Shown in pieces: positions 1-64,000 of a stretch of DNA of 64,000 nt (its first letter is position 1; each line of letters starts with the position of its first letter). The notes beneath the pieces were generated by a model, which saw only the letters and a program-made list of their open reading frames with translations, made no database searches and was not told where the DNA came from. The position numbers and the translations under genes are program-made. Location of the stretch: contig NZ_JAPEMU010000001.1 in assembly GCF_026342405.1 (NCBI RefSeq), forward strand, positions 2,480,001 to 2,544,000, in the 5' to 3' direction. The DNA comes from Kitasatospora sp. NBC_00240. Its GTDB lineage: Bacteria > Actinomycetota > Actinomycetes > Streptomycetales > Streptomycetaceae.

Positions 1-9
1 CCCGGGCCG

Positions 10-897
10 ATGAACCCGCAGTCGCCGGGCGGGGAGGTCCCGCCGCTGTTCCAGGGCCTGTTCGACGACGCGGCGGTCTTCCCCCCGGGGGACCTGCCGC
101 TGGTCCTCGCGGTGCCCGCGCACCGCGCGCACCGCACCGCCTGGTACGCCGCCGCGGTCGGGCCGTTCCTCTGCGGGGCGGCCCGGCTCGGCGAACTGCC
201 GTACCTGACGGAGGTTCCGCTGCGGGTCGGGATCGTGCTGCCGGGGGGCAGCGCGACCCTGCCGGGCGCGCTGAAGACGGTCGCGGGCTTCGAGCCGGGC
301 GGGATCCTGCTCGCCGGCGTGGAACTGGGCGGCGTCGGCCCCACCACCGCGGACGTCCGGGCCGCCGTCGAGGCGCTGGACGCCCACCTGCCGCCCGGCG
401 TGCCCGCCGCCGTCGAACTCCCGCGCGGGGCCGGGCTGGAAGCCTCGCTGGACGTCCTCGCCGGCACGCCCTACCGGGCCAAGTTCCGCACCGGCGGGCT
501 GAGCGCCGGGGCCTTCCCCGACGCGGAGGAGCTGGCGGGCTTCCTGGCGGGCTGCGCCGAACGCGGCGTCCCGTACAAGTGCACGGCCGGGCTCCACCAC
601 GCCGTCCGGCACACCGATCCGGCCACCGGCTTCGAGCACCACGGGTTCCTGAACGTCCTGCTGGCCGCGCTCGCCGCCCACCAGGGCGGCCGGCAGGGCG
701 CGACGCAGGCCCTGCGGGAGCGCTCGGGCGGTGTCCTCGCGGGCGCCGCGGCCGCACTGACCGGACCTCAGGTGGAGCTGGCCCGTGCCTCCTTCACCGC
801 CTTCGGCACCTGCAGCATCGCCGAACCGTTGGACGACCTGGCCGGACTCGGCCTGCTGACGCCCCCCGCACCACCGCCGCACCTGGAGGACCGTTGA
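10..897 (+). CDS. Conserved hypothetical protein coupled to fahA
   Basis: A 295-residue Ala/Gly/Leu-rich protein with no domain I recognise, no signal peptide and no membrane segment. Its ATG lies almost at the window edge, so any ribosome-binding site or upstream partner is out of view. The stop codon overlaps the TTG start of the fumarylacetoacetase gene (TTGA), which implies translational coupling and a role connected with tyrosine/homogentisate breakdown, but that is inference from position only. The start could also lie slightly upstream of the window. Confidence 0.75.
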   Translation: MNPQSPGGEVPPLFQGLFDDAAVFPPGDLPLVLAVPAHRAHRTAWYAAAVGPFLCGAARLGELPYLTEVPLRVGIVLPGGSATLPGALKTVAGFEPGGILLAGVELGGVGPTTADVRAAVEALDAHLPPGVPAAVELPRGAGLEASLDVLAGTPYRAKFRTGGLSAGAFPDAEELAGFLAGCAERGVPYKCTAGLHHAVRHTDPATGFEHHGFLNVLLAALAAHQGGRQGATQALRERSGGVLAGAAAALTGPQVELARASFTAFGTCSIAEPLDDLAGLGLLTPPAPPPHLEDR

Positions 898-2114
898 CCA
901 CCCCCCGCCCCTGGCTCGCCTCCGCACAGGACTCGCCGTTCGGCGTGCACAACCTCCCGTACGGGGTCTTCAGCACCGGGGCCCGCCCGGGCCGGCGCCG
1001 GATCGGCGTACGGATCGGCGACTTCGTGCTGGACGCGGGCGGCGCCGCCCGGGCCGCCGGGGTGCCGTCCGTCCTGCTCGACGCCGACTCGCTGGGCCCG
1101 CTGCTGGCCGCCGGGCGCCCCGCCTGGGCGCAGATCCGGGCCGGGCTGACCGCCTGGCTCACCGACGAGACCTACCGGGACGCCCTCTCACCGCTGCTGG
1201 TGCCGGTGGCCGACGCCATCATGCACCTGCCGTTCGAGGTCGCCGACTACGTCGACTTCTACGCCTCCGAGCACCACGCCACCAACCTGGGCCGGATCTT
1301 CCGCCCCGGCTCCGAGCCGCTCACCCCCAACTGGAAGCACCTGCCGATCGGTTACCACGGGCGGGCCGGCACCGTGGTGGTCTCGGGCACCCCGGTGGTC
1401 CGCCCGCACGGGCAGCGCAAGGCACCCACCGACGCCGTGCCGAGCTTCGGGCCGACCAGGCGCCTGGACATCGAGGCGGAGATCGGCTTCGTCGTCGGCA
1501 CCCCGTCCGAGCTCGGCACGCCCGTACCGCTGGACGGCTTCGCCGAGCACGTGTTCGGCGTCTGCCTGGTCAACGACTGGTCCGCGCGCGACATCCAGGC
1601 CTGGGAGTACGTGCCGCTCGGCCCGTTCCTGGGCAAGTCCTTCGCCACCTCGGTCTCGCCCTGGATCGTCCCGCTGGAGGCCCTGGAGCACGCCCGGGTC
1701 GCCCCGCCGGAGCGTGACGTCGAGCCGCTGCCCTACCTGGACGACCGGGCCGGCGAGCCCTGGGGGCTGGACATCGCCATGGAGGTCCGGCTCAACGGGC
1801 ACACCGTCTCGCGGCCGCCGTTCGCCACCATGTACTGGACCGGCGCCCAGCAGCTCGCCCAGATGACCGCCAACGGCGCCTCGCTGCGCACCGGCGACCT
1901 CTTCGCCTCCGGTACGGTCAGCGGCCCCGCGCCGGAGACCCGCGGCGCGCTGATCGAGCTGACCTGGAACGGCGAGGACCCGGTCAAGCTGCCCGACGGC
2001 AGCGCCCGGACCTTCCTGGAGAACGACGACGAGGTCACCATCACCGCCACCGCGCCGGGGCCGGACGGTGCCCTGATCGGCTTCGGCGAGGTCACCGGCC
2101 GCGTCCGGCCCTGA
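894..2114 (+). CDS. fahA: Fumarylacetoacetase
   Basis: Hydrolyses 4-fumarylacetoacetate to fumarate and acetoacetate, the last step of tyrosine/homogentisate catabolism in the cytosol. The 406 residues match the family length. The N-terminal FAH domain contains HNLPYGVFSTG, and the catalytic C-terminal domain has DFYASEHHATN, the metal-ligand glutamates around EAEIGFVVG, and NDWSARDIQAWEYVPLGPFL. The TTG start is chosen because it overlaps the upstream stop and precedes the conserved N-terminus; a GGAGGA lies 3 nt before it, which is unusually close. No homogentisate dioxygenase is seen, so the rest of the pathway is outside the window. Confidence 0.93.
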   Translation: MTTPRPWLASAQDSPFGVHNLPYGVFSTGARPGRRRIGVRIGDFVLDAGGAARAAGVPSVLLDADSLGPLLAAGRPAWAQIRAGLTAWLTDETYRDALSPLLVPVADAIMHLPFEVADYVDFYASEHHATNLGRIFRPGSEPLTPNWKHLPIGYHGRAGTVVVSGTPVVRPHGQRKAPTDAVPSFGPTRRLDIEAEIGFVVGTPSELGTPVPLDGFAEHVFGVCLVNDWSARDIQAWEYVPLGPFLGKSFATSVSPWIVPLEALEHARVAPPERDVEPLPYLDDRAGEPWGLDIAMEVRLNGHTVSRPPFATMYWTGAQQLAQMTANGASLRTGDLFASGTVSGPAPETRGALIELTWNGEDPVKLPDGSARTFLENDDEVTITATAPGPDGALIGFGEVTGRVRP

Positions 2115-2269
2115 CTTGCGCCGGCCGTGCCCCGGCCGCACCGACCCCGCCGGCCGTGCCGGCCCCCGGAGCACCTCCGGCGGGCCGCACGGCCGGCCGG
2201 CCGCGCCACCGGGCCGGGTACCGTGTCCGGGAGATCTTGAACCGGCACCGAGCGGACGGGAGCGGCCCG

Positions 2270-3319
2270 ATGACCACCGAGGTACAGCTGCACAGGGACG
2301 GCCGGGCCGGCCGGATCGTGCTGGACCGGCCACGGGCCCTCAACTCGCTCACCCACGGCATGCTCACCGCCGTCCGCGAGGCCCTCGACAGCTGGGCCGC
2401 CGACGACTCGGTCGCCACCGTCGTACTCACCGGCGCCGGCGAGCGCGGCCTCTGCGCGGGCGCCGACATCCGGGCGATCCACGACGACGCCAAGGCCGGC
2501 GGGGCCGGCGCCCGCGCCTTCTTCCGGGACGAGTACCGGCTGAACGCGCTGATCGCCCGCTACCCCAAGCCGTACGTCGCGGTGATGGACGGCATCACCA
2601 TGGGCGGCGGGGTGGGCCTCTCCGCCCACGCCGGCGTGCGGATCGTCACCGAGCGCTCCACCGTGGCGATGCCCGAGACCCGGATCGGGCTCGTCCCGGA
2701 CGTCGGCGGCAGCCTGCTGCTGGCCCGCGCCCCCGGCGAACTCGGCACCCACCTGGGCCTCACCGCCGCCTCGATGGACGCCGGCGACGCGCTGCTCTGC
2801 GGCTTCGCCGACCACTTCGTGCCCGGCACCCGGCTGGCGGAGTTCACCGCCGCGCTGGCCGGCACCGACCCGGCCGAGGCCCTGCGGGAGTTCGCCGCGC
2901 CCGCTCCGGCGGCAGGCCTGGCCGGACAGCGCGACTGGATCGACTCCTGCTACGCGGCCGACACCGTCGAGGAGATCGTGGAGCGGCTGCTCGCCGCCGG
3001 CCTCCCGGAGGCCAAGGAGGCCGCCGAGCAGATCCTGGCCAAGTCGCCGACGGCACTGAAGGTCACCCTCGCCGCGCTGCGCCGGGCCCGCGGGCTGGAC
3101 TCGCTGGAGGCCGCCCTGGACCAGGAGTACCGGGTCTCCTGCGCCGCCCTGGAAGCCTCCGACCTGGTCGAGGGCATCCGGGCCCAGGTGGTCGACAAGG
3201 ACCGCGACCCGCACTGGTCGCCCGCCACCCTCGCCGAGGTCTCCGCCGCTGACGTGGACCGCTTCTTCGCCCCGCGCGGGACGGACGAACTCGGGCTGGC
3301 CCGCACGGCCCGCTGGTGA
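2270..3319 (+). CDS. Enoyl-CoA hydratase/isomerase, 3-hydroxyisobutyryl-CoA hydrolase type
   Basis: Crotonase-fold enzyme of 349 residues, the size of 3-hydroxyisobutyryl-CoA hydrolase (valine catabolism) rather than a 260-residue hydratase. The oxyanion-hole segments are LCAGADIRAI and MGGGVGLS, followed by PETRIGLVPDVGGS, which carries the acidic residue pair typical of the hydrolase group, and the C-terminal extension usual for it. The ATG at this position gives an N-terminus (VQLHRDGRAGRIVLDRP) matching the family; longer readings start in low-complexity sequence. It lies 155 bases after fahA and may be separately transcribed. Assignment between hydrolase and hydratase rests on length and motif only. 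Confidence 0.85.
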   Translation: MTTEVQLHRDGRAGRIVLDRPRALNSLTHGMLTAVREALDSWAADDSVATVVLTGAGERGLCAGADIRAIHDDAKAGGAGARAFFRDEYRLNALIARYPKPYVAVMDGITMGGGVGLSAHAGVRIVTERSTVAMPETRIGLVPDVGGSLLLARAPGELGTHLGLTAASMDAGDALLCGFADHFVPGTRLAEFTAALAGTDPAEALREFAAPAPAAGLAGQRDWIDSCYAADTVEEIVERLLAAGLPEAKEAAEQILAKSPTALKVTLAALRRARGLDSLEAALDQEYRVSCAALEASDLVEGIRAQVVDKDRDPHWSPATLAEVSAADVDRFFAPRGTDELGLARTARW

Positions 3320-3420
3320 CCACCGTCTCGCATGCCAAGACTGGCGCCCGGCGGGGCCGGTCGTAGATCGTGGGACCGTCAGGGCGTGCCTCGTGCCGCC
3401 GGAGCAGGGAATGGGAGTCA

Positions 3421-4218
3421 ATGGCGATGACCGACGACATGTCGACCGAGTACGAGACCATCCTCGTCGAGCGCAAGGGCCGGGTCGGCCTGATCACCCT
3501 CAACCGTCCCAAGGCGCTGAACGCGCTCAACAACCAGCTGATGAACGAGGTGGTGACGGCCGCCACCGCCTTCGACCGCGACCCGGGGATCGGCTGTCTG
3601 GTCGTCACCGGCTCGGAGAAGGCGTTCGCGGCGGGCGCGGACATCAAGGAGATGCAGGGCAACGGCTTCCCGGACGTCTACCTGGACGACTGGCTGGGGC
3701 CGTGGGACCGGCTCGGACAGCTCCGCAAGCCGGTGGTCGCGGCGGTCGCCGGCTTCGCGCTGGGCGGCGGCTGCGAGCTGGCGATGCTGTGCGACATCCT
3801 GCTGGCGGCGGACACCGCCAAGTTCGGGCAGCCGGAGATCAAGCTCGGGGTGATCCCCGGGATCGGCGGCTCGCAGCGCCTGACCAGGGCGATCGGCAAG
3901 GCCAAGGCGATGGAGCTGTGCCTGACCGGCCGGATGATGGGCGCCGAGGAGGCCGAGCGGGCCGGGCTGGTGTCCCGGATCGTCCCCGCGGCCGAGTTGC
4001 TGGCGGAGGCGCTCGCCACCGCGGAGACCGTGGCCGCGATGTCCGCGCCGGCCGCGATCATGATGAAGGAGAGCGTGAACCGGGCCTTCGAGACCACCCT
4101 CGCGGAGGGGGTCCGGTTCGAGCGCCGGCTGTTCCACGCGGCGTTCGCCACGGCCGACCAGAAGGAGGGCATGGCGGCCTTCGCCGAGAAGCGCACCCCG
4201 GACTTCCGGCACCGCTGA
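3421..4218 (+). CDS. Enoyl-CoA hydratase
   Basis: Crotonase-fold enzyme of 265 residues, the normal length for an enoyl-CoA hydratase of beta-oxidation. Oxyanion-hole segments [10 protein letters not shown] and [13 protein letters not shown] are followed by [17 protein letters not shown], where the glutamate in PEI and the later acidic residue activate water. ATG codons at 3421 and 3427 are both possible; GGGAG at 3413-3417 is better spaced for 3427. It follows the hydrolase-like gene in the same orientation, suggesting a fatty-acid or branched-chain acyl-CoA degradation cluster. This is the last intact chromosomal gene before the prophage. Confidence 0.9.
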
Positions 4219-4310
4219 GCCCGGTGCGCCCGCCCGGGAGCCGCGCGGCGGCGACCCGGGCGGGGCCGGGTCCGGGCCCTGCCGGGTCCCGGGTGCCGCC
4301 GGGTGCCGGG

Positions 4311-4721
4311 TCAGTCGGCGCTCGGCACGGGGGTGTTGAGCCGGGCCAGGCCGCTCCGGGTGGCGGCCACCACCACCCGGTCACCCGGCACCAGCCGCCG
4401 GGTCCGGTCGGCGTAGTTCCAGAGGTGCTCCCGGGGGCGCCGGGCCAGGCGGACGGCGATCACCCGCACCCCGCCCGGGTCCTCGATGTCGTGCTGGTTC
4501 ATGCCGACCAGCCCGCCGCCCTCGTCGGCCCGCAGCTCGGCGATCAGCAGGACGTGCCGGAAGACCGACAGGGTGCCGAGCACCTCACGCCCCATCAGCG
4601 CGGCGGCGAAGGCCGGGGCGGACAGGTAGGAGACCGAGCGCGAGGCCGCGTTGTCCAGGGTCGCGTAGACGTGGTGGGCGAAGTTGTCGTCGAAGAGTTT
4701 CTCTAAGGCATACCGGCCCAC
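4311..4721 (-). pseudogene. C-terminal remnant of TrkA/RCK-type ion-channel protein interrupted by prophage
   Basis: About 130 residues resembling the end of actinobacterial NAD-binding TrkA/potassium-channel proteins: LFDDNFAHHVY, SRSVSYLSAPAFAAALMG, then a C-terminal RCK-like part ending GDRVVVAATRSGLARL. The Rossmann N-terminal half is missing. Upstream of LFDD the frame runs into integrase sequence and gains an accidental GTG start, so the real gene was split by integration near 4.69-4.70 kb; the N-terminal half should lie at the other prophage end. Family assignment is from motif memory, the truncation is directly visible. Confidence 0.72.
4688..4706. other. Probable attL junction
   Basis: Channel-gene homology ends and integrase coding begins within this interval; attachment cores of large serine integrases usually lie directly beside the integrase gene. 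The exact core cannot be fixed because attR is not in view. Confidence 0.45.
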
Positions 4722-6271
4722 ACGGGAGCCACCTCGACCGCGTGACCAGGGCGAATCTCCACCCGCGCGATGATGCGCCGCAGCAGCACGTTGATCCGCT
4801 CGGGACGCATGGAGTCCCAGTCGTCCAGCAGACTGGGGATCAGCGGCACCACCGTCGCCCGCATCTTGGCGGACTGCAACTCCGTCGGCGCCTCACCCAG
4901 AGCCGCCAGACGGGCTGTCGCCGCGGCCTTGTCCCGGCGCAGGTCCCCAAGCGTCGCCAGGTACTCGCGCTCCAGCGAACCGTCCTGATCTTCCGTCTCG
5001 CTCATCGCGTATACCCGCATGTGCTTCGACACGGCACGCTCCAGCCGCTCGATTTCGACCTCCGCCTTGGCGCGCTGCTGCTCGACCGTAGGCGCCAGCA
5101 CGGCGTGTGCAGGCCGCGGGACGGGCAGAGTACGGGCTTCGGCGTCCACCTCGGCGGCGAGGCCCTCGAGCCACTCCCTGACCGCGGCCTCCACGATGGA
5201 CACGCCGACAGTGACCCCGCTGCACGCCAAGGGCCCCTTGCGGACGCGGGCGGTGCAGACGAACGAGGCATAGCCCTTGCCGTTGCTGGACCGCAGGGCC
5301 GCGCCCCCACAGAGGCCGCACCGGGCGAGCGACGTCAGCGGGTAGCGCGCTTTCCGGGCGTGGGGGCCGGCATTCTTGGTGAACGCGCGTCGATCCCTGT
5401 ACTGCTGCCACAGGTCGTCGCTGATGATCGACGGGTGGGCGTTGGTGGGGTGCTTGTGGAGCCGGTGTGCGGGGCATGACGACCGGTACGGGATGACTTT
5501 GCAGTCGGGGTCGTGGGAGCGGAGGTAGCCGGCGGCGAACCCGCTGTCCATGTACAGGCAGATGGTGCGGTCGCTCCAGAGGCCGCCGCTGACGGTGCGG
5601 TGGCCGGCCTCGTTGAGGTTGGCCGCGAGCGTCGCGAAGCCGGTGCCGGCGCAGTAGCGCTTGTAAAGGTCGGTGACGGTGTCCATCAGCGCGACGTCCG
5701 GTTCGTAGCGTTCCTGCTGGAGGGTGATGGTGCCGTCGGGGGCGTAGACCTTGCGGGGGTGCCAGATGTAGCCGAAGCGCTTGCGGCCGGTGGCGGGGAG
5801 TCCCTGGTCGCGTCGCCACCGGTGGGTTTCGCTCCACTGTTCGCCTGCGCGGTCACTCTCGAAGGCGTTCATTTCCATGATCATGCCGCGCTGGAATCGG
5901 CCGATGGACGTGCGGGCGTCGATTTCCTCGGTGGCGGAGAGGAGTTCGCCGCCGACCTTCTCGACTCGGGCCAGGTTGGCAGGTACGCCTGTTCGCGATC
6001 GCCCGAATCGGGAGTATTTCCAGACGGCGATTACGGACGCTTCGCCCGCTTCGACCCGTTCGATCACAGACATGATCTTGCGCTTGAAGTTCCGGCCGCT
6101 CTTGTCGAGATCCTCGACCCAGTCGACGATGCGATGTCCGGTCCGCTTCGCCCAGTCGCTGATCGCCTTCCGCTGCAGCTCCGGCGAGATCATCTCCTCG
6201 CGGGCGAGCGACACCCGGATGTAGCCGATCGCGGGGGTCAGCTCGTCGTCGGCCGGTAGCAGTGCAGGCAT
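4703..6271 (-). CDS. int: Large serine integrase
   Basis: Site-specific recombinase of 522 residues, typical for large serine integrases. The resolvase domain starts IGYIRVS with nucleophile Ser21 and includes DLDKSGRNFKRK and KYSRFGRSR with catalytic arginines; a recombinase domain follows, then a zinc ribbon (RCGLCGGAA ... FVCTA ... LACSG) and a C-terminal coiled-coil stretch rich in Glu/Arg/Leu. It should recombine attP with an attB inside the channel gene. ATG start preceded by a G-rich GGGGGAA. It is transcribed toward the host DNA and ends at the junction; the partner directionality factor is probably the Gp3-like protein in the early operon. Confidence 0.95.
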   Translation of the reverse strand: MPALLPADDELTPAIGYIRVSLAREEMISPELQRKAISDWAKRTGHRIVDWVEDLDKSGRNFKRKIMSVIERVEAGEASVIAVWKYSRFGRSRTGVPANLARVEKVGGELLSATEEIDARTSIGRFQRGMIMEMNAFESDRAGEQWSETHRWRRDQGLPATGRKRFGYIWHPRKVYAPDGTITLQQERYEPDVALMDTVTDLYKRYCAGTGFATLAANLNEAGHRTVSGGLWSDRTICLYMDSGFAAGYLRSHDPDCKVIPYRSSCPAHRLHKHPTNAHPSIISDDLWQQYRDRRAFTKNAGPHARKARYPLTSLARCGLCGGAALRSSNGKGYASFVCTARVRKGPLACSGVTVGVSIVEAAVREWLEGLAAEVDAEARTLPVPRPAHAVLAPTVEQQRAKAEVEIERLERAVSKHMRVYAMSETEDQDGSLEREYLATLGDLRRDKAAATARLAALGEAPTELQSAKMRATVVPLIPSLLDDWDSMRPERINVLLRRIIARVEIRPGHAVEVAPVWAGMP

Positions 6272-6290
6272 GGTTCCCCCGGAGATGCTG

Positions 6291-6824
6291 TCAGGACGGC
6301 GAGTAGGCTCCGTGGCCTGCAGTGGATCCTACGGCGGCGACCGGCAAGCGAAGGACCTTCGCCTCGACGTGCGGCCGCAGGGCGTTGTCGAGGACACCGC
6401 GGTCGTTGTAGTCGAGGCCGAGGAAGAAGCCCTCCTGCTTGAGGCTGGCCCGCTTGTCCTCGAACTCCGCTTCCAGCTCGGCCCGTTCGGCGGCGAGCCG
6501 GATCCGGGTGTCGGCTTCCAGCCAGGCCGCGTGCCGGACCACCCGCTCGGCGTCGGCGTCGACTGCGGCGCGGGCGGCCACGAGCCTCATGCGCTCTTCC
6601 TCGACGAGGGTGAGGGCACTCTGCAGGCGCCGCCGCTCCTCTCCGGTGTCTCGGATGGCCTGGTCGATGATGTGCGTGACTACAGCTGCTATGCCGGCGA
6701 TGACGGCGGTTAGGCTCACGATCGCCAGGACGACGTTGTCCAGGGCGACGGCGAGGCTGATGGCCACGAGTCCGGAGAGCAGTGAAGTTCGAGCCAGACT
6801 CCTGGGGGTCGGTTTGATGGTCAC
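6291..6824 (-). CDS. Membrane protein with long coiled coil
   Basis: 177 residues: two adjacent hydrophobic segments near residues 12-50 (LLSGLVAISLAVAL, VVLAIVSLTAVIAGIAAVV), then an Arg/Glu/Ala-rich coiled coil over about residues 60-130, and a short basic-neutral tail. GTG start with GGGGAG 6 nt upstream. It lies between the repressor and integrase in the lysogeny cluster, where phages often carry membrane immunity (superinfection exclusion) proteins; that role is only inferred from location. No known family recognised. Confidence 0.7.
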   Translation of the reverse strand: MTIKPTPRSLARTSLLSGLVAISLAVALDNVVLAIVSLTAVIAGIAAVVTHIIDQAIRDTGEERRRLQSALTLVEEERMRLVAARAAVDADAERVVRHAAWLEADTRIRLAAERAELEAEFEDKRASLKQEGFFLGLDYNDRGVLDNALRPHVEAKVLRLPVAAVGSTAGHGAYSPS

Positions 6825-6836
6825 GCATGCTCCCCG

Positions 6837-7274
6837 CTATTGGGCCACGGCGCCCCCGGCCTCGCCTTCAGGGTCGGCTGAGCGCAGGTGACGGCGGTTG
6901 CGGATCGCGAGGTCGCGCATGAACGCGGCCCGCGCGACGGGGTCTGTGATCCCGAGTGCATCCGCGGCCTGCGCGGGGGTGTTTGGCTGAGATCGTACGT
7001 CCGATCGGTGCCTTTGTGGCAGAGATCCGGCGGAAATGATTCCACTCTCAATCAACATTGTTCCGACGTCAGCTCCCACTGCGTCAGCGATGGGCTCGAA
7101 CAGCTCTGGGCTCGGGGTTGATTTGGCGTCAAGCCATCGGGCGACTGTGCTGGGCGAGACGTTGACGGCTTGGGCGAGGGCGGTTCGGCCGCCGCCTCGC
7201 TGGCGGTCGATCTCAAGCCCGGCTTCTCTCATGGCCTTCTGAAGCCACGCTGCGTACTGGTCGGCGATCGTCAT
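6837..7274 (-). CDS. HTH (XRE-like) prophage repressor
   Basis: 145 residues starting MTIADQYAAWLQKAM at an ATG with AGAGGTG 8 nt upstream; a further upstream start would add 12 residues without a better site. Residues 25-75 form an XRE-type helix-turn-helix (ALAQAVNVSPSTVARWLDAKSTPSPELFEPIADAVG). The C-terminal half has no peptidase signature, so it is not a LexA/CI-type self-cleaving repressor. It is divergent from the early rightward operon and faces TTCC-spacer-GGAA palindromes, which makes it the likely immunity repressor. Confidence 0.8.
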   Translation of the reverse strand: MTIADQYAAWLQKAMREAGLEIDRQRGGGRTALAQAVNVSPSTVARWLDAKSTPSPELFEPIADAVGADVGTMLIESGIISAGSLPQRHRSDVRSQPNTPAQAADALGITDPVARAAFMRDLAIRNRRHLRSADPEGEAGGAVAQ

Positions 7275-7332
7275 GTGTATGTCACCTCTCTCGGGCGCAG
7301 GATAGCTCACCGACTGGCACTGGCGGCAGTAG

Positions 7333-7346
7333 TTCCATGTTCGGAA
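7333..7346. promoter_or_regulatory. Operator-like palindrome TTCC-N6-GGAA
   Basis: TTCCATGTTCGGAA lies upstream of the repressor gene, whose leftward -10 candidate TATCCT is at 7299-7304. It shares the TTCC/GGAA arms of the two sites at the rightward promoter but has a spacer one base shorter, so it may be a weaker or autoregulatory site. Confidence 0.45.
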
Positions 7347-7407
7347 TCTCCCAGGTCAGACCCACCCGGCCCGCGACACCCACCACACCCTCGGACGACA
7401 CCCGCCA

Positions 7408-7440
7408 CAAGCATCCAATTCCCACATGTGGAAATGCTTG
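7408..7440. promoter_or_regulatory. Large operator palindrome upstream of early promoter
   Basis: Nested dyad: outer arms CAAGCAT (7408-7414) and ATGCTTG (7434-7440), inner TTCC-N7-GGAA (7419-7433) with centre CCACATGTGG. It ends inside the -35 hexamer of the rightward promoter, so a bound repressor would block polymerase. Confidence 0.6.
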
Positions 7441-7483
7441 CGTGTCGCGGATTTGAGGTCTAGCGTTGTTCCCACATTAGGAA
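7438..7483 (+). promoter_or_regulatory. Early rightward promoter with start-site operator
   Basis: -35 TTGCGT (7438-7443), 17-bp spacer, -10 TAGCGT (7461-7466). A second TTCC-N7-GGAA operator at 7469-7483 covers the expected start and is 50 bp from the upstream one, suggesting cooperative binding on the same face or looping. It should drive the whole rightward early operon starting at 7513. Confidence 0.6.
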
Positions 7484-7512
7484 GTACATCCTCAGATCGA
7501 AAGGAGCGCCCC

Positions 7513-7737
7513 ATGCCCCGCCGTCGACTGAACGTCCAGAACCTCTTCGACGCGGCCGCCGAGGCCGGCGACGAAACCGCCTACAGCATCGCCAAGCGCA
7601 CCGGCCTAGCTCAGTCCACGATGCACCGCCTCACCAAGGGCAAGTGCCAGCCGTGCGCGGCGACGCAGGATCTGTTCCTCGACACGTACAGCATCCCGTT
7701 CGACAAGCTGATGACAGCCGACAGGGCCGCAGCATGA
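7513..7737 (+). CDS. Small Cro-like HTH protein
   Basis: 74 residues with a helix-turn-helix at about 23-45 (AYSIAKRTGLAQSTMHRLTKGK). AAGGAG lies 6 nt before the ATG. As the first gene under the operator-flanked early promoter, divergent from the repressor, it occupies the position of a Cro-type antirepressor; direct evidence for that role is lacking. Its stop overlaps the next ATG. Confidence 0.75.
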   Translation: MPRRRLNVQNLFDAAAEAGDETAYSIAKRTGLAQSTMHRLTKGKCQPCAATQDLFLDTYSIPFDKLMTADRAAA

Positions 7738-7946
7738 CCAGCCGCCGCGAGGCTATCCGGGCCGCAGCCCTGGTCCTCGTCGAGGCGTGCGCGGAACGGG
7801 ACGCCCTCAGCCCCCGCGAGGCCGCCGAAGCCGCCTGGTACCCCGGCCACCGCCTGGTGACCGTCGACGCCATCGAGGCACTCATCATCCGCCAGCGCGA
7901 GGAAGCCATCGCGATGAGCGGAAAGCAGCTTCAGTCCGCCGCCTAG
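7734..7946 (+). CDS. Small hypothetical early protein
   Basis: 70 residues, Ala/Arg/Glu-rich and predicted helical, starting at an ATG that overlaps the preceding stop (ATGA). The sequence REAAEAAWYPGHRL is a feature of short actinophage proteins but I cannot name a family. Function unknown. Confidence 0.65.
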   Translation: MTSRREAIRAAALVLVEACAERDALSPREAAEAAWYPGHRLVTVDAIEALIIRQREEAIAMSGKQLQSAA

Positions 7947-8034
7947 TACTTCGGGTCAGGGCCGCCCTTGGACGGCATTCCGCAGGCGACCCCTGGCCTA
8001 CCCCGATCAACCCCAACACGAAGGAGGAGTAGGC

Positions 8035-8484
8035 GTGAACGCCAACTCTACGCCCACCCCGCAGCACAGCCCCGCCCTCGCGCTGGTGCAGCTCACCGGC
8101 GAGTGCAACGCCCCCGCGATGAACTGGTCGATCAGCACCACCTCGGCCGGCCTCCACGGTTCCCTCGCCGCCCACGACGCCCGACCGATGGTCCGCCTGT
8201 ACGTCGACCTTCTGGACGCGACACCGCTCACGCCGCTGCTGTACGTCGACGGCGAGGGCCACCGCCGGGTGACCGAGCTCCTGTCGACGACGTGGCGGGA
8301 CGTGCCGATCACCCTGTCGTTCTCGTCGGACCTGAGTGCGTACCCGGAGCTGGTGGAGGCGGAGGAGCGGGCGTTGCTGTGCCGGTTCTTGTGCGAGCAC
8401 GACGACCCGTTCCAGTGGTGCCCGGAGACGTGGCTGCAGTACAGGGCCGAGCTGGACGCGCTGCGGCTGGAGGTCGCGGCGTGA
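8035..8484 (+). CDS. Hypothetical early protein
   Basis: 149-residue soluble protein with no recognised domain. GTG start with GGAGGAG 5 nt upstream. Codon wobble positions change from mainly C to mainly G after about residue 80, hinting at a recombination seam. Its stop overlaps the GTG of the next gene. Confidence 0.65.
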   Translation: MNANSTPTPQHSPALALVQLTGECNAPAMNWSISTTSAGLHGSLAAHDARPMVRLYVDLLDATPLTPLLYVDGEGHRRVTELLSTTWRDVPITLSFSSDLSAYPELVEAEERALLCRFLCEHDDPFQWCPETWLQYRAELDALRLEVAA

Positions 8485-8654
8485 TCGCCTCGATCTTGGC
8501 CGTGGTGGCGCTGATCGCCTTCCTGCTCCTGGCCTTCACCCGGACCCCGAAGGCGCCTGTGGCGCCGCTGTGCTGGTGCAACCAGCCGTGCCCCGAGGGC
8601 TCGCACCTGGCGCCCGCGTTCCCCCGCCAGCGCACCGCCTCCAAGGAGAACTGA
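8481..8654 (+). CDS. Small single-pass membrane protein
   Basis: 57 residues from a GTG overlapping the preceding stop. Residues 2-19 (IASILAVVALIAFLLLAF) form one hydrophobic segment at the N-terminus, followed by a short Pro/Cys-containing tail (CWCNQPCPEG). It could be a membrane-anchored small protein; function unknown. Confidence 0.6.
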   Translation: MIASILAVVALIAFLLLAFTRTPKAPVAPLCWCNQPCPEGSHLAPAFPRQRTASKEN

Positions 8655-8655
8655 C

Positions 8656-9576
8656 GTGACCATCACCTCGACGATCGGGGCGGCCACACCCCCGGCCACC
8701 CGGCCCCGCCGCCGGAAGACCACCGCACCGCCCACCGGAACGGACCGCATCCCGCAGCCCTCCGCCGGCTGGTACCGCGACAAGGTCACCGGCACCAAGC
8801 TCCGCCGCGTCACCACCATCCTCAACCTCGGCTCCTCCAAGGAAGCCCTCGTCTTCTGGTCGGCGAACTTCACCGCCCAGACCGCGATCGACAACCTGCC
8901 GCAGCTCATCTCCAGCTCCCGCACCAGGCAGGACCGTGAGGAGGCGTACGACTGGCTGCGGAAGGCCCACATCCGCCGCAAGGAAGAGCGAGGCGACGTC
9001 GGCACCGCCGTGCACAAGCTCATCGAGGCGCAGATCCTCGGCACTCCCGTCCCCGCCGACCTGCGTGACGACCCCGAGATGAAGCCGTACATCGACCACT
9101 TCTTCGGGTTCGTCCGCGATTGGCAGATCGACTTCGAAGCGTCCGAGATGGTCGTCGGCAACTTCGAGGAGGGCTACGCCGGAACCCTCGACTACCTGTA
9201 CCGCAGCCCGATCATCGCGTCCCTGCTCGGCGTTCCTGCGGACACGCTCTTCGAGGGCGACACGAAGACCGGCGGCGAGCTCGACGTGAAGGGCGTGTAC
9301 TCGGAGGCCGGCCTGCAGATGGCCGCGTACCGCGGTGCGAAGGTCTGCTGGCTGCGGGACGGCACGCAGATCCCCATGCCGAGGGTCCACTCGACGGGCA
9401 TCGTGCTTCACCTACGCCCAGAGGGCTACCGGGTCGTGCCGGTGGAGTGCGGCGACGAGGTATTCGCGGCATTCCGTGACGTTCAGCGGGTCGCCGCCTG
9501 GACGTCCGGCCTCTCCAAGTCCGTCGTCGGCCAGCCCCTGCAGCTCCCGACCGTGACCGAGAAGGTGGCTGCCTGA
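8656..9576 (+). CDS. PD-(D/E)XK exonuclease, RecB/Cas4-like
   Basis: 306 residues with the RecB-family nuclease signature: RGDVGTAVHKLIE (the GxxxxH helix), AGTLDYLY (metal-binding Asp), DTKTGG (D-x-K catalytic motif) and the downstream AGLQMAAYRG (QxxxY motif). Such proteins are phage-type 5'-3' exonucleases used with an annealase or in replication/recombination. The first 40 residues are Pro/Thr-rich and probably disordered. GTG start immediately after the previous stop. The next gene begins inside its stop codon, so the two are coupled. Confidence 0.85.
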   Translation: MTITSTIGAATPPATRPRRRKTTAPPTGTDRIPQPSAGWYRDKVTGTKLRRVTTILNLGSSKEALVFWSANFTAQTAIDNLPQLISSSRTRQDREEAYDWLRKAHIRRKEERGDVGTAVHKLIEAQILGTPVPADLRDDPEMKPYIDHFFGFVRDWQIDFEASEMVVGNFEEGYAGTLDYLYRSPIIASLLGVPADTLFEGDTKTGGELDVKGVYSEAGLQMAAYRGAKVCWLRDGTQIPMPRVHSTGIVLHLRPEGYRVVPVECGDEVFAAFRDVQRVAAWTSGLSKSVVGQPLQLPTVTEKVAA

Positions 9577-10661
9577 TGGCCGGACGAATCCTCACCATGC
9601 AGCGCCAGGCCCGCGAACTTGGCCGGCTCCGCTCCGGCTGGAACGACGGAAAGCGGCCGATCAAGTCCGACACGTGGATCGTCACCTCTCACGCCCCGCA
9701 CTACCTGGAGGCCGCCGCCGGCCTCTGGGGCGGCAAGGTCGAGAAGTGGCAGCCGCTCGGCAGCGGCGCCCAGCAGTGGCGGGTCATTACCGACGCGAAG
9801 TCCATCGACGCGATCCTCCCTCCCGGAGACCCGCTGTCGCAGGCAAACGAGATGTGGTCGAAAGGCGGGTGCGCGCGACGCTGCGACGGCATCACCGAGC
9901 AGCTGTCGGACATGCCGTGCCTGTGCCTCGCCCGGTTCGGCGACGGATGGTTCGAGCAGCGCAAAGGGACGGTGTGCGCGCCGACGACACGCCTGAACGT
10001 CATGCTGCCGGATCTGCCGGACCTCGGGGTGTGGCGCATGGAGACGCACGGCTACTACGCGGCGAACGAGATCGCCGGGCAGATCGACATGCTGCTGTCC
10101 GCGACGGGCGGCAAGGCGCTGGTGCCGGTGGCGTTGCGGATCGAGCCGAGGCAGCGGGTCGCGAACGGTGAGACGAAGAAGTTCCCGGTGATCGTCGTCG
10201 AGGTGCGTGGGATGACTGCGCGGCAGGCCTTGGCCGGCCAGGTACCGCAGATGGCGATCGAAGGGGGTGGCGCCGCGGTCCCGGGGCGCACCGCGATCGA
10301 GGCCGCTCCCACCGCACCGACCGGACCGTCGAACGACTTCCTGAAGCTGGCGAAGGAAGCCCAGACGGCCGAGGAAGTCGCCAAGCTCCACGACCAGGCG
10401 AAGGCCGAGGGCGCCCCCGATCACTACCTCGCGCAGCTGAAGAAGATCGAGGAGTCGAAGGACGAGGTCATCGACCCCGAGATCGTCTACGACGACCCGA
10501 TGCAGGTCTGGCAGCAGATCCTCACCGCAGCCGGCTCGAAGAGCTGGTCGATGGACCAGACCGAGGACCGCTTCGCCGAGTTCTCCGGCGGCACGATGGC
10601 CGGCTCTGCGGACGTGGATGAGCTGAACCGGTTCCTGGACCACATCAAGTCGAACGCGTAG
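9576..10661 (+). CDS. Gp3-like recombination directionality factor candidate
   Basis: 361 residues. Residues 30-200 resemble the Gp3-like family of phiC31-type phages: WRVIT, PPGDPLSQANEMW, a cysteine cluster (GGCARRCDG, DMPCLC), VCAPTTRLNVMLPDLPDLGVWRMETHGYYAA. In that family the protein binds the serine integrase and switches it to excision. A Glu/Lys/Ala-rich C-terminal extension follows (about residues 240-361). It starts in the stop of the nuclease gene and ends before a strong terminator. Because a large serine integrase is present and no other candidate is seen, excision control is the likely role; family recognition is from motif memory. Confidence 0.7.
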   Translation: MAGRILTMQRQARELGRLRSGWNDGKRPIKSDTWIVTSHAPHYLEAAAGLWGGKVEKWQPLGSGAQQWRVITDAKSIDAILPPGDPLSQANEMWSKGGCARRCDGITEQLSDMPCLCLARFGDGWFEQRKGTVCAPTTRLNVMLPDLPDLGVWRMETHGYYAANEIAGQIDMLLSATGGKALVPVALRIEPRQRVANGETKKFPVIVVEVRGMTARQALAGQVPQMAIEGGGAAVPGRTAIEAAPTAPTGPSNDFLKLAKEAQTAEEVAKLHDQAKAEGAPDHYLAQLKKIEESKDEVIDPEIVYDDPMQVWQQILTAAGSKSWSMDQTEDRFAEFSGGTMAGSADVDELNRFLDHIKSNA

Positions 10662-10668
10662 CCCCAAC

Positions 10669-10698
10669 GGGCCGCGCCCGCCCGCTCGGGCGCGGCCC
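10669..10698 (+). terminator. Perfect 12-bp GC hairpin after directionality factor gene
   Basis: GGGCCGCGCCCG pairs with CGGGCGCGGCCC around a 6-nt loop; no T-run follows. Streptomyces-style terminator or attenuator inside the early operon. Confidence 0.6.
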
Positions 10699-10732
10699 CT
10701 CCCCCTCACTTCCCTCCAGAGAGGAGGACCCC

Positions 10733-11482
10733 ATGCACTTCAAGGACACCCGCAAGATCGGCTTCGACACCGAGACGACCGGCCCGGACCCCGAGGACGC
10801 CCGCATCGTCACCGCGGCGCTCGTCGTTCGCGGCGGCGGACGGCCCGACCAGGACTACACGTGGCTGATCAACCCCGGCGTGCCGATCCCCGCCGAGGCC
10901 ACCGAGGTCCACGGCATCACCGACGCCATGGTCCAGGCCGACGGCCAGGACCCGAAGATGGCCCTTGAGGACATCGCCGCCAAGCTGGCCGCCGCTCTGA
11001 ACTACGGCATGCCGGTTATCGCATTCAACCTCAGCTTCGACTGGACCGTCCTCGACCGGGACCTGCGACGCCACGGCGTCACCACCATGGAGCAGCGGCT
11101 CGCCGGCCACACGGAGCTGGCGCTGATCGACCCGCACGTCATCGACAAGCAGGTCGACCGGTACCGCAAGGGCACCGGCATGCGGAAGCTCAAGCCGACC
11201 AGCGAGGTCTACGGCATCGAGCTGACGGACTGGCACACCGCCGATGCCGATGCTCTGGCGGCACTGCTGATCGCCGAGGCGCAGTTCGCCCGCTACCCGC
11301 AGCTGGAGAACTTCGGTGCGGGCGGCCTGTTCCGTGTGCAGCAGGAGTGGCGGGCGGAGCAGCAGGCGGGTCTTCAGCAGTGGTTCCGTACGAAGGCCTC
11401 GGTGGAGCAGGGCGGCGACCCGAACAAGGTCATCGACGGTTCCTGGCCGATGCGCCCTTTCTCGGTGGCGGTGACAGCGTGA
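10733..11482 (+). CDS. DEDD 3'-5' exonuclease, DnaQ-like
   Basis: 249 residues with the exonuclease I motif FDTETTGPDP near residue 11, ExoII around AFNLSFDWTVLDRDL, and ExoIII in HTADADALAALL. This fold removes nucleotides from 3' ends for proofreading, primer trimming or recombination. ATG preceded by AGAGGAGG. No polymerase domain is attached. Its stop overlaps the GTG of the LuxR-like HTH gene. Confidence 0.85.
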   Translation: MHFKDTRKIGFDTETTGPDPEDARIVTAALVVRGGGRPDQDYTWLINPGVPIPAEATEVHGITDAMVQADGQDPKMALEDIAAKLAAALNYGMPVIAFNLSFDWTVLDRDLRRHGVTTMEQRLAGHTELALIDPHVIDKQVDRYRKGTGMRKLKPTSEVYGIELTDWHTADADALAALLIAEAQFARYPQLENFGAGGLFRVQQEWRAEQQAGLQQWFRTKASVEQGGDPNKVIDGSWPMRPFSVAVTA

Positions 11483-11733
11483 CCGGCCGGCCCAGCAGCA
11501 CCTTGCCACGCCTGACTCCCAAGCAGACCGAGGTGCTCGCACTCGTCGCCCGCGGCTACGACACGAAGCGCATCGCAGGCGAGCTCGCAATCACACCCAC
11601 CACGGTCCGCGGCCACCTGCGGGACACCTTCGTCTGCCTGGGCGCCGACAACGGCGCGCACGCGGTCGCCATCGCCATCGGCCGCAAGGAACTCCCCTCC
11701 GACGTCGCCATGGGAGACAGTCATGTTCGGTAA
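11479..11733 (+). CDS. LuxR/GerE-type HTH protein
   Basis: 84 residues that are little more than a LuxR C-terminal DNA-binding domain: LTPKQTEVLALVARGYDTKRIAGELAI then TPTTVRGHL. No receiver or sensory domain is present, so it is a stand-alone transcription factor. A related domain occurs at 25895. It overlaps genes on both sides. Confidence 0.75.
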   Translation: MTGRPSSTLPRLTPKQTEVLALVARGYDTKRIAGELAITPTTVRGHLRDTFVCLGADNGAHAVAIAIGRKELPSDVAMGDSHVR

Positions 11734-12253
11734 CGCCAAGCTCCGCAAGCAGATCGACGCCTTGACCGCCACGGTCAACGAGCAGCGCCGTCACCTGCAA
11801 GCCGCCCGCGCCGACTACGCCATCGCCACGCAGGGGCGCGCCGAGTGGGCTCAGCGGGCCGAGCGGATCGGTGACGACCGGGTCGCCGACAATCGGGAGC
11901 TGACCCGGGCCAAGCTGGCCAACGCCAGCTTGGTCCTGCAGCTCAGCGTGCAGGCACCGCGCATTGCCCGGGCGGTGAGAGCCTGCGCCCGCTACCGCCA
12001 GGAGATTGGCAGCCTTCAGCGCCAGGTTGCCGCGCAGGATCGGCTCATCACCAATGCCGAGCGTCTCGGCGACCGGGCCTTGCAGCCTGCTCTCCCCTCC
12101 CCCGAGCTGGAGCGGCTGCGGCGCGAAAACCGGGAGCTGCGCGAGCTGACGTACCGGCAGCAGGACCAGTTGTCCGCGCACCAGGCTGCGTCGATGCTCG
12201 CCGACCGCGGTGCTCAGCGTCCGCCGGTCGACCTGGAGCCCGCCGCCGCGTGA
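11723..12253 (+). CDS. Coiled-coil protein
   Basis: 176 residues, almost entirely Arg/Glu/Gln/Ala/Leu-rich heptads (residues 5-45 and 120-160) with no membrane segment. The ATG overlaps the previous gene by 11 bases and the stop overlaps the next GTG. Possibly a structural or scaffold protein for replication or transcription; function unknown. Confidence 0.65.
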   Translation: MFGNAKLRKQIDALTATVNEQRRHLQAARADYAIATQGRAEWAQRAERIGDDRVADNRELTRAKLANASLVLQLSVQAPRIARAVRACARYRQEIGSLQRQVAAQDRLITNAERLGDRALQPALPSPELERLRRENRELRELTYRQQDQLSAHQAASMLADRGAQRPPVDLEPAAA

Positions 12254-12381
12254 TCGCCGAAGCCGCCATCCGAACTCTGCTCGACCCGTCCTGGACGTTG
12301 CTCGTCATCTATGGACTGAGCGCCCTGGCCGTCGCCCTCATGGTCATCGCCTACACCGCGTGGAGCACCCGCAATGACTGA
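12250..12381 (+). CDS. Small membrane protein (43 aa)
   Basis: Short frame from a GTG overlapping the preceding stop to a TGA overlapping the next gene. The middle is a single hydrophobic segment (TLLVIYGLSALAVALMVIAY) flanked by charged ends. Perfect chaining between neighbours argues that it is real. Confidence 0.55.
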   Translation: MIAEAAIRTLLDPSWTLLVIYGLSALAVALMVIAYTAWSTRND

Positions 12382-12982
12382 CCTCCTCACCCCGCCCATC
12401 CTCCTCACACCCCCGCCGAGCGCGCCCGTCGTCGTCGGCCTCGACACCGCCCTCGGCTCCGCCTCGTCCTCCGGTACCGGCATCGCGTCGTCCGCCGGCT
12501 GGTGCGAGTCCGTCGGCTACCGCAACGCCAAGAAGCCGCTCACCGGGCTCCCCCACCCGCAGCGCGCCACCGAGCTGGAGCAGCTCGCCAAGCGCATCCT
12601 CCTCGCCGTCAAGTCGCCCACTCTCGTCGTCATGGAACTCCCCGCGCCATCCCGCGCCGGCGGCGGCAGCCACGAGCGGGCGTGGCTGTGGTGGGAGCTG
12701 TACCGGCAGCTCACCCGCGCCGACATCCCCGTCGCCCTCATGGCACCCAACCAGAGGGCCCTGTACGCCACCGGCAAGGGCAACGCCGGGAAGACCGCCG
12801 TCGTCGAAGGTGTCACCCGACGCTGGCCCGACTGGTCGACCGGCGGGGACGACAACCTGGCGGACGCCGTGGCGCTCATGGCCGCCGGGATGGACTGGCT
12901 CGGAGCGCCGTTCGCCAAGGTGCCTGCCGTCAACCGAGCCGCGATCGACAAGGCGCAGTGGCCGACGGTGGTGGCGTCGTGA
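12374..12982 (+). CDS. RuvC-like Holliday junction resolvase
   Basis: 202 residues with the RNase H/RuvC fold pattern: VVVGLDTALGSASSSGTG (first Asp), LVVMELPAPSR (Glu) and GGDDNLADAVALMAAG (terminal acidic pair). Actinophage enzymes of this kind resolve or debranch replicating DNA. The start overlaps the small membrane protein and the stop overlaps whiB. Confidence 0.78.
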   Translation: MTDLLTPPILLTPPPSAPVVVGLDTALGSASSSGTGIASSAGWCESVGYRNAKKPLTGLPHPQRATELEQLAKRILLAVKSPTLVVMELPAPSRAGGGSHERAWLWWELYRQLTRADIPVALMAPNQRALYATGKGNAGKTAVVEGVTRRWPDWSTGGDDNLADAVALMAAGMDWLGAPFAKVPAVNRAAIDKAQWPTVVAS

Positions 12983-13269
12983 ACGTCAACTGGCTGCAGG
13001 CGCGCTGCGCCGAGGTCCCCGACCCGGACATCTTCTACCCGGCCGGCTACACCGCCTCCCACAAGTGGCAGGTCGCCGACGCCAAGGCCATCTGCAACAA
13101 CTGCCCGATCAAGGCCCAGTGCCTCGAAGACGCACTGGAGGCCGAAGGGGCCGCCGAGATCCCGAGGCGCTTCGGCATCCACGGCGGAATGACCCCCGCC
13201 GAGCGACACAAGGTGTACCGCCGCCGCTACCTGGCCGACCTTGAGGCCTACGTCGAGCAGTCGGCCTGA
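12979..13269 (+). CDS. WhiB-family iron-sulfur transcription regulator
   Basis: 96 residues with the four WhiB cysteines (ARCAEV at residue 10, then [12 protein letters not shown]) that hold a [4Fe-4S] cluster and a variant of the glycine turn (FGIHGGMT in place of GVWGG) before a basic C-terminus. Phage WhiB proteins modulate the host sigma factor and can block sporulation or superinfection. GTG start overlaps the resolvase stop. Confidence 0.9.
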
Positions 13270-13291
13270 CAGCCAGCCACTTCCCAACGCT

Positions 13292-13310
13292 GGCCTGCTC
13301 ACCGCAGGCC
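13292..13310 (+). terminator. Hairpin between whiB and ssb
   Basis: GGCCTGC and GCAGGCC pair around a 5-nt loop; no T-run. It may act as an attenuator or RNA processing site. Confidence 0.35.
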
Positions 13311-13333
13311 CCCACCTTGAAGGACCACCTCTG

Positions 13334-13837
13334 ATGGCCGGAGACACCCAGATCACCCTCGTCGGCAACCTCGTCGACGACCCGGAGCTGCGCTTCACCC
13401 CGAGCGGCGCCGCCGTCGCCAAGTTCCGCATCGCGTCCACCCCCCGCACCTTCGACCGCCAGACGAACGAGTGGAAGGACGGCGAGAGCCTCTTCCTCAC
13501 CTGCAACGTCTGGCGGCAGCCGGCGGAGAACGTCGCCGAGACACTGCAGCGCGGCATGCGCGTCATCGTCCAGGGCCGACTGCAGCAGCGCTCCTACGAG
13601 ACCAAGGAAAGCGAGAAGCGCACCGTCTTCGAGATCGAGGTCGACGAAGTCGGCCCCAGCCTTCGGACGGCCACGGCGAAGGTCACGCGCGCCAACCGCC
13701 AGAACAGCCAGCAGGGCGGGCAGCAGCAGTCCCGCCCCCCGGCCAGCGGCGACGCGTGGGGACAGCCCGCCGGCCAGAACCAGCAGCAGAACGGCGGGTG
13801 GGGAACACCCCAGGGACAGACCGAGGCGCCGTTCTGA
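13334..13837 (+). CDS. ssb: Single-stranded DNA-binding protein
   Basis: 167 residues: an OB-fold (residues 1-110; [56 protein letters not shown]) followed by a Gln/Gly/Pro-rich flexible tail ending TEAPF, a degenerate version of the acidic DEPPF-type tip that recruits partner proteins. Protects and organises ssDNA during phage replication. The ATG is fixed by the OB-fold N-terminus. Confidence 0.93.
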
Positions 13838-14316
13838 TGGCCGCCATAGCCGTCCCTGCGAAGGCAGGCGAGACCTACGTCGACGTTCTCATGGACGAGG
13901 AAGACGTCGTGCGGCTCCGCCGACGGAAGCTGTCGATCGGATCCCACGGGTACGCGCAAATGTGGGACGGCCAGGTCATGCTCCTCCACCGCTGGATCAT
14001 GAACGTCCCCGTCGGCACCAAGTACCGAGTCGTCGTCGACCACATCAACCGCAACGTCCTGGACTGCCGGCGCGAGAACCTGCGACTCGTCACGCCGACG
14101 GAGTCGAACCTCAACCGGCGGCTCCGGGAACGCGACCTCCCCCGAGGTGTCCACCACACCTCCAACAAGCGGTTCGTCGCGAAGATCAAGCGACACCGGC
14201 AAAGCCGCCACCTCGGAACCTACGACACGCCCGAGGAAGCCGCCGCGGCAGTGGAAGCGGCCAGGTCGCAGTTGGACCACCCCGACTTCAATCCTCTCCC
14301 TGCCAGCGCCGCCTAG
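13837..14316 (+). CDS. HNH endonuclease with AP2-like DNA-binding domain
   Basis: 159 residues starting inside the ssb stop (TGATG). An N-terminal HNH motif of the homing type (HRWIMNVPVG, VVDHINRNVLDCRRENLR) precedes NLNRR and a C-terminal AP2/ERF-like repeat (RFVAKIKRHRQSRHLGTYDTPEEAAAAVEAA). Such free-standing nucleases are selfish homing endonucleases in phages; it could instead be domesticated for DNA processing. Confidence 0.88.
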   Translation: MAAIAVPAKAGETYVDVLMDEEDVVRLRRRKLSIGSHGYAQMWDGQVMLLHRWIMNVPVGTKYRVVVDHINRNVLDCRRENLRLVTPTESNLNRRLRERDLPRGVHHTSNKRFVAKIKRHRQSRHLGTYDTPEEAAAAVEAARSQLDHPDFNPLPASAA

Positions 14317-14423
14317 CAAGCGCCCTCGGAGCCCGAGCAGCCGCCTGACCTCGCAGGGGCCGCTCAACAGTCCCCCTGCCGAGCAGTACACCCACTCCTA
14401 CCCTCACCCGAAAAGGAACCCTC

Positions 14424-15122
14424 ATGGGACTGTTCAACCGCACCGCGGTGAAGCCCGCCGACGACATCGTCAGCCTCGTCAAGGCCGCTGGCGTCAGCCT
14501 GCAGAAGCACGGCCTCCACGCCGAGCGCGCGGCCGTGTACCTCGTCCTCGACCACTCCGGCAGCATGCGGCCCTACTACCGCGACGGCTCCGTGCAGCGC
14601 CTCGCCGAGCAGGCCCTCGGCCTCAGCGCCAACCTCGACGACGACGGCAGCGTCCCCCTGGTGTATTTCGGCAGCATGGTCGACGAGGTCGGCGAGGTCC
14701 GTATCGGCGACCACCAGGGCGTCATCGACCGCACCCACCGCACGATCCGGTGGGGCAGCACCGACTACGCCGCCGCGATCCGCCACATCTCCGCCGAGTA
14801 CCGCGCCTCCAAGCAGGTCCGCCAGCTCCCCGCGCTGGTCATCTTCCAGACCGACGGGGAGCCGGACTCCCGACGGGACGCCGAGCAGGCCCTGCGCGAC
14901 GCCTCCCATTTGCCGATCTTCTGGGCGTTCGTCGGCTTCGGTGGCCGCGTCGAGTTCCTGGAGCTGCTCGACACGCTGTCCGGCCGCGCCGTAGACAACG
15001 CCAGTTTCTTCCACGCCGCCCGCCCGGCCACCGTCAGCGACGCCGAACTGTACGACGGCATCACCCGCGAGTACGCCCAGTGGCTCCCCGCCGCCCGAGC
15101 CGCCGGCATCCTCGCCAGCTGA
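14424..15122 (+). CDS. vWA-domain protein, TerY/TerF-like
   Basis: 232 residues with a von Willebrand A domain from about residue 38: the MIDAS motif VLDHSGSM (D-x-S-x-S), a second ligand near STDYAAA, and FQTDGEPD. The N-terminus (FNRTAVKPADDIVSLVKAAGVSLQKHG) is typical of the tellurium-resistance-associated vWA group. Role in the phage unknown; metal-dependent binding of a protein partner is likely. ATG preceded by a weak AAGGAA. Confidence 0.78.
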   Translation: MGLFNRTAVKPADDIVSLVKAAGVSLQKHGLHAERAAVYLVLDHSGSMRPYYRDGSVQRLAEQALGLSANLDDDGSVPLVYFGSMVDEVGEVRIGDHQGVIDRTHRTIRWGSTDYAAAIRHISAEYRASKQVRQLPALVIFQTDGEPDSRRDAEQALRDASHLPIFWAFVGFGGRVEFLELLDTLSGRAVDNASFFHAARPATVSDAELYDGITREYAQWLPAARAAGILAS

Positions 15123-15139
15123 TTCGGCCCCGCCGGGGC

Positions 15140-15162
15140 GGGGGTGCCGCCCCGGCACCCCC
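15140..15162 (+). terminator. 9-bp GC hairpin after vWA gene
   Basis: GGGGGTGCC and GGCACCCCC around a 5-nt loop; followed by CTTGTCC, no long T-run. Confidence 0.5.
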
Positions 15163-15199
15163 CTTGTCCACCACCCAATCCTCCCGAACGGAAATCCCC

Positions 15200-16213
15200 A
15201 TGGCACGTGGTCACGGCCGCGTCCTCTCCAGCATCTGGGAGGACAACGACTTCCTCGCCCTCGACCGGGAACAGCAGGGCACGTACTTCTTCCTCATCAG
15301 CCAACCCAACCTCAACCACGCCGGGCTCCTCCCCCTCACCCTCAAGCGCTGGACCCGCAAAGCCCGCGGCCTCACCGCCGCCGGCTTGGAGAAGACCCTC
15401 AACGACCTTGACGCCGCCCGGTTCATCGTCGTCGACGAGGACACCGAGGAACTCCTCATCCGCTCGTTCATCCGCAACGACGGCGTGTGGAAGCAGCCCA
15501 AGGTCATGGGAGCCGCCGTGTCCGGCGCCCTCGAAATCTCCTCCCGGCACCTGCGCCGGGCGCTCCTGGAGGAGATGGACCGTATCCCGCTGCACGAGCT
15601 GAGCAACGAGCCCGGCGCCCGTCACACCTCGATCCGGCAGGAAGTCGCCGGCCACATCGAGACCCTGCGCAACGCCTTCTGGGAGCCTGCCCCGACCCCA
15701 CCGGCACGCCCCTTGCGAAGCCTTCAGGACGGGGATGCGGAACCCCATGCCGAGGCCCCTCCGCAAGGGGGTCCGAAAGGCTCTACGCGTGCGCGCGCAC
15801 AGACGACGCGCACACAGGCGTCGCGCGCGCTATCCCCTGCCCCTGCCCCTACCCCTGTCCCCTACCCCGTTCCGCCTACGGCGGGCGCGGACGCGCCGCA
15901 CCCCGCCGTCACCGCGCAGACCCTCGTCGGGGAGTGGCTCGACCACGTTCCCCACCGCCCGCCCGGCAACGTCATCGGCCAAGCCTCCAAGCACCTCAAG
16001 CAGATGCTCGACGAAGGCGTCGACCCCGACCACATCCGCCGCGGCCTCGCCCTCTGGACCTCCAAGGGCCTCCACCCGTCCGCGCTGCCGTCCGTCGTCA
16101 ACGAGGCCATGAACGCCAACGTCATCCGCCTCGCAGCCACCGGCACCGGCGGCTACCAAGGCCCCTACCGCTCCCCCAGCAACGCCGACTACACCCAGCA
16201 AGGGGGCTTCTGA
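15200..16213 (+). CDS. Replication-initiator-like protein (DnaD-type organisation)
   Basis: 337 residues: an N-terminal winged-helix-like part (residues 1-150; SIWEDNDFLALDREQQGTYFFL, GLLPLTLKRWTRKARGL), a long Pro/Ala/Arg linker (residues 150-235, with repetitive CCCCTGCCCCT DNA), and a C-terminal helical part (HIRRGLALWTSKGLHPSALPSVVNEAM). This layout is shared by phage helicase-loading/initiator proteins encoded upstream of DnaC-like ATPases, which is the gene order here. No catalytic motif is seen. Confidence 0.7.
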   Translation: MARGHGRVLSSIWEDNDFLALDREQQGTYFFLISQPNLNHAGLLPLTLKRWTRKARGLTAAGLEKTLNDLDAARFIVVDEDTEELLIRSFIRNDGVWKQPKVMGAAVSGALEISSRHLRRALLEEMDRIPLHELSNEPGARHTSIRQEVAGHIETLRNAFWEPAPTPPARPLRSLQDGDAEPHAEAPPQGGPKGSTRARAQTTRTQASRALSPAPAPTPVPYPVPPTAGADAPHPAVTAQTLVGEWLDHVPHRPPGNVIGQASKHLKQMLDEGVDPDHIRRGLALWTSKGLHPSALPSVVNEAMNANVIRLAATGTGGYQGPYRSPSNADYTQQGGF

Positions 16214-16215
16214 CC

Positions 16216-16950
16216 ATGGCCGAACCCCAAGCCCTCGGCGCCATAGGCCCCAGCGCCCTCGCCCGCATCATGGCTGGCATCCGCGACCGCAACCTCACCC
16301 AAGAAGCCGGACCCGTCAACCAGACCCCCGACGAAGACGAACCCGGCCACCCCCGCTACCACCACCGCGCCCGCGCCGCGTTCGCCCTCAGCCGCTGGAA
16401 CACCGCCGTACCCCACCGGTACGCCAACGCCACCACCACCCACCCGGACATCCAAGCCTGGGCCGACCGCGCCGCCGCCAACATCCACGACGCCGGGTTC
16501 CTCGTCATCAACGGCGCCATCGGCACCGGCAAAACCCACCAGGCCTACGGGGCGCTCCGCCGCATCGCCGCAACCGGACCCCACCGCTTCGAAATGATCG
16601 CCGTCACCGCCCCCGACATGTACGGACGCCTACGTCCCGGCGGCTCGGACAAAGGCAGCGAACACGAACTCAAGCAGTACGCCCGCATCCAACTGCTGCT
16701 CCTCGACGACATCGGCACCGAAAAGCTCTCCGAGTTCACCGAAGAGGCGACCTACCGCATCGTCAACGCCCGCTACAACTCCGGGCTCCCGCTGATCATC
16801 ACCACCAACCTGCTCGTCCGGGACCCCGCAGGCAGCCGCGCATCCGACCTCGTCGGCCGGCTCGGCGACCGCCTCGCCTCACGCCTCGCCCAGGCCGCCC
16901 ACGTGGTCACCCTCGACGGCCCCGACCTTCGCCGACAGGACGCCTCGTGA
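16216..16950 (+). CDS. DnaC-like helicase-loader ATPase
   Basis: 244 residues with AAA+ motifs: Walker A GAIGTGKTHQAY near residue 99, Walker B LLLLDDIGTEK, sensor-1 ITTN and an arginine finger region DRLASRLAQ. It probably loads the DnaB helicase encoded leftward at 38.9-40.3 kb. It begins 2 bases after the initiator-like gene and its stop overlaps the next GTG. Confidence 0.88.
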   Translation: MAEPQALGAIGPSALARIMAGIRDRNLTQEAGPVNQTPDEDEPGHPRYHHRARAAFALSRWNTAVPHRYANATTTHPDIQAWADRAAANIHDAGFLVINGAIGTGKTHQAYGALRRIAATGPHRFEMIAVTAPDMYGRLRPGGSDKGSEHELKQYARIQLLLLDDIGTEKLSEFTEEATYRIVNARYNSGLPLIITTNLLVRDPAGSRASDLVGRLGDRLASRLAQAAHVVTLDGPDLRRQDAS

Positions 16951-17186
16951 ACGTCAACGACACCTGCCCCAACTGCCTGCGCCGCGACGTCGAACCCCGA
17001 CTCGACGAGGAGGACTACGACGGCAACCCGCACAGCACCTACGCCTGCCCGTCCTGCGGTCACACGTGGAGTGCCCAGCGGATCGCCGAGCCCGAGCCGC
17101 CCCGCTACGCCGTGTACGACGACCCCGACGCGTGGGAAGCCGACGACGACTTCACCGACTACGACCGGGCGCGGTGGGGCCAGTGA
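16947..17186 (+). CDS. Small zinc-ribbon protein
   Basis: 79 residues with two CxxC knuckles (CPNC near 7, CPSC near 34) forming a zinc ribbon and a very acidic C-terminus. GTG start in the stop of the helicase loader gene. Could be a nucleic-acid or protein adaptor. Confidence 0.7.
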   Translation: MNVNDTCPNCLRRDVEPRLDEEDYDGNPHSTYACPSCGHTWSAQRIAEPEPPRYAVYDDPDAWEADDDFTDYDRARWGQ

Positions 17187-17410
17187 CGCGGAGCAAGGGC
17201 AAATCGTGCCCGCCGTCCCTGCGCGAGCTCGTCCGTGGCCGCCAGCCGGCCGTGCTCACCGTCGTCTGCCCTCAGTGCGAGGCCCCGACCGGGCAGCCCT
17301 GCGCGGGACCCTCCAGGCGGAAGCTCAGGAACCAGCACGCATCCCGGTTCGAGAAGGTCGGGTTGAAGCCGCAGCTCGTTCCCACCCCCGTCCTCGGGGA
17401 GGCGTCGTGA
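17183..17410 (+). CDS. Small zinc-finger protein
   Basis: 75 residues, basic. The core VVCPQCEAPTGQPCAG followed by NQHASRFEKVG matches short actinobacterial zinc-finger proteins in which Cys-x2-Cys and Cys/His ligands bind one zinc. GTG overlaps the previous stop. Likely nucleic-acid binding. Confidence 0.65.
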   Translation: MTRSKGKSCPPSLRELVRGRQPAVLTVVCPQCEAPTGQPCAGPSRRKLRNQHASRFEKVGLKPQLVPTPVLGEAS

Positions 17411-17601
17411 CTCGCCCGTCGGCCGAGATTCCCGACGCGGTGGCCGCGATCGTGCAGGCCGTCCTCGACGGCCACCCCGGCAGCGAACCCGGCTGGCGCG
17501 GGCACCTGATCGTCGAAGAACTGCGATCGCTGGGCTGGCGAATCGAAGCCCCCGGTGTCGAACCGGTCGTGGCGTCAGGGGCCGAGCGTCAGCGGACATG
17601 A
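17407..17601 (+). CDS. Small hypothetical protein
   Basis: 64 residues from a GTG overlapping the previous stop; no cysteine motif or membrane segment. The gap of 118 bases after it contains a short hairpin (CGGCCC/GGGCCG at about 17620) and ends this transcriptional block. Confidence 0.55.
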   Translation: MTRPSAEIPDAVAAIVQAVLDGHPGSEPGWRGHLIVEELRSLGWRIEAPGVEPVVASGAERQRT

Positions 17602-17719
17602 CAGCACGAAATCCAGGGACGGCCCTCTACGGGCCGCGCAGACCCCCGGACGGGTGATTGCCCGACGGGACGGTGAGAGGCCGCTGAAGGTCTGACCGCT
17701 AGGACGAAATGAGGCATCC

Positions 17720-18001
17720 ATGGATGACAGGCAGACTCCCGATCCCGCCGGAGCGATCCGGCACGGCAAATGCGGGCAGTGGTGGACCGGCCTGGCGAGG
17801 CTTCACTGCGGCAGCTGCTGCCGGACGTTCAGCAGCGAGTCAGCGGCGGACCGGCACCGCACGGGCGTGTTCGGCGTAGACCGGCGGTGTGTGGATCCGG
17901 CATCGGTCGGGCTGGTGGCGAAGGCCAGGCCGTTCGGGGTGCTGTGGTTGTGCCCGGCGCCGTCGGCCGGCGGTGCGTTCCCGCGGCGGGTGGCGTTGTG
18001 A
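17720..18001 (+). CDS. FDXHR-type zinc-binding phage protein
   Basis: 93 residues with the short zinc module of actinophage FDXHR proteins: GKCGQWWTGLARLHCGSCCRTF then SAADRHR. Two Cys-x2-Cys pairs and His provide zinc ligands. Function in phages unknown. From here to about 18.67 kb codon third positions favour G and T more than the flanking genes. Confidence 0.7.
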   Translation: MDDRQTPDPAGAIRHGKCGQWWTGLARLHCGSCCRTFSSESAADRHRTGVFGVDRRCVDPASVGLVAKARPFGVLWLCPAPSAGGAFPRRVAL

Positions 18002-18234
18002 GCAGCCACCGACTGGACGTGCCGACGCTGTATGCGCTGCTGGATGCGCAGCGGGCCGAGCGGGGTCTGTCGTGGACCCGGCTGGGCGTGCTGGTGGGGA
18101 CGACGAAGAACGTGTTCGCGCGGATGTCGCAGGGCGCGGCGCCGGATGCTCACACGCTGTTGTCGCTGTTGCTGTGGCTGGAGTGGTCGCCGGAGTTGGT
18201 GCTGTTGGCGCGGCCGGCGGGGGTGCGGTCGTGA
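17998..18234 (+). CDS. Small HTH protein
   Basis: 78 residues; LSWTRLGVLVGTTKNVFARMSQG looks like an XRE-type helix-turn-helix followed by a hydrophobic helical part (LLSLLLWLEWSPELVLLA). GTG overlaps the previous stop. Possibly a local regulator; no operator assigned. Confidence 0.6.
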   Translation: MSSHRLDVPTLYALLDAQRAERGLSWTRLGVLVGTTKNVFARMSQGAAPDAHTLLSLLLWLEWSPELVLLARPAGVRS

Positions 18235-18668
18235 GCGGGCGGGTGATTGTGACGGGCGGCCGGGATCACGCCGCTCCGTGGCTGGTGCGTAAGGCGCTGC
18301 TTGGCGTGCTGGACGGCGGCTGGTTGACGGTGGCGCACGGTGCATGTCCGACGGGTGCGGACGCTGCTGCGGCGGCTTGGGCTGCCGAGTTGGCAGGGGT
18401 CGTGGCGGATCCGTTCCGGGCGGATTGGGATTCGTGTGTGTGGGATTGCCGGCCTGGCCATCGGGTGGAGAAGCGGCGGGGGGATGTGCATCATCCGGGG
18501 TTCTTCTCGGACTTCTGTCCGGGTGCGGGGCCGCGGCGGAACGCGGCGATGGTGGCGGCGGGCGCGGATCTGATGCTGGCGTTTCCGACGCCGTCCAGCA
18601 GGGGGACGTGGAACGCGGTGCGGTTGGCGAAGGCGGCTGGCATTGAGGTTCGGGTGATCCGGCTGTGA
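18231..18668 (+). CDS. DUF2493/SLOG-superfamily protein
   Basis: 145 residues with the YspA-like SLOG pattern: VIVTGGRDH at the N-terminus, VAHGACPTGADAAAAAWA (nucleotide-binding loop), NAAMVAAGADLMLAFP and a C-terminal helix. SLOG domains bind nucleotide-derived ligands and appear in conflict systems. An insertion of about 25 residues (DWDSCVWDCRPGHRVEKRR) distinguishes it from the second copy at 25536. Ligand unknown. Confidence 0.75.
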   Translation: MSGRVIVTGGRDHAAPWLVRKALLGVLDGGWLTVAHGACPTGADAAAAAWAAELAGVVADPFRADWDSCVWDCRPGHRVEKRRGDVHHPGFFSDFCPGAGPRRNAAMVAAGADLMLAFPTPSSRGTWNAVRLAKAAGIEVRVIRL

Positions 18669-18724
18669 GCGGGCATGCGTGTGGGCCGCGCGGCGGTGCC
18701 GGGCGGCTTCGGATGGGGCGGGGG

Positions 18725-18943
18725 TCAGTTGCGCGGTACGTGCCCGGTGAGGATCGCAGCGGCGGCGTCCACGCCTCCAACCTGACGGATGAGCTGTCCA
18801 AGCTCGACGGGAATCACGGCCGCCTGGGGCTTGTCGCGCCGAGTGAGGAAGACGCAGCGGCGGAGCAGTCGGACGGAAGCGATGACATCGGTGATGTTGG
18901 CGCGGGCCTCGGAGATCGGGACGTCGTCAGTGATGTGATCCAT
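18725..18943 (-). CDS. Orphan Phd/YefM-type antitoxin
   Basis: 72 residues: DDVPISEARANITDVIASV is the N-terminal DNA-binding half, with FLTRRDKPQAAVIPVE typical of YefM/Phd, and a short helical C-terminus. No RelE/YoeB or Doc toxin is adjacent; the divergent neighbour is an endonuclease. A leaderless start fits -35 TTCCGT and -10 TATCAT (minus strand 18950-18955) placed 6 bases before the ATG. YefM proteins bind TGTACA, and that sequence occurs 44 bases upstream and twice more near 19.4 kb, suggesting a repressor role. Confidence 0.72.
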   Translation of the reverse strand: MDHITDDVPISEARANITDVIASVRLLRRCVFLTRRDKPQAAVIPVELGQLIRQVGGVDAAAAILTGHVPRN

Positions 18944-18949
18944 GCGCCG

Positions 18950-18994
18950 ATGATAACGGAAAGCCGCATCGTACGGAACGGCTGCTTGTACAAT
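18950..18994. promoter_or_regulatory. Divergent promoters with TTGTACAA operator
   Basis: Leftward: -35 TTCCGT (18973-18978) and -10 TATCAT (18950-18955). Rightward: -10 TACAAT (18989-18994). The palindrome TTGTACAA (18986-18993) overlaps the rightward -10. Both genes seem to be transcribed as leaderless mRNAs because neither has a ribosome-binding site. Confidence 0.5.
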
Positions 18995-19001
18995 GAGACG
19001 C

Positions 19002-19379
19002 ATGATGGCCGATTCTGCGAGCCCAACCCGTTCGACCGAGACGCGACACCATCCTCTTGGCAAGACCTGCCATCACTTCCAGTACCACGGCCTGAGCTGC
19101 GACGAGTTCGACGAGCTACATGTGCGCGCGGGTGGCCATTGCGAGATCTGCGGGATTGCCAGCAAGGAGACGGGTGGTCGCCGGCTGGTAGTCGATCACA
19201 CATGGGGAGAGGACGGCCGGATCGTACGCGGACTGCTCTGCGACAAGTGCAACGTGGTCATGGCCTGCATGGACGGACGCAAGCCCTGGGGCAAGAACCG
19301 CAGATGGGAGCGACGGGCGCGGGAGTACGCAATGAACGCGTGGGGCATACCCCGGGGTCACATGGTGCGCTCACCCTGA
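19002..19379 (+). CDS. Endonuclease VII-type recombination endonuclease
   Basis: 125 residues with the His-Me-finger endonuclease VII signature: CEICGIAS, LVVDHTWGEDGRIVRGLLCDKCN, where the two Cys pairs bind zinc and DH is catalytic. Such enzymes cut branched DNA before packaging. ATG codons at 18993, 19002 and 19005 are possible; no Shine-Dalgarno is present, and the -10 at 18989-18994 fits a leaderless start at 19002. Confidence 0.82.
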   Translation: MMADSASPTRSTETRHHPLGKTCHHFQYHGLSCDEFDELHVRAGGHCEICGIASKETGGRRLVVDHTWGEDGRIVRGLLCDKCNVVMACMDGRKPWGKNRRWERRAREYAMNAWGIPRGHMVRSP

Positions 19380-19393
19380 AAGATCTTGCCCAA

Positions 19394-19436
19394 CTTGTAC
19401 AAGAGGGCTTGCTTGTACAAGTCGCCGGGTTGTACC
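19394..19436 (+). promoter_or_regulatory. TGTACA operator array upstream of 19490 gene
   Basis: CTTGTACAAG at 19394-19403 and 19412-19421 (centres 18 bp apart), then the partial copy TTGTACC at 19430-19436 17 bp further. Spacing of about two helical turns and identity to the site at the antitoxin gene suggest one regulator for both. Confidence 0.55.
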
Positions 19437-19489
19437 GTTGGGCTACACGGAGAGGCGGTCGCCCCTCCAGCGCACCGGAGGGGAACCAC

Positions 19490-19828
19490 ATGAACGCCAA
19501 GACCCGCACCGCCCGCAAGGCCCTCCGGACCCGCACCCGCACCCAGCGCGCCGCCGCCCGCATCACCCGCCGCGGCAACGCCTCCCTCACCACCCACGGC
19601 GTCGCCCAGGGCCTCACCCCCGCCGACGCCCGCTCCATGGCCCAGACCCTCCGCAAGACCGCCGACAAGCTCCACATCGAGGGCAGCGAGCACCGCGTCC
19701 ACGCCGGCCGCCGCATGCGGACCACGCACCGCTTCACCCCGGCCCAGGTCGCCCTGATCGCCACGGTGTACCGCCCGCGCAAGCCGGCCTTCAAGGCCGC
19801 CGCCGCCCAGCTGCGCCTCGCCGCCTGA
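19490..19828 (+). CDS. Basic hypothetical protein
   Basis: 112 residues, very Arg/Lys/Ala-rich from the N-terminus onward (pI clearly above 11), with no cysteine. The charge suggests nucleic-acid binding. ATG preceded by GGAGGGGAA. It is the first gene downstream of the TGTACA array and its stop overlaps the next ATG. Confidence 0.65.
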   Translation: MNAKTRTARKALRTRTRTQRAAARITRRGNASLTTHGVAQGLTPADARSMAQTLRKTADKLHIEGSEHRVHAGRRMRTTHRFTPAQVALIATVYRPRKPAFKAAAAQLRLAA

Positions 19829-20001
19829 TGGCCACCGCCACCGTCCCGGTCGAGCTCGTCGCCTGCGAGGCCTGCGAGGACCTGTTCGAGCCCGTCGAGT
19901 TGGAGCCCGGCCCGTCCGGTGACCCGCACTGCTGGGACTGCCTGAGCGTCGCGGCCGGCCTGGACGACGCTGCCGAGTACCGCGCCTACGCCTACCACTG
20001 A
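19828..20001 (+). CDS. Small zinc-knuckle protein
   Basis: 57 residues; CEACEDLF near 12 and CWDC near 36 give two Cys-x2-Cys pairs for one zinc. ATG in the previous stop (TGATG). Unknown function. Confidence 0.55.
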   Translation: MATATVPVELVACEACEDLFEPVELEPGPSGDPHCWDCLSVAAGLDDAAEYRAYAYH

Positions 20002-20015
20002 CCGAGGAGACCGTC

Positions 20016-20162
20016 ATGTCTGAGCGTCGCGTTCTGCGCTGGACCGAAGGCAAGGGCGAGCACTGGGTGCTGGCCGATGAGGCCGACCCGCGGTTCAACC
20101 CGCAGCGCGCTGACTACTCCGACGGCGACAACCCGAACCCCCTCGACTACGACGACGAGTAG
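20016..20162 (+). CDS. Small acidic hypothetical protein
   Basis: 48 residues, Asp-rich at the C-terminus (DGDNPNPLDYDDE). GAGGAG lies 7 nt upstream of the ATG, which supports translation. No family known. Confidence 0.5.
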   Translation: MSERRVLRWTEGKGEHWVLADEADPRFNPQRADYSDGDNPNPLDYDDE

Positions 20163-20222
20163 CCCGCCCCGTCACCCCACCCCGCCCGCCGCACGCCCCT
20201 GACACCCCCAGGAGAGCCCGCC

Positions 20223-20702
20223 ATGAAGCCGTCGCAGCCCGAGCTGACCATCGAGCAGTGGAAGCGCCGCGCGCTCCGAGCCGAAGGCGCCATCCGCCAC
20301 GCCCTGTGGATGAGCCCGTTCGCCTACCCGAAGGCCGAGACCGCCGCCCAGATGCGCGACCGGTTCCACCAGCACATCGAGGCCACGTACCCGGACCTGA
20401 TCACCCGCTACAGCCATCAGCCGATCGAGGTCTACAAGCGGGTCGACGCCTGCGGCTGTGAGGACGACGGCTCGGACGAATACGAGAACGACCACAGCGA
20501 ACCCAGCGACGACGACGAGTACGTGTGCATCAGGTCGTACCTCGGCCAGGTCTGCGAGCACTGCGAGAACGAGGACGGCGACGGGCCCGAGTGGAAGCCG
20601 TACGCCGTCGAGTGGCCGTGCCCGCTGATCCGCGAGATCAACGCCACCCCTAGCGACGCCGAGGTGCTGGCCGCCAGCCTCACCCCCGCCACGACCACCT
20701 GA
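20223..20702 (+). CDS. Hypothetical protein with Cys motifs
   Basis: 159 residues. A helical N-terminal half (IEQWKRRALRAEGAIRHALW) is followed by an acidic segment and CEHCEN, with DACGCEDD earlier; these could bind metal. GGAGAG upstream of the ATG. No recognised family. Confidence 0.6.
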   Translation: MKPSQPELTIEQWKRRALRAEGAIRHALWMSPFAYPKAETAAQMRDRFHQHIEATYPDLITRYSHQPIEVYKRVDACGCEDDGSDEYENDHSEPSDDDEYVCIRSYLGQVCEHCENEDGDGPEWKPYAVEWPCPLIREINATPSDAEVLAASLTPATTT

Positions 20703-20711
20703 GGACCCGCC

Positions 20712-21104
20712 ATGACCCAGCACCAGCCCCTCGACCTCGCCCCCATCCAAGCCCGCCACGACGCAGCCACCCCCGGGCAGTGGTACATGCAGCCCAACTA
20801 CGGCCCGAACTTCGTCGCCTCCGAGGTCGCCGGGTACGAACGCGGCATCGGCGACATGTGGTTCGGCGACGGCGACCAGGCCGACGCCGACCGGGAATTC
20901 GTCCTCGCCGCCCGCACCGACGTTGCGGCCCTGCTCGCCGAGGTCACCCGCCTCCGCGCCGAGCTGGTAGACGCCCGGGCCGGCGCCGTACACGAGGCCG
21001 CCCGACTGCTGGAGGCCGCCGGTCACGACGACGACGCCGTCAACTTCCTCGACGGCTGGGCCGACTACGACCGGGCTGGCTCCCCCGCCGCCCTGGAGGG
21101 CTGA
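20712..21104 (+). CDS. Hypothetical protein
   Basis: 130 residues; N-terminal IQARHDAATPGQWYMQP and C-terminal helical VAALLAEVTRLRAELVDA form a pattern widespread in actinophage small proteins (ea10-like). RBS GAGGA before the ATG. Shares the LLAEVTRLR helix with the leftward gene at 36093. Confidence 0.6.
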   Translation: MTQHQPLDLAPIQARHDAATPGQWYMQPNYGPNFVASEVAGYERGIGDMWFGDGDQADADREFVLAARTDVAALLAEVTRLRAELVDARAGAVHEAARLLEAAGHDDDAVNFLDGWADYDRAGSPAALEG

Positions 21105-21109
21105 CCGCC

Positions 21110-21697
21110 ATGACCACCCCGCCGCCCGAGATCACCGACGAGCACATCGCCCTGCTCGCCGACCTCCACGCCGTCATCGCCCAGGCCATGGCCCGCACCC
21201 CGTACGTCCTCGGCCAGCCCGTCGACGACTATGCCGCCATCATCACGGCCGACGTCGCCGCGTACATGGGCCGGCAGGTCGCCGGCGTGGCCGCCGAGCT
21301 GGACGCCGCCCGCGCCGAACGGGACGCCTTCGCCGACCGCGTCGACACCCTCACCGCCGTCGCCAAGGGCAACAAGCGGCACGTCCAGGAGATGTACACC
21401 GACCTGCTCAAGGCACAGGCCGACGCCGAGCAGGCCCGCGCCGCGAGTACCGCGAACGCCGGAACTTGCCGGGAACTCGTCGAGCAGGTGCGCAACCACG
21501 CCGCCGAGAGCGACCGCCTCCGCCAGCAGCTGGCCAGCGCCCGGAACGCCGCGCTCACCGAAGGCGCCGAGCTGATCAGCGTCGAGGCGGAGGCCAAGTA
21601 CCAGCGCGACTTCAGCGACAACCGGATCTTCGAGTTCACCGGCGCCAAGCGCGCCGCGGACCTGCTCCTCGCCGCCCGTACCCAGCCCGCCACCTGA
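21110..21697 (+). CDS. Coiled-coil hypothetical protein
   Basis: 195 residues dominated by a coiled coil (about residues 60-150, ELDAARAERDAFADRV, AEQARAAS). No membrane segment. ATG 6 bases after the previous stop. Its C-terminal end (AADLLLAARTQ) resembles that of the leftward gene at 36627 (AADLLLAARTTQ), so the two may be distant paralogues. Confidence 0.6.
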   Translation: MTTPPPEITDEHIALLADLHAVIAQAMARTPYVLGQPVDDYAAIITADVAAYMGRQVAGVAAELDAARAERDAFADRVDTLTAVAKGNKRHVQEMYTDLLKAQADAEQARAASTANAGTCRELVEQVRNHAAESDRLRQQLASARNAALTEGAELISVEAEAKYQRDFSDNRIFEFTGAKRAADLLLAARTQPAT

Positions 21698-21710
21698 CCG
21701 GAGGACCACC

Positions 21711-22721
21711 GTGCACACCCCGACCGACACCGTGAGCCTGTTCGCCGGCCCCGGCGGCATGGACCTCGCCGCCGAGGCGCTCGGCCTCCACCCCTTCGGC
21801 ATCGAATCCGACCCAGCCACCTGCGAGACCCGCATCGCCGCCGGCCTCGACACCGTGTACGGCGACGTCCGCGGCCACAGCCCCAGCCAGTTCCCGAACG
21901 CCCTCACCCTGATGGCCGGCCCGCCCTGCCAGACGTTCAGCGCCACCGGCACCGGCACCGGCCGCCGCGACCTCGACCAGGTCCTCGACCTCGTGAAGCG
22001 CACCGCCGCCCGCGAGAACCTCTACGTCGCCCAGGTCGTCGGTCTGCTCCGGGTCACCGACCCGCGCACCCTGCTCGTGCTGGAGCCGCTCCGCTGGGCC
22101 CTGGCCGCGGCCGACGCCGGGCGCCCGTACCGCCGGATCGTCCTGGAGCAGGTCCCCGCAGCCCTGCCCGTCTGGGACGCCTACGCCGCAGTGCTGCGGG
22201 CCGAGGGCTACTCGGTGGCGACCGGGGTTCTCAAGACCGAACAGCACGGCGTCCCGCAGACCCGCCGCCGCGCCGTCCTCATCGCCCGCCGCGACGGACA
22301 CCCCGCCAGCCTGCCCGCCCCGACGAACCGCCCGTACGCCAAGGGCATCCCACAGCACGAGGGTGACCCGACGCTGGAGCCGTGGGTGTCGATGGGCGAT
22401 GTCCTGCCGCACCGCGGGCCGTTCGGTGTCGTCTCGAACTACGGCACCGGTGGCGACCCCAAGGCCCGCGGGCGCCGCACCTCCGCCGAGCCGGCGTTCA
22501 CCGTCACCGGCAAGATCAGCCGCCTGCGGCTCCTCGGCCCCGACGGCGACGACCTCCCCCGCCTCACCCCCGCCGAGGCCGGCCTGCTGCAGTCCTTCCC
22601 CGCCGACCACCCGTGGTCCGGCCGGGACGTCGCCCAGCAGATCGGAAACGCCTGCCCGCCGCTGCTCGCCCGGGCCCTGCTGAACGCCGTGGGCGCCGTC
22701 GCCCTGCAGCCCGCCGCCTGA
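21711..22721 (+). CDS. DNA (cytosine-5)-methyltransferase
   Basis: 336 residues with C5-methyltransferase motifs in order: I SLFAGPGGMDLAAE, IV GPPCQTFS with the catalytic Cys, VI VLEQVPAAL (Glu in place of the usual ENV context), VIII QTRRRAVLIA and X QIGNACPPLLARALL. No restriction partner is nearby, so it probably protects phage DNA against host restriction. GTG start with GGAGGA upstream. Target sequence cannot be predicted. Confidence 0.9.
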   Translation: MHTPTDTVSLFAGPGGMDLAAEALGLHPFGIESDPATCETRIAAGLDTVYGDVRGHSPSQFPNALTLMAGPPCQTFSATGTGTGRRDLDQVLDLVKRTAARENLYVAQVVGLLRVTDPRTLLVLEPLRWALAAADAGRPYRRIVLEQVPAALPVWDAYAAVLRAEGYSVATGVLKTEQHGVPQTRRRAVLIARRDGHPASLPAPTNRPYAKGIPQHEGDPTLEPWVSMGDVLPHRGPFGVVSNYGTGGDPKARGRRTSAEPAFTVTGKISRLRLLGPDGDDLPRLTPAEAGLLQSFPADHPWSGRDVAQQIGNACPPLLARALLNAVGAVALQPAA

Positions 22722-22730
22722 CCTGCCCCC

Positions 22731-22754
22731 GGCCGGGCGGACCACCGCCCGGCC
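22731..22754 (+). terminator. Perfect 10-bp intercistronic hairpin
   Basis: GGCCGGGCGG/CCGCCCGGCC with a 4-nt loop, no T-run. Confidence 0.45.
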
Positions 22755-22776
22755 CCAACACCCCAGGAGACACCCG

Positions 22777-23250
22777 ATGGCCGACATTCAGAACCCGATG
22801 CCCGACCTCTCCGACTACGACTGGCTGGAGTTCGTCAGCTACGTCTGGAAGACCGAGAACGAGGGCTTCACCTACGCCTACGAGAACTACAGCCCCGACT
22901 TCGAGTCCACCGACATGCAGGCCCTGGCTGCCGACATGGGCCGGTTCCGGACCTACTTCATCGACAACGTCGACAAGGTCGAGCAGTGGGCCACGGCGAT
23001 CGGCTGGGAGGCCGCCGTCAACCTGCACAACGACCACGTCGACGAGTCCCGCCAGCGTGACCAGGACGCCTGCCTGTGGGGCGTGCGCTGCGCCGACGGC
23101 TACGTCGTTCACGAGCGGTCCGAAGCGGACCGGGACGCCTTCATCGCCCGGTCACGCGGCAACTCCTCGTACCGGCAGCCCGCTGCCCTGCTGCACCGCG
23201 ACGTTCCCGGCGGCGACTGGACCGACAGCCCGCTGCCCGCCTCCGTCTGA
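22777..23250 (+). CDS. Hypothetical protein
   Basis: 157 residues, aromatic-rich acidic N-terminus (DYDWLEFVSYVWKTENEG) with no recognised domain. CAGGAGA precedes the ATG. It stands between two strong hairpins, so may be processed as a single-gene mRNA. Confidence 0.6.
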   Translation: MADIQNPMPDLSDYDWLEFVSYVWKTENEGFTYAYENYSPDFESTDMQALAADMGRFRTYFIDNVDKVEQWATAIGWEAAVNLHNDHVDESRQRDQDACLWGVRCADGYVVHERSEADRDAFIARSRGNSSYRQPAALLHRDVPGGDWTDSPLPASV

Positions 23251-23260
23251 CCGTCCGTCT

Positions 23261-23287
23261 GCCGGCCGCCGCACCCCGGCGGCCGGC
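23261..23287 (+). terminator. Perfect 11-bp intercistronic hairpin
   Basis: GCCGGCCGCCG/CGGCGGCCGGC with a 5-nt loop, no T-run. Confidence 0.45.
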
Positions 23288-23308
23288 CCACCACCGAAGG
23301 AACGCCCA

Positions 23309-23551
23309 ATGCCCGACACCTGCACCCCGATCACCCTGACCGCCGGCCCCAGCGACTGCCTCGAAGGCGAGTGCGACGAGCTGGTCACCGAGGACGGCGA
23401 ACCGACCGGCGTCGACCGCTGCTCGCACGTCCGCGAGGAACAGGCCTGCGAGCAGCACTCCACGTTCACCACCGACGAGTGGGAGTACTGCACCCACGCC
23501 GAGCCGTGGCCCTGCCAGGTGGCGAGCGAGCCCGCCCCGGCCGCCTCGTGA
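23309..23551 (+). CDS. Cys-rich small hypothetical protein
   Basis: 80 residues, acidic, with seven cysteines spaced irregularly (DCLEGECDE, DRCSHV, QACEQH, EYCTHAEPWPCQ). Likely metal-binding. GAAGGAA before the ATG. A 14-codon frame (GTG at 23548) follows it but is too short to call. Confidence 0.55.
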   Translation: MPDTCTPITLTAGPSDCLEGECDELVTEDGEPTGVDRCSHVREEQACEQHSTFTTDEWEYCTHAEPWPCQVASEPAPAAS

Positions 23552-23606
23552 TCGAGCCGCCCGCGCCCGACGACGACACCGACCACTGCTGACCAAGGAG
23601 CACCCC

Positions 23607-23921
23607 ATGGGCATGTACACCAGCGCCTGGCTCGCCTACGCCGCCCCGATCAAGGGCCACACCGACGGCGAGGAGTTCGACGGACAGCTCAGCGAGCACG
23701 ACGTCAGCCACCTCTCCGCCAGCGGCTACGACCACGACGTCCTGTACTTCACCACCTACGCCGAGGACGCCGACCTCGGTAGGCCGGTCTCGATCCCCGC
23801 CGACGCGCTGCACCCCGCCCAGTGCACCCACTGGGACGCCAAGATCCGCAGCGCTGCCAAGTCCTGCGGCGTCGAGCTGGCCGCCGATCCTGGCTGGCTG
23901 TTGATCGCCGACGTCAGCTGA
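23607..23921 (+). CDS. Hypothetical protein
   Basis: 104 residues, no cysteine pair motif, no membrane segment; begins MGMYTSAWLAYAAPIKG after AAGGAG. Unknown function. Confidence 0.6.
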   Translation: MGMYTSAWLAYAAPIKGHTDGEEFDGQLSEHDVSHLSASGYDHDVLYFTTYAEDADLGRPVSIPADALHPAQCTHWDAKIRSAAKSCGVELAADPGWLLIADVS

Positions 23922-23930
23922 CCTCCCGCC

Positions 23931-23960
23931 CGGGCCGGCCGCCACCACACGGCCGGCCCG
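23931..23960 (+). terminator. Perfect 11-bp intercistronic hairpin
   Basis: CGGGCCGGCCG/CGGCCGGCCCG with an 8-nt loop, no T-run. Confidence 0.45.
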
Positions 23961-23982
23961 GCCCCCGACCCGAGGAGCCACC

Positions 23983-24312
23983 GTGCAGAAGCGCCGCAGC
24001 ATCGAACCCACCTACGACAGCCGCAAAACCGGACCCCGCTACCACGTCACCAGCGACATCAACGGTCGCATCATCACCTGGCACCAACCCCTCGACGACC
24101 CGTTCGTCCGGCACACCCTCCACATCCACTGGCGTGATCTCTTGCGCGGCCTGGTCCGCCGCAGCCTCACCGTTACCGTGCGCGTTGGTGGCGACCGCGA
24201 CATCGTCAACGACGTCCTGGAGCTCGACGCCAACGCCCTGGTGCCCTGCTCCACCCGACGGGACGCCTTCAACTTCAGCATCCTGCGCGGTGACAGTGAG
24301 GCCGCCGAGTGA
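23983..24312 (+). CDS. Hypothetical protein
   Basis: 109 residues, beta-rich pattern (RYHVTSDINGRIITWHQP), no known family. GTG start with CGAGGAG upstream. First gene of a run of eleven genes that overlap each other by 4 bases. Confidence 0.6.
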   Translation: MQKRRSIEPTYDSRKTGPRYHVTSDINGRIITWHQPLDDPFVRHTLHIHWRDLLRGLVRRSLTVTVRVGGDRDIVNDVLELDANALVPCSTRRDAFNFSILRGDSEAAE

Positions 24313-24455
24313 CCGGCCCGGAGCTGGCCGGCCTCCTCGTCGTCCTCACCGCCATCACCGCCGTCCTCGGCACCCTCGGCTGGGACCTCCGCCGCCTCCC
24401 CGGCCGGCACGTCATCGCCGAAGCCGAAGCCATCACCAAGCAGGCCGCCGAGTGA
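24309..24455 (+). CDS. Small membrane protein
   Basis: 48 residues from a GTG in the previous stop: ELAGLLVVLTAITAVLGTLGW is one membrane segment, the rest is charged. Unknown function. Confidence 0.5.
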   Translation: MTGPELAGLLVVLTAITAVLGTLGWDLRRLPGRHVIAEAEAITKQAAE

Positions 24456-24637
24456 ACGACCTCGACCTCCACCCCATCCGCTACCGCTTCGGTCCCCTCG
24501 ACGGCACCCGAGGCCACACTGTCGGCTACCCGCCCGCCGAGCTCAACGGCTACCGGATGGCGCACTGCAAGGTCGGCACCTACGTGTACGTCTGGCCGCC
24601 CGCCGACATGCGACGCAGGAAGCAGGTCGCCGAGTGA
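24452..24637 (+). CDS. Small hypothetical protein
   Basis: 61 residues, GTG in the previous stop; contains RYRFGPLDGTRG and YVYVWPPAD, a pattern seen in short actinobacterial phage proteins. No function known. Confidence 0.5.
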   Translation: MNDLDLHPIRYRFGPLDGTRGHTVGYPPAELNGYRMAHCKVGTYVYVWPPADMRRRKQVAE

Positions 24638-24798
24638 ACCCCGCCACGGTGCTGACCATCACCGCGCTGGCCGGCGCCGTCGGCATCTGGCGCCTCACCC
24701 GGGACAGCACCCCCGACCGCGGCCGGCCCGCCGAACCTGACACCGAGACCGCTGCCCGCCAGAGCGGCCTGATCACCACCCCCGGAGAAGACCAATGA
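24634..24798 (+). CDS. Small membrane-anchored protein
   Basis: 54 residues, GTG in the previous stop; a weak N-terminal hydrophobic segment (ATVLTITALAGAVGIW) then a polar tail. Unknown function. Confidence 0.45.
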   Translation: MNPATVLTITALAGAVGIWRLTRDSTPDRGRPAEPDTETAARQSGLITTPGEDQ

Positions 24799-24980
24799 CT
24801 GCTCGCCCGGTAACCGTCTGGATCGTCGCCTGCGACGGCTGTGGCCGCGAACTCGGCCAAGGCTACGGCCACCGCGAGACCTACGAGATGAAGCAGGAAG
24901 CCACCTGCGCCGCACTCCACAGTGGCTGGCAGCAGCACCCCGACGGCTCGCTCTACTGCCCGGAAGGACAACACCAGTGA
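24795..24980 (+). CDS. Small zinc-knuckle protein
   Basis: 61 residues; CDGCGREL near 14 and further Cys/His (CAALHSGW, YCPEGQH) indicate metal binding. ATG overlaps the previous stop. Confidence 0.55.
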   Translation: MTARPVTVWIVACDGCGRELGQGYGHRETYEMKQEATCAALHSGWQQHPDGSLYCPEGQHQ

Positions 24981-25264
24981 CCGCCTTCCCCGCCGTTCAG
25001 GGCCACTGCCCGGCCTGCCACCGCACCACGCTGATCCTCGGCGCCGACGGCTACGTCACCTGCGCCCACCTCGACTGCCCCAACCCGGCCGCGGCCAGCG
25101 ACCTGCTGGACCGGCCGGATGCGGCCGACATCGTGCACACCCTCCGCAACGCCCACGTAGGCCCGAACGAGGCCGATGGCATCGAGGCCGCGATCGACAT
25201 TCTCACCGGCGAACGCCCCGCACAACGGCCCAAGCGCAACCGGCCGACCAGGAGGAAGCCGTGA
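24977..25264 (+). CDS. DUF6085-like zinc protein
   Basis: 95 residues with GHCPACHRTTLILGADGYVTCAHLDCP, two Cys pairs with His, followed by a helical tail. It resembles the actinobacterial DUF6085 family as I remember it. GTG in the previous stop. Unknown role. Confidence 0.55.
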   Translation: MTAFPAVQGHCPACHRTTLILGADGYVTCAHLDCPNPAAASDLLDRPDAADIVHTLRNAHVGPNEADGIEAAIDILTGERPAQRPKRNRPTRRKP

Positions 25265-25539
25265 CCCGCACCGAAGCCCTCGCCAAGGCCATCGAGTGGG
25301 CCGCCAAGGCCGAGGACACCGAAGCCACCCGGAACCACCACATCCGCGAGGCAGACCGTAACGCCCGCATCAAGCACTGCGAGCACCACGTCGTCGCCCA
25401 CCGCGCCAGCGCCGACAGTGCCGCCGCAGAACGGCAGACCTGCATCGACATGGCCGCCATGTGGACCGCCATCGCGGCCGCCCTGCCCGGACCACAGCCC
25501 TACATCGGGTTCACCACCCCCGAGGAGCCGACCCCGTGA
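25261..25539 (+). CDS. Helical hypothetical protein
   Basis: 92 residues, mostly alpha-helical with many His/Arg/Glu (AKAEDTEATRNHHIREADRN). GTG in the previous stop. No family recognised. Confidence 0.55.
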   Translation: MTRTEALAKAIEWAAKAEDTEATRNHHIREADRNARIKHCEHHVVAHRASADSAAAERQTCIDMAAMWTAIAAALPGPQPYIGFTTPEEPTP

Positions 25540-25898
25540 TCCGCATCATCGTCACCGGCAGCCGCAACTGGACCGACCGTCAGGCCGTCTGGGACGCCCT
25601 CGCCCAAGCCGCCGACGGGCAGGACTGGGACGAACTCGTCCTCGTGCACGGCGCCTGCCCCACCGGCGCAGACCACTACGCATCCCGCTGGGCCTCGCTG
25701 GTCGGCATCACGCAGGAGACGTACCCCGCCAACTGGACCGCCCACGGCAAGGCCGCCGGACCCATCCGCAACCAGGCCATGGTCGCCGCCGGCGCCGACC
25801 TGGTCCTCGCGTTCCCCCTCGGCCCCAGCCCCGGCACCCGCAACTGCATGGCCGCCGCCCGCAACGCCGGCATCCCCGTGAAGGAGTACGCACCGTGA
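25536..25898 (+). CDS. DUF2493/SLOG-superfamily protein (second copy)
   Basis: 120 residues with the compact YspA-like layout: IRIIVTGSRNWTDRQAVW, VLVHGACPTGADHYASRWA, NQAMVAAGADLVLAFP and a C-terminal strand. It lacks the insertion of the copy at 18231. The fold binds nucleotide-like ligands; why the phage carries two is not known. Overlaps both neighbours by 4 bases. Confidence 0.8.
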   Translation: MIRIIVTGSRNWTDRQAVWDALAQAADGQDWDELVLVHGACPTGADHYASRWASLVGITQETYPANWTAHGKAAGPIRNQAMVAAGADLVLAFPLGPSPGTRNCMAAARNAGIPVKEYAP

Positions 25899-26272
25899 GT
25901 ACGCCGCCCGTCCTCACCCCCCGCCAAGCCGCCATCCTCACCCTCGCCGCCGAAGGCCTCACCAACGGCCAGATCGGCGCCCGCCTGTACATCGCCGAGA
26001 GCACCGTCCACGCCCACCTCGACGACGCCTACCGCCGACTCGGCGTCCCGACCGGCCGCGGCGCCCGCACCCACGCCGCGATCCTCGCCGACCGCGCCGG
26101 CCTCCTCGGTCGCACCGACCCCCACGGCATCGAGGCCGCCCTTCAGCGCGTCGCCGCCTTGGAGCCGTGTGCCACCATCCGCGGCTGTCGCCTCGTCGAC
26201 CTCGACCAGGTCCTCGCCACCATCGCCGGCCCGACCACGATCCCCGCCGCCACCGTCAGGAGCGCCGCATGA
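25895..26272 (+). CDS. LuxR-type HTH protein with C-terminal extension
   Basis: 125 residues: LuxR/GerE DNA-binding domain at 6-65 (LTPRQAAILTLAAEGLTNGQIGARL, ESTVHAHL), then about 60 residues with CATIRGC. No sensory domain. A paralogue of the domain at 11479. Start is the GTG in the previous stop. Confidence 0.75.
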   Translation: MSTPPVLTPRQAAILTLAAEGLTNGQIGARLYIAESTVHAHLDDAYRRLGVPTGRGARTHAAILADRAGLLGRTDPHGIEAALQRVAALEPCATIRGCRLVDLDQVLATIAGPTTIPAATVRSAA

Positions 26273-27582
26273 CCGAGCCCACCACCCCCACCCCCGAGCG
26301 GCTCGTCGAGCGCTGGTGCCTCCGCGAGGAACTGGAGCAGACCGAGCAGATGTACCTCGCCGCCGCCCGCCGCGCCGACCGGTACCGGACCGCCTGGCAC
26401 TCCGCCCGCACCCGCGCCGCCCGCGCCACCGGAACCCTCGACGGCGTCCAAGCCAACCTCGCGCTCCTCCACCAGGGCGAAGAACCGCACCCCGACCAAC
26501 ACACCGTCCCCACCCCCGGCCAGTGGATCTGGCACTGGAACCGCGCCACCCCCTCGAAGCGGCTCGAAGTCGCCGCCAAGGCCCTCGCCGACGCCGACCA
26601 CCGCTACGAGAACGCCATGAACCACTGGCCCGAACGCGCCCGCCAAGCCGAAGCCGAGATCATCACAACCCGCGCGGCCCTCGACGAAGTCGCCCGCGAC
26701 CTCAACATGACCTGGCTCAAGAACGACATCACCGCCGAACACGTCGTCCGGCGGGTACGTGCCGCCATGGACGGCGCCACGCCAGTTCAGGAACGCCCCA
26801 GTCACGCCGACCAGAACGCCCGGTCGATGCTCCTCAACCTCCTCGCAGGGTGGGGAATGCGAAGCGGCCACGGAGCCCGAGCCATCGTCGACGAGGCACT
26901 GCGCAGGCACACCGACGAAGTCGCGCTCGCCGCCGGCGCCCCGCTGATCTGCTCCGACGAGCGGCACCAGGCGAAGGTTGCGGCGTTGGAAGCCCGCATC
27001 GTCTCCCTGCAGGCCGAGTGCGACGGCCTCGCGGAGGTCGGCCGCAACGAGTCGCGGATCTGGGCCGCCGGAGCCGCCGCCGTCCGCACGCTGCACCGAC
27101 CCGTGCAGCACCTCGGCATCACCATCTGCGACGAGTGCTCGACGAAGGTGTCGACCGGCATCCGTGAGGCGGACTGGGAGCGACGCGCGGTGATGCCGTG
27201 GCCGTGCGCCACGATCGAGGCGCTCGACGGGCCCGCGGGCACGCCGGTTCAGCCCTTCGCCCTGCCTGTCGACGTCTTCGGTGCGCTCGTCCGGATCGCC
27301 CGCCACGTCTCCGCTGGCCGTGACGCTGTCGGCGCCCAGGAGCTGTACCCGGACGTGGCCGCCCGCTGGGCGCTTGGCCGGCTCGACGACGTCGGGCTCC
27401 TTGCTCGGCTGGACGGCCACGACTGCCCCGAGGGTGAGCCGTGTCCCGCCCACGACGAGATCGCTGCTGCGCCTCAGCAGATCGTCACCCTGCCACCGCA
27501 GATGGTCCGGCCGGGCCCGATGCTCGTCCAGCCGTGCGCCACCGAATCCCTGCTCGCTGTCAGGGACCCCGACCTGGGTTGA
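26269..27582 (+). CDS. Large hypothetical protein ending the early operon
   Basis: 437 residues with several helical/coiled-coil stretches (EELEQTEQMYLAAARRA; VAALEARIVSLQAECDGLAEVG), a CDECSTKV motif and a second Cys pair (CPEGEPCPAHDE) in the C-terminal third. No recognised family. It is the last and largest gene of the overlapping chain and is followed by a terminator. Confidence 0.65.
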   Translation: MTEPTTPTPERLVERWCLREELEQTEQMYLAAARRADRYRTAWHSARTRAARATGTLDGVQANLALLHQGEEPHPDQHTVPTPGQWIWHWNRATPSKRLEVAAKALADADHRYENAMNHWPERARQAEAEIITTRAALDEVARDLNMTWLKNDITAEHVVRRVRAAMDGATPVQERPSHADQNARSMLLNLLAGWGMRSGHGARAIVDEALRRHTDEVALAAGAPLICSDERHQAKVAALEARIVSLQAECDGLAEVGRNESRIWAAGAAAVRTLHRPVQHLGITICDECSTKVSTGIREADWERRAVMPWPCATIEALDGPAGTPVQPFALPVDVFGALVRIARHVSAGRDAVGAQELYPDVAARWALGRLDDVGLLARLDGHDCPEGEPCPAHDEIAAAPQQIVTLPPQMVRPGPMLVQPCATESLLAVRDPDLG

Positions 27583-27606
27583 CCCGTCTTCATTGCCAAC
27601 AACGCT

Positions 27607-27635
27607 GCGCCCGGCCCTTTGTGGTCGGGCGCTTT
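27607..27635 (+). terminator. Terminator of the rightward early operon
   Basis: GCGCCCG/CGGGCGC stem, 12-nt loop, followed by TTT. Confidence 0.7.
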
Positions 27636-27715
27636 CGCGTGCGCTCGGCCGGGATGGGGTGGCGAATCGTGGCGGATCATCGACTTCGGTGGGCTGTGCG
27701 CGCCAGGATGACGGC

Positions 27716-27925
27716 ATGAGTAGCCTCCGGTACGAAAAGATCAGCGCCGCGACCGTTCGGACGTTCTTCGCGAACGGGCAGCCCTTGGGGCCGAGCGCCG
27801 TGACTTGTCCGACGTGCAACGCCCGCCCGGCGGGGGGTTTCACCTTCTCGTTCCCTGACGGGTTGGTGCGGTTGGTGGGTTCGTGCGGACATGCCTTTGA
27901 GGGGCCGGCTCCTGCTCGGAGGTAG
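27716..27925 (+). CDS. Small zinc-knuckle protein
   Basis: 69 residues, CPTCNARP near 31 and SCGHAFEG near 57 give zinc ligands. No ribosome-binding site; AGGATG 7 bases before the ATG could be a -10, giving a leaderless mRNA. It lies between two terminators, so it is an independent unit. Confidence 0.55.
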   Translation: MSSLRYEKISAATVRTFFANGQPLGPSAVTCPTCNARPAGGFTFSFPDGLVRLVGSCGHAFEGPAPARR

Positions 27926-27935
27926 TTGGACGTGC

Positions 27936-27970
27936 GTGTGCCCCGCCGGCTTGGGTCCGGCGGGGCACAC
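27936..27970. terminator. Perfect 14-bp hairpin
   Basis: GTGTGCCCCGCCGG pairs with CCGGCGGGGCACAC around a 7-nt loop, no T-run; ends the zinc-knuckle transcript. Confidence 0.65.
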
Positions 27971-28222
27971 GGTGGTCGTCTCCCGGGCGGCCCTTTGCCG
28001 GGTGATCACGTTACGGGGGCGCATAACGTGATCATGCGGGGTTGTGGCAGTGCGATGCCGGGCCTGTCCGGGTGGACGACGCCCTCGGGGTGGGAGTCGC
28101 CGAGGGTTGCGGTCGGCGGGCGTTGACCGCGGTCTCACGGTAGACCCGCCGGGGCGGTTCCGGAAGTCTTGACTCCGCAACAGGTCAGGCGCATGCTGTC
28201 CGTCCCCGTCGGAGGAGAGCGC
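27971..28222. other. Noncoding interval with a long inverted repeat
   Basis: Nothing coding is convincing here. The main feature is an 11-bp perfect inverted repeat (28003-28034). A GGAGGAG near the end belongs to the next gene. Confidence 0.5.
28003..28034. repeat. 11-bp perfect inverted repeat
   Basis: TGATCACGTTA at 28003-28013 and TAACGTGATCA at 28024-28034 with a 10-base GC spacer. AT-richer than its surroundings, which points to a protein-binding site rather than a terminator. Confidence 0.6.
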
Positions 28223-28501
28223 ATGCTGCAACTGACTCTCGCCTGCCTGAAGAAGACCGCGCCGTGCACACGCTGCGGCGGACATACAGAGCTGACTGCC
28301 GACCTGAACGTCGGCAAGGACGTGCACCTCGAACTATGCCCGCGGTGCGATGCGGGCGGCGGTCTGGGTGGTGAGCTGCTGGCCATGTTGACGACCGGCT
28401 TGATTACCCCGGACCGGTTGACGGAGGTGTCGCTGGCGTGGATGTATGAGGCGATGGCGGCGCAGGGTTGGCATCAGTTCCCGCATGAGCCGTCGGGGTA
28501 G
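28223..28501 (+). CDS. DUF6300-like zinc protein
   Basis: 92 residues with PCTRCGG and LCPRCDAGGG, two Cys-x2-Cys pairs framing a beta sheet, then a helical C-terminus. It resembles the Streptomyces DUF6300 family as remembered. ATG chosen for GGAGGAG upstream; an in-frame ATG at 28169 has no RBS. Its end overlaps the convergent gene by 28 bases. Confidence 0.6.
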   Translation: MLQLTLACLKKTAPCTRCGGHTELTADLNVGKDVHLELCPRCDAGGGLGGELLAMLTTGLITPDRLTEVSLAWMYEAMAAQGWHQFPHEPSG

Positions 28502-28698
28502 ACGCCGGGCAGCGTGTCCTGCTCGACCTGGTGGCGCGTGGTGTGGCCGGTGTGGTCTCGGCATTCGGGGCCCAGGCGGAGCAGCCGGGATTCCGGGTCG
28601 TGCAACGGGCGCTTGCAGCGGCGGCAGGTGACGCGGGCAGCGAGCCGCCCCTGCGCCGAAGCGGCGACCAGGGGCAGTTGCGGATCGGGGCCGGTCAC
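28474..28698 (-). CDS. DUF6011-like zinc-finger protein
   Basis: 74 residues; VTCRRCKRPLHDPESRLLRLGPECR is the DUF6011 zinc module (Cys-x2-Cys with downstream Cys/His). GTG start in the stop of the preceding leftward gene. It is the last gene of the leftward small-gene operon. Confidence 0.65.
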   Translation of the reverse strand: MTGPDPQLPLVAASAQGRLAARVTCRRCKRPLHDPESRLLRLGPECRDHTGHTTRHQVEQDTLPGVYPDGSCGN

Positions 28699-28880
28699 GT
28701 CGGACTGGCCAGGCAGTCGGTGCCGCAGGAGCACGGCCTTTCGGCGGCGCGCAGGCGGGCTGACACGGCCATGACCTCGTCATACTCGGCGAGGCAGAGG
28801 GAGCAGTCGGCAGTGAGGGTGTCGTGGCCGTGCTCGTAGCGGGTGGCAATGGCGTTGGCCTGCTCGGTCCAGTCGGTCAC
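28695..28880 (-). CDS. Small Cys-containing protein
   Basis: 61 residues, DCSLCLAEYDE and CSCGTDC could bind metal. GTG overlaps the stop of the preceding gene. Unknown. Confidence 0.55.
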   Translation of the reverse strand: MTDWTEQANAIATRYEHGHDTLTADCSLCLAEYDEVMAVSARLRAAERPCSCGTDCLASPT

Positions 28881-29227
28881 TGCTGCCCCTGGTGGCAGAC
28901 ACAGACGCACGGGGCGGCGCAGAACTTGCAGACGGCGGGGGTCTTGGTGCCGGCGGCGCCGGTGTCGGACCGGCAGTAGGCGTGGTCCCCGTGGAGGCAG
29001 CCGGTGGACAGGTAGTGGTGCGGGTCGGCGGCTTGGAGTCGGGCGAGCTCGGCTTCGAGCTGGGCGATGCGGCGGGCTGCGGCGGCCGGGGACAGGACCT
29101 TCTGCAGCAGGGTGCCGTCGGGCAGGCAGGCCGGGTGCCAGAGGCGGTCATCGGCACCGACGTGCCAGGTGGTGAGCGGCCGGCCGCAGACGGCGGCGCA
29201 GGTGCGCAGGGCGGGCTTCGCGGTCAC
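28877..29227 (-). CDS. Cys/His-rich protein with coiled coil
   Basis: 116 residues: N-terminal Cys/His segment (CAAVCGRPL, WHPACLPDG), a helical coil (AAARRIAQLEAELARLQAAD) and a C-terminal Cys cluster (CKFCAAPCVCVCHQG). Zinc binding is likely at both ends. GTG in the previous stop. Confidence 0.55.
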   Translation of the reverse strand: MTAKPALRTCAAVCGRPLTTWHVGADDRLWHPACLPDGTLLQKVLSPAAAARRIAQLEAELARLQAADPHHYLSTGCLHGDHAYCRSDTGAAGTKTPAVCKFCAAPCVCVCHQGQQ

Positions 29228-29646
29228 GGCTGCTCCTCGATGGTGGGCCAGTCCTGTTCGGCGCGGGCGAGCGCATCGTCCGGGATCGGCCCGTACGTGG
29301 CGTCGAGGTGGTCGAGGAGTTCGCCGAGCTTCTCGTTGTCGAGTGTGATGGCCACGAGGTCGACGCGCTTCGGGTCGTTCCGGTCGCTCTCTACTGCTTC
29401 CCCCTCTCCCGGGTATTCGCGGCCGGCGGCAAGGGCTTCGCGGGCTCTCTGTGCTTCGGCGATGAACTTGTCGAGGGCGTAGAGGGCGGTCTGCTGAGTG
29501 CTGGGGTCGCTGTACTCGTCGTCGGCGTCGATGCGCCAGCCGTCGCACTGGTTCGGCAGGCTGACCTTCCAGCCGGGTTTGTTGTCTTCGTCGAGCCAGG
29601 GTTCGTCGACGTACTCGACGGTGAAGCCGAAGACGGGCCTGCTCAT
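29224..29646 (-). CDS. Hypothetical protein
   Basis: 140 residues, no recognised domain; FTVEYVDEPWLDEDNKPGW then a helical middle. ATG with AAGGAG 8 nt upstream. Part of the overlapping leftward operon. Confidence 0.6.
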   Translation of the reverse strand: MSRPVFGFTVEYVDEPWLDEDNKPGWKVSLPNQCDGWRIDADDEYSDPSTQQTALYALDKFIAEAQRAREALAAGREYPGEGEAVESDRNDPKRVDLVAITLDNEKLGELLDHLDATYGPIPDDALARAEQDWPTIEEQP

Positions 29647-29879
29647 CCGCTGATCTCCTTCTCGCAGGTGACGCAGAGGGGGTGGTCGCCGGGTGTGGCG
29701 CCGTAGTTGCCGCAACGCTGGCACTCGGTGTTGGCGTGGGCACTGTCGACGGCTTTGGCGAGGCGGACGACGGTGGCGGCGAGTTCCTCTTCGTCGTGCT
29801 CGCGGAAGAGATGGTCTTCGAGGTCGGTGTCGTCGAGGAGCTCGTCGGCGTCGCAGTTGGTGACGGGGCAGGTGATCAC
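29643..29879 (-). CDS. Double zinc-finger protein
   Basis: 78 residues: a C2H2-like finger (CPVTNCDADELLDDTDLEDHLFREH) and a C-terminal Cys quartet (CQRCGNYG, LCVTCEKE). GTG start with GGAGAAG upstream. Likely nucleic-acid or protein binding. Confidence 0.6.
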   Translation of the reverse strand: MITCPVTNCDADELLDDTDLEDHLFREHDEEELAATVVRLAKAVDSAHANTECQRCGNYGATPGDHPLCVTCEKEISG

Positions 29880-30082
29880 GGCTTCTCCGGGTGCTGGTCG
29901 TCGCTGTGACAGGGGCCCGCGCAGAGTCGGCCCCGGCATGGGGTCGGCGGGGTGCACCAGGCGATGCCGACGACACCGGAGCCGCCGCCTTGAGCGCTGT
30001 GTGGTCCCTGGTGCCCGATCGGCTCGGTGCAGCTCACCGGGTAGCCGTCGTTGTTCGGAGTACCGCAAACGGTGTTGGTCAT
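29876..30082 (-). CDS. Small Cys-rich protein
   Basis: 68 residues with six cysteines and two histidines (VCGTPNNDG, SCTEPIGHQGPH). This matches short actinobacterial C/H-rich proteins of unknown role. ATG in the previous stop. Confidence 0.5.
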   Translation of the reverse strand: MTNTVCGTPNNDGYPVSCTEPIGHQGPHSAQGGGSGVVGIAWCTPPTPCRGRLCAGPCHSDDQHPEKP

Positions 30083-30621
30083 CGAGCTGTCTCTGCATTC
30101 AGGGCTCCGGCCCATTCTGCTAGGGCATTGAAGTCTGCCGGGAGCAGCCCGATACGTGGGTCGATGTGGTGGAGCAGCGCCGGGCCTTCGTGGATGTCGG
30201 CGACGAACTCGCGGTCTGCGGTGCCGATCTCGTCGTCGATCCAGGCGAACGGTCGGCCCTGGGCCCAGCGGACGACCTCCCAGGTCTTGAAGTAGGTTCC
30301 GTCGTTGCGCTTCGCCCACAGTTCGGGGAAGGGGACGTGAGGCAGCTCGGGGAGGCCGAGGTGTGGGGCGATCCACTCGTTGGCTTCGGCCATCCATGTG
30401 GTGCACCAGACGAGGTCGTACGGGAGGGCCTGGAGTTGGGCGCCGTGGTCGTGGTTGAGCCAGACTCTGAGCGGCTTGGCGTGGGCCCGGTTGGGAAAGC
30501 GGGCGATCCAGCTGTCGGGGCGCATTCGGTGGGTGGTGTAGCCGGCGGGGCGGCGGGTGGCTTTCGCGGCGTAGGGGTTGAGGGGGCCGTCGATGTCGAT
30601 GAGGAGCAGCGGGCGCGTCAC
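30079..30621 (-). CDS. HAD-superfamily hydrolase
   Basis: 180 residues with HAD motif I LLLIDIDGPLNP (DxD nucleophile), motif II region VWCTTWM, a conserved Lys segment and motif IV WIDDEIG. The short cap-less type is related to HAD domains of nucleic-acid repair proteins, so a 5' or 3' end phosphatase is possible but not shown. GTG overlaps the upstream stop. Confidence 0.78.
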   Translation of the reverse strand: MTRPLLLIDIDGPLNPYAAKATRRPAGYTTHRMRPDSWIARFPNRAHAKPLRVWLNHDHGAQLQALPYDLVWCTTWMAEANEWIAPHLGLPELPHVPFPELWAKRNDGTYFKTWEVVRWAQGRPFAWIDDEIGTADREFVADIHEGPALLHHIDPRIGLLPADFNALAEWAGALNAETAR

Positions 30622-30878
30622 TTGGGCTCCTTGCTGGTACGGGCGTTGAGGATGGCGTCTGCGGCGCGGTTCTGGCCGAAGCGGTACCAGTGCTGGTCGT
30701 CGCCGGTGGCGGTGGCTGGCGGGAGGTTGTGGACGATGGCGGCGGCTTCGGCGAGGGCCTGGTCGCGGACTTCGGCTTCGAGGTCGTCGATGAGTTGGGC
30801 GGCTTGCTCGGGGAGCTTGAAGGAGACGTGGAACGCGCGCTCGATCCGCTCTCGCGGGGTCCGGTGGGCGGAGGTCAT
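30618..30878 (-). CDS. Helical hypothetical protein
   Basis: 86 residues, ERIERAFHVSFKLPEQAAQLIDDLEAEV then a helix ending NRAADAILNARTSK. ATG overlaps the previous stop. Unknown. Confidence 0.55.
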   Translation of the reverse strand: MTSAHRTPRERIERAFHVSFKLPEQAAQLIDDLEAEVRDQALAEAAAIVHNLPPATATGDDQHWYRFGQNRAADAILNARTSKEPK

Positions 30879-31093
30879 TCGATCCACTCCGTCTTGTGCT
30901 CGGGGCAGTACATGACGTCCCGGAGGGTGCCGTCGAGGTCTTCGAACTCGTCGCCGTTCTTACCTGCCCAGCGGCAGTCTTCCTGTGCGATGGGGCAGGT
31001 GCAGACGCTGATGCAGCAGGGATCCTTCGGGCCGCACTCGTCCTTGATGCACTGCTCGTCGGGGCAGTACGGCTCGGTGGCGCTGGCGGTCAC
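30875..31093 (-). CDS. Very Cys-rich small protein
   Basis: 72 residues with ten cysteines in the first two thirds (CPDEQCIKDECGPKDPCC, CTCPIAQEDC) and CPEHK near the end; probable multi-zinc or disulfide protein. GTG in the previous stop. Confidence 0.55.
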   Translation of the reverse strand: MTASATEPYCPDEQCIKDECGPKDPCCISVCTCPIAQEDCRWAGKNGDEFEDLDGTLRDVMYCPEHKTEWIE

Positions 31094-31284
31094 TTGTGCT
31101 CCTCGTAGCCGTGGGTTGTTCCGCATTGGCGGCGTGCGGCTTGACGTCGACTGCATCCGTGCTCGGGGAGAGTGACGAGGGTGCTGGTGGTGACCTTGGT
31201 GCCGCAGTCGGAGCAGCGGATGCGGCCGGTGCGCTGCCACTCGGCTTCCTCAGCGGCGGCCTGCTGGTCGCGGTCGTAGGTCAC
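31090..31284 (-). CDS. Small zinc-knuckle protein
   Basis: 64 residues; IRCSDCGTKV plus later Cys/His. GTG overlaps the previous stop. Unknown. Confidence 0.5.
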   Translation of the reverse strand: MTYDRDQQAAAEEAEWQRTGRIRCSDCGTKVTTSTLVTLPEHGCSRRQAARRQCGTTHGYEEHK

Positions 31285-31535
31285 GGTCGCTCCTTCGATC
31301 CGGTGCACCACGGCGTCCGGTACCCGACCTGGGCGGTGCCGTACTGGGTGTGGTGCGGGATGGTTCCGTCAGCACGAAGGTTGCACGACTGCTTGCAGAC
31401 CGGGCAGTTGGCGATCAACGGCCGGGTGGAGGGGGCGTCGATGCGGGCGCGGGCTTCGGGGCCGATCCCGGCATCGTCGAGGATCTGGTTGAGGATGGTG
31501 TCGTAGTACTTCGGGTCTCCGGGGATGTCGGTCAC
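31281..31535 (-). CDS. Small zinc-knuckle protein
   Basis: 84 residues; helical N-terminus (YYDTILNQILDDAGIG) then NCPVCKQSC and a C-terminal WCTGSK. GTG with AAGGAG upstream. Confidence 0.55.
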   Translation of the reverse strand: MTDIPGDPKYYDTILNQILDDAGIGPEARARIDAPSTRPLIANCPVCKQSCNLRADGTIPHHTQYGTAQVGYRTPWCTGSKERP

Positions 31536-31544
31536 TGCTGCTCC

Positions 31545-32081
31545 TTACAGGGGTTGGCCGTCGCAGTCGGTGTACCCGTCGACGCCGGGGTGGGGTTCGG
31601 TGCATTCGGCATGGCGGCCCTCGCCCGCGGTCAGTACGCGGTCGGCGATGTGCTGGAGCTTGCCGGCGAAGTGCTGCTCGGCGTCGTCGGTGAAGGCGTG
31701 GAGGGCGACGAGGGCGGTGACGATGACGTCGCAGAGCTCGTCGGCGACGTCGTTGCGGGTGTGGGTCTGGCCCTTGCGGGGGTTCTGGCCGACGAAGCCG
31801 ATGTAGGCCTGGGAGACCTCGCCGACCTCCTCGGTGAGCTTCAGCAGTCGCATCGCGGTCTCCGCCTCGCCGGTGCCGTTGGCGTGGTCGAGCCAGTCGA
31901 CGAGGCGGCGGATGGTCGCGAAGGCACCGTCCTGCTCGCGGACGTGACGCTCGATGGCGGGCCAGTAGTGAGCGAGCATCTTGGCGGTGTCGTTCTGAGA
32001 GAGGATCGGCAGGCCGGCGGTGGCGAACGGTGCGGTGTAGGTGAGTGCGGTGATCTCGGTGGGGATGTCGTCGGGGTTCAC
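31545..32081 (-). CDS. MazG-like nucleotide pyrophosphohydrolase
   Basis: 178 residues. The MazG core is AMRLLKLTEEVGEVSQAYIG (E-x2-E metal site) followed by NDVADELCDVIVTALVAL (D-E-x2-D). Such enzymes hydrolyse nucleoside triphosphates or alarmones, and phage copies can dampen (p)ppGpp signalling or clean the nucleotide pool. The C-terminal tail is Cys/His-containing. ATG in the previous stop. Confidence 0.8.
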   Translation of the reverse strand: MNPDDIPTEITALTYTAPFATAGLPILSQNDTAKMLAHYWPAIERHVREQDGAFATIRRLVDWLDHANGTGEAETAMRLLKLTEEVGEVSQAYIGFVGQNPRKGQTHTRNDVADELCDVIVTALVALHAFTDDAEQHFAGKLQHIADRVLTAGEGRHAECTEPHPGVDGYTDCDGQPL

Positions 32082-32407
32082 TGCTGCTCCTTGCAGAAGT
32101 CGTCGAGGCTGATGGTGGGGAGTGCGGCGATCTCCTCGTCGGTGACGGGGTAGCGCGGCACCTCGAAGTCGTCGAGTTCCGGCACCGGGTCGACCTGCTG
32201 GGCCTTGTGCTGCTCGTAGGCGGCGATGATGGCGGGCAGGCCGTGGGCGAACGCGTCGGTGTCGTGCATGCCGAAGTAGTGGCCGCGGGTGGCGCAGCCG
32301 GCGGGCCAGGTCGAGCAGGAACAGGCGCGCTCGTGGTAGTGGTCATTGAGGGCCTTGTTGCCGACGTCGATGAGCTCGTCGAGCAGGTCGGCAGGAAGAT
32401 CGGTCAC
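32078..32407 (-). CDS. Hypothetical protein
   Basis: 109 residues; N-terminal helix then ACSCSTWPAGC and acidic C-terminus. GTG in the previous stop. Unknown. Confidence 0.55.
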   Translation of the reverse strand: MTDLPADLLDELIDVGNKALNDHYHERACSCSTWPAGCATRGHYFGMHDTDAFAHGLPAIIAAYEQHKAQQVDPVPELDDFEVPRYPVTDEEIAALPTISLDDFCKEQQ

Positions 32408-32763
32408 AGTGCCACCTCACGGTTGTTCAGCATCTCGGAGCGGATCTCGGCGAGTCGGGCGGCCTCGTCCCGGGCGACACCCATGGCACTGGCGGCGGCG
32501 GTGATGTCCGTCCAGGCCTGGGCGAGTTCGTCGGTTCGCTGATGCAGCGCGGTGGCGTACTTGTTGCCGGCGTTGAGCTTGGCGCGGTGGTGGAGTGCGG
32601 CCTGTTCGTCAGTGCCGGTGCGGACGGCGTGGTTGATGGCGGTGCGGGTGGTCTTGACGATGGCGTTGACGAGGCGGCGGGCTTCGACGAACTGCTCGGC
32701 CGTGATCCAGTCGAGCGGGTACCAGGCGGCACGGGGATGGTCGGTGGTGCTGGTCGGGTTCAT
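32404..32763 (-). CDS. Helical hypothetical protein, paralogue of the 32772 gene
   Basis: 119 residues; WITAEQFVEARRLVNAIVKTTRTAINHAV parallels WLTADEINEARTLIPAIVKATRASLNRQI in the preceding gene, so the two share a duplicated helical domain. Unknown function. Confidence 0.55.
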   Translation of the reverse strand: MNPTSTTDHPRAAWYPLDWITAEQFVEARRLVNAIVKTTRTAINHAVRTGTDEQAALHHRAKLNAGNKYATALHQRTDELAQAWTDITAAASAMGVARDEAARLAEIRSEMLNNREVAL

Positions 32764-32771
32764 GGGCTTCC

Positions 32772-33395
32772 TCAGGTTCGGTGGTAGGTGACGAGGGGGC
32801 CGGCGTCGATGCCGGCGCGGCGCTCCAGTTCGGCGGCCCAGCCCTCGTCCGTGCTGCGGCGGGCGACGGTCCGCTCGATCGCGTCCGCGAGGGCCTGCTC
32901 GGCGGCAGCGCTCCGTCGGTCGGCGAGGGCGTGCTGCAGGACGTTCAGGCGGTCGGTCTCGGCCTGCGCGGCGTTGGCGTGGGCGGCTGCGCCTCCGATG
33001 CGGCCCCATGCGATCAGCAGGTCGTCGACGGGGGCGTACTCGTAGAGGGCCCGCTTGGACTCGCTGTTGAGCTGGCGGCGGGCGCTGAGGAGTCGGTCGT
33101 GTTGGTCGGCCAGGTTCTTCTGGTCGGCGGGCAGGTTCTCGTACCAGTCGTAGTAGCCGACCCCGGTCGGGATGTGGCCGAGCTGGCCGCGGACCTGCTT
33201 GATCTGGCGGTTGAGGCTGGCGCGGGTGGCTTTGACGATGGCGGGGATGAGCGTGCGGGCTTCGTTGATCTCGTCTGCGGTGAGCCAGTCGGCGGGGTTG
33301 CTGCTGACGCGCTCGTTGGGGAGGCAGGCGGTGCGGACGGAGTACTCGGCTTTGGCTGCCCACTCTTCGCGGGTGGGCCAGGTGCGCTGAGTCAT
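32772..33395 (-). CDS. Helical hypothetical protein, first gene of leftward operon
   Basis: 207 residues, mainly alpha-helical; residues 38-70 are paralogous to the next gene. ATG with GGGAGAA 4 nt upstream is preferred over an ATG 18 bases earlier. It directly follows the operator-covered leftward promoter and so heads the 28.5-33.4 kb operon. Confidence 0.6.
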   Translation of the reverse strand: MTQRTWPTREEWAAKAEYSVRTACLPNERVSSNPADWLTADEINEARTLIPAIVKATRASLNRQIKQVRGQLGHIPTGVGYYDWYENLPADQKNLADQHDRLLSARRQLNSESKRALYEYAPVDDLLIAWGRIGGAAAHANAAQAETDRLNVLQHALADRRSAAAEQALADAIERTVARRSTDEGWAAELERRAGIDAGPLVTYHRT

Positions 33396-33414
33396 CGAGT
33401 TCTCCCAGATCATC

Positions 33415-33467
33415 GGTGGTTAACCACCTCTCTATTGAACCGCATGCTGGACAGGTGGTCAACCACC
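33415..33467. promoter_or_regulatory. Divergent promoters with two GGTGGTTAACCACC operators
   Basis: Perfect palindrome GGTGGTTAACCACC at 33415-33428 and near-perfect GGTGGTCAACCACC at 33454-33467. The leftward promoter (minus strand) has -35 TTGACC (33457-33462), 17 bp, -10 TTCAAT (33434-33439), so the sites cover its start and its -35. The rightward promoter has -35 TGGACA (33448-33453) and -10 GAGACT (33472-33477), with the second operator in its spacer. Confidence 0.65.
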
Positions 33468-33483
33468 TTGCGAGACTTGACCC

Positions 33484-33687
33484 ATGGCAAACGTCCACAG
33501 CAAGAAGCTCCGCGGCCTCCGACAGATCGACGACAACCTCTGGACCGACTTCGGCGCCGCAGCAACCGCCGCCGGCTCCGACCGGTCCGGCATCAGCAAG
33601 CAGTTCTACGAGTGGTTCGTCCGCCGCCCCGGAGCCCAGCTCCCGGAGAGGCCACCACCCCAGCCGGTCGAACCCGACGGCCCGTAG
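33484..33687 (+). CDS. Putative ribbon-helix-helix-like regulator
   Basis: 67 residues: a short strand-like N-terminus, then AAATAAGSDRSGISKQFYEWFVRRPGAQLPERP and a Pro-rich end. The pattern resembles small actinobacterial proteins with an Arc/MetJ-like fold, but no profile check was possible. No ribosome-binding site; the -10 placed 6 bases upstream suggests a leaderless mRNA. Position between the two operators indicates autoregulation and control of the leftward operon. Confidence 0.6.
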   Translation: MANVHSKKLRGLRQIDDNLWTDFGAAATAAGSDRSGISKQFYEWFVRRPGAQLPERPPPQPVEPDGP

Positions 33688-33691
33688 CCCG

Positions 33692-33715
33692 AGCCCCCGC
33701 CTAACAGCGGGGGCT
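33692..33715 (+). terminator. 9-bp GC hairpin after RHH-like gene
   Basis: AGCCCCCGC/GCGGGGGCT with loop CTAACA; no T-run. Confidence 0.6.
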
Positions 33716-33762
33716 GCCTGACGCCCGGGCTCATTGTCGGACCCCGGCGCTATGGTCGACGG

Positions 33763-34242
33763 ATGACCAACACCCTCCCGTACGACCGCACACTGGCAGC
33801 GCTCGCCTCCCTCGCCGACACCTCAGGTGTCCAGGTCGGCATCACCCTGACCACCGTTGGTGGAGTCATCACCGGCCGGCTCATCTCCAGCACCCGCTGG
33901 GCCGAGCTGAACATCGAGACGCTCAAGGCCACCGACAAGAACCACAACGCCATGGTCCTGTTCTACGAGACCTACCGTGACAAGTTCGCAGCCCAAACCG
34001 CCACGACCATCGCGGTTCAGGACAGCCTGCAGAACGTAGAGCTCCCCGACGACTACATGAATGCGATCGGCAACGTGAGCAGGCCGCTCTGCATCCACCT
34101 GGAAGGTGCGCGCTTCGTAGGTGGCGATGGGTCGCTTTCGAATAAGCAGGCGACGCCGTGGCGTGGCCGGCTGTCCGAGGTCGTCGGCTGGTCGCTTGGC
34201 GAACTCGTACTCAAGGGAGAGGCCGACTCCGCCCACGGGTGA
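33763..34242 (+). CDS. Hypothetical protein (leaderless)
   Basis: 159 residues. The N-terminal half (VQVGITLTTVGGVITGRLISSTRWAEL) is beta-rich and resembles gas-vesicle-neighbour or Sm-like barrel proteins of Streptomyces, though I cannot place it. -10 TATGGT lies 6 bases before the ATG and there is no ribosome-binding site. Confidence 0.6.
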   Translation: MTNTLPYDRTLAALASLADTSGVQVGITLTTVGGVITGRLISSTRWAELNIETLKATDKNHNAMVLFYETYRDKFAAQTATTIAVQDSLQNVELPDDYMNAIGNVSRPLCIHLEGARFVGGDGSLSNKQATPWRGRLSEVVGWSLGELVLKGEADSAHG

Positions 34243-34336
34243 CGTTTCGTTACGAAGCAGTCACAACGGGGGCGTGAGCAGGTCTGGGCTGGGAGCATCG
34301 GCGGCGTCCACGAACGACCAGCCCGAGGGGCTTTCC

Positions 34337-34702
34337 TTGTCCTACCCCAACTACCAGCCGCCTCCGCCTCAGCGTCAGGTTGTGAAGCGTGGTGCGAATC
34401 ATGGCCTGCACGTCACGTTGAGCGTCCTGACGTGCGGGTTGTGGGCGATCACTGGTTGGCCTATCGCTGCGGCGATGGGCCGGAAGACCGTGACGACCAC
34501 GAACGGCGGAATGCCACCGTATACGGCCCCGCAGCCCCCTCCCGGATACGCGGCGCCTCCCCCGGGCTACGGGCCGCCACAGCCCCCGTACGGGGCCGCA
34601 CCGGGCCCCTATCCGCCCCAAGGGCAGACCCCGCCGCAGGGCACCACGTGGGCCGGCAGCGGGCAGTGGCCCCAGCAGCCACCCGGACCGCCCCAGCAGT
34701 AG
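34337..34702 (+). CDS. Pro-rich single-pass membrane protein
   Basis: 121 residues: Pro/Gln N-terminus beginning MSYPNYQPPPP, a basic stretch then one membrane segment (HVTLSVLTCGLWAITGWPIAA), and a Pro/Gly/Tyr/Gln-rich tail. Similar proteins are common in Streptomyces. The TTG start is preceded by GAGGGG, itself part of an AGCCC-GAG-GGGCT hairpin, as for the Ro gene. Confidence 0.65.
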   Translation: MSYPNYQPPPPQRQVVKRGANHGLHVTLSVLTCGLWAITGWPIAAAMGRKTVTTTNGGMPPYTAPQPPPGYAAPPPGYGPPQPPYGAAPGPYPPQGQTPPQGTTWAGSGQWPQQPPGPPQQ

Positions 34703-34709
34703 ACACAGC

Positions 34710-34742
34710 TGCGCCCCGCCGCGAGCAGCACGGCGGGGCGCA
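34710..34742. terminator. Bidirectional 12-bp hairpin between convergent genes
   Basis: TGCGCCCCGCCG/CGGCGGGGCGCA with a 9-nt loop. Confidence 0.7.
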
Positions 34743-34752
34743 GTCACGTCCG

Positions 34753-34929
34753 TCACGGGCGAGCTGCCATCAACAGGACCACCTGCGTGAACACCTCCAC
34801 CATCTCCGAGTCCCGCTGCGGGCCGGCCGGCGCGGCCCTGCCGTCGGCGATCCGCTGCTCCATGAACTCGCTCGTGAACGACCCCGCCGCGGTCAGCATC
34901 TCGTCAGTCAGCCAGGTCGGCTCAGCCAT
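34753..34929 (-). CDS. Small hypothetical protein
   Basis: 58 residues (begins MAEPTWLTDEMLTAAGSF). AAGGAGA lies 5 nt before the ATG, and length and codon use look genuine. It is the last gene of the second leftward cluster. Unknown function. Confidence 0.55.
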   Translation of the reverse strand: MAEPTWLTDEMLTAAGSFTSEFMEQRIADGRAAPAGPQRDSEMVEVFTQVVLLMAARP

Positions 34930-34983
34930 CAGGGTCTCCTTCGTGCGGTCGGGCGGGCATGGAGTGTCCCACCAGGGCGGTCG

Positions 34984-35199
34984 TCAGTCGAGCGTGACGT
35001 CGTTGGCGGCGAACGCGGCGACGATCGCCGGGTCATGCCGGAAGTCCTCCAGGGACTCGTCCTCGGTGTCCCAGTCCTCGTTCTGCAGCTGGCTGATCAG
35101 CTTGCCGAGGACGCGGGTCTTGAGTTCGTCGCTGGCGCCTGCGTCGATGAGGGCCTGCGCGACGGGGTCGAAGATGCGGGAGGCGGATGCCCAGCCCAT
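34984..35199 (-). CDS. Small helical hypothetical protein
   Basis: 71 acidic residues, helical (DPVAQALIDAGASDELKTRVLGKLISQ). AAGGAGA precedes the ATG. No family recognised. Confidence 0.55.
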   Translation of the reverse strand: MGWASASRIFDPVAQALIDAGASDELKTRVLGKLISQLQNEDWDTEDESLEDFRHDPAIVAAFAANDVTLD

Positions 35200-35222
35200 G
35201 AGGGTCTCCTTCGGTCGGGACG

Positions 35223-35423
35223 TTACGCGGACTCGGTGTGCAGCTGCAGCTCACGGCTGTGGCACAGCAGTGGGCCGATCATCCAACTGACTCGGTGGAC
35301 GGTCCACCGGCCGCCGGTGAGCGGGCCGGGCGGGACCTCGTCCACGATCCGGCCGGTCAGGCCAGCCGCGCGCGGGTCGTCCTCACAGGACTTGATGAGG
35401 ACCTTGTCGCCAGCGTGGAACAT
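35223..35423 (-). CDS. KOW-like small protein
   Basis: 66 residues; FHAGDKVLIKSCEDDPRAAGLTGRIVDEV has the beta-turn pattern of KOW/SH3 barrels. A similar barrel is at 45598. Unknown role. Confidence 0.5.
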   Translation of the reverse strand: MFHAGDKVLIKSCEDDPRAAGLTGRIVDEVPPGPLTGGRWTVHRVSWMIGPLLCHSRELQLHTESA

Positions 35424-35426
35424 CGG

Positions 35427-35684
35427 TCAGCCCTCCATGCCCGCTGCGGCCGGCATCAGGTAGAGCCGCTCCAGTGGGTCGACGTGCCAGAACTTGATGT
35501 GGGCCAGGGCCTCGCGCAGCGCTTCGGCCTGGGTGGCGAGGTTCGGCATGGCCGAGCTGTCGGCCCCGAGGCGACTGTGGGGCGCGCAGTGGCACTCGTA
35601 GGCCCAGCGGCCGGGCACACGCCGGTAGATGCGGGGCCGGCCGGGCGCCAGTGGGTAACGGGTGGGCTGAGAGGCGGGGCCCAT
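35427..35684 (-). CDS. Small hypothetical protein
   Basis: 85 residues; ATG overlaps the preceding stop (TGATG). Contains YECHCAPHS and a helical C-terminus. Unknown. Confidence 0.5.
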   Translation of the reverse strand: MGPASQPTRYPLAPGRPRIYRRVPGRWAYECHCAPHSRLGADSSAMPNLATQAEALREALAHIKFWHVDPLERLYLMPAAAGMEG

Positions 35685-36088
35685 CAGAACCGCCACCAGC
35701 CGTCGTAGCCTGCGGGGATGGTCGGGTAGGCGTCGAGCATCGGCCGCAACACGGCCAGGTGCCGGGCCATCACCTCCGGCTCCTGCGCGCCCCAGTACCG
35801 CTCCCCGTCCCACCGGCCGTAGCAGTCACCGCCGTACCGACTGTCCAGGTCAGCGGCGAGGATCGCCTGCACGTCGGTGACGTCGACCTGGTCGGTCATG
35901 TGGTGGCGCCACAGGCCGAGCGTGCCGATGCAGGCCCGGGTCGTGCCGTCCTTGCGACGGAACCAAACGGCGTCGGCGTGGCCGGAGAGGTACCAGCGGT
36001 CACCCTGCGGGCTCTGTTCGGCGGTGATGGTGGCGAGGTCGAGAGCGAACGGTTTCTGGGAGATCAGGAACTTCGGGGAGCGGATCAC
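35684..36088 (-). CDS. Hypothetical protein
   Basis: 134 residues, Trp/Tyr/Gly-rich, no domain recognised. Overlaps the next gene at TGATG. Confidence 0.55.
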   Translation of the reverse strand: MIRSPKFLISQKPFALDLATITAEQSPQGDRWYLSGHADAVWFRRKDGTTRACIGTLGLWRHHMTDQVDVTDVQAILAADLDSRYGGDCYGRWDGERYWGAQEPEVMARHLAVLRPMLDAYPTIPAGYDGWWRF

Positions 36089-36092
36089 GGGG

Positions 36093-36350
36093 TCAGCCCT
36101 CCTTGGCGGCGGTGGGATCTTCGGCCATCTCGAATCGGATCTGCTGGAGCATGGCGGCGGCTCGGTCTCGACGATCGGCCCGAGTCACCGCGGCGTCAGC
36201 GGCGAGCGACTTGTTCTCCTCGCGGAGGCGGGTGACCTCGGCGAGGAGCCGGCCGACGTCGGTGGTGGCGCGCCAGTCCGGGTGGGTGGTGCGTTCGTGG
36301 CGGGCACGGATCTCCGTAAGCTGCTCGTCGGTGAGCGGGATGGTGGTCAT
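36093..36350 (-). CDS. Small helical hypothetical protein
   Basis: 85 residues; TDEQLTEIRARHERTTHPDWRATTDVGRLLAEVTRLRE matches the N-terminal pattern of many actinophage ea10-like small proteins, and shares LLAEVTRLR with the rightward gene at 20712. Unknown function. Confidence 0.55.
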   Translation of the reverse strand: MTTIPLTDEQLTEIRARHERTTHPDWRATTDVGRLLAEVTRLREENKSLAADAAVTRADRRDRAAAMLQQIRFEMAEDPTAAKEG

Positions 36351-36353
36351 CGG

Positions 36354-36623
36354 TCAGCCCTCCTTCGTGCCGTCGCGGTGGACGCTGACGCGGACGGTGG
36401 TGGCCCAGCCGGCGACGGTGACGCGGCTGAGGCCGTCCTGGATCGCCTCACCCATGAGGCCGGGGACCAGCGCCATGGCATCGCTGCCGATGTGCGGGTG
36501 GTCGGCGCCGAGGGCTGCGAGCGAGAGGTGAAGCTCGACGGCGGCGTTGGCGAGCTTGCGAAGTGCGGCCTGCACCTTGGCGTCGGCTCTCACTTCGGCG
36601 GCCAGGTCGATGGGATCAGTCAT
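36354..36623 (-). CDS. Small hypothetical protein
   Basis: 89 residues, N-terminal helix (VQAALRKLANAAVELHLSLAAL) and beta-rich end. RBS AGGAGG context upstream. Unknown. Confidence 0.55.
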   Translation of the reverse strand: MTDPIDLAAEVRADAKVQAALRKLANAAVELHLSLAALGADHPHIGSDAMALVPGLMGEAIQDGLSRVTVAGWATTVRVSVHRDGTKEG

Positions 36624-36626
36624 CGG

Positions 36627-37178
36627 TCAGTCCTCCTGGGTGGTGCGGGCGGCGAGGAGCAGGTCCGCAGCGGCATCCACGCCATCCGACTGGTGCTGCG
36701 GCACGCTGGCGTACCAGAGCAGCTCTGCGGCCTCGGTGAGCACCTGGTCCCGGTGGGCGTTCAGCTGGGCCTGCATCGCGGCGGCGGCGACGATGGCCAG
36801 GGCGGGGACGCTGCCGTACACGGACGCGATCTCGTCAGTGTCGTGGTGGTAGGACTGGACCTGGATGGGGTGCTTCTCGACGCAGTCGTGCTCTTCCAGG
36901 TCGCAGTTCCCGTCGCAGGAGAACGCTGCGTCGCGGAGGGCCTGAGCGATGACCTCGGCCCGAGTCTCGGGCACCTGGCCTACCTGCTCCGCCGGCGCCT
37001 CCGCGTCGGGATAGCCGAGGGCGACAAGGGCGGCGTTGACGGCCCGCCAGATGACCGCGTTGCGTTCGACGACGCTCAGGCGCGGGGTGTCGCGGGGCAG
37101 GGTGCGGATGTAGGCGAAGACGGCGTCCCAGGCCGGCTGGCGGGGGTCTGCGGTGGGGGCGGGGGTCTGGTCGGGCAT
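36627..37178 (-). CDS. Hypothetical protein with Cys motif
   Basis: 183 residues; AFSCDGNCDLEEHDCVEKHP may bind metal, and the C-terminus VDAAADLLLAARTTQ resembles the end of the rightward 21110 protein. Overlaps the previous gene by one base. Confidence 0.55.
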   Translation of the reverse strand: MPDQTPAPTADPRQPAWDAVFAYIRTLPRDTPRLSVVERNAVIWRAVNAALVALGYPDAEAPAEQVGQVPETRAEVIAQALRDAAFSCDGNCDLEEHDCVEKHPIQVQSYHHDTDEIASVYGSVPALAIVAAAAMQAQLNAHRDQVLTEAAELLWYASVPQHQSDGVDAAADLLLAARTTQED

Positions 37179-37636
37179 CAGGACTCCTCCGTCCACGGGG
37201 TCTGGGTCACACGGCGGGACACGAACACAAGCCGCTGCGCCTCGGAGCCGACTTCGAGCGTGTGGAACTGCCCAAGGGCGCGTTCCCGGTCGGGGCCGAG
37301 GAAGCCCATGAAGTAGCTGGCTCCGTCGTCGTGCTCGACCAGGTAGCCGTACTCGGTGGACTCCTCCGCCTGCCGGCGCGGCTTGACGGTCTCGGTGATG
37401 GCCTGTGGCCGGAGCTTGGCAAGCTCGGCGCGGAGCTTGTCGATCTCGCGGCCGCGGGCGGCGTTCTGCGCCCACAGGTCCTGCACGGCGACCATCGCAG
37501 TGACGCCCGTGAAGGCGAGGTTCTGCTCGACGCCGGTGATGGTGGGGTGGTCGGGGGTGTAGTCGTCGGCGATGAGCTGCTCGTGCGGCGGGTACAGGAC
37601 GACGGCGTCGGCGGGCCGGTCGGGGGTGAGGGTCAT
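37178..37636 (-). CDS. Coiled-coil hypothetical protein
   Basis: 152 residues; AARGREIDKLRAELAKLRPQ is a short coiled coil. ATG chosen for AGGAGGAA 7 nt upstream rather than one 27 bases earlier. Followed on its upstream side by a noncoding interval with a terminator. Confidence 0.55.
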   Translation of the reverse strand: MTLTPDRPADAVVLYPPHEQLIADDYTPDHPTITGVEQNLAFTGVTAMVAVQDLWAQNAARGREIDKLRAELAKLRPQAITETVKPRRQAEESTEYGYLVEHDDGASYFMGFLGPDRERALGQFHTLEVGSEAQRLVFVSRRVTQTPWTEES

Positions 37637-37742
37637 GGGAGATTCCTCCTGGTTCGTGGTCAATTGTCTCGTGGTTTTGGGCGTGCGGGTAGCCCTGTGA
37701 CGTGGCGGGATGCGCTCAACTCGGTGGCGAGGAGCAGCAGAT

Positions 37743-37773
37743 GGGGCCGGCCGGCAGCCTCACGGCCGGCCCC
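37743..37773 (-). terminator. 11-bp GC hairpin
   Basis: GGGGCCGGCCG/CGGCCGGCCCC around a 9-nt loop, just after the 37780 gene in its direction of transcription. Confidence 0.6.
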
Positions 37774-37779
37774 GGGTAG

Positions 37780-38604
37780 TCAGACCGCGATGAACAGCTG
37801 CGGCAGCTCGCCCAGGCGTCGACGCGCCTCACGGTGACGCTCACGCCGCTCCGCCTCAGCCTTGGCTGCAGCAGTCAATGCTGCTCCGAGTTCCTGATAT
37901 GTCAGGCCCCAGCTGTCGACCCGAGCATCCAGGGCTGCGGCGGCTTCCGCCAGGTCGGCCTCAGCTTTCTCCACGGCTGTGGTTCCTCGCGCCAGTTCAC
38001 GTTGACGCCCCTCTGCAGTTTGGAGAAGGCGAAGAGGCTCCGAGGCCGCGGCCTGCAACCCCTCCAAGTCCTTGCGACTCCGTTCCGCCCGGCTCATCTT
38101 GGCGGCAGCATCCATCGCAAAGTCCGAGGCAAAAGCCTTCACCGAGAACCCGAAGGGCTTGCCGAGGACGAGCTCATCGCGGAAGGTGCTTGACCACTCG
38201 TCGCGCGGTACGAGCGGCGCGCCGTCGAGCCTCCCGCGAAGCCACTCGCGGACCCGGCCGTCGAGAAGCTGGTCGGCTGCCTCTGACAGGAACTCGGCGG
38301 GGACCCTGCGGCGATTCTCCTCCGGGTCGAATTCCGGGGTGCCGTAGACCTTTGAGCGGAGGAGCTCAGTACCCTGCTGCCACACGTAGTGCCTGTGCTC
38401 GCGGTCGCTCTCGCACTTCTCCGGGTGGTAGTTGACGTACCCCCACGGCTCGCCCGCCAGCTCGCCGGCCTTGGTGATCAGTCTCTCTTCGCGGAGCTGG
38501 CGGAACACGGCGAGGGTGACCTGCTTGCCGCTGATGGTCAGGGTCTTCACCTCCACTGCGGCGGTGGTCACGGTGGCGTTGAAGACCGTCAATTGCTTGG
38601 CCAT
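37780..38604 (-). CDS. Hypothetical protein with C-terminal coiled coil
   Basis: 274 residues: a beta-rich N-terminal part (FNATVTTAAVEVKTLTISGKQVTLAVFRQL), a middle with HRHYVWQQGTELL, and a coiled-coil C-terminus (residues 190-265, Glu/Ala/Arg-rich). No family recognised. ATG overlaps the preceding stop (TGATG). Last gene of the DnaB operon. Confidence 0.6.
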   Translation of the reverse strand: MAKQLTVFNATVTTAAVEVKTLTISGKQVTLAVFRQLREERLITKAGELAGEPWGYVNYHPEKCESDREHRHYVWQQGTELLRSKVYGTPEFDPEENRRRVPAEFLSEAADQLLDGRVREWLRGRLDGAPLVPRDEWSSTFRDELVLGKPFGFSVKAFASDFAMDAAAKMSRAERSRKDLEGLQAAASEPLRLLQTAEGRQRELARGTTAVEKAEADLAEAAAALDARVDSWGLTYQELGAALTAAAKAEAERRERHREARRRLGELPQLFIAV

Positions 38605-38879
38605 CAGCTGCTCCTTGGTGCAGGTAGGTGAGAGGGTGGATTGTGGCAGGTGCAGTCGTCGGCGTCGGGTCCGTACTTGGGACAGCCAGGCTTGTGCAGG
38701 TGCCTGGGCCAGGCACCGACCGGCAGGCCGTCCGGCCGGGACTTCGGCGCGGCTGCGGCTGGGATGGCATCGCCCTGCGCCGGCCTACCCATCCGGCCCC
38801 GGATGAACGCCCGCAGATCCCCCTCGGCGCGCATCTGGTGAATGTCCTCAGAGTCGAAGTCGTCCACCACCGGGATCAC
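38604..38879 (-). CDS. Small hypothetical protein
   Basis: 91 residues; acidic start, then HLHKPGCPKYGPDADDCTCHNP, a possible metal site. GTG overlaps the dnaB stop. Confidence 0.5.
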   Translation of the reverse strand: MIPVVDDFDSEDIHQMRAEGDLRAFIRGRMGRPAQGDAIPAAAAPKSRPDGLPVGAWPRHLHKPGCPKYGPDADDCTCHNPPSHLPAPRSS

Positions 38880-40267
38880 TCGTCCCGTGCGAGGTCGACG
38901 AAACGGCTGTAGTGGAGCTGCGCCCCGAGAGTGATCGTCGCCGTCGGCCCGTTGCGGTGCTTGCCGACAATCAGGTCCGCCTCGCCGGCCCGCGGCGACT
39001 CCTTGTCGTACGCGTCCTCACGGTGCAGCAGGATCACCATGTCAGCGTCCTGCTCAATGCTGCCGGACTCCCGCAGGTCCGACACGACCGGGATCTTGTC
39101 CTGCCGCTGCTCCGGCCCGCGGTTCAACTGCGACAAGGCGATCACCGGCACGCCCAGCTCCTTCGCCAGAGACTTCAGGCCGCGGGAAATGTCCGACACC
39201 TCCAACTGCCGGTTCTCCGCCTTCGACCCGCCGGAGTTCATCAACTGCAGGTAGTCAACGACGACCAGGCCCAGCTTGTGCTTCTGCGCGAGGCGGCGGG
39301 ACTTGGTGCGGATGTCCATGCCCGTCAGGTTCGACGACGTGTCGATGAACAGCGGTGCCGCGGTGATGTCGGGCATGCGGCGGGCCACGGCGGTCCAGTC
39401 GTCGTCGGTCATGTTGCCGTGCCGCAGGTGGTGCAGGGCGACGCGGGCCTCGGCGGACAGCAGGCGGTCGTGGATCTCGTTGCGGTCCATCTCCAGGCTG
39501 AAGATGACGGTCGCGATGCCGTGCTTGACCGCGGCGGAGCGGGCCATGTCCAGGGCGAGGGTCGACTTGCCCATGGCGGGCCGGGCCGCGATGACGATCA
39601 TCTGGCCGGGGCGCAGCCCGCCGGTGAGGGCATCCAGGTCGGCGAAGCCCGTGGGGACGCCGATGAGCTTGCCCTGGTTGTCCTTGCGGGCCTCGACGAT
39701 GTCGAGGTAGTCGCTCATGGTGTCGGCGACGAGGAGCATGTCCTCCTCGACGCGTTCGTCGGCGACGGTGAACAGCTCGGACTGGGCGGCGTCGACGATC
39801 TCCGCGACGTCGCCTTCGCCGGCCGCGCCCATGGCGGCGATCCGCTGGCCGGCCTCGACGAGGCGCCGCAGGACGGCCTGGTCGTGGACCTCGGCGGCGT
39901 AGTAGGCCGGGGTGCCGAGGCCCGTGGCGGTTTCGACGCAGGTGTGGATGTAGTGGGGGCCGCCGGCGCGGGCGAGGTCTCCGGTGCGGGTGAGTTCGGC
40001 AGTGACGGCAATCGCGGTGGTGGGCTCGCCGCGGGTGAAGAGCCTCACGATCGCGTTGTGGATCGCCTCGTGGGCGGGCCGGTAGTAGTCGCGGGCGGTG
40101 AGGGCGCCGCAGACGTCACCGACGCTGTCGCGGTCGAACATCATGCCGCCGAGGACGGCCTGTTCGGCGAGGAGGTCGTGGCGGGGGCTGCCCGCGAGGC
40201 CGGCCTGGTCGTCGTCGTGCGGGCTGGGCTCGTCCTCGGGGTTCTCGACGAGGTACATGCTGCTCAC
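38876..40267 (-). CDS. dnaB: Replicative DNA helicase DnaB
   Basis: 463 residues, full bacterial DnaB length. N-terminal DnaB domain (LLAEQAVLGGMMFD ... YYRPAHEAIHNAI) and RecA-like ATPase with Walker A RPAMGKSTLALDMA, Walker B LVVVDYLQLM and motif DLRESGSIEQDAD; no intein. Unwinds DNA at the phage fork, presumably loaded by the DnaC-like protein at 16216. GTG start preferred over the ATG three codons later because GGAGC lies 6 nt before it. Confidence 0.95.
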   Translation of the reverse strand: MSSMYLVENPEDEPSPHDDDQAGLAGSPRHDLLAEQAVLGGMMFDRDSVGDVCGALTARDYYRPAHEAIHNAIVRLFTRGEPTTAIAVTAELTRTGDLARAGGPHYIHTCVETATGLGTPAYYAAEVHDQAVLRRLVEAGQRIAAMGAAGEGDVAEIVDAAQSELFTVADERVEEDMLLVADTMSDYLDIVEARKDNQGKLIGVPTGFADLDALTGGLRPGQMIVIAARPAMGKSTLALDMARSAAVKHGIATVIFSLEMDRNEIHDRLLSAEARVALHHLRHGNMTDDDWTAVARRMPDITAAPLFIDTSSNLTGMDIRTKSRRLAQKHKLGLVVVDYLQLMNSGGSKAENRQLEVSDISRGLKSLAKELGVPVIALSQLNRGPEQRQDKIPVVSDLRESGSIEQDADMVILLHREDAYDKESPRAGEADLIVGKHRNGPTATITLGAQLHYSRFVDLARDE

Positions 40268-40282
40268 TGGTGCTCCGGTGGG

Positions 40283-41167
40283 TCAGGCTGCGGCGTGCAG
40301 CGCGTCGGGGTGGCAGGTGGGGCAGGGCTGGCCGTGTCGGGTGCGCCAGCGGGCGTTGCGGGCGGCGTGCGGGTTGCTGTCGAGGCAGGGCCGGCAGACC
40401 GGCGGGAGGGTGCTGCGGGCGCCGTGGACGGTGGCGTAGGGCAGGAGGTTGGGGATGCGGCGTTTGGCGAGGACTTCAGCCGGGTTGGTGATGCCGCCGG
40501 GGTTGGTGCAGATCGCTGCGGCAAGTTTGTCGTCGATGGGCCAGCCGAGTCGGTCCGCGGTTGCGGCGAGTTGGGGGGCGAGGCGTTCGGCGTCGACGGG
40601 GCCGAGGGTCCAGGGGGCGGGGAGCCGACTGAGGAGGAGTCGGGCGCGGTTGGTGCTGTTGCTCGAATCCTCCTCCTCCGGGGTGACGGCCGGAAGCTGC
40701 TTGGTCGACCGCTGCCGAGGGAGGCGGGAGGAGGAGGTCTTCTTCGTCTTCTTAAAAACGTCTTCTTCCTGGACAACAGGCTGACCACCCTGGTCAGCCG
40801 GCTGACCACCTGAGTACAGCCCGCTGACCACCTGGTCAGCATTCTGACCACCCGAAACCTGGACATTAGGGACGGGGAAGGGCTCGTTGAACGCGATCTC
40901 GTACGTGTTCGTCGTCTGACCCGCCGCGCCGGACGTCGCGATGCGCACCGCGCCGGCACCGGTCAGCTCCTTCACGTACGCGATGACGCTGCCCCGGCTC
41001 ACCTTGAGCTCTTTGGCGAGCGTGGCGTAGCTCGGCACGACACGGTCGAAGTGCCCGTACTTGCCGTGCAGCCAGCCGTAGGTGGCGATGGCCTGCAGGG
41101 AGACACCGGCTTCGTAGAGCCACAGGGGGATGCGGCCGTACTTCGTCTCCGTGCTCCGTCCACGCAT
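40283..41167 (-). CDS. Winged-helix replication-initiation-like protein
   Basis: 294 residues: an HTH/wHTH at about 5-85 (GRIPLWLYEAGVSLQAIATYGWLHGKYG, SYATLAKELKVSRGSVIAYVKEL), a polar linker, then a C-terminal region ending with a zinc-like RPCLDSN ... CPTCHPD. This layout is common for phage proteins encoded before dnaB and probably recruits the helicase. GTG at 41179 is an alternative start. It lies 15 bases upstream of dnaB. Confidence 0.7.
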   Translation of the reverse strand: MRGRSTETKYGRIPLWLYEAGVSLQAIATYGWLHGKYGHFDRVVPSYATLAKELKVSRGSVIAYVKELTGAGAVRIATSGAAGQTTNTYEIAFNEPFPVPNVQVSGGQNADQVVSGLYSGGQPADQGGQPVVQEEDVFKKTKKTSSSRLPRQRSTKQLPAVTPEEEDSSNSTNRARLLLSRLPAPWTLGPVDAERLAPQLAATADRLGWPIDDKLAAAICTNPGGITNPAEVLAKRRIPNLLPYATVHGARSTLPPVCRPCLDSNPHAARNARWRTRHGQPCPTCHPDALHAAA

Positions 41168-41273
41168 GTTCTCGATCACGTGCGGTGGTCTCCAGTGCTG
41201 ATGCTGCGCTGCGCAGCGGTGAGAGGTGCGAGGGAGGGCCGCCCAGCTGGAGGGTCTGGGCGGCCCGGGGTGT

Positions 41274-41477
41274 TCAGCGGCGGAGGAGGCCACGCTTCGG
41301 CGAGTCCGGTACGGCCGGCGGCGTGCCCGTCACCGAGTGCGTGCCGGGCTGGCCGTCCTGGCCGGGCTGGTAGTGCGTCTGCACGTCCGAGTAGCCCAGT
41401 TCGGTGGCCTGCTGCGCCTTCTCGACGGTCCGGGACGCGGCGTTGTGGCTGCTGGCGCTGATGCGGAAGAGGCTCAC
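41274..41477 (-). CDS. Small hypothetical protein
   Basis: 67 residues, polar, GTG overlapping the preceding stop. No motif. Unknown. Confidence 0.45.
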   Translation of the reverse strand: MSLFRISASSHNAASRTVEKAQQATELGYSDVQTHYQPGQDGQPGTHSVTGTPPAVPDSPKRGLLRR

Positions 41478-41668
41478 AGCTCGCCGACCTTTCCGTTGGC
41501 CAGCACGCGGACGAGCTGGTGGTCGAGGAGGTGCGCGAAGGCGAGGTCGAGGCGGTGCCGGGCCTGCGCACGGAGGTGCAGCAGCTGGGCGACGGAGGGG
41601 AGGGCCGGCGGGCGGTACCGGCCGATCGCGGCGGCTTCCGTCGGTCGGGACACGGTGGAGGCGCTCAT
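41474..41668 (-). CDS. Small hypothetical protein
   Basis: 64 residues, helical; ATG overlapping the preceding stop. Unknown. Confidence 0.45.
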   Translation of the reverse strand: MSASTVSRPTEAAAIGRYRPPALPSVAQLLHLRAQARHRLDLAFAHLLDHQLVRVLANGKVGEL

Positions 41669-41898
41669 GCCGGCACCCCGTCGGTGATGATCGTGGCCGG
41701 GCCGAGCTGTCGCTGGAGCAGGTCGGTGACGATGCTGTGGGTGAGTCGGGCGGGGTCGAAGCCGACGAGGCAGGTCTGGGGGTCGAGCCAGACGTAGCTG
41801 AGGGCGTGGCCGTGGGCGGGGAGGGTCACCGCGACGATGCCGACGGTGATGCGGGGCTCACTGGCGGCGGGTGCCAGGCTGACCGTAGAGTTGGGCAT
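41665..41898 (-). CDS. Small hypothetical protein, first gene of DnaB operon
   Basis: 77 residues, beta-rich (ITVGIVAVTLPAHGHALSYVWLD). AAGGAG lies 8 nt before the ATG. Preceded by a long structured leader under a GntR-type promoter. Confidence 0.55.
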   Translation of the reverse strand: MPNSTVSLAPAASEPRITVGIVAVTLPAHGHALSYVWLDPQTCLVGFDPARLTHSIVTDLLQRQLGPATIITDGVPA

Positions 41899-41933
41899 GG
41901 AACAGCTCCTTGGAGAAGTGACGGTTCCTTGAT

Positions 41934-41985
41934 CAGCGGGGTGCAACCCGCTGGTTCTGCGGTCGGACGGGCAACCGTCCGGCCG
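41934..41985 (-). promoter_or_regulatory. Structured mRNA leader hairpins
   Basis: Two stem-loops in the 5' leader of the DnaB operon: CAGCGGG/CCCGCTG (41934-41953) and an 11-bp stem closed by a tetraloop (41960-41985; CGGACGG/CCGTCCG core). They lie between promoter and first gene and may attenuate or protect the mRNA. Confidence 0.45.
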
Positions 41986-42038
41986 TTTGCGTTTCCGGGG
42001 AGTCGCCTGGCACTGCCACGTCGTCTACCCTGAACTCG

Positions 42039-42070
42039 ACATTACCGCCTAGGCGGAATGGATACAAGGT
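42039..42070 (-). promoter_or_regulatory. Leftward promoter with GntR-like half-site
   Basis: Minus strand -35 TTGTAT (42062-42067), 17-bp spacer containing the palindrome CCGCCTAGGCGG (42046-42057), -10 TAATGT (42039-42044). ACCTTGTA overlapping the -35 matches half-sites at the 44.6 kb promoter. Confidence 0.55.
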
Positions 42071-42190
42071 GAGAACGTGAGAATCCACGCCCGGGACTGT
42101 CAGTGGCAAGTCACAAACTGATGAACGCACCAAGGCCCCGCCAGGCAAGCTCAGCTACTGTGTGAGCATCACTGAACAGGGAGATCCGCG

Positions 42191-42649
42191 ATGGCAAGCG
42201 TGCACGACGTAGCCGCGTACATCCTGGCCAAGGACGGCCCGATGTCCGCGATGAAGCTCCAGAAGCTCTGCTACTTCTCCTACGGCTACCACCTCGCCTG
42301 GGAGGACGAGCAGCTCTTTCCCGAGCCCTTCGAGGCCTGGGCCAACGGGCCCGTCGCACCCGTTCTCTACAGCAGCCACCGTGGCCGCTACACCCTCCAG
42401 GCCGGCGAGATCGCAGGGGACCCCACCGGGCTCAGCGACGGCCAGCGCGAGTCGGTCGATGTGGTCGTCGACCGCCTGGCTCAATACAACGCTCATGACC
42501 TCTCCGAAATGAGCCACGATGCCGACGGCCCCTGGCATCGAGCGCGGCAGCGGACCGGAGCTAGGGATCTTGAGCGCAGCTCCGAGCAGCTGCGAGACGA
42601 AGACATCGCGGACTACTTCGGCGCGCTCGCCGCGACCGGCGACGAGTGA
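42191..42649 (+). CDS. Panacea (DUF4065/SocA-like) antitoxin
   Basis: 152 residues with the Panacea signature MKLQKLCYFSYGYHLAWED, LFPEPFEAWANGPVAPVLY. Panacea domains are antitoxin modules (PanA) that neutralise unrelated toxins and were first known as DUF4065. ATG preceded by GGGAGA. The downstream gene overlaps its stop, as expected for a two-gene toxin-antitoxin unit. Confidence 0.85.
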   Translation: MASVHDVAAYILAKDGPMSAMKLQKLCYFSYGYHLAWEDEQLFPEPFEAWANGPVAPVLYSSHRGRYTLQAGEIAGDPTGLSDGQRESVDVVVDRLAQYNAHDLSEMSHDADGPWHRARQRTGARDLERSSEQLRDEDIADYFGALAATGDE

Positions 42650-43113
42650 AGGCTGCCAAGAAGCGGGCGGCCGCACTTCCGCCGGGCCCGCAGCGTGCAG
42701 GCAAGAGCCTGGGCGCTATCGAGCAGATCATTCCGGGTGCGAAGAACTCGGGACAGCGCATTTGCTGGCGCTTCCAGTACGTCGACGATGACAGCCCCTG
42801 GGGCATCAGCAAGCTGACGCCCCCCGAGATGGCCGCACTCGTCTCCAAGCTCGTGGACTTCGAGTCGCAGACGATGCACGAGCTGTTCAACCACGGTGAG
42901 GAGCCGGGCAAGCACTACGAACCGCACCGCATCCCCAATAGCCTCGCCCGCGCCCGGCTGACCGCCCTCAAGCTCGGCGACATGACGCGGGTGTCGAGGC
43001 TCCGGCTGGGAGGCAAGCCGCGACTCTACGGGTTCCTCATTGAGAACGTCTTCCACGTTCTCTGGTGGGACCGCGAGCACGAAGTGTGGCCTTCGCCGAA
43101 GAAGCACACCTGA
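42646..43113 (+). CDS. Probable RelE-like toxin of the Panacea pair
   Basis: 155 residues. A basic N-terminus is followed by helices and a C-terminal beta hairpin with GKPRLYGFLIENVFHVLWWD and HEVWPSPKK, a pattern of RelE-superfamily ribonuclease-like proteins in actinobacteria. GTG start in the antitoxin stop. Toxin identity is inferred from genetic linkage and this motif. Confidence 0.65.
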   Translation: MKAAKKRAAALPPGPQRAGKSLGAIEQIIPGAKNSGQRICWRFQYVDDDSPWGISKLTPPEMAALVSKLVDFESQTMHELFNHGEEPGKHYEPHRIPNSLARARLTALKLGDMTRVSRLRLGGKPRLYGFLIENVFHVLWWDREHEVWPSPKKHT

Positions 43114-43122
43114 CGCAACATC

Positions 43123-43153
43123 GGGCTCCACCCGAGACTTTCGGGTGGAGCCC
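43123..43153. terminator. Bidirectional 13-bp hairpin
   Basis: Arms at 43123-43135 and 43141-43153 (core GGGCTCCACCC/GGGTGGAGCCC) between convergent genes; loop 5 nt. Confidence 0.72.
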
Positions 43154-43167
43154 AACCGTTTGGCGCG

Positions 43168-43977
43168 TCAGCCGCCCAGTTGGTCGCTGGCGACCTCGTA
43201 CTCCAGCTCATAGAGGTGCCCGGCCTTCGCCATGACGGTCACCTCGATGACCCGGTCGTCGGCGCTGTATACGGTGCGGAAGGTGCGGAGCACTGGCAGC
43301 TCCCCGACCGGCATCTTCAGGTAGACCCCCTGATCCGCCGTAGGCGTCCGCGCAGACACCCGATCCACCGCGCGATGGAAGGGATACCCCATGCCGGCGA
43401 GAAGCGTAGGGACACCCCCCTTCACTTTCTTCCGCTCGGTGATCGCGGTACCGGCGGCAATTTCGATCGGGTAGTAGCTCTCCACGAGCTCAGCCGGCTC
43501 GCCATTCAGCTTTAGCAGCTGACGGCGCAGCACCGCGGTTCCATCCGATGCGATGCCGAGGGCCTTGGCAACCGACAGCGGCGGGACGACCTCGGCGACC
43601 TGAAGCAGCTCACTCTCCGCCGTCATTCCCCGACGCTGGGCCTCAGCGATCCAGCGGTAGGGCTCCCCTGGTTCAACCGGCGCGAAGTACGCCGCTGGCC
43701 GCATGGCGGTCATCCTGTGCTCTCTGACGGTGATGCCCTTGCCCCTGTGCCCGACGACCAGGCCCTCTTCCTTCAGGGCACGCATGGCGTTCTGCACTGC
43801 AGTCGTGGAGGCGCCGAACTCCTTGCACATGTCCCCGGTCGAAGGGAGGTCTTCGCCGGCCTCAATGTCCCCAGACAGGATCTGGTCTCGGTACTCCGCT
43901 GCGATCCGCAGGTGAGCAGTGCGGTTGTCGCCTTCGTGCGCCCTCTGCCGTTCCTCGGACGTCCTGCGCAGTCCCAT
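43168..43977 (-). CDS. HutC/GntR-family transcription regulator
   Basis: 269 residues: winged helix at about 20-85 (HLRIAAEYRDQILSGDIEAGEDLPST, FGASTTAVQNAMRALKEEGLVV) and a UTRA ligand domain at about 110-265 (LRRQLLKLNGEPAELVESYYP, KGGVPTLLAGMGY). Related KorSA-type repressors of integrative elements control transfer and replication genes. The ATG overlaps the stop of the UTRA-only gene (TGATG). Likely binds the ACAAGGT sites upstream of 44664 and at the DnaB operon promoter. Confidence 0.85.
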   Translation of the reverse strand: MGLRRTSEERQRAHEGDNRTAHLRIAAEYRDQILSGDIEAGEDLPSTGDMCKEFGASTTAVQNAMRALKEEGLVVGHRGKGITVREHRMTAMRPAAYFAPVEPGEPYRWIAEAQRRGMTAESELLQVAEVVPPLSVAKALGIASDGTAVLRRQLLKLNGEPAELVESYYPIEIAAGTAITERKKVKGGVPTLLAGMGYPFHRAVDRVSARTPTADQGVYLKMPVGELPVLRTFRTVYSADDRVIEVTVMAKAGHLYELEYEVASDQLGG

Positions 43978-44519
43978 CAGTTGACCTTCATTTCGTAGCG
44001 GAGTCGTCGTTCGCTGCCTGGCGTCACCATCACGCTGAACTCGATCGGTCGTTCGCCTTGGTCCCTTGCCAGGCGCGTGAGGACCAGTACGGGTTCGTGC
44101 GCCGAGAGGCGCAGCGCTGACGCTTCGTGGTCTGTGGGCAGCCGGCTTTCGACGTCTTCGACGACAGAGGCGATTCTGTGGCCCAGGCCGGTAAGGAGCG
44201 TGACCGCTCCCCCGCGGATCTTCTTGTTGGCCGCAAGCGCCGTTCCGGCCGCGATCGCCCCCGGGTACCAGGAACTGGCGATCTCTACCGGGTGCCCGTC
44301 GAGCTCGATGAGGCGTTGCCGGTGAACGACGGTGTGCCCTGGCCGGAGGTCAAGCTCGTCGGCAACGAGGGTCGGTGCTGGGGTCGTCTCCACGAGGAGC
44401 AGGCGCTGCGATCCCACCCCGCCGCGGAGTTCGGCTTCGGCGCTCCAGGCGTCCGCACCGCTTCGTGGGCGCAGGTAGGCGGCCGAGTCGCTGGACCACT
44501 TGTCATCGCTGCTGCTCAC
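43977..44519 (-). CDS. UTRA-only HutC-like protein lacking the DNA-binding domain
   Basis: 180 residues corresponding to the linker and UTRA domain only (YLRPRSGADAWSAEA ... VVHRQRLIELDGHPVEIASSWYP ... RGGAVTLLTGLGH ... EFSVMVTPG). The usual 80-residue winged helix is absent, and the GTG start (GAGGGG upstream) falls exactly at the domain boundary. Translationally coupled to the full-length regulator, it may form mixed dimers or act as a ligand-responsive antirepressor. It could also be the remnant of a truncated gene. Confidence 0.75.
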   Translation of the reverse strand: MSSSDDKWSSDSAAYLRPRSGADAWSAEAELRGGVGSQRLLLVETTPAPTLVADELDLRPGHTVVHRQRLIELDGHPVEIASSWYPGAIAAGTALAANKKIRGGAVTLLTGLGHRIASVVEDVESRLPTDHEASALRLSAHEPVLVLTRLARDQGERPIEFSVMVTPGSERRLRYEMKVN

Positions 44520-44557
44520 GGCGCCCCTCGCATCGCTTCACCTGCTCAAAGGTAACG

Positions 44558-44625
44558 CCTTGTACCTGTTCTTGAAAGGCTACAAGGTTCTCCACCTTGT
44601 CTCCTAAGCGGTAAGGCGATAACGT
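44558..44625 (+). promoter_or_regulatory. Rightward promoter with GntR-type operator
   Basis: -35 TTGTCT (44597-44602), 17 bp, -10 TAACGT (44620-44625). Inverted repeat ACAAGGT-TCTCC-ACCTTGT (44582-44600) overlaps the -35, and a third half-site CCTTGTA is at 44558-44564. Probably bound by the divergent HutC/GntR protein. Confidence 0.65.
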
Positions 44626-44663
44626 TGGAGCCGTTGGAAGACAACAAAGAAGCGGAGATACGC

Positions 44664-44864
44664 ATGCTCACAGTCAAGGAGGTGGCCAACCGCCTCGGAG
44701 TCAGCCAGTCCACCGTCTACCGATGGGTCCAGGACGGAGAGCTCGCTGCCGAGCGAGACAAGAAGCCCAGCCCGGTCAAGCGGAAGCGCAACTACCAGGG
44801 CAACATCCGCATCCCCGAGGGACTGGTCGACGCAATGCTCGCCGGCGAGCAGGAAGCCGCCTGA
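44664..44864 (+). CDS. MerR/excisionase-like HTH protein
   Basis: 66 residues: LTVKEVANRLGVSQSTVYRWVQDGELAAER is the helix-turn-helix of the excise/MerR superfamily, with a basic wing. In integrative elements such proteins act as excisionases or activators. Since the integrase is a serine type, a transcription role is as likely. First gene of the transfer-like operon; GGAG upstream of the ATG. Confidence 0.75.
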   Translation: MLTVKEVANRLGVSQSTVYRWVQDGELAAERDKKPSPVKRKRNYQGNIRIPEGLVDAMLAGEQEAA

Positions 44865-45118
44865 TGCCGGCCTCACCGAACCCCCGCTGGTGGGACGGCT
44901 ACGACGACCCCTACGGCCCCGCCGCCAGCCGGCCCCAGCCCTCCCACCCCATCCCCGCACTCGGAGCCCCACACATCGCAGGCCCCACCATCACCACCAA
45001 GGAGAACCCCATGGGATACGCCGGCAACTACAACGAGCGCCAGCCGCTCGCCGAACTCGTCATCGTCCCCGAGCCCACCCCCGAGCCGCCCGCCGAGCCC
45101 AAGCCCGAGTCCGAGTGA
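44864..45118 (+). CDS. Small Pro-rich hypothetical protein
   Basis: 84 residues, polar, with a Pro/Glu-rich C-terminus. The ATG lies in the previous stop; a second in-frame ATG at 45011 has a better AAGGAG upstream and would give a 35-residue protein, so both products may exist. Confidence 0.5.
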   Translation: MPASPNPRWWDGYDDPYGPAASRPQPSHPIPALGAPHIAGPTITTKENPMGYAGNYNERQPLAELVIVPEPTPEPPAEPKPESE

Positions 45119-45210
45119 GCGACGACAACTGGGCCCGCGGCCCCGTGGTCCCCAAGATCCCCGGCCAACGAAAGAAGCCCCCACCGACCCCGAAGAAGGA
45201 GAAGCCCTGA
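45115..45210 (+). CDS. Very small basic protein
   Basis: 31 residues, Pro/Lys-rich, GTG overlapping the previous stop and stop overlapping the next ATG. Kept because of the perfect chaining. Confidence 0.4.
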   Translation: MSDDNWARGPVVPKIPGQRKKPPPTPKKEKP

Positions 45211-45395
45211 TGGCCACCTTCCAGGAGCAGCAGGACAACGCCCTCACCGTCGCCCGCACCCTCGGCGACATCCCCACCAACACCACCCCCGCCGACGCCC
45301 AAGCTGTCATCGACCAGCTCGCCGACCGGCAGGTGTTCGACAACTCCGTCCGGCTCCTCCGCCAGCTCGGCTGGGAACAGCCCGCCGCCGCCTGA
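45210..45395 (+). CDS. Small helical protein
   Basis: 61 residues, helical, no motif. GAAGGAGAAG upstream of the ATG. Unknown. Confidence 0.5.
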   Translation: MATFQEQQDNALTVARTLGDIPTNTTPADAQAVIDQLADRQVFDNSVRLLRQLGWEQPAAA

Positions 45396-45405
45396 AAGGG
45401 GCCCC

Positions 45406-45585
45406 ATGTTCAGCCCCACCACCGCCAACCACCTCGCCAACGCCCGAGCCGCAGTCAACCGCGGCGACAACACCGCCGCCGAAGAAGCCCTCCTCGCAGC
45501 CGCCCGCGAAGGCACCACCGAAGACCGCGCCCGCCTCGCCTCGTACGTCTCACGCCACCTCGACCACATCAACGGCCGCGACTGA
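45406..45585 (+). CDS. Small helical protein
   Basis: 59 residues (begins MFSPTTANHLANARAAVN) of TPR-like Ala-rich helices. AAGGGG upstream of the ATG. Unknown function. Confidence 0.5.
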   Translation: MFSPTTANHLANARAAVNRGDNTAAEEALLAAAREGTTEDRARLASYVSRHLDHINGRD

Positions 45586-45597
45586 GAGGAGCAGGCA

Positions 45598-45783
45598 ATG
45601 ACCTTCAAGGTCAAGGACAAGGTCACCGTCACCCACGGCGAATGGGCCGGCAAGACCGGCACCGTCTACTACGTCGAAGACGGCGGCAAGGTCTTCGTCA
45701 CGGGCCTCCGACCCTTCGGTCTCAACGGCCTCATCGGCGGCATCGGCCTCCACCCCAACCAGCTCGCCCACGCCAACCGCTGA
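45598..45783 (+). CDS. KOW-like small protein
   Basis: 61 residues; FKVKDKVTVTHGEWAGKTGTVYYVEDGGKVFV is an SH3/KOW-like barrel. RBS GAGGAG. Comparable barrel at 35223. Confidence 0.55.
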   Translation: MTFKVKDKVTVTHGEWAGKTGTVYYVEDGGKVFVTGLRPFGLNGLIGGIGLHPNQLAHANR

Positions 45784-45794
45784 AAGGACAGCCC

Positions 45795-45974
45795 GTGGCC
45801 GACACCGCGTACGTCATCACCGTCACCCACCCCGACGGCACCCCCTACCAGGACCAGATCTCCGCCAACCTCCACACCCCGTCCGTCGTCACCGTCTACA
45901 CGACCGACGACCGCGACCAGCGCGTCGCCGCCATCCAGGCAGCCGGCCTCACCCCCCACGTCCGCGAAGCCTGA
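45795..45974 (+). CDS. Small protein with PDGxPY...AAGLxPHV domain
   Basis: 59 residues; starts YVITVTHPDGTPY and ends RVAAIQAAGLTPHVREA. The same domain forms the C-terminus of the next protein, so the two arose by duplication or fusion. Function unknown. Confidence 0.55.
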   Translation: MADTAYVITVTHPDGTPYQDQISANLHTPSVVTVYTTDDRDQRVAAIQAAGLTPHVREA

Positions 45975-45988
45975 AAGGAACAACCACC

Positions 45989-46354
45989 GTGAAGAACGCC
46001 GGCGCCTACCTCACCGCCAAGGTCATCAGCATCTTCTGGAACCCCCAGAAGACCCTGTACGCCCTCGCAGGGTTCGGCCTCGCCGGCATCTTCACCGGCA
46101 CCAACCCCATCACCGAGGCCCGCACCCCACTCATCATCGGCACCGCGATCCTCGCCGCCCTCGACACCATCGCCTGGTACCTGACCCGCAACCACGCAAC
46201 GTGGCTCCTCACCATCACCAACCCCGACGGCAGCCCCTACGTAGCGCCGTGGGGCGAGGACTGCGGCATGGAGATCGACAACCAGGACGAACTGCAGACC
46301 CGCGTCACCGCAGTCACCGCCGCCGGCCTGGTCCCCCACGTCCACCAAGCCTGA
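45989..46354 (+). CDS. Membrane protein fused to the PDGxPY...AAGLxPHV domain
   Basis: 121 residues: two hydrophobic segments (LYALAGFGLAGIFTG; LIIGTAILAALDTIAWYL), then LLTITNPDGSPY ... RVTAVTAAGLVPHVHQA, matching the preceding 59-residue protein. It may anchor that domain at the membrane. GTG start. Confidence 0.6.
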   Translation: MKNAGAYLTAKVISIFWNPQKTLYALAGFGLAGIFTGTNPITEARTPLIIGTAILAALDTIAWYLTRNHATWLLTITNPDGSPYVAPWGEDCGMEIDNQDELQTRVTAVTAAGLVPHVHQA

Positions 46355-46363
46355 GGACCGACC

Positions 46364-46615
46364 GTGAAGAACCCCTTCAACCGCGACCGCATGCACTGCG
46401 AGCCGTTCGAGATCGAAGACGCCGCCCGCATGGAAGCCAACCGCCAGCGCCTCATCGCCACCGACCCCGATGCCAAGGCAATCCTCATCACCAACATCGA
46501 GGCCGCGCACCAGTCCTGGAAGGTCAACACCAAGTTCAGCGCCGAGCAGGTCGCCTACAGCAACGCGAAGCACAGCAAGGGCGAAGGCCACCTCTACCAG
46601 CAGCTCTTCGCCTGA
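46364..46615 (+). CDS. Small hypothetical protein
   Basis: 83 residues, helical (FEIEDAARMEANRQRLIATD), no known family. GTG start after AGGACC. Followed by a strong hairpin. Confidence 0.5.
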   Translation: MKNPFNRDRMHCEPFEIEDAARMEANRQRLIATDPDAKAILITNIEAAHQSWKVNTKFSAEQVAYSNAKHSKGEGHLYQQLFA

Positions 46616-46621
46616 CTCAGC

Positions 46622-46666
46622 CCCGGGGCGGTCGTCCATCCGACCAAGAACGCCGACCGCCCCGGG
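46622..46666 (+). terminator. 13-bp GC hairpin
   Basis: CCCGGGGCGGTCG pairs with CGACCGCCCCGGG around a 19-nt loop; no T-run. Confidence 0.6.
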
Positions 46667-46705
46667 CACACCCACCGCCCACCAACGAGCAGCAAGGCAA
46701 CCATC

Positions 46706-47140
46706 ATGGCCCTCCTCAACCGACTCTCCAACCGCCTCGTCAACGCCACCACCGACCGCGTCGATTCATGGGGCCGCTCCATCGCCGCCCAGATCCCCAC
46801 CAACGCCGGCGAGAACGAAATGCGCCGCCGCCACGCCGACTGGGCCCGCACCGCCGAACTCCACCGCACCTACTGGACCGCCGACAGCAAGTACTACTGG
46901 GTATCCGTCGGCGGCAACGGCGGCGGCGACCAGCTCATCGCCACCAACGCCTACGTCTTCGTCCGCCGCGACACCACCGGCCTCGTCACCAAGGCCGGCG
47001 CCCACAGCTGGGACCTGTTCTTCCAGGCCGGCCTCAAGGGCTTCACCACCGTCGAGCCGCCGAAGCCGCCGAAGGGCGAGGAGTTCTTCGTCCGCGGTGA
47101 CCTGCGTGACCTCCCGGCGGACTGGGTCATCACCCGGTGA
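46706..47140 (+). CDS. Hypothetical protein
   Basis: 144 residues with helical N-terminus and beta-rich middle (KYYWVSVGGNGGGDQLI). No recognised family. ATG after GCAAGG. Its stop overlaps the next GTG. Confidence 0.55.
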   Translation: MALLNRLSNRLVNATTDRVDSWGRSIAAQIPTNAGENEMRRRHADWARTAELHRTYWTADSKYYWVSVGGNGGGDQLIATNAYVFVRRDTTGLVTKAGAHSWDLFFQAGLKGFTTVEPPKPPKGEEFFVRGDLRDLPADWVITR

Positions 47141-47358
47141 AGCACACGCCCATCAGCGAGTTCCGCACCTTCGGCGGCGCCCGCATCACCATCCACCGCG
47201 CCACGTTGTTCGCCTTCTGGTTCCGCGGCTACGGCTGGAAATGCTCCGGCTGCGGCACCAGCCAGTCGCACACCCAAGCCGGACAGCCCGTGCAGCTCGC
47301 CACCGCCGAGCAAGCCGCCGACACCCACGCCAGCACCTGCCGCCGCGTCCCCGCCTGA
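47137..47358 (+). CDS. Small zinc-knuckle protein
   Basis: 73 residues; WKCSGCGTS and later HASTCRR supply zinc ligands. GTG overlaps the previous stop. Followed by a hairpin. Confidence 0.55.
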   Translation: MKHTPISEFRTFGGARITIHRATLFAFWFRGYGWKCSGCGTSQSHTQAGQPVQLATAEQAADTHASTCRRVPA

Positions 47359-47370
47359 CGGCCGTACGGC

Positions 47371-47394
47371 GCCGCACAGCCCCAGCTGTGCGGC
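47371..47394 (+). terminator. 10-bp GC hairpin
   Basis: GCCGCACAGC/GCTGTGCGGC with a CCCA loop. Confidence 0.5.
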
Positions 47395-47447
47395 AGCCGC
47401 AGGCACTCAGACACCCCACCATCCAGCCCGCAGGAAGGAGCACGGCC

Positions 47448-48020
47448 ATGGAACACAACGTCATCACCATCAACGGACAGCCCTACCCGACGCGGAACTA
47501 CCCGCTTCTCCCCATCGCCGCCTACGGCAGCCGCGACCTCTACAACCTCAACGACACCCAGTACCGCACGTCCGTCGCCATCCACGAAGCCGGCCACGCC
47601 ATCGCCCACCTCGCCGGCGGCAACGCCCACCTCGTCCACGTCAGCCTCGCCGACGACCTCGACGTCGAAGTCAACGGCGCCGTGGAGGCGTGGTCCTACG
47701 ACCGCCACGCACCCGCCGCAGTCATCGCAGACTGCGCTGGCGAGCGAGCCGTCGACATGTGGCTCCACATCGCCGGCCTGTGGACGGACGAACGCGCCAT
47801 CGCCGCCGAGATCGCCGCCCACTTCGACCGGGCCCTCGCACTCGCCGTGCCCGGCATGACCCACGCCCTCCTGCGCGGCATGCACGACCCCACCGACGAC
47901 CTCCTTGCCGCCCACTGGCCCAGCGTCGAGGCCGTAGCCGAAGCCCTCATCACCGCCCGGCACCTGACCGGCGACCAGGTCGCCCACATCACCGGCCTGC
48001 CCAATCGGGAGCAGCCGTGA
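47448..48020 (+). CDS. Stand-alone M41-like HEAGH zinc protease domain
   Basis: 190 residues. SVAIHEAGHAIAHLAGG near residue 46 is the HExxH zinc site in the M41/FtsH-like HEAGH form, with ADCAGERAVDMW downstream in the position of the third-ligand helix. No AAA ATPase or membrane segment is attached, so it is a short soluble relative. Similar orphan proteins occur in actinobacterial mobile elements. ATG preceded by GGAAGGAG. Confidence 0.75.
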   Translation: MEHNVITINGQPYPTRNYPLLPIAAYGSRDLYNLNDTQYRTSVAIHEAGHAIAHLAGGNAHLVHVSLADDLDVEVNGAVEAWSYDRHAPAAVIADCAGERAVDMWLHIAGLWTDERAIAAEIAAHFDRALALAVPGMTHALLRGMHDPTDDLLAAHWPSVEAVAEALITARHLTGDQVAHITGLPNREQP

Positions 48021-48139
48021 CCCAGCCCACCGCCTACGACCGCGCCCTCGAAGCCGAACGCCAACTCGCCGCCGGCCTCGGAGGCGAAGATACCGTCGAC
48101 TACTGGATGAACAAAGCCGCAGAGGAGGACCAGCAGTGA
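48017..48139 (+). CDS. Very small acidic protein
   Basis: 40 residues, helical, GTG in the previous stop and stop overlapping the next ATG region. Unknown. Confidence 0.4.
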   Translation: MTQPTAYDRALEAERQLAAGLGGEDTVDYWMNKAAEEDQQ

Positions 48140-48435
48140 ACCGCCGACCCGCCGGCCCCGCCGAACATCAGACCCTCTCCACCATCGCCATCGCCGTCGC
48201 CCTCCTCGCATGGACCTGGACCCCCGGCCCCCTCGCCGCGCCGGCCGCCATCCTCACCCAACTCCTCGTCGTCACTGCTGGCGCCTGGGCCCTCCGCTGG
48301 AACATCCCCTCCGCCCTCACCGCCAACCAGCAGCACCTGCGGCTCACCGCCGCCGCGACCCTCGCACTCACCGCCGCACTCCTCCACTACACCGCCAACA
48401 CCATCGCCCCCAACCACCAGCCCGCCACCCACTAA
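48136..48435 (+). CDS. Small polytopic membrane protein
   Basis: 99 residues with about three membrane segments (TIAIAVALLAWTWTPG; AAILTQLLVVTAGAWAL; LAATLALTAALLHYTA-like). Spd-like small membrane proteins precede transfer genes in Streptomyces elements; that comparison is positional. Confidence 0.55.
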   Translation: MNRRPAGPAEHQTLSTIAIAVALLAWTWTPGPLAAPAAILTQLLVVTAGAWALRWNIPSALTANQQHLRLTAAATLALTAALLHYTANTIAPNHQPATH

Positions 48436-48449
48436 GGAAACCCACCCCC

Positions 48450-49454
48450 ATGAACGAGCAGACCACCACCGAGCCCAACAGGCTCCTCCGCGGCGTCCTC
48501 TTCCTCGTCATGGGCGCAGCACTCACCGTCGGCACCTGGTCCATCTACACCCTCCTCACCGTCAAATTCGGAGCCCCCAAGAAAGTCGCCGTCTTCGGCT
48601 CCGGCATGTTCGACGGCGCCGCCCTCTACTTCGCGCTCCTCGCCCAGCGCTACGCCACCAGCCCCGACTCCGGCCTCGCCCCCCGCCTCGCCATGCTCGC
48701 CATGGTCACCGCCAGCTCCTGGGTGAACTGGACCCACGCGCAACTGGAAGGCTGGGGCATCGTCGGCGGGATCCTCCTCGCCCCCGCCCCGGTCATCGCC
48801 GAGGTGGCCTTCGAGATGTGGCACCGCTACGAGCACCGTGAGGCCCTTCGGGACCAGGGCCGCGTACAGAGCGCCCTCCCTGTCATCCCCGGACTCGCCT
48901 GGCTGCTCTTCCCGAAGAAGTCCGCGAAGGTGATGCGCGCATCGGTTGGCGCCCAGCTGGATGTCGTGGAGCGTGAGGCGCAGCACGCCGCATCACCCGC
49001 TGATGCGCATCGTCTGGAGCGCACCACCGCACCCCGCCACGCGGTCACCGCAGAGGCGGACGGCGATGCGCAGCGCATCGTCATCACCCTGCAGCAGCCG
49101 CACGCCATCACCGCATCACCCGCCGGCCGGCAGCACGCCGCGCATGATGCGCCCAATGTCGTCGCACGTCAGCGCCGTGATACGGCCCCGCGCATCATCA
49201 CCGTCCCGCAGGCCGCATCGGACGATGCGCACCCCGGTGACGCGCTCGCGGCGCCGCACGACGTGGACTTCGCCGCAGTGTCGAAGGCCGCCGCGGTGCG
49301 GGCGATGCGCGATGCGCACCCCGATGCGGCGGCGCAGCAGATCGCTGATGCGCTCGCGCCGCACGGCATCACCGTGACCGCCAACTACGTCCGCACCGTT
49401 TGCTCCCGCGCATCATCCGGTGACCCGCAGCAGGGCACCGGCGGCTACCTGTAG
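48450..49454 (+). CDS. DUF2637-like (Spd-type) membrane protein with repeat-rich C-terminus
   Basis: 334 residues: four membrane segments in the first 135 residues (GVLFLVMGAALTVGTWSIYTLL; GAALYFALLAQRY; LAMLAMVTASSWVNWTHA; GGILLAPAPVIAEVAFEMW), as in DUF2637 proteins linked to plasmid spreading. Residues about 160-320 are a low-complexity Ala/His/Asp region whose DNA carries the GATGCG/CGCATC array. The end (AVRAMRDAHPDAAAQQIADAL) looks like an HTH. ATG with AAGGAAA upstream. Confidence 0.72.
   Translation: MNEQTTTEPNRLLRGVLFLVMGAALTVGTWSIYTLLTVKFGAPKKVAVFGSGMFDGAALYFALLAQRYATSPDSGLAPRLAMLAMVTASSWVNWTHAQLEGWGIVGGILLAPAPVIAEVAFEMWHRYEHREALRDQGRVQSALPVIPGLAWLLFPKKSAKVMRASVGAQLDVVEREAQHAASPADAHRLERTTAPRHAVTAEADGDAQRIVITLQQPHAITASPAGRQHAAHDAPNVVARQRRDTAPRIITVPQAASDDAHPGDALAAPHDVDFAAVSKAAAVRAMRDAHPDAAAQQIADALAPHGITVTANYVRTVCSRASSGDPQQGTGGYL
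48932..49414. repeat. GATGCG/CGCATC motif array, candidate transfer or partition site
   Basis: Seventeen copies of the hexamer in either orientation within 483 bp, several as palindromes (GATGCGCGCATC at 48932, GATGCGCATC at 49002, GATGCGC-A-GCGCATC at 49065). They fall in more than one reading frame and use locally rare GAT, GCA and TCA codons. Adjacent to the translocase gene, as plasmid clt sites are. Confidence 0.75.
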
Positions 49455-49512
49455 CCCTCGACGCTTCACCGCACCACCGACTGCCGCTACCCCATGCGAA
49501 GGAGAGAGTTCC

Positions 49513-51396
49513 GTGGCCCAGTTCATCGGCCCCGCCGAGGTGCCGTTCCTCCCCAGGCCGACCCGGGCCGCCCAGGCGACGATCGTGACGGCGATGCCGA
49601 CGACGACGGACCCGACGACGGCATTCCCGCAGGTCGCCGTCGCTCCGGCGGACGTTCTCCGATCGTCGTCAACGATCACGGACGTGGCCGTGAAGGCCAA
49701 GCCGGCCCCCGCCCGGCGTCTCCTGACCAGCTGCGTAGCCGTCGCCCGCCGCACCTACGCCCTCACCCTCCGGTACAAGGTCGAACTGGCCCCCGCCTAC
49801 ACCGTCAGCACCCTCACCGCCCTCGGCTGGTGGCAGCACCTCGCTGGCGCCGGAGGCTGGACCGTCGCCGCCTACACCGGCCTCGGCCTGGCATCCGCCG
49901 CTGTCGGCGGCGCCGGCCTCCACTTCAAGAACATGCCGCTCCTCGGCGGCGGCACCGCCGTGGCGCTCGCCCTCGCCGACGTCGCCACCGCAGTCGGTGC
50001 CGGCCCCGGTGGTGTCTCCCTCACCGCGGCGGCCGTCACTGCCGGCGCCGGGTACGGCGCGTACGTGCCGTGGCTCATCGCCCACCGCAAGGGCAACAAG
50101 CCCGTCGACGGCGCGAAGACCACCGAGGTCAACACCGTCACCGCGGACGCCATCACCCCCGCCGCCGATGTCCTCGTCCCCGGGGGCCCCTTCCACAACG
50201 AGTCCATCCCCTACGCCGACGACAACAACGACGACCCCGCCGCCCCCATCCGCATCGGCTGGGACGAATACGGCCGCCCCGTCTACCTCACCCTCCTGTA
50301 CCGGCACACCCTCATTGCCGGCGCCTCCGACTGGGGCAAGTCCGGCCTCGTCAACCTCGTCATCAAGAAGCTCCTCAAGAAGAAGCACGTCGAGCTGTAC
50401 GGCATCGACATGAAGCCCGGCGCCGTCGAGCTCGGCCCGTGGGAGCCCCTCATGAAGCGCCTCGCCCGCGGACCCGAAGAAGCCCGCGACCTCCTCCAGG
50501 CCGTGCGCGCTGAATGCGACCGCCGGGGTGCGCTCCTCGAAGAGCTGTCCCGCCGCGAGCTGGCGGCTGGCCGCAAGGCTGTCCGCAAGTGGGTCCCGGG
50601 CGTGCACGGCACCGCGTGGTGGATCGTCACCGACGAGCTGGGCGAGCTGATCCGCCAGGACGAAGAGCTCCGCAAGGAGGAAGCCGCCGCCGCGAAGGGC
50701 GACCCCGACGCCGGCCCGGCCGAGCGGGCCGCCGCTACCACCTACCAATCGCTCCTGGCCATCGCCCGCGGCTTCGGCATCCAGTTCATCTCCGCCACGC
50801 AGCAGCCGTCCAGCAAGGTGTTCGGCGGCGACACCGACGCCCGCGGCAACTACACCAACAGGATCTGCACTCGCGTCGGCGAGGCCGGCCACACCCAGTT
50901 CATCTTCGGCACTGGCTGGAAGGCGGCCGGGTTCACACCGCACCAGCTCACCAGGCCCGGCGAGTTCTATCTCGGTGCGCCGGAGATGCCGTTGACGGAC
51001 CCGCCGAAGTGCCGGGCCGAGTACGTCACCGACCTGGACATCGCCGCGGACGTGGCTCACCTGCACTCGGCCGCACCTTCGCGGCCGGTTGGCCGGTTCG
51101 CCCCGCAGGGCCAGCTGCACCTCGTCAAGGAGCCCACGCCGAAGCCGGCCGGACCGACCTACCCCGACGGCACGTCGGTCGGCCGCGACGAGTGGCCCGA
51201 CCTGTATCGGGTTCTCCTGGAGCTGTGTGCCGAGCACGGATCCGCCACCAAGGCCGAACTGACGGAGGCCGGCCCGTTCGGGTCCCGCGACACGGTCCGC
51301 CGCGCCCTCGACCTGTGGATCACCCGCGGCGTGCTGGTCCGCAAGGCCGGCAAGGCCGAGCAGTTCTACCTCCCCACCGACGACACCGAGATCTGA
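49513..51396 (+). CDS. FtsK/TraB-like DNA translocase
   Basis: 627 residues. N-terminal part with hydrophobic segments (about residues 80-190), then the motor domain: Walker A AGASDWGKSGLVN near 275, LYGIDMKPGAVELG, Walker B WWIVTDELGELI, and sensor segment QFISATQQPSS. The C-terminal 65 residues (LYRVLLELCAEHGSATKAELTEAG) form a winged helix, as in FtsK gamma and TraB, which read short DNA motifs. In Streptomyces elements such proteins move double-stranded DNA between cells. GTG start with GGAGAGAG upstream. Confidence 0.85.
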   Translation: MAQFIGPAEVPFLPRPTRAAQATIVTAMPTTTDPTTAFPQVAVAPADVLRSSSTITDVAVKAKPAPARRLLTSCVAVARRTYALTLRYKVELAPAYTVSTLTALGWWQHLAGAGGWTVAAYTGLGLASAAVGGAGLHFKNMPLLGGGTAVALALADVATAVGAGPGGVSLTAAAVTAGAGYGAYVPWLIAHRKGNKPVDGAKTTEVNTVTADAITPAADVLVPGGPFHNESIPYADDNNDDPAAPIRIGWDEYGRPVYLTLLYRHTLIAGASDWGKSGLVNLVIKKLLKKKHVELYGIDMKPGAVELGPWEPLMKRLARGPEEARDLLQAVRAECDRRGALLEELSRRELAAGRKAVRKWVPGVHGTAWWIVTDELGELIRQDEELRKEEAAAAKGDPDAGPAERAAATTYQSLLAIARGFGIQFISATQQPSSKVFGGDTDARGNYTNRICTRVGEAGHTQFIFGTGWKAAGFTPHQLTRPGEFYLGAPEMPLTDPPKCRAEYVTDLDIAADVAHLHSAAPSRPVGRFAPQGQLHLVKEPTPKPAGPTYPDGTSVGRDEWPDLYRVLLELCAEHGSATKAELTEAGPFGSRDTVRRALDLWITRGVLVRKAGKAEQFYLPTDDTEI

Positions 51397-51405
51397 GGAC
51401 CCGCC

Positions 51406-51873
51406 ATGAACCAGCAGCAGACCGCCAACGCCCTGCCCGTCCACCTGCCGCAGCCGATCCCTTTCCTGCCCGCCCCCGCCAGGGCGCAGCAGCCGATGCT
51501 CCAGCAGATGCCCGGAGTCGTCGTCACCCCCGATGGGCAGCTGTACCACGGCTACCCGCCGATTCCGTACCCGGAGCCGGCCGCCCCCGACCCGCGGCCG
51601 ATGCTGTTGGCGAGCGCCGGCGTTTTCGGGGCGGGTGTCGGCTGGGGCGGTGCGCAGCTGCTGGGCGCGCTGGCCGGGGTGTCGACGGGGACGTTGCTCG
51701 CGGCAACCGTCGCGGTGATCGCCCTGAAGACGAAGCTGCCCACCCCTGGCGGGACTGGCGGCGGGACGGTGTACAACCACACCGAGCAGCACACCCACCA
51801 CACCACCGCCACTGGGCTGTTCGGCCGGGCCAACAGCACGATCAACAGCGCACGCACCAACAACTTCGGCTGA
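51406..51873 (+). CDS. Membrane protein, Spd-like
   Basis: 155 residues: Pro/Gln-rich N-terminus, two hydrophobic segments at about 68-110 (MLLASAGVFGAGVGWGGAQLLG; TGTLLAATVAVIALKT), and a His/Thr/Asn-rich end. Follows the translocase directly, like spreading proteins in plasmids. ATG with GAGGACC upstream. Confidence 0.65.
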   Translation: MNQQQTANALPVHLPQPIPFLPAPARAQQPMLQQMPGVVVTPDGQLYHGYPPIPYPEPAAPDPRPMLLASAGVFGAGVGWGGAQLLGALAGVSTGTLLAATVAVIALKTKLPTPGGTGGGTVYNHTEQHTHHTTATGLFGRANSTINSARTNNFG

Positions 51874-51939
51874 CCGAGCTCCGGCAGAGCGACCGTCAAC
51901 CGGGGCAGCATATAAACGGCGTTCGCTCCCCGGGCGGAG

Positions 51940-51945
51940 TACAGT
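51940..51945 (+). promoter_or_regulatory. -10 element of the Y RNA transcript
   Basis: TACAGT lies 8 bases before the first predicted Y RNA nucleotide (51953). No convincing -35 is seen. Confidence 0.4.
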
Positions 51946-51952
51946 GGCCAAC

Positions 51953-52088
51953 GTCCAGGTGCGTAGGCAGAGGTTACTTCCACTTGTAATGGGCAGGTCG
52001 CGGGTTCGAGTCCCGTCATCGACCTACGGTCGGTGTAGCTCAGTCGGCCAGAGCAGCTGTGTCACCTCCGCCGCCTCGATCTCTGGGC
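51953..52088 (+). ncRNA. Y RNA-like 1 with permuted tRNA module (YrlA type)
   Basis: Terminal stem GTCCAG/CTGGGC, conserved 5' element GTGCGTAGG and 3' element TCGATCTC, second stem GGCAGAGGT (51966-51974) with ACCTCCGCC (52064-52072), and TTACTTC at the loop entrance. The distal loop holds a tRNA mimic in permuted order: T arm with TTCGAGT loop (52000-52016), an 8-bp acceptor-like stem closed by TAC (52017-52035), and a D arm GCTC/GAGC (52038-52054). There is no anticodon arm. Confidence 0.82.
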
Positions 52089-52104
52089 ATACAACTTCAT
52101 GCAG

Positions 52105-52179
52105 GGCACCTCCCGGTGCGCAGGGCAACGGCTACTTCTGCAACAAGCCGCCGTCGCCCGCTTCTGATCTCGGGAGGCC
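52105..52179 (+). ncRNA. Y RNA-like 2, compact form
   Basis: Terminal stem CCTCCCG (52109-52115)/CGGGAGG (52171-52177), conserved GTGCGCAGG and TGATCTC elements, second stem GGGCAACGGC/GCCGTCGCCC with one A-C mismatch, and CTACTTC at the loop. The tRNA-like module is missing; the loop is only about 17 nt. Confidence 0.72.
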
Positions 52180-52187
52180 ACAGCATC

Positions 52188-52327
52188 GGGACGCCCGGTG
52201 CGAAGGCAGCGGATACTTCATTCGGTCGCGGGTTCAAGTCCCGCCCGACCGCCCAACGGCGGCCGGTAGCTCAGTAGGTAGAGCAAATGACAACCCCTCC
52301 GTCGCCAACTCCGATCTCGGGCGTCCC
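52188..52327 (+). ncRNA. Y RNA-like 3 with permuted tRNA module (YrlA type)
   Basis: Ten-bp terminal stem GGGACGCCCG/CGGGCGTCCC, conserved GTGCGAAGG and CGATCTC elements, second stem GGCAGCGG (52205-52212)/CCGTCGCC (52299-52306), and ATACTTC. The distal module is T arm with TTCAAGT loop (52228-52244), a 9-bp acceptor-like stem with one mismatch and CAAC loop (52245-52266), then D arm GCTC/GAGC (52269-52284). No anticodon arm and no CCA position. Confidence 0.85.
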
Positions 52328-52335
52328 ACTGCTGA

Positions 52336-52365
52336 GCCTCCCCTCCATGTGAGGGGCTTTCTCTT
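52336..52365 (+). terminator. Y RNA terminator overlapping the Ro ribosome-binding site
   Basis: CCCCTC (52340-52345)/GAGGGG (52351-52356) with loop CATGT, then CTTTCTCTT. GAGGGG is also the Shine-Dalgarno for the TTG start at 52364, so folding would hide it. Confidence 0.65.
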
Positions 52366-53941
52366 GTCCAGGTTCAACACCCGCACCGCGCAGCCGGTCG
52401 CCACCTCGCCCGTGACCACCACCGGGCAGACCACCGTCAACCACCAGGGCGGCACCGGCCACCTCCGCGACGCGAAGAGCGAGCTGTTTCTCCTCGCCGT
52501 GTCCAACACCGTCAGCAACGACACCTTCTACGAGAAGGCCGGCACCCGCGACGACCGCTACCAGCGCCTCGTCCGCAAGCTCGCAGCCGACGACCCCGAG
52601 TGGACCGCCAGCCTCCTGCGCTGGCTCCGCACCGACGCCAACATGCGCACCGCCGCCCTCGTCGGCGCCGCCGAGTTCACCGCCGAGCGCATCCTGCGCC
52701 AGCTCCCCGGCCACTCCCGGCAGGTCATCGCCTCCGTCCTCCAGCGCCCCGACGAGCCCGGTGAGCTCCTCGCCTACTGGACCAGCCACTACGGCCGCAA
52801 CATCCCCAAGCCCGTCAAGCGCGGCATCGAGGACGCCATCGGCCAGCTGTACACCGAGAAGGCTCTCCTCAAGTACGACACCGCCAGCAAGGGCTTCCGC
52901 TTCGGTGACGTCCTCGAACTCGTCCACCCGAGCCCGAGGGCCCTCTGGCAGGGCGACCTGTTCAAGCACGCCCTCGACCGGCGTCACAACCGGGACAACT
53001 CGATCCCCGAGTCTCTGACCATGCTGCACGCCCGGGCGTTCCTCGCTGCCATGCCCGTCTCCGACCGCCGCGCCTACCTCGACACCACCGGCGCCCAGCT
53101 GTCCCTGCGAGAAGCGGGCATGACGTGGGAGGCGCTCGCCGGATGGCTGCAGGGCCCGCTCGACGCTGCGGCTTGGACTGCCGTGATCCCGTCCATGGGG
53201 TACATGGCGCTCCTACGAAACCTGCGGAACTTCGACCAGGCCGGGGTGCCCGACGATGTCGCCGCCAGCGTTGCGGCGACCCTCGCCGACCCCGCCGCTG
53301 TCGCCAAGTCCCGGCAGTTCCCGTTCAGGTTCCTCGCCGCGTACAAGAACGCCCCGTCCCTGCGCTGGGGACACGCCCTGGAGAAGGCCCTCGGCTACAG
53401 CCTGGCCAACGTCCCGGCCCTGCCCGGTCGCACCCTGGTTCTCGTCGATCGGTCCGGGTCGATGTTCGGCGGCATCAGCGAGCGCACCCAGCTGAACCGC
53501 GCGGACTCCGCCGCCGTGTTCGGTACCGCCCTGGCGATGCGCGCCGAGAGCAGTGACCTCATCGAGTTCGGATCCACCTCCCAGCACGTCACCTACCGAG
53601 CCGGCGAATCGGTCCTCCCCGTCATCGGTCGATTCCACGACCTCGGCGGCACCGCGACCGCCGCAGCTGTCCGCGCCCACTACCGGGCTCATGACCGCGT
53701 CGTCATCGTCACCGACGAGCAGACCGGCCCCTCAAACTGGGGCGGCAACCCGCTCGACGCCATCCCGGCCAGCGTGCCCGTCTACACCTGGAACCTCGCC
53801 GGGTACCACAGCGGTCACGCCCCGACCGGGACGGCCAACCGTCACACCTTCGGCGGTCTGACCGATCAGGCTTTCGGGCTGATCCCGCTTCTCGAAGCTG
53901 GCCGTAGTGCCGCCTGGCCGTGGGAGCACAAGGCAGCGTGA
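52364..53941 (+). CDS. rsr: Ro60/TROVE-domain RNA-binding protein (Rsr)
   Basis: 525 residues, normal Ro length. The TROVE HEAT-like ring covers about residues 15-350 (ELFLLAVSNTVSNDTFYEKAG, IASVLQRPDEPGELLAYW, LREAGMTWEALAGWLQ, SMGYMALLRNLRNF), and the vWA-like domain has an intact MIDAS DRSGSM (Asp362, Ser364, Ser366) with a Thr and VIVTDEQT. Ro rings bind Y RNA and misfolded RNA and, in bacteria, tether PNPase. The TTG start is chosen because MSRFNTRT matches Ro N-termini and GAGGGG lies 7 nt upstream; longer readings run through the Y RNA genes. Confidence 0.92.
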   Translation: MSRFNTRTAQPVATSPVTTTGQTTVNHQGGTGHLRDAKSELFLLAVSNTVSNDTFYEKAGTRDDRYQRLVRKLAADDPEWTASLLRWLRTDANMRTAALVGAAEFTAERILRQLPGHSRQVIASVLQRPDEPGELLAYWTSHYGRNIPKPVKRGIEDAIGQLYTEKALLKYDTASKGFRFGDVLELVHPSPRALWQGDLFKHALDRRHNRDNSIPESLTMLHARAFLAAMPVSDRRAYLDTTGAQLSLREAGMTWEALAGWLQGPLDAAAWTAVIPSMGYMALLRNLRNFDQAGVPDDVAASVAATLADPAAVAKSRQFPFRFLAAYKNAPSLRWGHALEKALGYSLANVPALPGRTLVLVDRSGSMFGGISERTQLNRADSAAVFGTALAMRAESSDLIEFGSTSQHVTYRAGESVLPVIGRFHDLGGTATAAAVRAHYRAHDRVVIVTDEQTGPSNWGGNPLDAIPASVPVYTWNLAGYHSGHAPTGTANRHTFGGLTDQAFGLIPLLEAGRSAAWPWEHKAA

Positions 53942-53954
53942 CCTGACCGTCGAA

Positions 53955-53980
53955 CCCGCCCCGGCCATTACCGGGGCGGG
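53955..53980 (+). terminator. 10-bp GC hairpin after Ro
   Basis: CCCGCCCCGG/CCGGGGCGGG with loop CCATTA; no T-run. Confidence 0.6.
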
Positions 53981-54004
53981 CGCTACTGCGAGAGGATGAA
54001 CGAC

Positions 54005-54460
54005 ATGGGAGAGCCGATCCAGGGCATCGCGGTGACGGTCATGTCCAACGGTGAGATCAGAGTCACCGCCGACCTCTTTCCGGATGAGGCGACACAGGGT
54101 GTGATGGTGCGAGGTTTCTCCAGGACCGAGGCCCACCGCATGGGCGCTCTCCTGACGATGGCTTCCGCCGTCAGCCAGATCGGCGTAGAGCGGGTGCCAG
54201 TACGTGGTCTCCCCCGCCGAAACAGTGTGACTCAGCAGCACCTCCATGAAGTCTCGACGGTGTACCGGCAGGCCGTGCAGCAAGGCCACCCGCCCACCAA
54301 GACTGTGGCCGAATACTTCGGGGCTTCCCATTCCACAGCGGCGCGCTGGGTTTGCATGGCGCGGAGGGAGAGCTTCCTCGGACCGGCCAGCCGGGGGCAA
54401 GCTGGAGAGCATGCGTCCCGACGGCCCACCCGCCAGGGGGCGAACCCTGATGACCGCTGA
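54005..54460 (+). CDS. Hypothetical protein with C-terminal HTH (paralogue 1)
   Basis: 151 residues; a beta-rich N-terminal half of unknown fold and a helix-turn-helix near the end (VYRQAVQQGHPPTKTVAEYFGASHSTAARWVCMARRE). ATG placed 9 bases after GAGAGG; an ATG 9 bases earlier lies too close. Proteins of this form are frequent in Streptomyces mobile elements. Confidence 0.65.
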   Translation: MGEPIQGIAVTVMSNGEIRVTADLFPDEATQGVMVRGFSRTEAHRMGALLTMASAVSQIGVERVPVRGLPRRNSVTQQHLHEVSTVYRQAVQQGHPPTKTVAEYFGASHSTAARWVCMARRESFLGPASRGQAGEHASRRPTRQGANPDDR

Positions 54461-55046
54461 GTTGGGCGGCCAAAAGCTGGAGATCTGGAAGATCTTCGTC
54501 CTCCCTGGCGCCGACGCAGCATGGGTGAGGAGCAGCCACGACGCCTCTGTGCCCTCACGGTTCGACGCGCAGATTCATCTCCGGCGGCCAGCAGTGACTG
54601 TGACCATGGCGATCATTGTTGACCCGGGAGGTCGCGCGCTGATTCGCGAGTTCGCGGTGTCCCCAACGGACCGGGGCGGCACGGTTACCACTCGTCTCCT
54701 ACGCAAGATCCCAATCGAGCGGCTCATGCGCGTCGCGCTTGAAGAGGTCTCGATGCCGGCCACCGCCCGTCCCGAGATTCACCCCACCGCATTCCAGGTT
54801 GCAGGCGACCCGGAGCATCAGGCGTGGGTAGCTCCAGGCCCGGCGCAAGGGCGGGGACGGGCAGTACCGGCGGACCGGGTCTCTCAAGCCGCAGAGATCT
54901 ACAAGCAAGCCCTGGCGTCCGGTAGTCGGGCCCCGGGTGAGGCTGTAGCTGCCCAGCTCAACTACTCGCGCGCCACTGCAGCGCGAGACATTCGTGCGGC
55001 CCGAGAGCGCGGTCTTCTTCCCTGGCTCAACGAGGTAGCTGGGTAA
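54450..55046 (+). CDS. Hypothetical protein with C-terminal HTH (paralogue 2)
   Basis: 198 residues; residues 55-110 beta/alpha, C-terminus IYKQALASGSRAPGEAVAAQLNYSRATAARDIRAARERGLL is homologous in pattern to paralogue 1. It overlaps that gene by 11 bases; the ATG at 54450 is preferred, with one at 54411 possible. A two-subunit regulator is conceivable. Confidence 0.65.
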   Translation: MTAELGGQKLEIWKIFVLPGADAAWVRSSHDASVPSRFDAQIHLRRPAVTVTMAIIVDPGGRALIREFAVSPTDRGGTVTTRLLRKIPIERLMRVALEEVSMPATARPEIHPTAFQVAGDPEHQAWVAPGPAQGRGRAVPADRVSQAAEIYKQALASGSRAPGEAVAAQLNYSRATAARDIRAARERGLLPWLNEVAG

Positions 55047-55143
55047 AGCCAGGAGCGCCGGCAGACCAGCTGGCCAACGTGCATGGGTTGGGCATTGTCC
55101 GTCGACGCTGATTCGATTTGCCCTCGCGCGGATGATGGGAACC

Positions 55144-55299
55144 ATGGACGACCCCACCCTCGAAAACCCGCTCAACCAACTCGCCCAGGCCGCAGTCGCG
55201 GCCCACGAGCTGTACCTCGCCTACCTCAACGCCGGATTCACCGAGCAGCAAGCCCTCTACCTCACCGGGCGCATCCTGACCCGCGGCGCCGACACCTAG
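55144..55299 (+). CDS. Small helical phage protein
   Basis: 51 residues (MDDPTLENPLNQLAQAA start, HELYLAYLNAGFTEQQALYLT). This short pattern recurs in Streptomyces phages beside structural genes. Weak GGGAACC upstream. Function unknown. Confidence 0.6.
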   Translation: MDDPTLENPLNQLAQAAVAAHELYLAYLNAGFTEQQALYLTGRILTRGADT

Positions 55300-55377
55300 C
55301 CGAACACCTACACCGGCCGAACCACCGCAGCCGGTGACACACTAGGACGATCACACCGCACGCCCGGGAGGCCACCC

Positions 55378-56088
55378 TTGCCCGCCACCCCCACCCCCTG
55401 CCCCGGCCCCTGCTCCCGAGCCTGGCGCACAGCCGAAACCGCCGGCACCCCCCACGAACTCCAGCCCGCCTGGGGTCAGCCCGTGCACTGCTACACCTGC
55501 CAGACCCGCACCCGCGGCGACCTCGCGGCCATCCCCGAACTCCTCGCCGCGATATGGCTGGAGGCCACCAACGGCACCGCGCGGCCGGCCGACGTCACCA
55601 CCAGCCGCCCCGCCAGCGTCGCCCCGTGGCCCGGGCAGGCATCCCGCCTCCTCACCGACCTCATCGTCGGAGGCCTCGCCGAGCTGGAGGACGACATCCG
55701 AGCCCTGCGCGGTCTCGCACCGCGCACCGCGGCCGTTCGTGAAGGCGCCGCGGTGACGGCCAGCATCTCCTTCCTCGACACGCACCTCTCGTGGGCGATG
55801 GAACACCACCCTGCCGCCGGCGAGATCCACGAACGGGACTCCGCGAACCCCTCCGCGCAGATCCGCTCCTGGCACCGCATGGCGCAGCGTTTCACCAGCC
55901 GCGACGCCCGCCTGGAACAGCGGCAGGCGCCGTGCAAGCGATGCGGGTGGCGGAGCCTGTTCTACGCCGATGGTGAGGACTACATCGAGTGCCGCAACGC
56001 CGAATGCAAGCTGCTGATGACCGCCGACGAGTACGCGCACTGGGCTGAGGAAGTCGCCGCGAAGGGCACGCTGAAGCACGCAGCTTGA
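55378..56088 (+). CDS. Zinc-binding hypothetical protein
   Basis: 236 residues; N-terminal Cys cluster (CPGPCSRAW, CYTCQTRT), a helical middle and a C-terminal zinc ribbon (CKRCGWRSLFYADGEDYIECRNAEC). TTG start after GGGAGG. Such proteins precede terminase genes in several Streptomyces phages; role unknown. Confidence 0.65.
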   Translation: MPATPTPCPGPCSRAWRTAETAGTPHELQPAWGQPVHCYTCQTRTRGDLAAIPELLAAIWLEATNGTARPADVTTSRPASVAPWPGQASRLLTDLIVGGLAELEDDIRALRGLAPRTAAVREGAAVTASISFLDTHLSWAMEHHPAAGEIHERDSANPSAQIRSWHRMAQRFTSRDARLEQRQAPCKRCGWRSLFYADGEDYIECRNAECKLLMTADEYAHWAEEVAAKGTLKHAA

Positions 56089-56094
56089 TTTTCG

Positions 56095-56172
56095 TTGACA
56101 GTCGTGTCAGATTTGCGACGGATCACCATGTCTGTCAAGTCCCCGACCATAACGGTTCGGGGGCTTTTCGCG
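56095..56172 (+). promoter_or_regulatory. Late-operon leader: consensus -35 and terminator-like hairpin
   Basis: TTGACA at 56096-56101 is a perfect -35; TTGACAG and CTGTCAA (about 56134-56140) form an inverted repeat around the expected start. A hairpin CCCCGACC/GGTTCGGGG followed by CTTTTCG lies at about 56145-56172, ahead of the AAGGAGG of the next gene, an attenuator-like order. Confidence 0.5.
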
Positions 56173-56191
56173 TTCAAGGAGGCAGGGCCCG

Positions 56192-56413
56192 ATGGTGTAC
56201 CTCGAAGGGAACCTCACCGGCACCCTGTGGACCACCGCCCAGGCGGCCGGAGCCGCCGGAGTGACCCGCGACGTCATCTACACGTGGGCGCACCGCGGGA
56301 AGCTCAAGCCCGTCAACCGGCGCGGCTGGCCCCGCTACCGGGCCTCCGACGTCCTGCGTGTCCAGGCCGAAACGCAGAACCGCAACGGCTGCCAGCTGCA
56401 GTCCGCAGCCTGA
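56192..56413 (+). CDS. MerR-type HTH protein
   Basis: 73 residues; LWTTAQAAGAAGVTRDVIYTWAHRGKLKPV then RYRASDVLRV is a MerR/excisionase-type winged helix. AAGGAGG lies 10 nt upstream. Located at the head of the packaging genes, it may be a late regulator or the terminase-associated DNA-binding factor. Confidence 0.72.
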   Translation: MVYLEGNLTGTLWTTAQAAGAAGVTRDVIYTWAHRGKLKPVNRRGWPRYRASDVLRVQAETQNRNGCQLQSAA

Positions 56414-56558
56414 CCCTCCCCTCTTGCTCCCCGCCGCTGGCCGCTCGGACCGGCTGGGCGGGGCGGGCCCGCTCCGAGGGTGGCGGGCCCACTTCGCGGC
56501 CCGGCGCACCTCTCTCGACGCCGGGCCGCGAACCCACCAGGCGCACGGAGGTGACAAG

Positions 56559-56726
56559 GTGCCCCGAACCTGGCTCTTCTGCCTGTGCGGCCACCCCGCC
56601 GACGAGCACCGCTCCACCGGCTCCTGCCGCGCCGCCGACCCCTACGGCTACCCCTGCGAGTGCCGCACCCTCGAAGTCGACACCCCGCCCGACGGGCCCA
56701 CCGAAACGACGGAGCCTGCCGCTTGA
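56559..56726 (+). CDS. Small Cys-rich protein
   Basis: 55 residues with six cysteines/histidines (FCLCGHPADEH, SCRAADPYGYPCECRT). GTG start with GGAGGTGA upstream. Unknown. Confidence 0.5.
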   Translation: MPRTWLFCLCGHPADEHRSTGSCRAADPYGYPCECRTLEVDTPPDGPTETTEPAA

Positions 56727-56908
56727 CGACCCCGGACGACTCGCACCGCGCCCTCGACGCACCGTTCACCCCCGCCGCCGACTGGCATCCCATCCCCGGA
56801 ACATGCTCCCGCTGCCTGCAGCCCGCTGCCCTTGGCGAGCACCGATGGTGGCACGTCGGCCCGACCTGCCAGGCCCGCGGGCGAACCGCCGAATTCCTCC
56901 CCACCTAA
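56723..56908 (+). CDS. Small zinc-knuckle protein
   Basis: 61 residues, TTG start overlapping the previous stop; CSRCLQPA and HVGPTCQARG indicate a zinc site. Unknown. Confidence 0.5.
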   Translation: MTTPDDSHRALDAPFTPAADWHPIPGTCSRCLQPAALGEHRWWHVGPTCQARGRTAEFLPT

Positions 56909-56926
56909 CCCTCCAGGGAGGCACCC

Positions 56927-57484
56927 GTGAACTACTGCGGAGCCCAGAAACGCCAAGGCGAACCCGGCGACACCTGCCGGCGCCCCGCCGGATGGGGAAC
57001 CCCCCACGCGGGCAACGGCAGGTGCAAACTCCACGGCGGCAGCACCGTCGCCCACCGCAAGCAGGCCGAACGCATTCGCGTCGACGGGGAGATCCGAGAC
57101 GTCCTCGCCAAACTGGACGTCGCGCCGATCGCCAACCCTCTCACCGCACTGTCCAGGGTCGCCGGGCAGATCGTCGCCTGGCAGGAGGCCCTCGCGCCGC
57201 TCGTCAACGCACTCGGGGACGACGTCCGCTACGAAGGGGCGACCGGCGCGGAACAGCTGCGCGCCGAGGTCGTCATGTACGAGCGGGCGATGGACCGGTC
57301 GGGGAAGATCCTCGCGGACATCGCGCGCCTCGACATCGACGCCCGCCTCGTGCGGATCGAGGAGGAGAAGGCCCGCGTCCTCATGGACGCCGTCCAGGCC
57401 GGCCTCGCGGCGATCAACGTCACGGGTGAGCAGGCCGCGAAGGTCAAGCGGGTCATGGCCCGGCACCTGCGGGCCGTCGAGTAG
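56927..57484 (+). CDS. Probable small terminase subunit
   Basis: 185 residues; N-terminal Cys/His motif CGAQKRQGEPGDTCRRPAGW ... CKLHGGST, then a helical C-terminal half. HGG-type zinc motifs mark small terminase or HNH-adjacent packaging proteins in actinophages, and it directly precedes the large terminase. It would recognise the packaging site. GTG with GGGAGG upstream. Confidence 0.72.
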   Translation: MNYCGAQKRQGEPGDTCRRPAGWGTPHAGNGRCKLHGGSTVAHRKQAERIRVDGEIRDVLAKLDVAPIANPLTALSRVAGQIVAWQEALAPLVNALGDDVRYEGATGAEQLRAEVVMYERAMDRSGKILADIARLDIDARLVRIEEEKARVLMDAVQAGLAAINVTGEQAAKVKRVMARHLRAVE

Positions 57485-57499
57485 CAGGGGCGGTGGCCG

Positions 57500-58978
57500 G
57501 TGCGGACCGCCTTCAGTCTCCTCGCCGACCAGCTAGAAGCCGACGAGGAGCAGCAGTCCCGCGCGGCGGACTACGCCGCCGACCCGGCCCTGTGGGCGCG
57601 GGAGAAGCTCGGCGAGCACCTGTGGTCGAAGCAGGTCGACATCGCGGAGTCCGTCCGTGACAACCGGCTCACCGCGGTGCAGTCGTGTCACGGCGTCGGC
57701 AAGTCGTGGACGGCGTCGCGGCTGACCGCGTGGTGGCTCGACATCCACCCGCCCGGAGAGGCGCGGGTCGTGACGACCGCGCCGACCGGCGACCAGGTGA
57801 AGGCGATCCTGTGGTCGGAGATCAACGCGGCGTTCGGGATCGCCGCAGCGCGCGGAAACCCGCTGCCCGGCCGGATCAACGAAACGGACTGGAAGCTCGG
57901 CAAGCGCCTCATCGCGTTCGGCCGTAAGCCGTCCGACTACAACCCGCACGCGTTCCAGGGCATCCACGCCAAGTACGTCCTGGTCATCCTCGACGAGGCG
58001 TGCGGCATCAACAAGCAGTTCTGGACCGCAGCGAACGCGATCGCCACCGGTGAGCACTGCAGGATCCTGGCGATCGGCAACCCCGACGACCCGGGCTCCC
58101 AGTTCGCGAGGGTCTGCGCGAACACCGACAGGTGGAACGTCATCCGCATCTCGGCGTTCGACACCCCGAACTTCACCGACGAGGAGATCCCGGACGAGCT
58201 GCGGCCGAGCCTCGTCTCGCATGCCTACGAGGAGGACATGCGCACCGAGTTCGGTGCGCAGTCCCCCACCTACATCTCCAAGGTGCTCGGCGAGTTCCCG
58301 TCCGACGCCGAGGACGGTGTCGTGCGGCTCTCCGCGATCCGGGCGTGCACGCTGCCGCCCGCGGCCGCGCTGCTGCACACCGACCTCGTGCCGGTGGAGC
58401 TCGGCGTGGACCTGGGCGCCGGCGGCGACGAGACCGTCATCCGGGAACGCCGCGGCCCGCGTGTGGGCCGCGAGTGGCGCAGCCGGGAGAGGGACTCGGC
58501 GAAGGTCGTGCAGGAGATCGTCCGGGTGATCGGGCTGACCGGGGCCGGCGCCGTGAAGGTCGACTCCATCGGGATCGGCTGGGGCATCGTCGGGTCCCTG
58601 CGGGAGAAGCGGCAGGAGGGCGCGCACAGCGCCGACATCATCGGCGTCAACGTCTCAGAGTCCAGCACCGAGCCGGAGAAGTTCGCGCGCCTGCGCTCGC
58701 AGATCTGGTGGCAGATCGGCCGGCAACTGTCCGAGGACCACGGCTGGGACCTGTCGGAACTCGAAGCGGACGACCGTGAACGCCTCGTCTCCCAGCTCAC
58801 CGCACCGAAGTACACGACGGACGCCTCCGGGCGGATCGTCGTCGAGCCGAAAGCCGAAACGAAGAAGCGCATCGGCCGTTCCCCCGACAACGCGGACGCG
58901 CTGATGCTCGCGTTCTACGTCGGCGCCGGCGGGCACGGCAGCGCCATGGACTGGCTGCAGCACTACCGAAACGGATAG
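57500..58978 (+). CDS. terL: Terminase large subunit
   Basis: 492 residues: packaging ATPase with Walker A SCHGVGKSWTA near residue 60, Walker B YVLVILDEACGI and coupling motif ILAIGNPD, then a C-terminal RNase H-like nuclease with GVDLGAGGDET and VDSIGIGWGIV. Cuts concatemers and pumps DNA through the portal. The GTG start follows 15 bases after the small subunit. Confidence 0.9.
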   Translation: MRTAFSLLADQLEADEEQQSRAADYAADPALWAREKLGEHLWSKQVDIAESVRDNRLTAVQSCHGVGKSWTASRLTAWWLDIHPPGEARVVTTAPTGDQVKAILWSEINAAFGIAAARGNPLPGRINETDWKLGKRLIAFGRKPSDYNPHAFQGIHAKYVLVILDEACGINKQFWTAANAIATGEHCRILAIGNPDDPGSQFARVCANTDRWNVIRISAFDTPNFTDEEIPDELRPSLVSHAYEEDMRTEFGAQSPTYISKVLGEFPSDAEDGVVRLSAIRACTLPPAAALLHTDLVPVELGVDLGAGGDETVIRERRGPRVGREWRSRERDSAKVVQEIVRVIGLTGAGAVKVDSIGIGWGIVGSLREKRQEGAHSADIIGVNVSESSTEPEKFARLRSQIWWQIGRQLSEDHGWDLSELEADDRERLVSQLTAPKYTTDASGRIVVEPKAETKKRIGRSPDNADALMLAFYVGAGGHGSAMDWLQHYRNG

Positions 58979-58996
58979 CCGAGATGGGGGTGTGAC

Positions 58997-60979
58997 GTGC
59001 CGCGTTGGAACCCTTTCCGTCGCATCGTGGAGCAGCCCGACCAGGCGAAGGCCCTGACCGTGCCGGCAACGGCCACTACCTTCACTCCGCAGCAGGTCGC
59101 TGAGCTCCTGGCGTCGACTACCGTCGGCGGGCAGACGACCGGCGCGATCGTTCCACTGCCCCGACTGGAGCCGCAGGTAGCGTTCGGGCCGGGCATGCCG
59201 CTCATCCCGGGCGCCATCGATCCGCTCGACCCGCGCACCGGCCGGCCCCAGCCGCGCTTCAACGACTACCCCGTCTCCTCCAACCTCCCCGGCGTCGAGG
59301 ACCGCCTCGTGCCGTGGAAGGTCCTGCGGGACGCCGCCGACGTCGGTGGTCTCGCCCGGCGCTGCATCGAGATCCGCAAGACGGAGGTCGTCGGCCTGGA
59401 ATGGGCCATCACGATCACGAAGAGTGCCGTGGAGGCCGCCCGGGCCGCCGACCCCGACCGGGCCCCGTCCGAGGTCGAAGCGGAACTGCGCGAGCGCCTC
59501 ACTCCGGAGATCGCCCGCTGCACGAAGTTCTGGCGCCGGCCCGACCCGGGCCAGGACGAGAGCACCGCCGACTGGATGGGCAAGCTCCTGGAGGAGCACC
59601 TCGTCCTCGACGCCGTCGCGATCTACCCGCGCCGCACCTGGGGCGGCGATCTGTTCGCCCTGGAGATCCTCGACGGCACCACCGTGAAGCTGCTGCGGGA
59701 CCACCGCGGCGGCCGGCCGATGCCCCCGAACCCTGCCTACCAGCAGATCCTGCAGGGCTTCCCGCGGGGCGAGTTCGTGGCGGACACCGACGCTGACGGC
59801 AAGATCGCCGACGGGTACCGGTCCGACGAGCTGATCTACAAGCGGCGCAACATCCGCGCCCACACCCCGTACGGGTACTCCGCCGTCGAGCAGGCCCTCG
59901 AAGACATCGACGTGTGGCTGCGGCGCCGCAAGTGGATCCGCGACGAGTACACCGAGGGGACCGTCCCCACCGGTCTGCTCCGCAACAGCGGCGCGTCCGG
60001 CTGGTCCCCCGCGCAGACGTCCGAGTACGAGACGCTCCTCAACGACGCCTACTCCTCTACGGGTTCACGCCACAGGCTTCGGGTTCTGCCGCCCGGCATG
60101 GAACTGGAGACGCAGGCCGACGCCGCCGAGCGGTACAAGCCCGAGTACGACCTGTTCCTGATCAAGCTGATCGCCTCGCACTTCGACGTGACGATCGCCG
60201 AACTCGGCTTCACCGAGGAGGGGGGCCTGGGCAGCTCCGGCTGGCACGAGGGCCAGGCCGACGTCCAGGAACGCAAGGGCACCTTCCCGACCGTGCGGTG
60301 GCTGCAGCAGCTCGTCACCGTCATCTCCCGCCAGCACCTGGGCATGCCCGACGAGCTGGAGTTCCGCTTCCTCGGCCTGGAGGAGGAGGGGGAGGCGACC
60401 GCGGATGAGGTCGCGAAGTCGCGGGTCGCGGACGGCCGGATGACGTACAACGAGGACCGGGACCGGATGGGCCTGCCGCGGTACGACTTCCCCGAAGCGG
60501 ACATGCCGCTGATCCGCACCACGCGCGGCCTGGTGTTCCTCAACGGGGCATCCGACCTCGTCCCGGCGGGGGAGATCGTCGGCGCCGTGCAGGGCCGGCC
60601 CCTGGCCGACAGGGATGCCGACGGCATCCTGGACGCCCCGCAGGGCCCCGACAACGACACGAAGATCCCGACGGCCGACGACGAGGACAAGGAGGGAGGA
60701 GCAGAGACCGACGAGGATGACGGCGAGGACCGCACCCTGCAGGTGAAAGCCGAACTCAGCGCCTACCGCCGGTGGGCACGCCGCAACCCGGCACCCGTCC
60801 GGCCGTTCACGTTCACCGTCGTCACCAAGGCCGACGCACCCGACCTCGCCGACACCGCCGTCGTGTTCGCGGCAGCACCGGACCGCCACCCAAAAGCGGA
60901 AGCCCGGCCACCTGGCCGGGCTGGGAACGCGACCAGGCCACCGCAGACCTCTGGGCCCGGCAACTCGTCCAGGAACTGA
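58997..60979 (+). CDS. Portal protein (0-frame product)
   Basis: 660 residues, larger than the usual 450-550. Residues 1-540 are the portal core (VEDRLVPWKVLRDAADVGGLARRCIEIRKTEVV; LTPEIARCTKFWRRPD; LIASHFDVTIAELGF). The C-terminal 120 residues are acidic then Pro/Arg-rich. In the last 80 codons the frame contains a C CCA AAA slip site, after which only 27 more codons follow; most ribosomes would finish here. Forms the vertex ring that accepts terminase. Confidence 0.9.
   Translation: MPRWNPFRRIVEQPDQAKALTVPATATTFTPQQVAELLASTTVGGQTTGAIVPLPRLEPQVAFGPGMPLIPGAIDPLDPRTGRPQPRFNDYPVSSNLPGVEDRLVPWKVLRDAADVGGLARRCIEIRKTEVVGLEWAITITKSAVEAARAADPDRAPSEVEAELRERLTPEIARCTKFWRRPDPGQDESTADWMGKLLEEHLVLDAVAIYPRRTWGGDLFALEILDGTTVKLLRDHRGGRPMPPNPAYQQILQGFPRGEFVADTDADGKIADGYRSDELIYKRRNIRAHTPYGYSAVEQALEDIDVWLRRRKWIRDEYTEGTVPTGLLRNSGASGWSPAQTSEYETLLNDAYSSTGSRHRLRVLPPGMELETQADAAERYKPEYDLFLIKLIASHFDVTIAELGFTEEGGLGSSGWHEGQADVQERKGTFPTVRWLQQLVTVISRQHLGMPDELEFRFLGLEEEGEATADEVAKSRVADGRMTYNEDRDRMGLPRYDFPEADMPLIRTTRGLVFLNGASDLVPAGEIVGAVQGRPLADRDADGILDAPQGPDNDTKIPTADDEDKEGGAETDEDDGEDRTLQVKAELSAYRRWARRNPAPVRPFTFTVVTKADAPDLADTAVVFAAAPDRHPKAEARPPGRAGNATRPPQTSGPGNSSRN
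60889..60922 (+). promoter_or_regulatory. -1 programmed ribosomal frameshift signal
   Basis: Slippery heptamer C CCA AAA (60889-60895) in the portal reading frame, 5-nt spacer, then a 9-bp stem (60901-60909/60914-60922) with loop ACCT. Shifted ribosomes continue into the MuF frame. Confidence 0.8.
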
Positions 60980-61713
60980 CAGATGCCGTCGACGCAGATG
61001 CCCTTGCCGAGCGGTGGCTCGAAGACCAAGGCTTCGGCGACGACCTGGAGGACACCGACGAAGAGGACGACGGCTTCGCGGTCGCCGCCCCGGGCGCCGA
61101 CGCGTGGGCGCACCTCGCCGCATCCGGCTTCCTGCAGCGCCAAGGCGTCGGCCTCGACCGGCTCACCACGGCCTTGCGGCAGGTCTGGCTCGAAGGCTGG
61201 GCCATCGGCCACCACGCGTCGTCGGCAGTGCTTGCCGACACCGACGCCGTGTGGGACTGGCCCGCGGGAGACCCGGAAGCAGCGGGACGCTCCCTCCCTG
61301 ACGAGCAGCTGGCCGAGGCTGAGGAGTGGATCCACCGTCACGCCGCGGCGGCGCAGGCCATCACCACCGGCCGGCTCCGCGCCCTCGCCCGGCTCCTCGC
61401 CGAAGCCGTCACCGGCCGCCTCGCCAGCGCGCACCTCGCCGACCAGATCCGGCAGCTCCTCGGAGACCGGGCCTGGGCCGCGATGACCGCACTCACCGAG
61501 GTCGTCCGGGCGGCGTCCGCCGGCACCACGGCGACGTACCGGCACTCGGGCATCGTCGCAGTCCGCTGGGAGACCGAGCCCGACAACCTGACGTGTCCGC
61601 GCTGCCGCGACCTGGAGCAAGAGGGGCCGGTTCCCATCGGATCCGCCTGGGCGGACGGCACCACCGCCCCACCCGCACACCCCCGCTGCCGCTGCTACCT
61701 CTCCCCCGCCTGA
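60895..61713 (+). CDS. MuF-like minor head protein, made as portal fusion by -1 frameshift
   Basis: About 272 residues continuing from the slip site: WPGWERDQATADLWARQLVQELTDAV, helical middle, and the MuF C-terminal signature CPRCRDLEQEGPVPIGSAWADG ... PPAHPRCRC, with Cys/His for zinc. No ATG, GTG or TTG with a ribosome-binding site exists after the slip site; the only upstream start in this frame, GTG 60772, has none either. The predicted fusion is about 905 residues. MuF proteins help connect the portal and scaffold during head assembly. Confidence 0.75.
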   Translation, partial: SGSPATWPGWERDQATADLWARQLVQELTDAVDADALAERWLEDQGFGDDLEDTDEEDDGFAVAAPGADAWAHLAASGFLQRQGVGLDRLTTALRQVWLEGWAIGHHASSAVLADTDAVWDWPAGDPEAAGRSLPDEQLAEAEEWIHRHAAAAQAITTGRLRALARLLAEAVTGRLASAHLADQIRQLLGDRAWAAMTALTEVVRAASAGTTATYRHSGIVAVRWETEPDNLTCPRCRDLEQEGPVPIGSAWADGTTAPPAHPRCRCYLSPA

Positions 61714-61760
61714 CCGGACCCTTCCACACAGCGCGCCCGCGCAACGGGCGAGGAGGAACC

Positions 61761-63230
61761 ATGACCACCGCCTACGCGTGGGCACCCATCACCAAGACCG
61801 TCCGCGAGGACGACGGCACCCTGCTCGTCTACGGACCCGCAGCATCCAGCGCCCTCGACCGCGACCAGCAGCGCCTCGACAGCACTTGGCTCGACAGCGC
61901 CATGCCCCGCTGGATGGCCGAAGGCGGAGGTGTCCGCGAGCAGCACGACAGCAAGCGGGCCGTCGGCGTCGGCGTCGGCCTCTCCAAGGGCGACGACGGC
62001 ACCCATCTCCTCGCGGCCAGGATCGTCGACCCCGTGGCCGTCAAGAAGATCGAGCACGGTGTGCTGCGCGGCTTCTCCGTCGGCATCAAGAACCCGCGGA
62101 TCGAGATGGGCAAGGCCGACGCACCGAACGGCCTCGTCATTGGCGGCGACGTGATCGAGGTGTCCGTCGTCGACCGGCCCGCCAACCCGGAGTGCCGCTT
62201 CGACATGGCGAAGGCGGACTCCGCCGGGGACCTGCAGCTCGTCGAGGACGCCCAGGTGGTGGAGAAGACCGACACCGATGTACCGGCCGAGCCCACCGCC
62301 CCCGCGCCGCGCCGCAGGGGCAACCCCGCCGCGGCGCTGCCCGACGGTTCCCTCCCCATCTCGACCAAGGCCGATCTCCGCAAGGCGATCAGCGCCGACA
62401 GCGGAGACGACACGTCCCGCGCCCACATCGTCAAGCGGGCCGCGGCCCTGGGATTGGAGGGCCTGGTGCCCAGCAACTGGACGACCGACGAGGAGAAGGC
62501 GGCACTCGCCGAGAAGGCCGAGGCGATCCTGCGGGACGTCCGCACCCTGCTGCCGGACCTCGCGAAGGCCGACGCCACGGACGAGACCTCGACGGCCGCC
62601 GCCGAGACCGACACCGTGGAGGCGGAGGCCTCCGACGTCACCACCGCCGGCGAGGCCATCGCCGCGATCGCCAAGCTGATCATCTCCGAGGCGGAATCCC
62701 TCGCCGCCGGCAACCTCGGCGAGGCCTGCGACATCGAGCTCCTTCTCGACGCCGTCCGCTCCCTCCGCTGGTTCCAGGAGAACGAGCGCTACGAGGAGAC
62801 CGCAGAGTCGATGGAACTCGCCGACACGGCCCCCGCCGACACCACCAAGGCGGACGACACCGAACCCACCCCCCAGACCCCGGCCGCCCCCCAGCAGCCG
62901 GACTTCATGACGAAGGCTGACGTCACCGACCTGGTGAAGTCCGCTGTGGCAGAGGCCAACAACGCCGCACAGGAGCGCATCGACGTGCTCGCGGCAGACC
63001 TGGCGAAGGCACACGGCGAGCTCGAAGCCATCAAGGCTCAGCCCGTCCCCGGCGGCCCGGTGCTCACCCGCACCTCCGCCCAGCAGGGACAAGCCCGCAC
63101 CTCGGACGCGGACCGCATGCGCATCGAAGCCGCCCAGCTCATGGCCAAGGCCGACCTGGTCAACGACCGGACGCTGCGAGACGGCTACATCGAGCGCGCC
63201 AACACGCTCCTGTCCAAGGCCGACGCCTGA
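61761..63230 (+). CDS. Prohead protease with C-terminal scaffold-like region
   Basis: 489 residues. Residues 1-160 are an HK97-type S78 protease (LVYGPAASSALDRDQQRLD, REQHDSKRAVGVGVG with the catalytic His, VIEVSVVDRPANPECRF with the Ser). The remaining 330 residues are acidic and helical (Ala/Asp/Glu-rich) with a coiled coil near 390-430, probably the scaffold, cleaved after assembly. ATG with AGGAGGAA upstream. Confidence 0.85.
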   Translation: MTTAYAWAPITKTVREDDGTLLVYGPAASSALDRDQQRLDSTWLDSAMPRWMAEGGGVREQHDSKRAVGVGVGLSKGDDGTHLLAARIVDPVAVKKIEHGVLRGFSVGIKNPRIEMGKADAPNGLVIGGDVIEVSVVDRPANPECRFDMAKADSAGDLQLVEDAQVVEKTDTDVPAEPTAPAPRRRGNPAAALPDGSLPISTKADLRKAISADSGDDTSRAHIVKRAAALGLEGLVPSNWTTDEEKAALAEKAEAILRDVRTLLPDLAKADATDETSTAAAETDTVEAEASDVTTAGEAIAAIAKLIISEAESLAAGNLGEACDIELLLDAVRSLRWFQENERYEETAESMELADTAPADTTKADDTEPTPQTPAAPQQPDFMTKADVTDLVKSAVAEANNAAQERIDVLAADLAKAHGELEAIKAQPVPGGPVLTRTSAQQGQARTSDADRMRIEAAQLMAKADLVNDRTLRDGYIERANTLLSKADA

Positions 63231-63257
63231 CCCTGCACCGCCCCCAGCCAAGCCACC

Positions 63258-63280
63258 ACGCCCCCACCGCGGGGCGTTTC
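63258..63280 (+). terminator. Hairpin between protease and capsid genes
   Basis: ACGCCCC/GGGGCGT, 6-nt loop, followed by TTTCG. Confidence 0.5.
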
Positions 63281-63301
63281 GCATGAGAGGAGCAGGCCAT
63301 C

Positions 63302-64000
63302 ATGGCGCTGCCCAACGTCGACGTCCTCTTCGGGGAGACCCCCGAGGCCCCCGCCCTCACCAAGGGCGAACTGAGCACCCGCTTCGACAACCTGATGTCC
63401 GCGATCGACAACGTCCCCAGCCGGACCCTCGGCCCGCAGGACGTCGTCAACGCCTTCCAGGAAGGCCGCGGCATCGACTTCACGCCGCAGCCGACCAACG
63501 CGTTCGGCATGCTGTCGAAGACCCTGCAGGCCCCCGAGCTCGTCAAGGGCATGTCCGCGGACGCCCTCGCGTCGGTCACCGAAGCCCTCACGCAGCTCAA
63601 GTCGCAGCAGCCCGACCTGGTGAAGGACCTCAGCCTCACCTCCCCGCTGGCCTCCGGACTCGTCGCGTTCGACCTGGAGGCGCCGTCGAAGCTGATCGCG
63701 CCCCGCCCGACGCCCCTGCGCAACCGCATCGCCCGCCGCAAGGGCATCGGCACCTCCCACCGCTTCAAGGTGATCTCCGGGTTCACTGGCACCGGCACCG
63801 GCGGAGTCGGCAACATCCACCCCGGTATCGCCGACACCACCCAGACGAACTTCGCGCCGTCCGGCGCCGGCAACAGCCTGTACTACGCGCGCGGCCCGAA
63901 GATCTCCTACGCGGGCTACGACAAGACCGTCCCCTACTCCCAGTTCTCCGTCTCCGACCAGGTCACCTGGTCCGCGCAGTACGCAGGCCAGGGCTTCCAG
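63302..64000 (+). CDS. Major capsid protein, HK97 fold (truncated by window end)
   Basis: First 233 residues visible. About 100 N-terminal helical residues (GELSTRFDNLMSAIDNVPSR) resemble a delta domain, then LTSPLASGLVAFDLEAPSKLIAPRPTPLRNRIARRKGIG, the start of the HK97-like shell domain, with later GFTGTGTGG. ATG with GAGGAG upstream. The gene runs off the window, so length cannot be judged. Confidence 0.82.
   Translation, partial: MALPNVDVLFGETPEAPALTKGELSTRFDNLMSAIDNVPSRTLGPQDVVNAFQEGRGIDFTPQPTNAFGMLSKTLQAPELVKGMSADALASVTEALTQLKSQQPDLVKDLSLTSPLASGLVAFDLEAPSKLIAPRPTPLRNRIARRKGIGTSHRFKVISGFTGTGTGGVGNIHPGIADTTQTNFAPSGAGNSLYYARGPKISYAGYDKTVPYSQFSVSDQVTWSAQYAGQGFQ

What the first reader, a model, noticed from the sequence alone, without database searches (positions are those of the whole stretch)
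51953..52327. Three tandem Y RNA-like genes directly upstream of a prophage Ro protein
Three segments share GTGCGNAGG and a 3' element ending GATCTC, and each closes with a different but complementary terminal stem (GTCCAG/CTGGGC, CCTCCCG/CGGGAGG, GGGACGCCCG/CGGGCGTCCC). The second stem is also kept, with the same mismatched position. Changed sequence with kept pairing is strong evidence for RNA structure. The conserved element resembles the Ro-binding motif of known Y RNAs, and the next gene encodes Ro. Bacterial Ro loci with one or two Y RNAs are known; a triple array of different architectures in a prophage is, to my knowledge, unusual.
Basis: partly seen in the sequence, partly recalled or inferred. 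Interest (0 to 1): 0.92.

Follow-up and report, generated by a model that had tools for sequence, protein, structure and literature searches.

The report
Three Y RNAs beside phage Ro
A bacterial virus integrated in a Streptomyces-like genome carries three small RNA genes in front of a gene for the RNA-binding protein Ro; such arrays are common around this gene, but one of the three RNAs appears to imitate a whole transfer RNA, anticodon arm included, which the known bacterial Y RNA model does not.

Summary
RNA1 (51953-52088), RNA2 (52109-52177) and RNA3 (52188-52327) share a Ro-type lower stem and precede a Ro gene (52364-53941). RNA1 and RNA3 match Rfam YrlA at E 8e-7 and 2e-8, below its curated cut-off. 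Triple arrays are not unusual: of 109 compared Ro loci, 34 show two units, 25 three and 9 more. In 147 genomes of the order, 74 of 75 with a strong RNA1-type match also have Ro. RNA3 has the known YrlA layout. RNA1 belongs to a commoner class that keeps an anticodon arm: three base pairs plus a YU-NNN-RA loop at the tRNA register occur in 61 of 105 parsed units, against 1 over eleven shifted registers. The Y stem enters inside the anticodon stem; a loop seals the acceptor end. I saw no description of this class, but could not read the key 2014 paper. A hairpin over Ro's likely ribosome-binding site is conserved (54 of 68 loci). Function is inferred; nothing was tested at the bench.

The parts
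51940..51945 (+). -10-like element TACAGT; predicted transcription start is the first base of RNA1
   Evidence: TANNNT starts exactly 13 nt before the first unit in 12 of 30 arrays (two or more units) that begin with a long unit; 16 of 30 in the bin -18..-13, 0-1 in every other 6-nt bin
51953..52088 (+). RNA1: Y RNA with a permuted tRNA module that keeps an anticodon arm (class I)
   Evidence: R2 130.6 bits at 51950-52091 (RNA1 is one of the model's rows); Rfam YrlA 38.1 bits, E 8e-7, below cut-off 69
51980..51994 (+). RNA1 anticodon-arm mimic: CCA / CTTGTAA / TGGGC (tRNA positions 29-43), triplet TGT
   Evidence: register and loop features shared with 61 of 105 parsed units, RNA1 among them; 1 over eleven shifted registers
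52000..52016 (+). RNA1 T arm (GCGGG TTCGAGT CCCGT)
   Evidence: helix 5
52017..52035 (+). RNA1 acceptor-like stem, closed by a short loop (no free CCA end)
   Evidence: helix 6; 58 of 68 class I units have all 7 pairs, the other 10 have 6 (6 was the minimum for inclusion)
52038..52057 (+). RNA1 D arm, position 26 and the two bases (27, 28) that pair with 43 and 42
   Evidence: helices 7 and 4
52091..52103 (+). linker ACAACTTCATGCA before the short unit, candidate processing site
   Evidence: an ACAA..GCA or CACAAC linker precedes 28 of 59 short units
52109..52177 (+). RNA2: short Y RNA without tRNA module
   Evidence: R1 67.0 bits (RNA2 is one of the model's rows); no YrlA match
52188..52327 (+). 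RNA3: Y RNA with permuted tRNA module of the known YrlA layout (class II); anticodon stem 52218-52222 with 52286-52290
   Evidence: Rfam YrlA 43.4 bits, E 2e-8, below cut-off 69; R2 90.8 bits (RNA3 was not in the model)
52340..52356 (+). hairpin CCCCTC-CATGT-GAGGGG covering the likely Shine-Dalgarno sequence 52351-52356
   Evidence: SD-like window at least 5/6 paired in 54 of 68 loci, median z -2.1 against doublet shuffles, z below -1.5 in 43 of 68
52364..53941 (+). Ro (TROVE/Rsr) gene, TTG start, 525 aa
   Evidence: TROVE 1e-13; PHROG 850 3e-52; Foldseek 9kop 2.5e-15 and 1yvp_A 6e-15

Best explanation
It is a Ro ribonucleoprotein locus carried by a prophage. Shown by sequence: three Y RNA-like units with one shared lower stem, two of them with circularly permuted tRNA modules, then Ro. 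Shown by comparison: RNA3 has the known YrlA layout, while RNA1 is of a class that also keeps an anticodon arm, because the Y stem is inserted between positions 28 and 29 of the anticodon stem (a three-way junction) and the acceptor end is a closed loop. Inferred: one transcript starts at the first base of RNA1, runs through all three RNAs into Ro and is cut into units; Ro binds each unit by its lower stem; RNA2 acts as the plain lid that closes Ro's outer surface, and RNA1 and RNA3 act as adaptors whose tRNA-like heads bring in proteins that bind tRNA or PNPase. The hairpin before Ro holds back its translation.
For: Array position and copy numbers. Co-occurrence with Ro in 74 of 75 genomes with a strong match. 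Covariation of the helices. Class I, 48 units with 5-nt variable loop: 27-43 and 28-42 pair with the strand after the D arm in 47 of 48 each; 29-41, 30-40 and 31-39 pair with the strand before the loop in 48, 48 and 46 of 48; 0 of 1000 shuffles for each. Unselected control 61 against 1. Loop without loop selection: U33 65, R37 66, A38 66 of 68. Body identity to 40 distinct tRNAs of the window's own genome: median 0.80, as between those tRNAs and ones of another amino acid, 0.77. Tandem tRNA genes score up to 67.8 bits with the model. Ro fold. [quoted passage not shown] PMC8394870, passages).
Against: No expression or binding data. RNA1 and RNA3 stay below Rfam's cut-off, RNA2 has no YrlA match. 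For RNA1 alone the anticodon-arm fold is not the lowest-energy one: -46.4 kcal/mol with it enforced, -49.9 with the other arms only, -50.4 free (on 51954-52089); z-score -1.6. In the 22 class I units with a 4-nt variable loop, 28-42 covaries with both candidate partners and 27-43 with the post-D strand only weakly (76 of 1000 shuffles as good), so the strand assignment is less clear there. Three base pairs alone are not unique to the register: 57 and 27 of 105 at the two registers, 0-21 at the others. 18 of 105 parsed units fit neither class, and 74 of 202 units do not parse as tRNA-like at all. 21 of 109 loci show no unit by the detector. PNPase recruitment was not tested.
Confidence: 0.75

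Rival explanations
1. Decoy. The class I RNA is a stable, unchargeable tRNA look-alike that a phage uses to absorb or inhibit anticodon nucleases and other tRNA-attacking defences, with Ro as carrier.
For: Anticodon arm with U33, R37, A38 kept and a sealed acceptor end. Carried by prophages and isolated phages; in 5 of the 10 actinophage records fetched Ro lies in a tRNA gene cluster (of 40-48 and 51). Hughes et al. 2020 propose YrlA as a possible competitive inhibitor of an anticodon nuclease (PMC7790460, passages).
Against: Triplets vary widely (22 kinds among 63 class I units with a pyrimidine-U loop start) and match the best-matching tRNA body in only 2 of 70 units (null mean 0.84), so no single anticodon is imitated. 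47 class I units come from the genome contigs set, 20 from the viral contigs set and 1 from the window; how many of the 47 lie in prophages was not determined. YrlA fragments were not detected after tRNA cleavage in Salmonella (same passages). Ro has no match in PADLOC.
Confidence: 0.15
2. The structures serve mainly in cis, as a leader that controls Ro translation: Ro binds its own leader, and the hairpin over the ribosome-binding site switches it.
For: The last unit ends 31-58 nt before Ro in 66 of 88 loci that have one; SD-covering hairpin in 54 of 68 loci.
Against: Several different units with independent terminal stems and tRNA-like heads are far more than a leader needs. Published Y RNAs act in trans (PMC4726728, section 5).
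Confidence: 0.07
3. The segments are decayed or misread tRNA genes.
For: Strong tRNA likeness; at least one phage record annotates such a stretch as a tRNA (VanLee).
Against: ARAGORN finds no tRNA in the window; order is permuted, acceptor closed, Ro-type stem shared with the non-tRNA-like short units, heavy covariation.
Confidence: 0.02

Closest known systems
YrlA, bacterial Y RNA-like RNA (Rfam RF02553; Salmonella YrlA, PDB 6CU1 as cited in PMC8394870 and PMC11472068)
   Same: Beside Ro; lower stem plus circularly permuted tRNA module with D, T and acceptor arms. RNA3 has the same layout: the anticodon stem is formed by the two strands leading to the Y stem, with no anticodon loop.
   Different: Scores 43.4 and 38.1 against cut-off 69. 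RNA1 keeps an anticodon arm that the Rfam consensus lacks (six bases there are an insertion in the match). RNA2 has no tRNA module.
Y RNAs of bacteria and phages reported by Chen et al. 2014 (abstract recalled, not seen here: Y RNAs near Ro60 in over 250 bacterial and phage species, at least one per species with a tRNA-like domain)
   Same: Phage-borne, several Y RNAs per Ro, with and without tRNA-like domain.
   Different: Whether an anticodon-arm class was described there is unknown to me; the paper is not held.
Deinococcus radiodurans Rsr-Y RNA-PNPase complex (RYPER)
   Same: Ro protein fold (2nvo); Y RNA as tether and gate (PMC4726728, section 5).
   Different: PNPase binding not tested here.
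Ro60 of Thermus phage phiLo (PDB 9l5y)
   Same: A phage Ro with solved structure; best of four PDB sequence hits (8e-32), 25% identity by Foldseek.
   Different: Its Y RNAs were not examined.

Membership tests
Ro/Rsr (TROVE) protein | TROVE domain over Pfam cut-off | tested here: met
   51.7 bits, cut-off 23; matched stretch residues 267-327 only
Ro/Rsr (TROVE) protein | Helical ring plus vWA domain with MIDAS residues | tested here: met
   Model pLDDT 89.4; matches 9kop, 1yvp, 2nvo; D362, S364, S366, T430, D451 invariant in 23 sequences; the name MIDAS for these is recalled
YrlA (RF02553) | Score at or above the curated cut-off of 69 bits | tested here: not met
   RNA3 43.4, RNA1 38.1, RNA2 none; no match at the cut-off in the whole window; nor in any of the 10 phage and plasmid Ro loci scanned
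YrlA (RF02553) | Permuted tRNA module: T arm, closed acceptor stem, D arm | tested here: met
   RNA1 and RNA3; not RNA2
YrlA (RF02553) | Anticodon stem formed with the strand after the D arm, no anticodon loop | tested here: inconclusive
   RNA3 yes (TCATT/AATGA); RNA1 only the two outer pairs, the inner three form a hairpin
Bacterial Y RNA in the wide sense | Encoded next to Ro | tested here: met
Bacterial Y RNA in the wide sense | Conserved lower stem with internal loops | tested here: met
   conserved in the 32 and 33 aligned units
Bacterial Y RNA in the wide sense | Bound by Ro through the lower stem; stable small RNA | not testable with these tools
   -
Vertebrate Y RNA (Rfam) | Rfam match | tested here: not met
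   no match up to E 5 in 51850-52420
tRNA | tRNA gene found by ARAGORN | tested here: not met
   0 genes in the window

The most novel reading that the evidence does not exclude
A separate class of Y RNA exists, common in actinobacteria and their phages and also present in a Xanthomonas phage, that displays a complete tRNA body including a structured anticodon arm, with the acceptor end sealed and the Ro-binding stem inserted inside the anticodon stem. It works as an unchargeable tRNA surrogate that arms Ro against, or steers it to, enzymes that read the anticodon arm, such as anticodon nucleases met during phage infection.
Probability: 0.2. Interest if true: 0.85.

Novelty: new variant of a known kind. 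Interest (0 to 1): 0.58.

Why it matters
Bacterial Y RNAs are described in the passages I read as mimicking the D, T and acceptor arms of tRNA. A common class that also keeps a proper anticodon arm, yet has no free end to be charged, would say that some partner reads the anticodon arm. That makes an open question, what the tRNA-like head of Y RNAs is for and why phages carry Ro, directly testable. It also gives models that score these RNAs where Rfam's cut-off misses them, provided that tandem tRNA genes are screened out.

Tried and rejected
Chance or artefact: rejected by the shuffle and position controls and by covariation.

A specific tRNA being copied: rejected. The bodies match many isoacceptors (Thr 20, Arg 19, Glu 13 of 70) and the triplet agrees with the best-matching tRNA in 2 of 70. 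An early impression that the module copies tRNA-Asn(GTT), because tandem tRNA-Asn genes are among the model's best tRNA matches, did not survive that test.

Anticodon hairpin with all five pairs made locally (my first reading): corrected. The outer two pairs covary with the strand after the D arm.

Motif detector on 12 phage and plasmid Ro loci: 0 hits even when relaxed, because the 3' motif differs there; covariance models and Rfam do find units.

R2 is not specific at low scores: at E 0.001 it rings in 139 of 147 genomes of the order and in 202 of 296 of the phylum, although only 80 and 9 of them have TROVE. Those of the weaker hits that I checked are tandem tRNA genes (6 of 7 loci), which reach 67.8 bits. 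So in the tRNA-rich phage loci such hits count only where no tRNA is annotated. The cut E 2e-13 was set after seeing this.

Papers: Chen 2014, Wang 2018 and two Wolin reviews are not held (the ids were wrong guesses). In nine searches none of the listed titles and abstract starts describes an anticodon-arm Y RNA; the lists were capped at 20 to 30 rows. I read passages of nine papers and one section of one of them.

Full report
What was checked. The three segments are in the sequence as described: RNA1 51953-52088, RNA2 52109-52177, RNA3 52188-52327, all on the + strand. Ro follows, best started at TTG 52364 because most relatives align from residue 1 there. Ro is a true TROVE protein: Pfam 1e-13, PHROG 850 3e-52, solved TROVE proteins 8e-32. 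Its predicted fold (pLDDT 89.4) matches Ro autoantigen 1yvp, Rsr 2nvo and Ro60 of Thermus phage phiLo 9l5y. Terminase and portal genes downstream make the element a prophage, on a 10.4 Mb genome. That the genome belongs to the Streptomyces family and order is my inference from its nearest named relatives.

More than chance. A detector using only the shared 5' motif, GATCT and at least 5 terminal base pairs gave 201 of 204 hits within 1 kb upstream of Ro, and 545 doublet-shuffled upstream regions gave 2 motif pairs against 213 in 109 real ones. Of 115 related loci (69 genome, 46 viral) plus the window, 4 identical copies and 3 loci with under 700 nt upstream were set aside; of the remaining 109, 21 have no unit, 20 one, 34 two, 25 three, 8 four and 1 six. 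Viral loci alone (41): 9, 6, 14, 7, 4 and 1. The order long, short, long of the window recurs in several loci (L002, L003, L014, L021, L072, L099 among them). The window's own genome has a second Ro locus with three units. In 147 genomes sampled from the order, 80 have TROVE and 75 a strong RNA1-type match; 74 have both, 1 only the RNA and 6 only TROVE.

What RNA1 and RNA3 are. Both contain a circularly permuted tRNA: variable loop, T arm, acceptor stem closed by a short loop, positions 8-9, D arm. Of 202 distinct units, 128 parse this way and 105 pass stricter limits. Rfam's YrlA recognises RNA1 and RNA3 below its curated cut-off. In RNA3 the strand before the variable loop (TCATT) pairs with the strand after the D arm (AATGA): the known YrlA layout. 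Strictly scored, 19 of 105 are of this class II; in the looser set of 25 the five pairs hold in 22 to 25 of 25 with 0 of 1000 shuffles as good. In RNA1 and 67 other units (class I, 68 of 105) the outer two anticodon-stem pairs are made with the strand after the D arm, but the inner three form a hairpin with a 7-nt loop. The five together give a tRNA-like anticodon arm, and the Y RNA stem leaves between positions 28 and 29. 18 of 105 fit neither.

Evidence for the anticodon arm. In the 48 class I units with a 5-nt variable loop, each position was tested against both possible partners: 43 and 42 covary with the post-D strand (47 of 48 paired each; 28-42 as CG 27, TA 11, GC 6, AT 3), while 41, 40 and 39 covary with the hairpin strand (48, 48 and 46 of 48; two-sided changes 6, 14 and 9), each at 0 of 1000 shuffles; the other partners do no better than shuffles. 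In the 22 units with a 4-nt loop the inner three pairs hold in all 22, but 28-42 covaries with both partners and 27-43 only weakly with the post-D strand. Those units had been chosen for hairpin pairing and U33, so an unselected control was run on all 105: three pairs plus a YU-NNN-RA loop occur in 39 units at the 5-nt register and in 22 other units at the 4-nt register, and in 1 in total over eleven other registers. Chosen by pairing alone, the loops have Y32 62, U33 65, R37 66 and A38 66 of 68 in RNAs with 21% U and 15% A. The module is as like 40 tRNAs of the same genome (median best identity 0.80) as those are to tRNAs of another amino acid (0.77). The triplets vary and do not follow the best-matching tRNA (2 of 70). 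Against this: for RNA1 alone the free minimum (-50.4) and the fold with the other arms only (-49.9) beat the fold with the anticodon arm enforced (-46.4 kcal/mol).

Beyond this group. In a scan of 20 further loci with a looser rule (one outer pair enough), 23 modules parsed: 9 class I, 8 class II, 6 neither. A Xanthomonas phage has two class I units. Streptomyces phages LuckySocke, GiJojo, Kela and Quantum and a Brevundimonas phage have class II; BRock (with only one outer pair), Gordonia phage VanLee and a Rhodococcus plasmid have class I. Rfam finds YrlA below its cut-off in all 10 phage and plasmid loci scanned, with best E-values from 2e-7 to 0.013; in Arthrobacter phage Atuin the match lies downstream of Ro.

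Expression anatomy (inference from conserved signals). TACAGT ends 7 bases before RNA1. Such an element sits at a fixed distance from the first unit in 16 of 30 arrays that begin with a long unit; in 38 arrays that begin with a short unit it falls in two places (14 and 12 of 38). So transcription of this array probably starts at the first base of the outer stem. Between RNA3 and Ro a hairpin pairs the likely Shine-Dalgarno GAGGGG (52351-52356); the same holds in 54 of 68 loci. This suggests that Ro is made from the same transcript at a controlled rate.

How it most likely works. From the literature seen (PMC4726728 section 5; PMC8394870, PMC9879122 and PMC7790460 passages), Ro binds the lower stem, Y RNA gates its surface, and Y RNA brings PNPase. 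The window adds three heads for one Ro: none (RNA2), YrlA-type (RNA3) and whole-tRNA type (RNA1). I infer that Ro is loaded with alternative RNAs that send it to different partners. The decoy reading is kept as a rival: it fits a phage gene and the intact anticodon loop, but not the lack of any preferred anticodon.

Known or new. Phage Ro and the permuted tRNA head are known (read: PMC7824862 and PMC11472068 passages), as are several Y RNAs per Ro (PMC9879122 passage on YrlA and YrlB; Chen 2014 recalled). The class with an anticodon arm is not in the Rfam consensus and not in the passages read, which name D, T and acceptor arms only. The primary papers could not be read, so its novelty is not proven. 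I file the find as a new variant of a known kind.

Noticed in passing
window 51975-51980 (TACTTC), and the equivalent place in RNA2 and RNA3: A UACUUC-like motif ([A/C]CTTC or TTCTTC) follows the second stem in 200 of 202 units, with or without tRNA module, and recurs in Y RNA-like stretches of Xanthomonas and Rhizobium phages; it is not in the Rfam YrlA consensus shown and is unexplained.
   Followed up: partly
window 51953-52327: The terminal stem sequence tends to be specific to the unit's place in the array (GTCCAG first, CCTCCCG short unit, GGG..GCCCG last) and is conserved although it could covary freely; the short unit's 3' strand looks like a Shine-Dalgarno sequence and its 5' strand like an anti-SD.
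   Followed up: no
L122 2099-2170 and L117 2274-2347: Annotated tRNA-Arg(tct) in Gordonia phage VanLee overlaps a 115.6-bit RNA1-type match and is probably a misannotated Y RNA; tRNA-Ser(gct) in Streptomyces phage LuckySocke overlaps a match of only 48.4 bits, which is weak.
   Followed up: partly
L140 about 4485-4627 (- strand): A full-length RNA1-type match (76.9 bits) in a genome without a TROVE match: a possible orphan Y RNA.
   Followed up: partly
L085 3137-3959: Six tandem Y RNA-like units before one Ro gene on a viral contig.
   Followed up: no
window 43171-51396 and 57500-60979: A GntR/UTRA regulator, a small HTH protein and an FtsK/SpoIIIE-like gene (typical of actinobacterial integrative elements, recalled) stand beside phage terminase and portal genes, hinting at a hybrid element.
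   Followed up: no
L116-L120: In four Streptomyces phages and one Arthrobacter phage the Ro gene sits inside tRNA gene clusters; a permuted tRNA is what one reads across two tandem tRNA genes, which may be its origin.
   Followed up: partly
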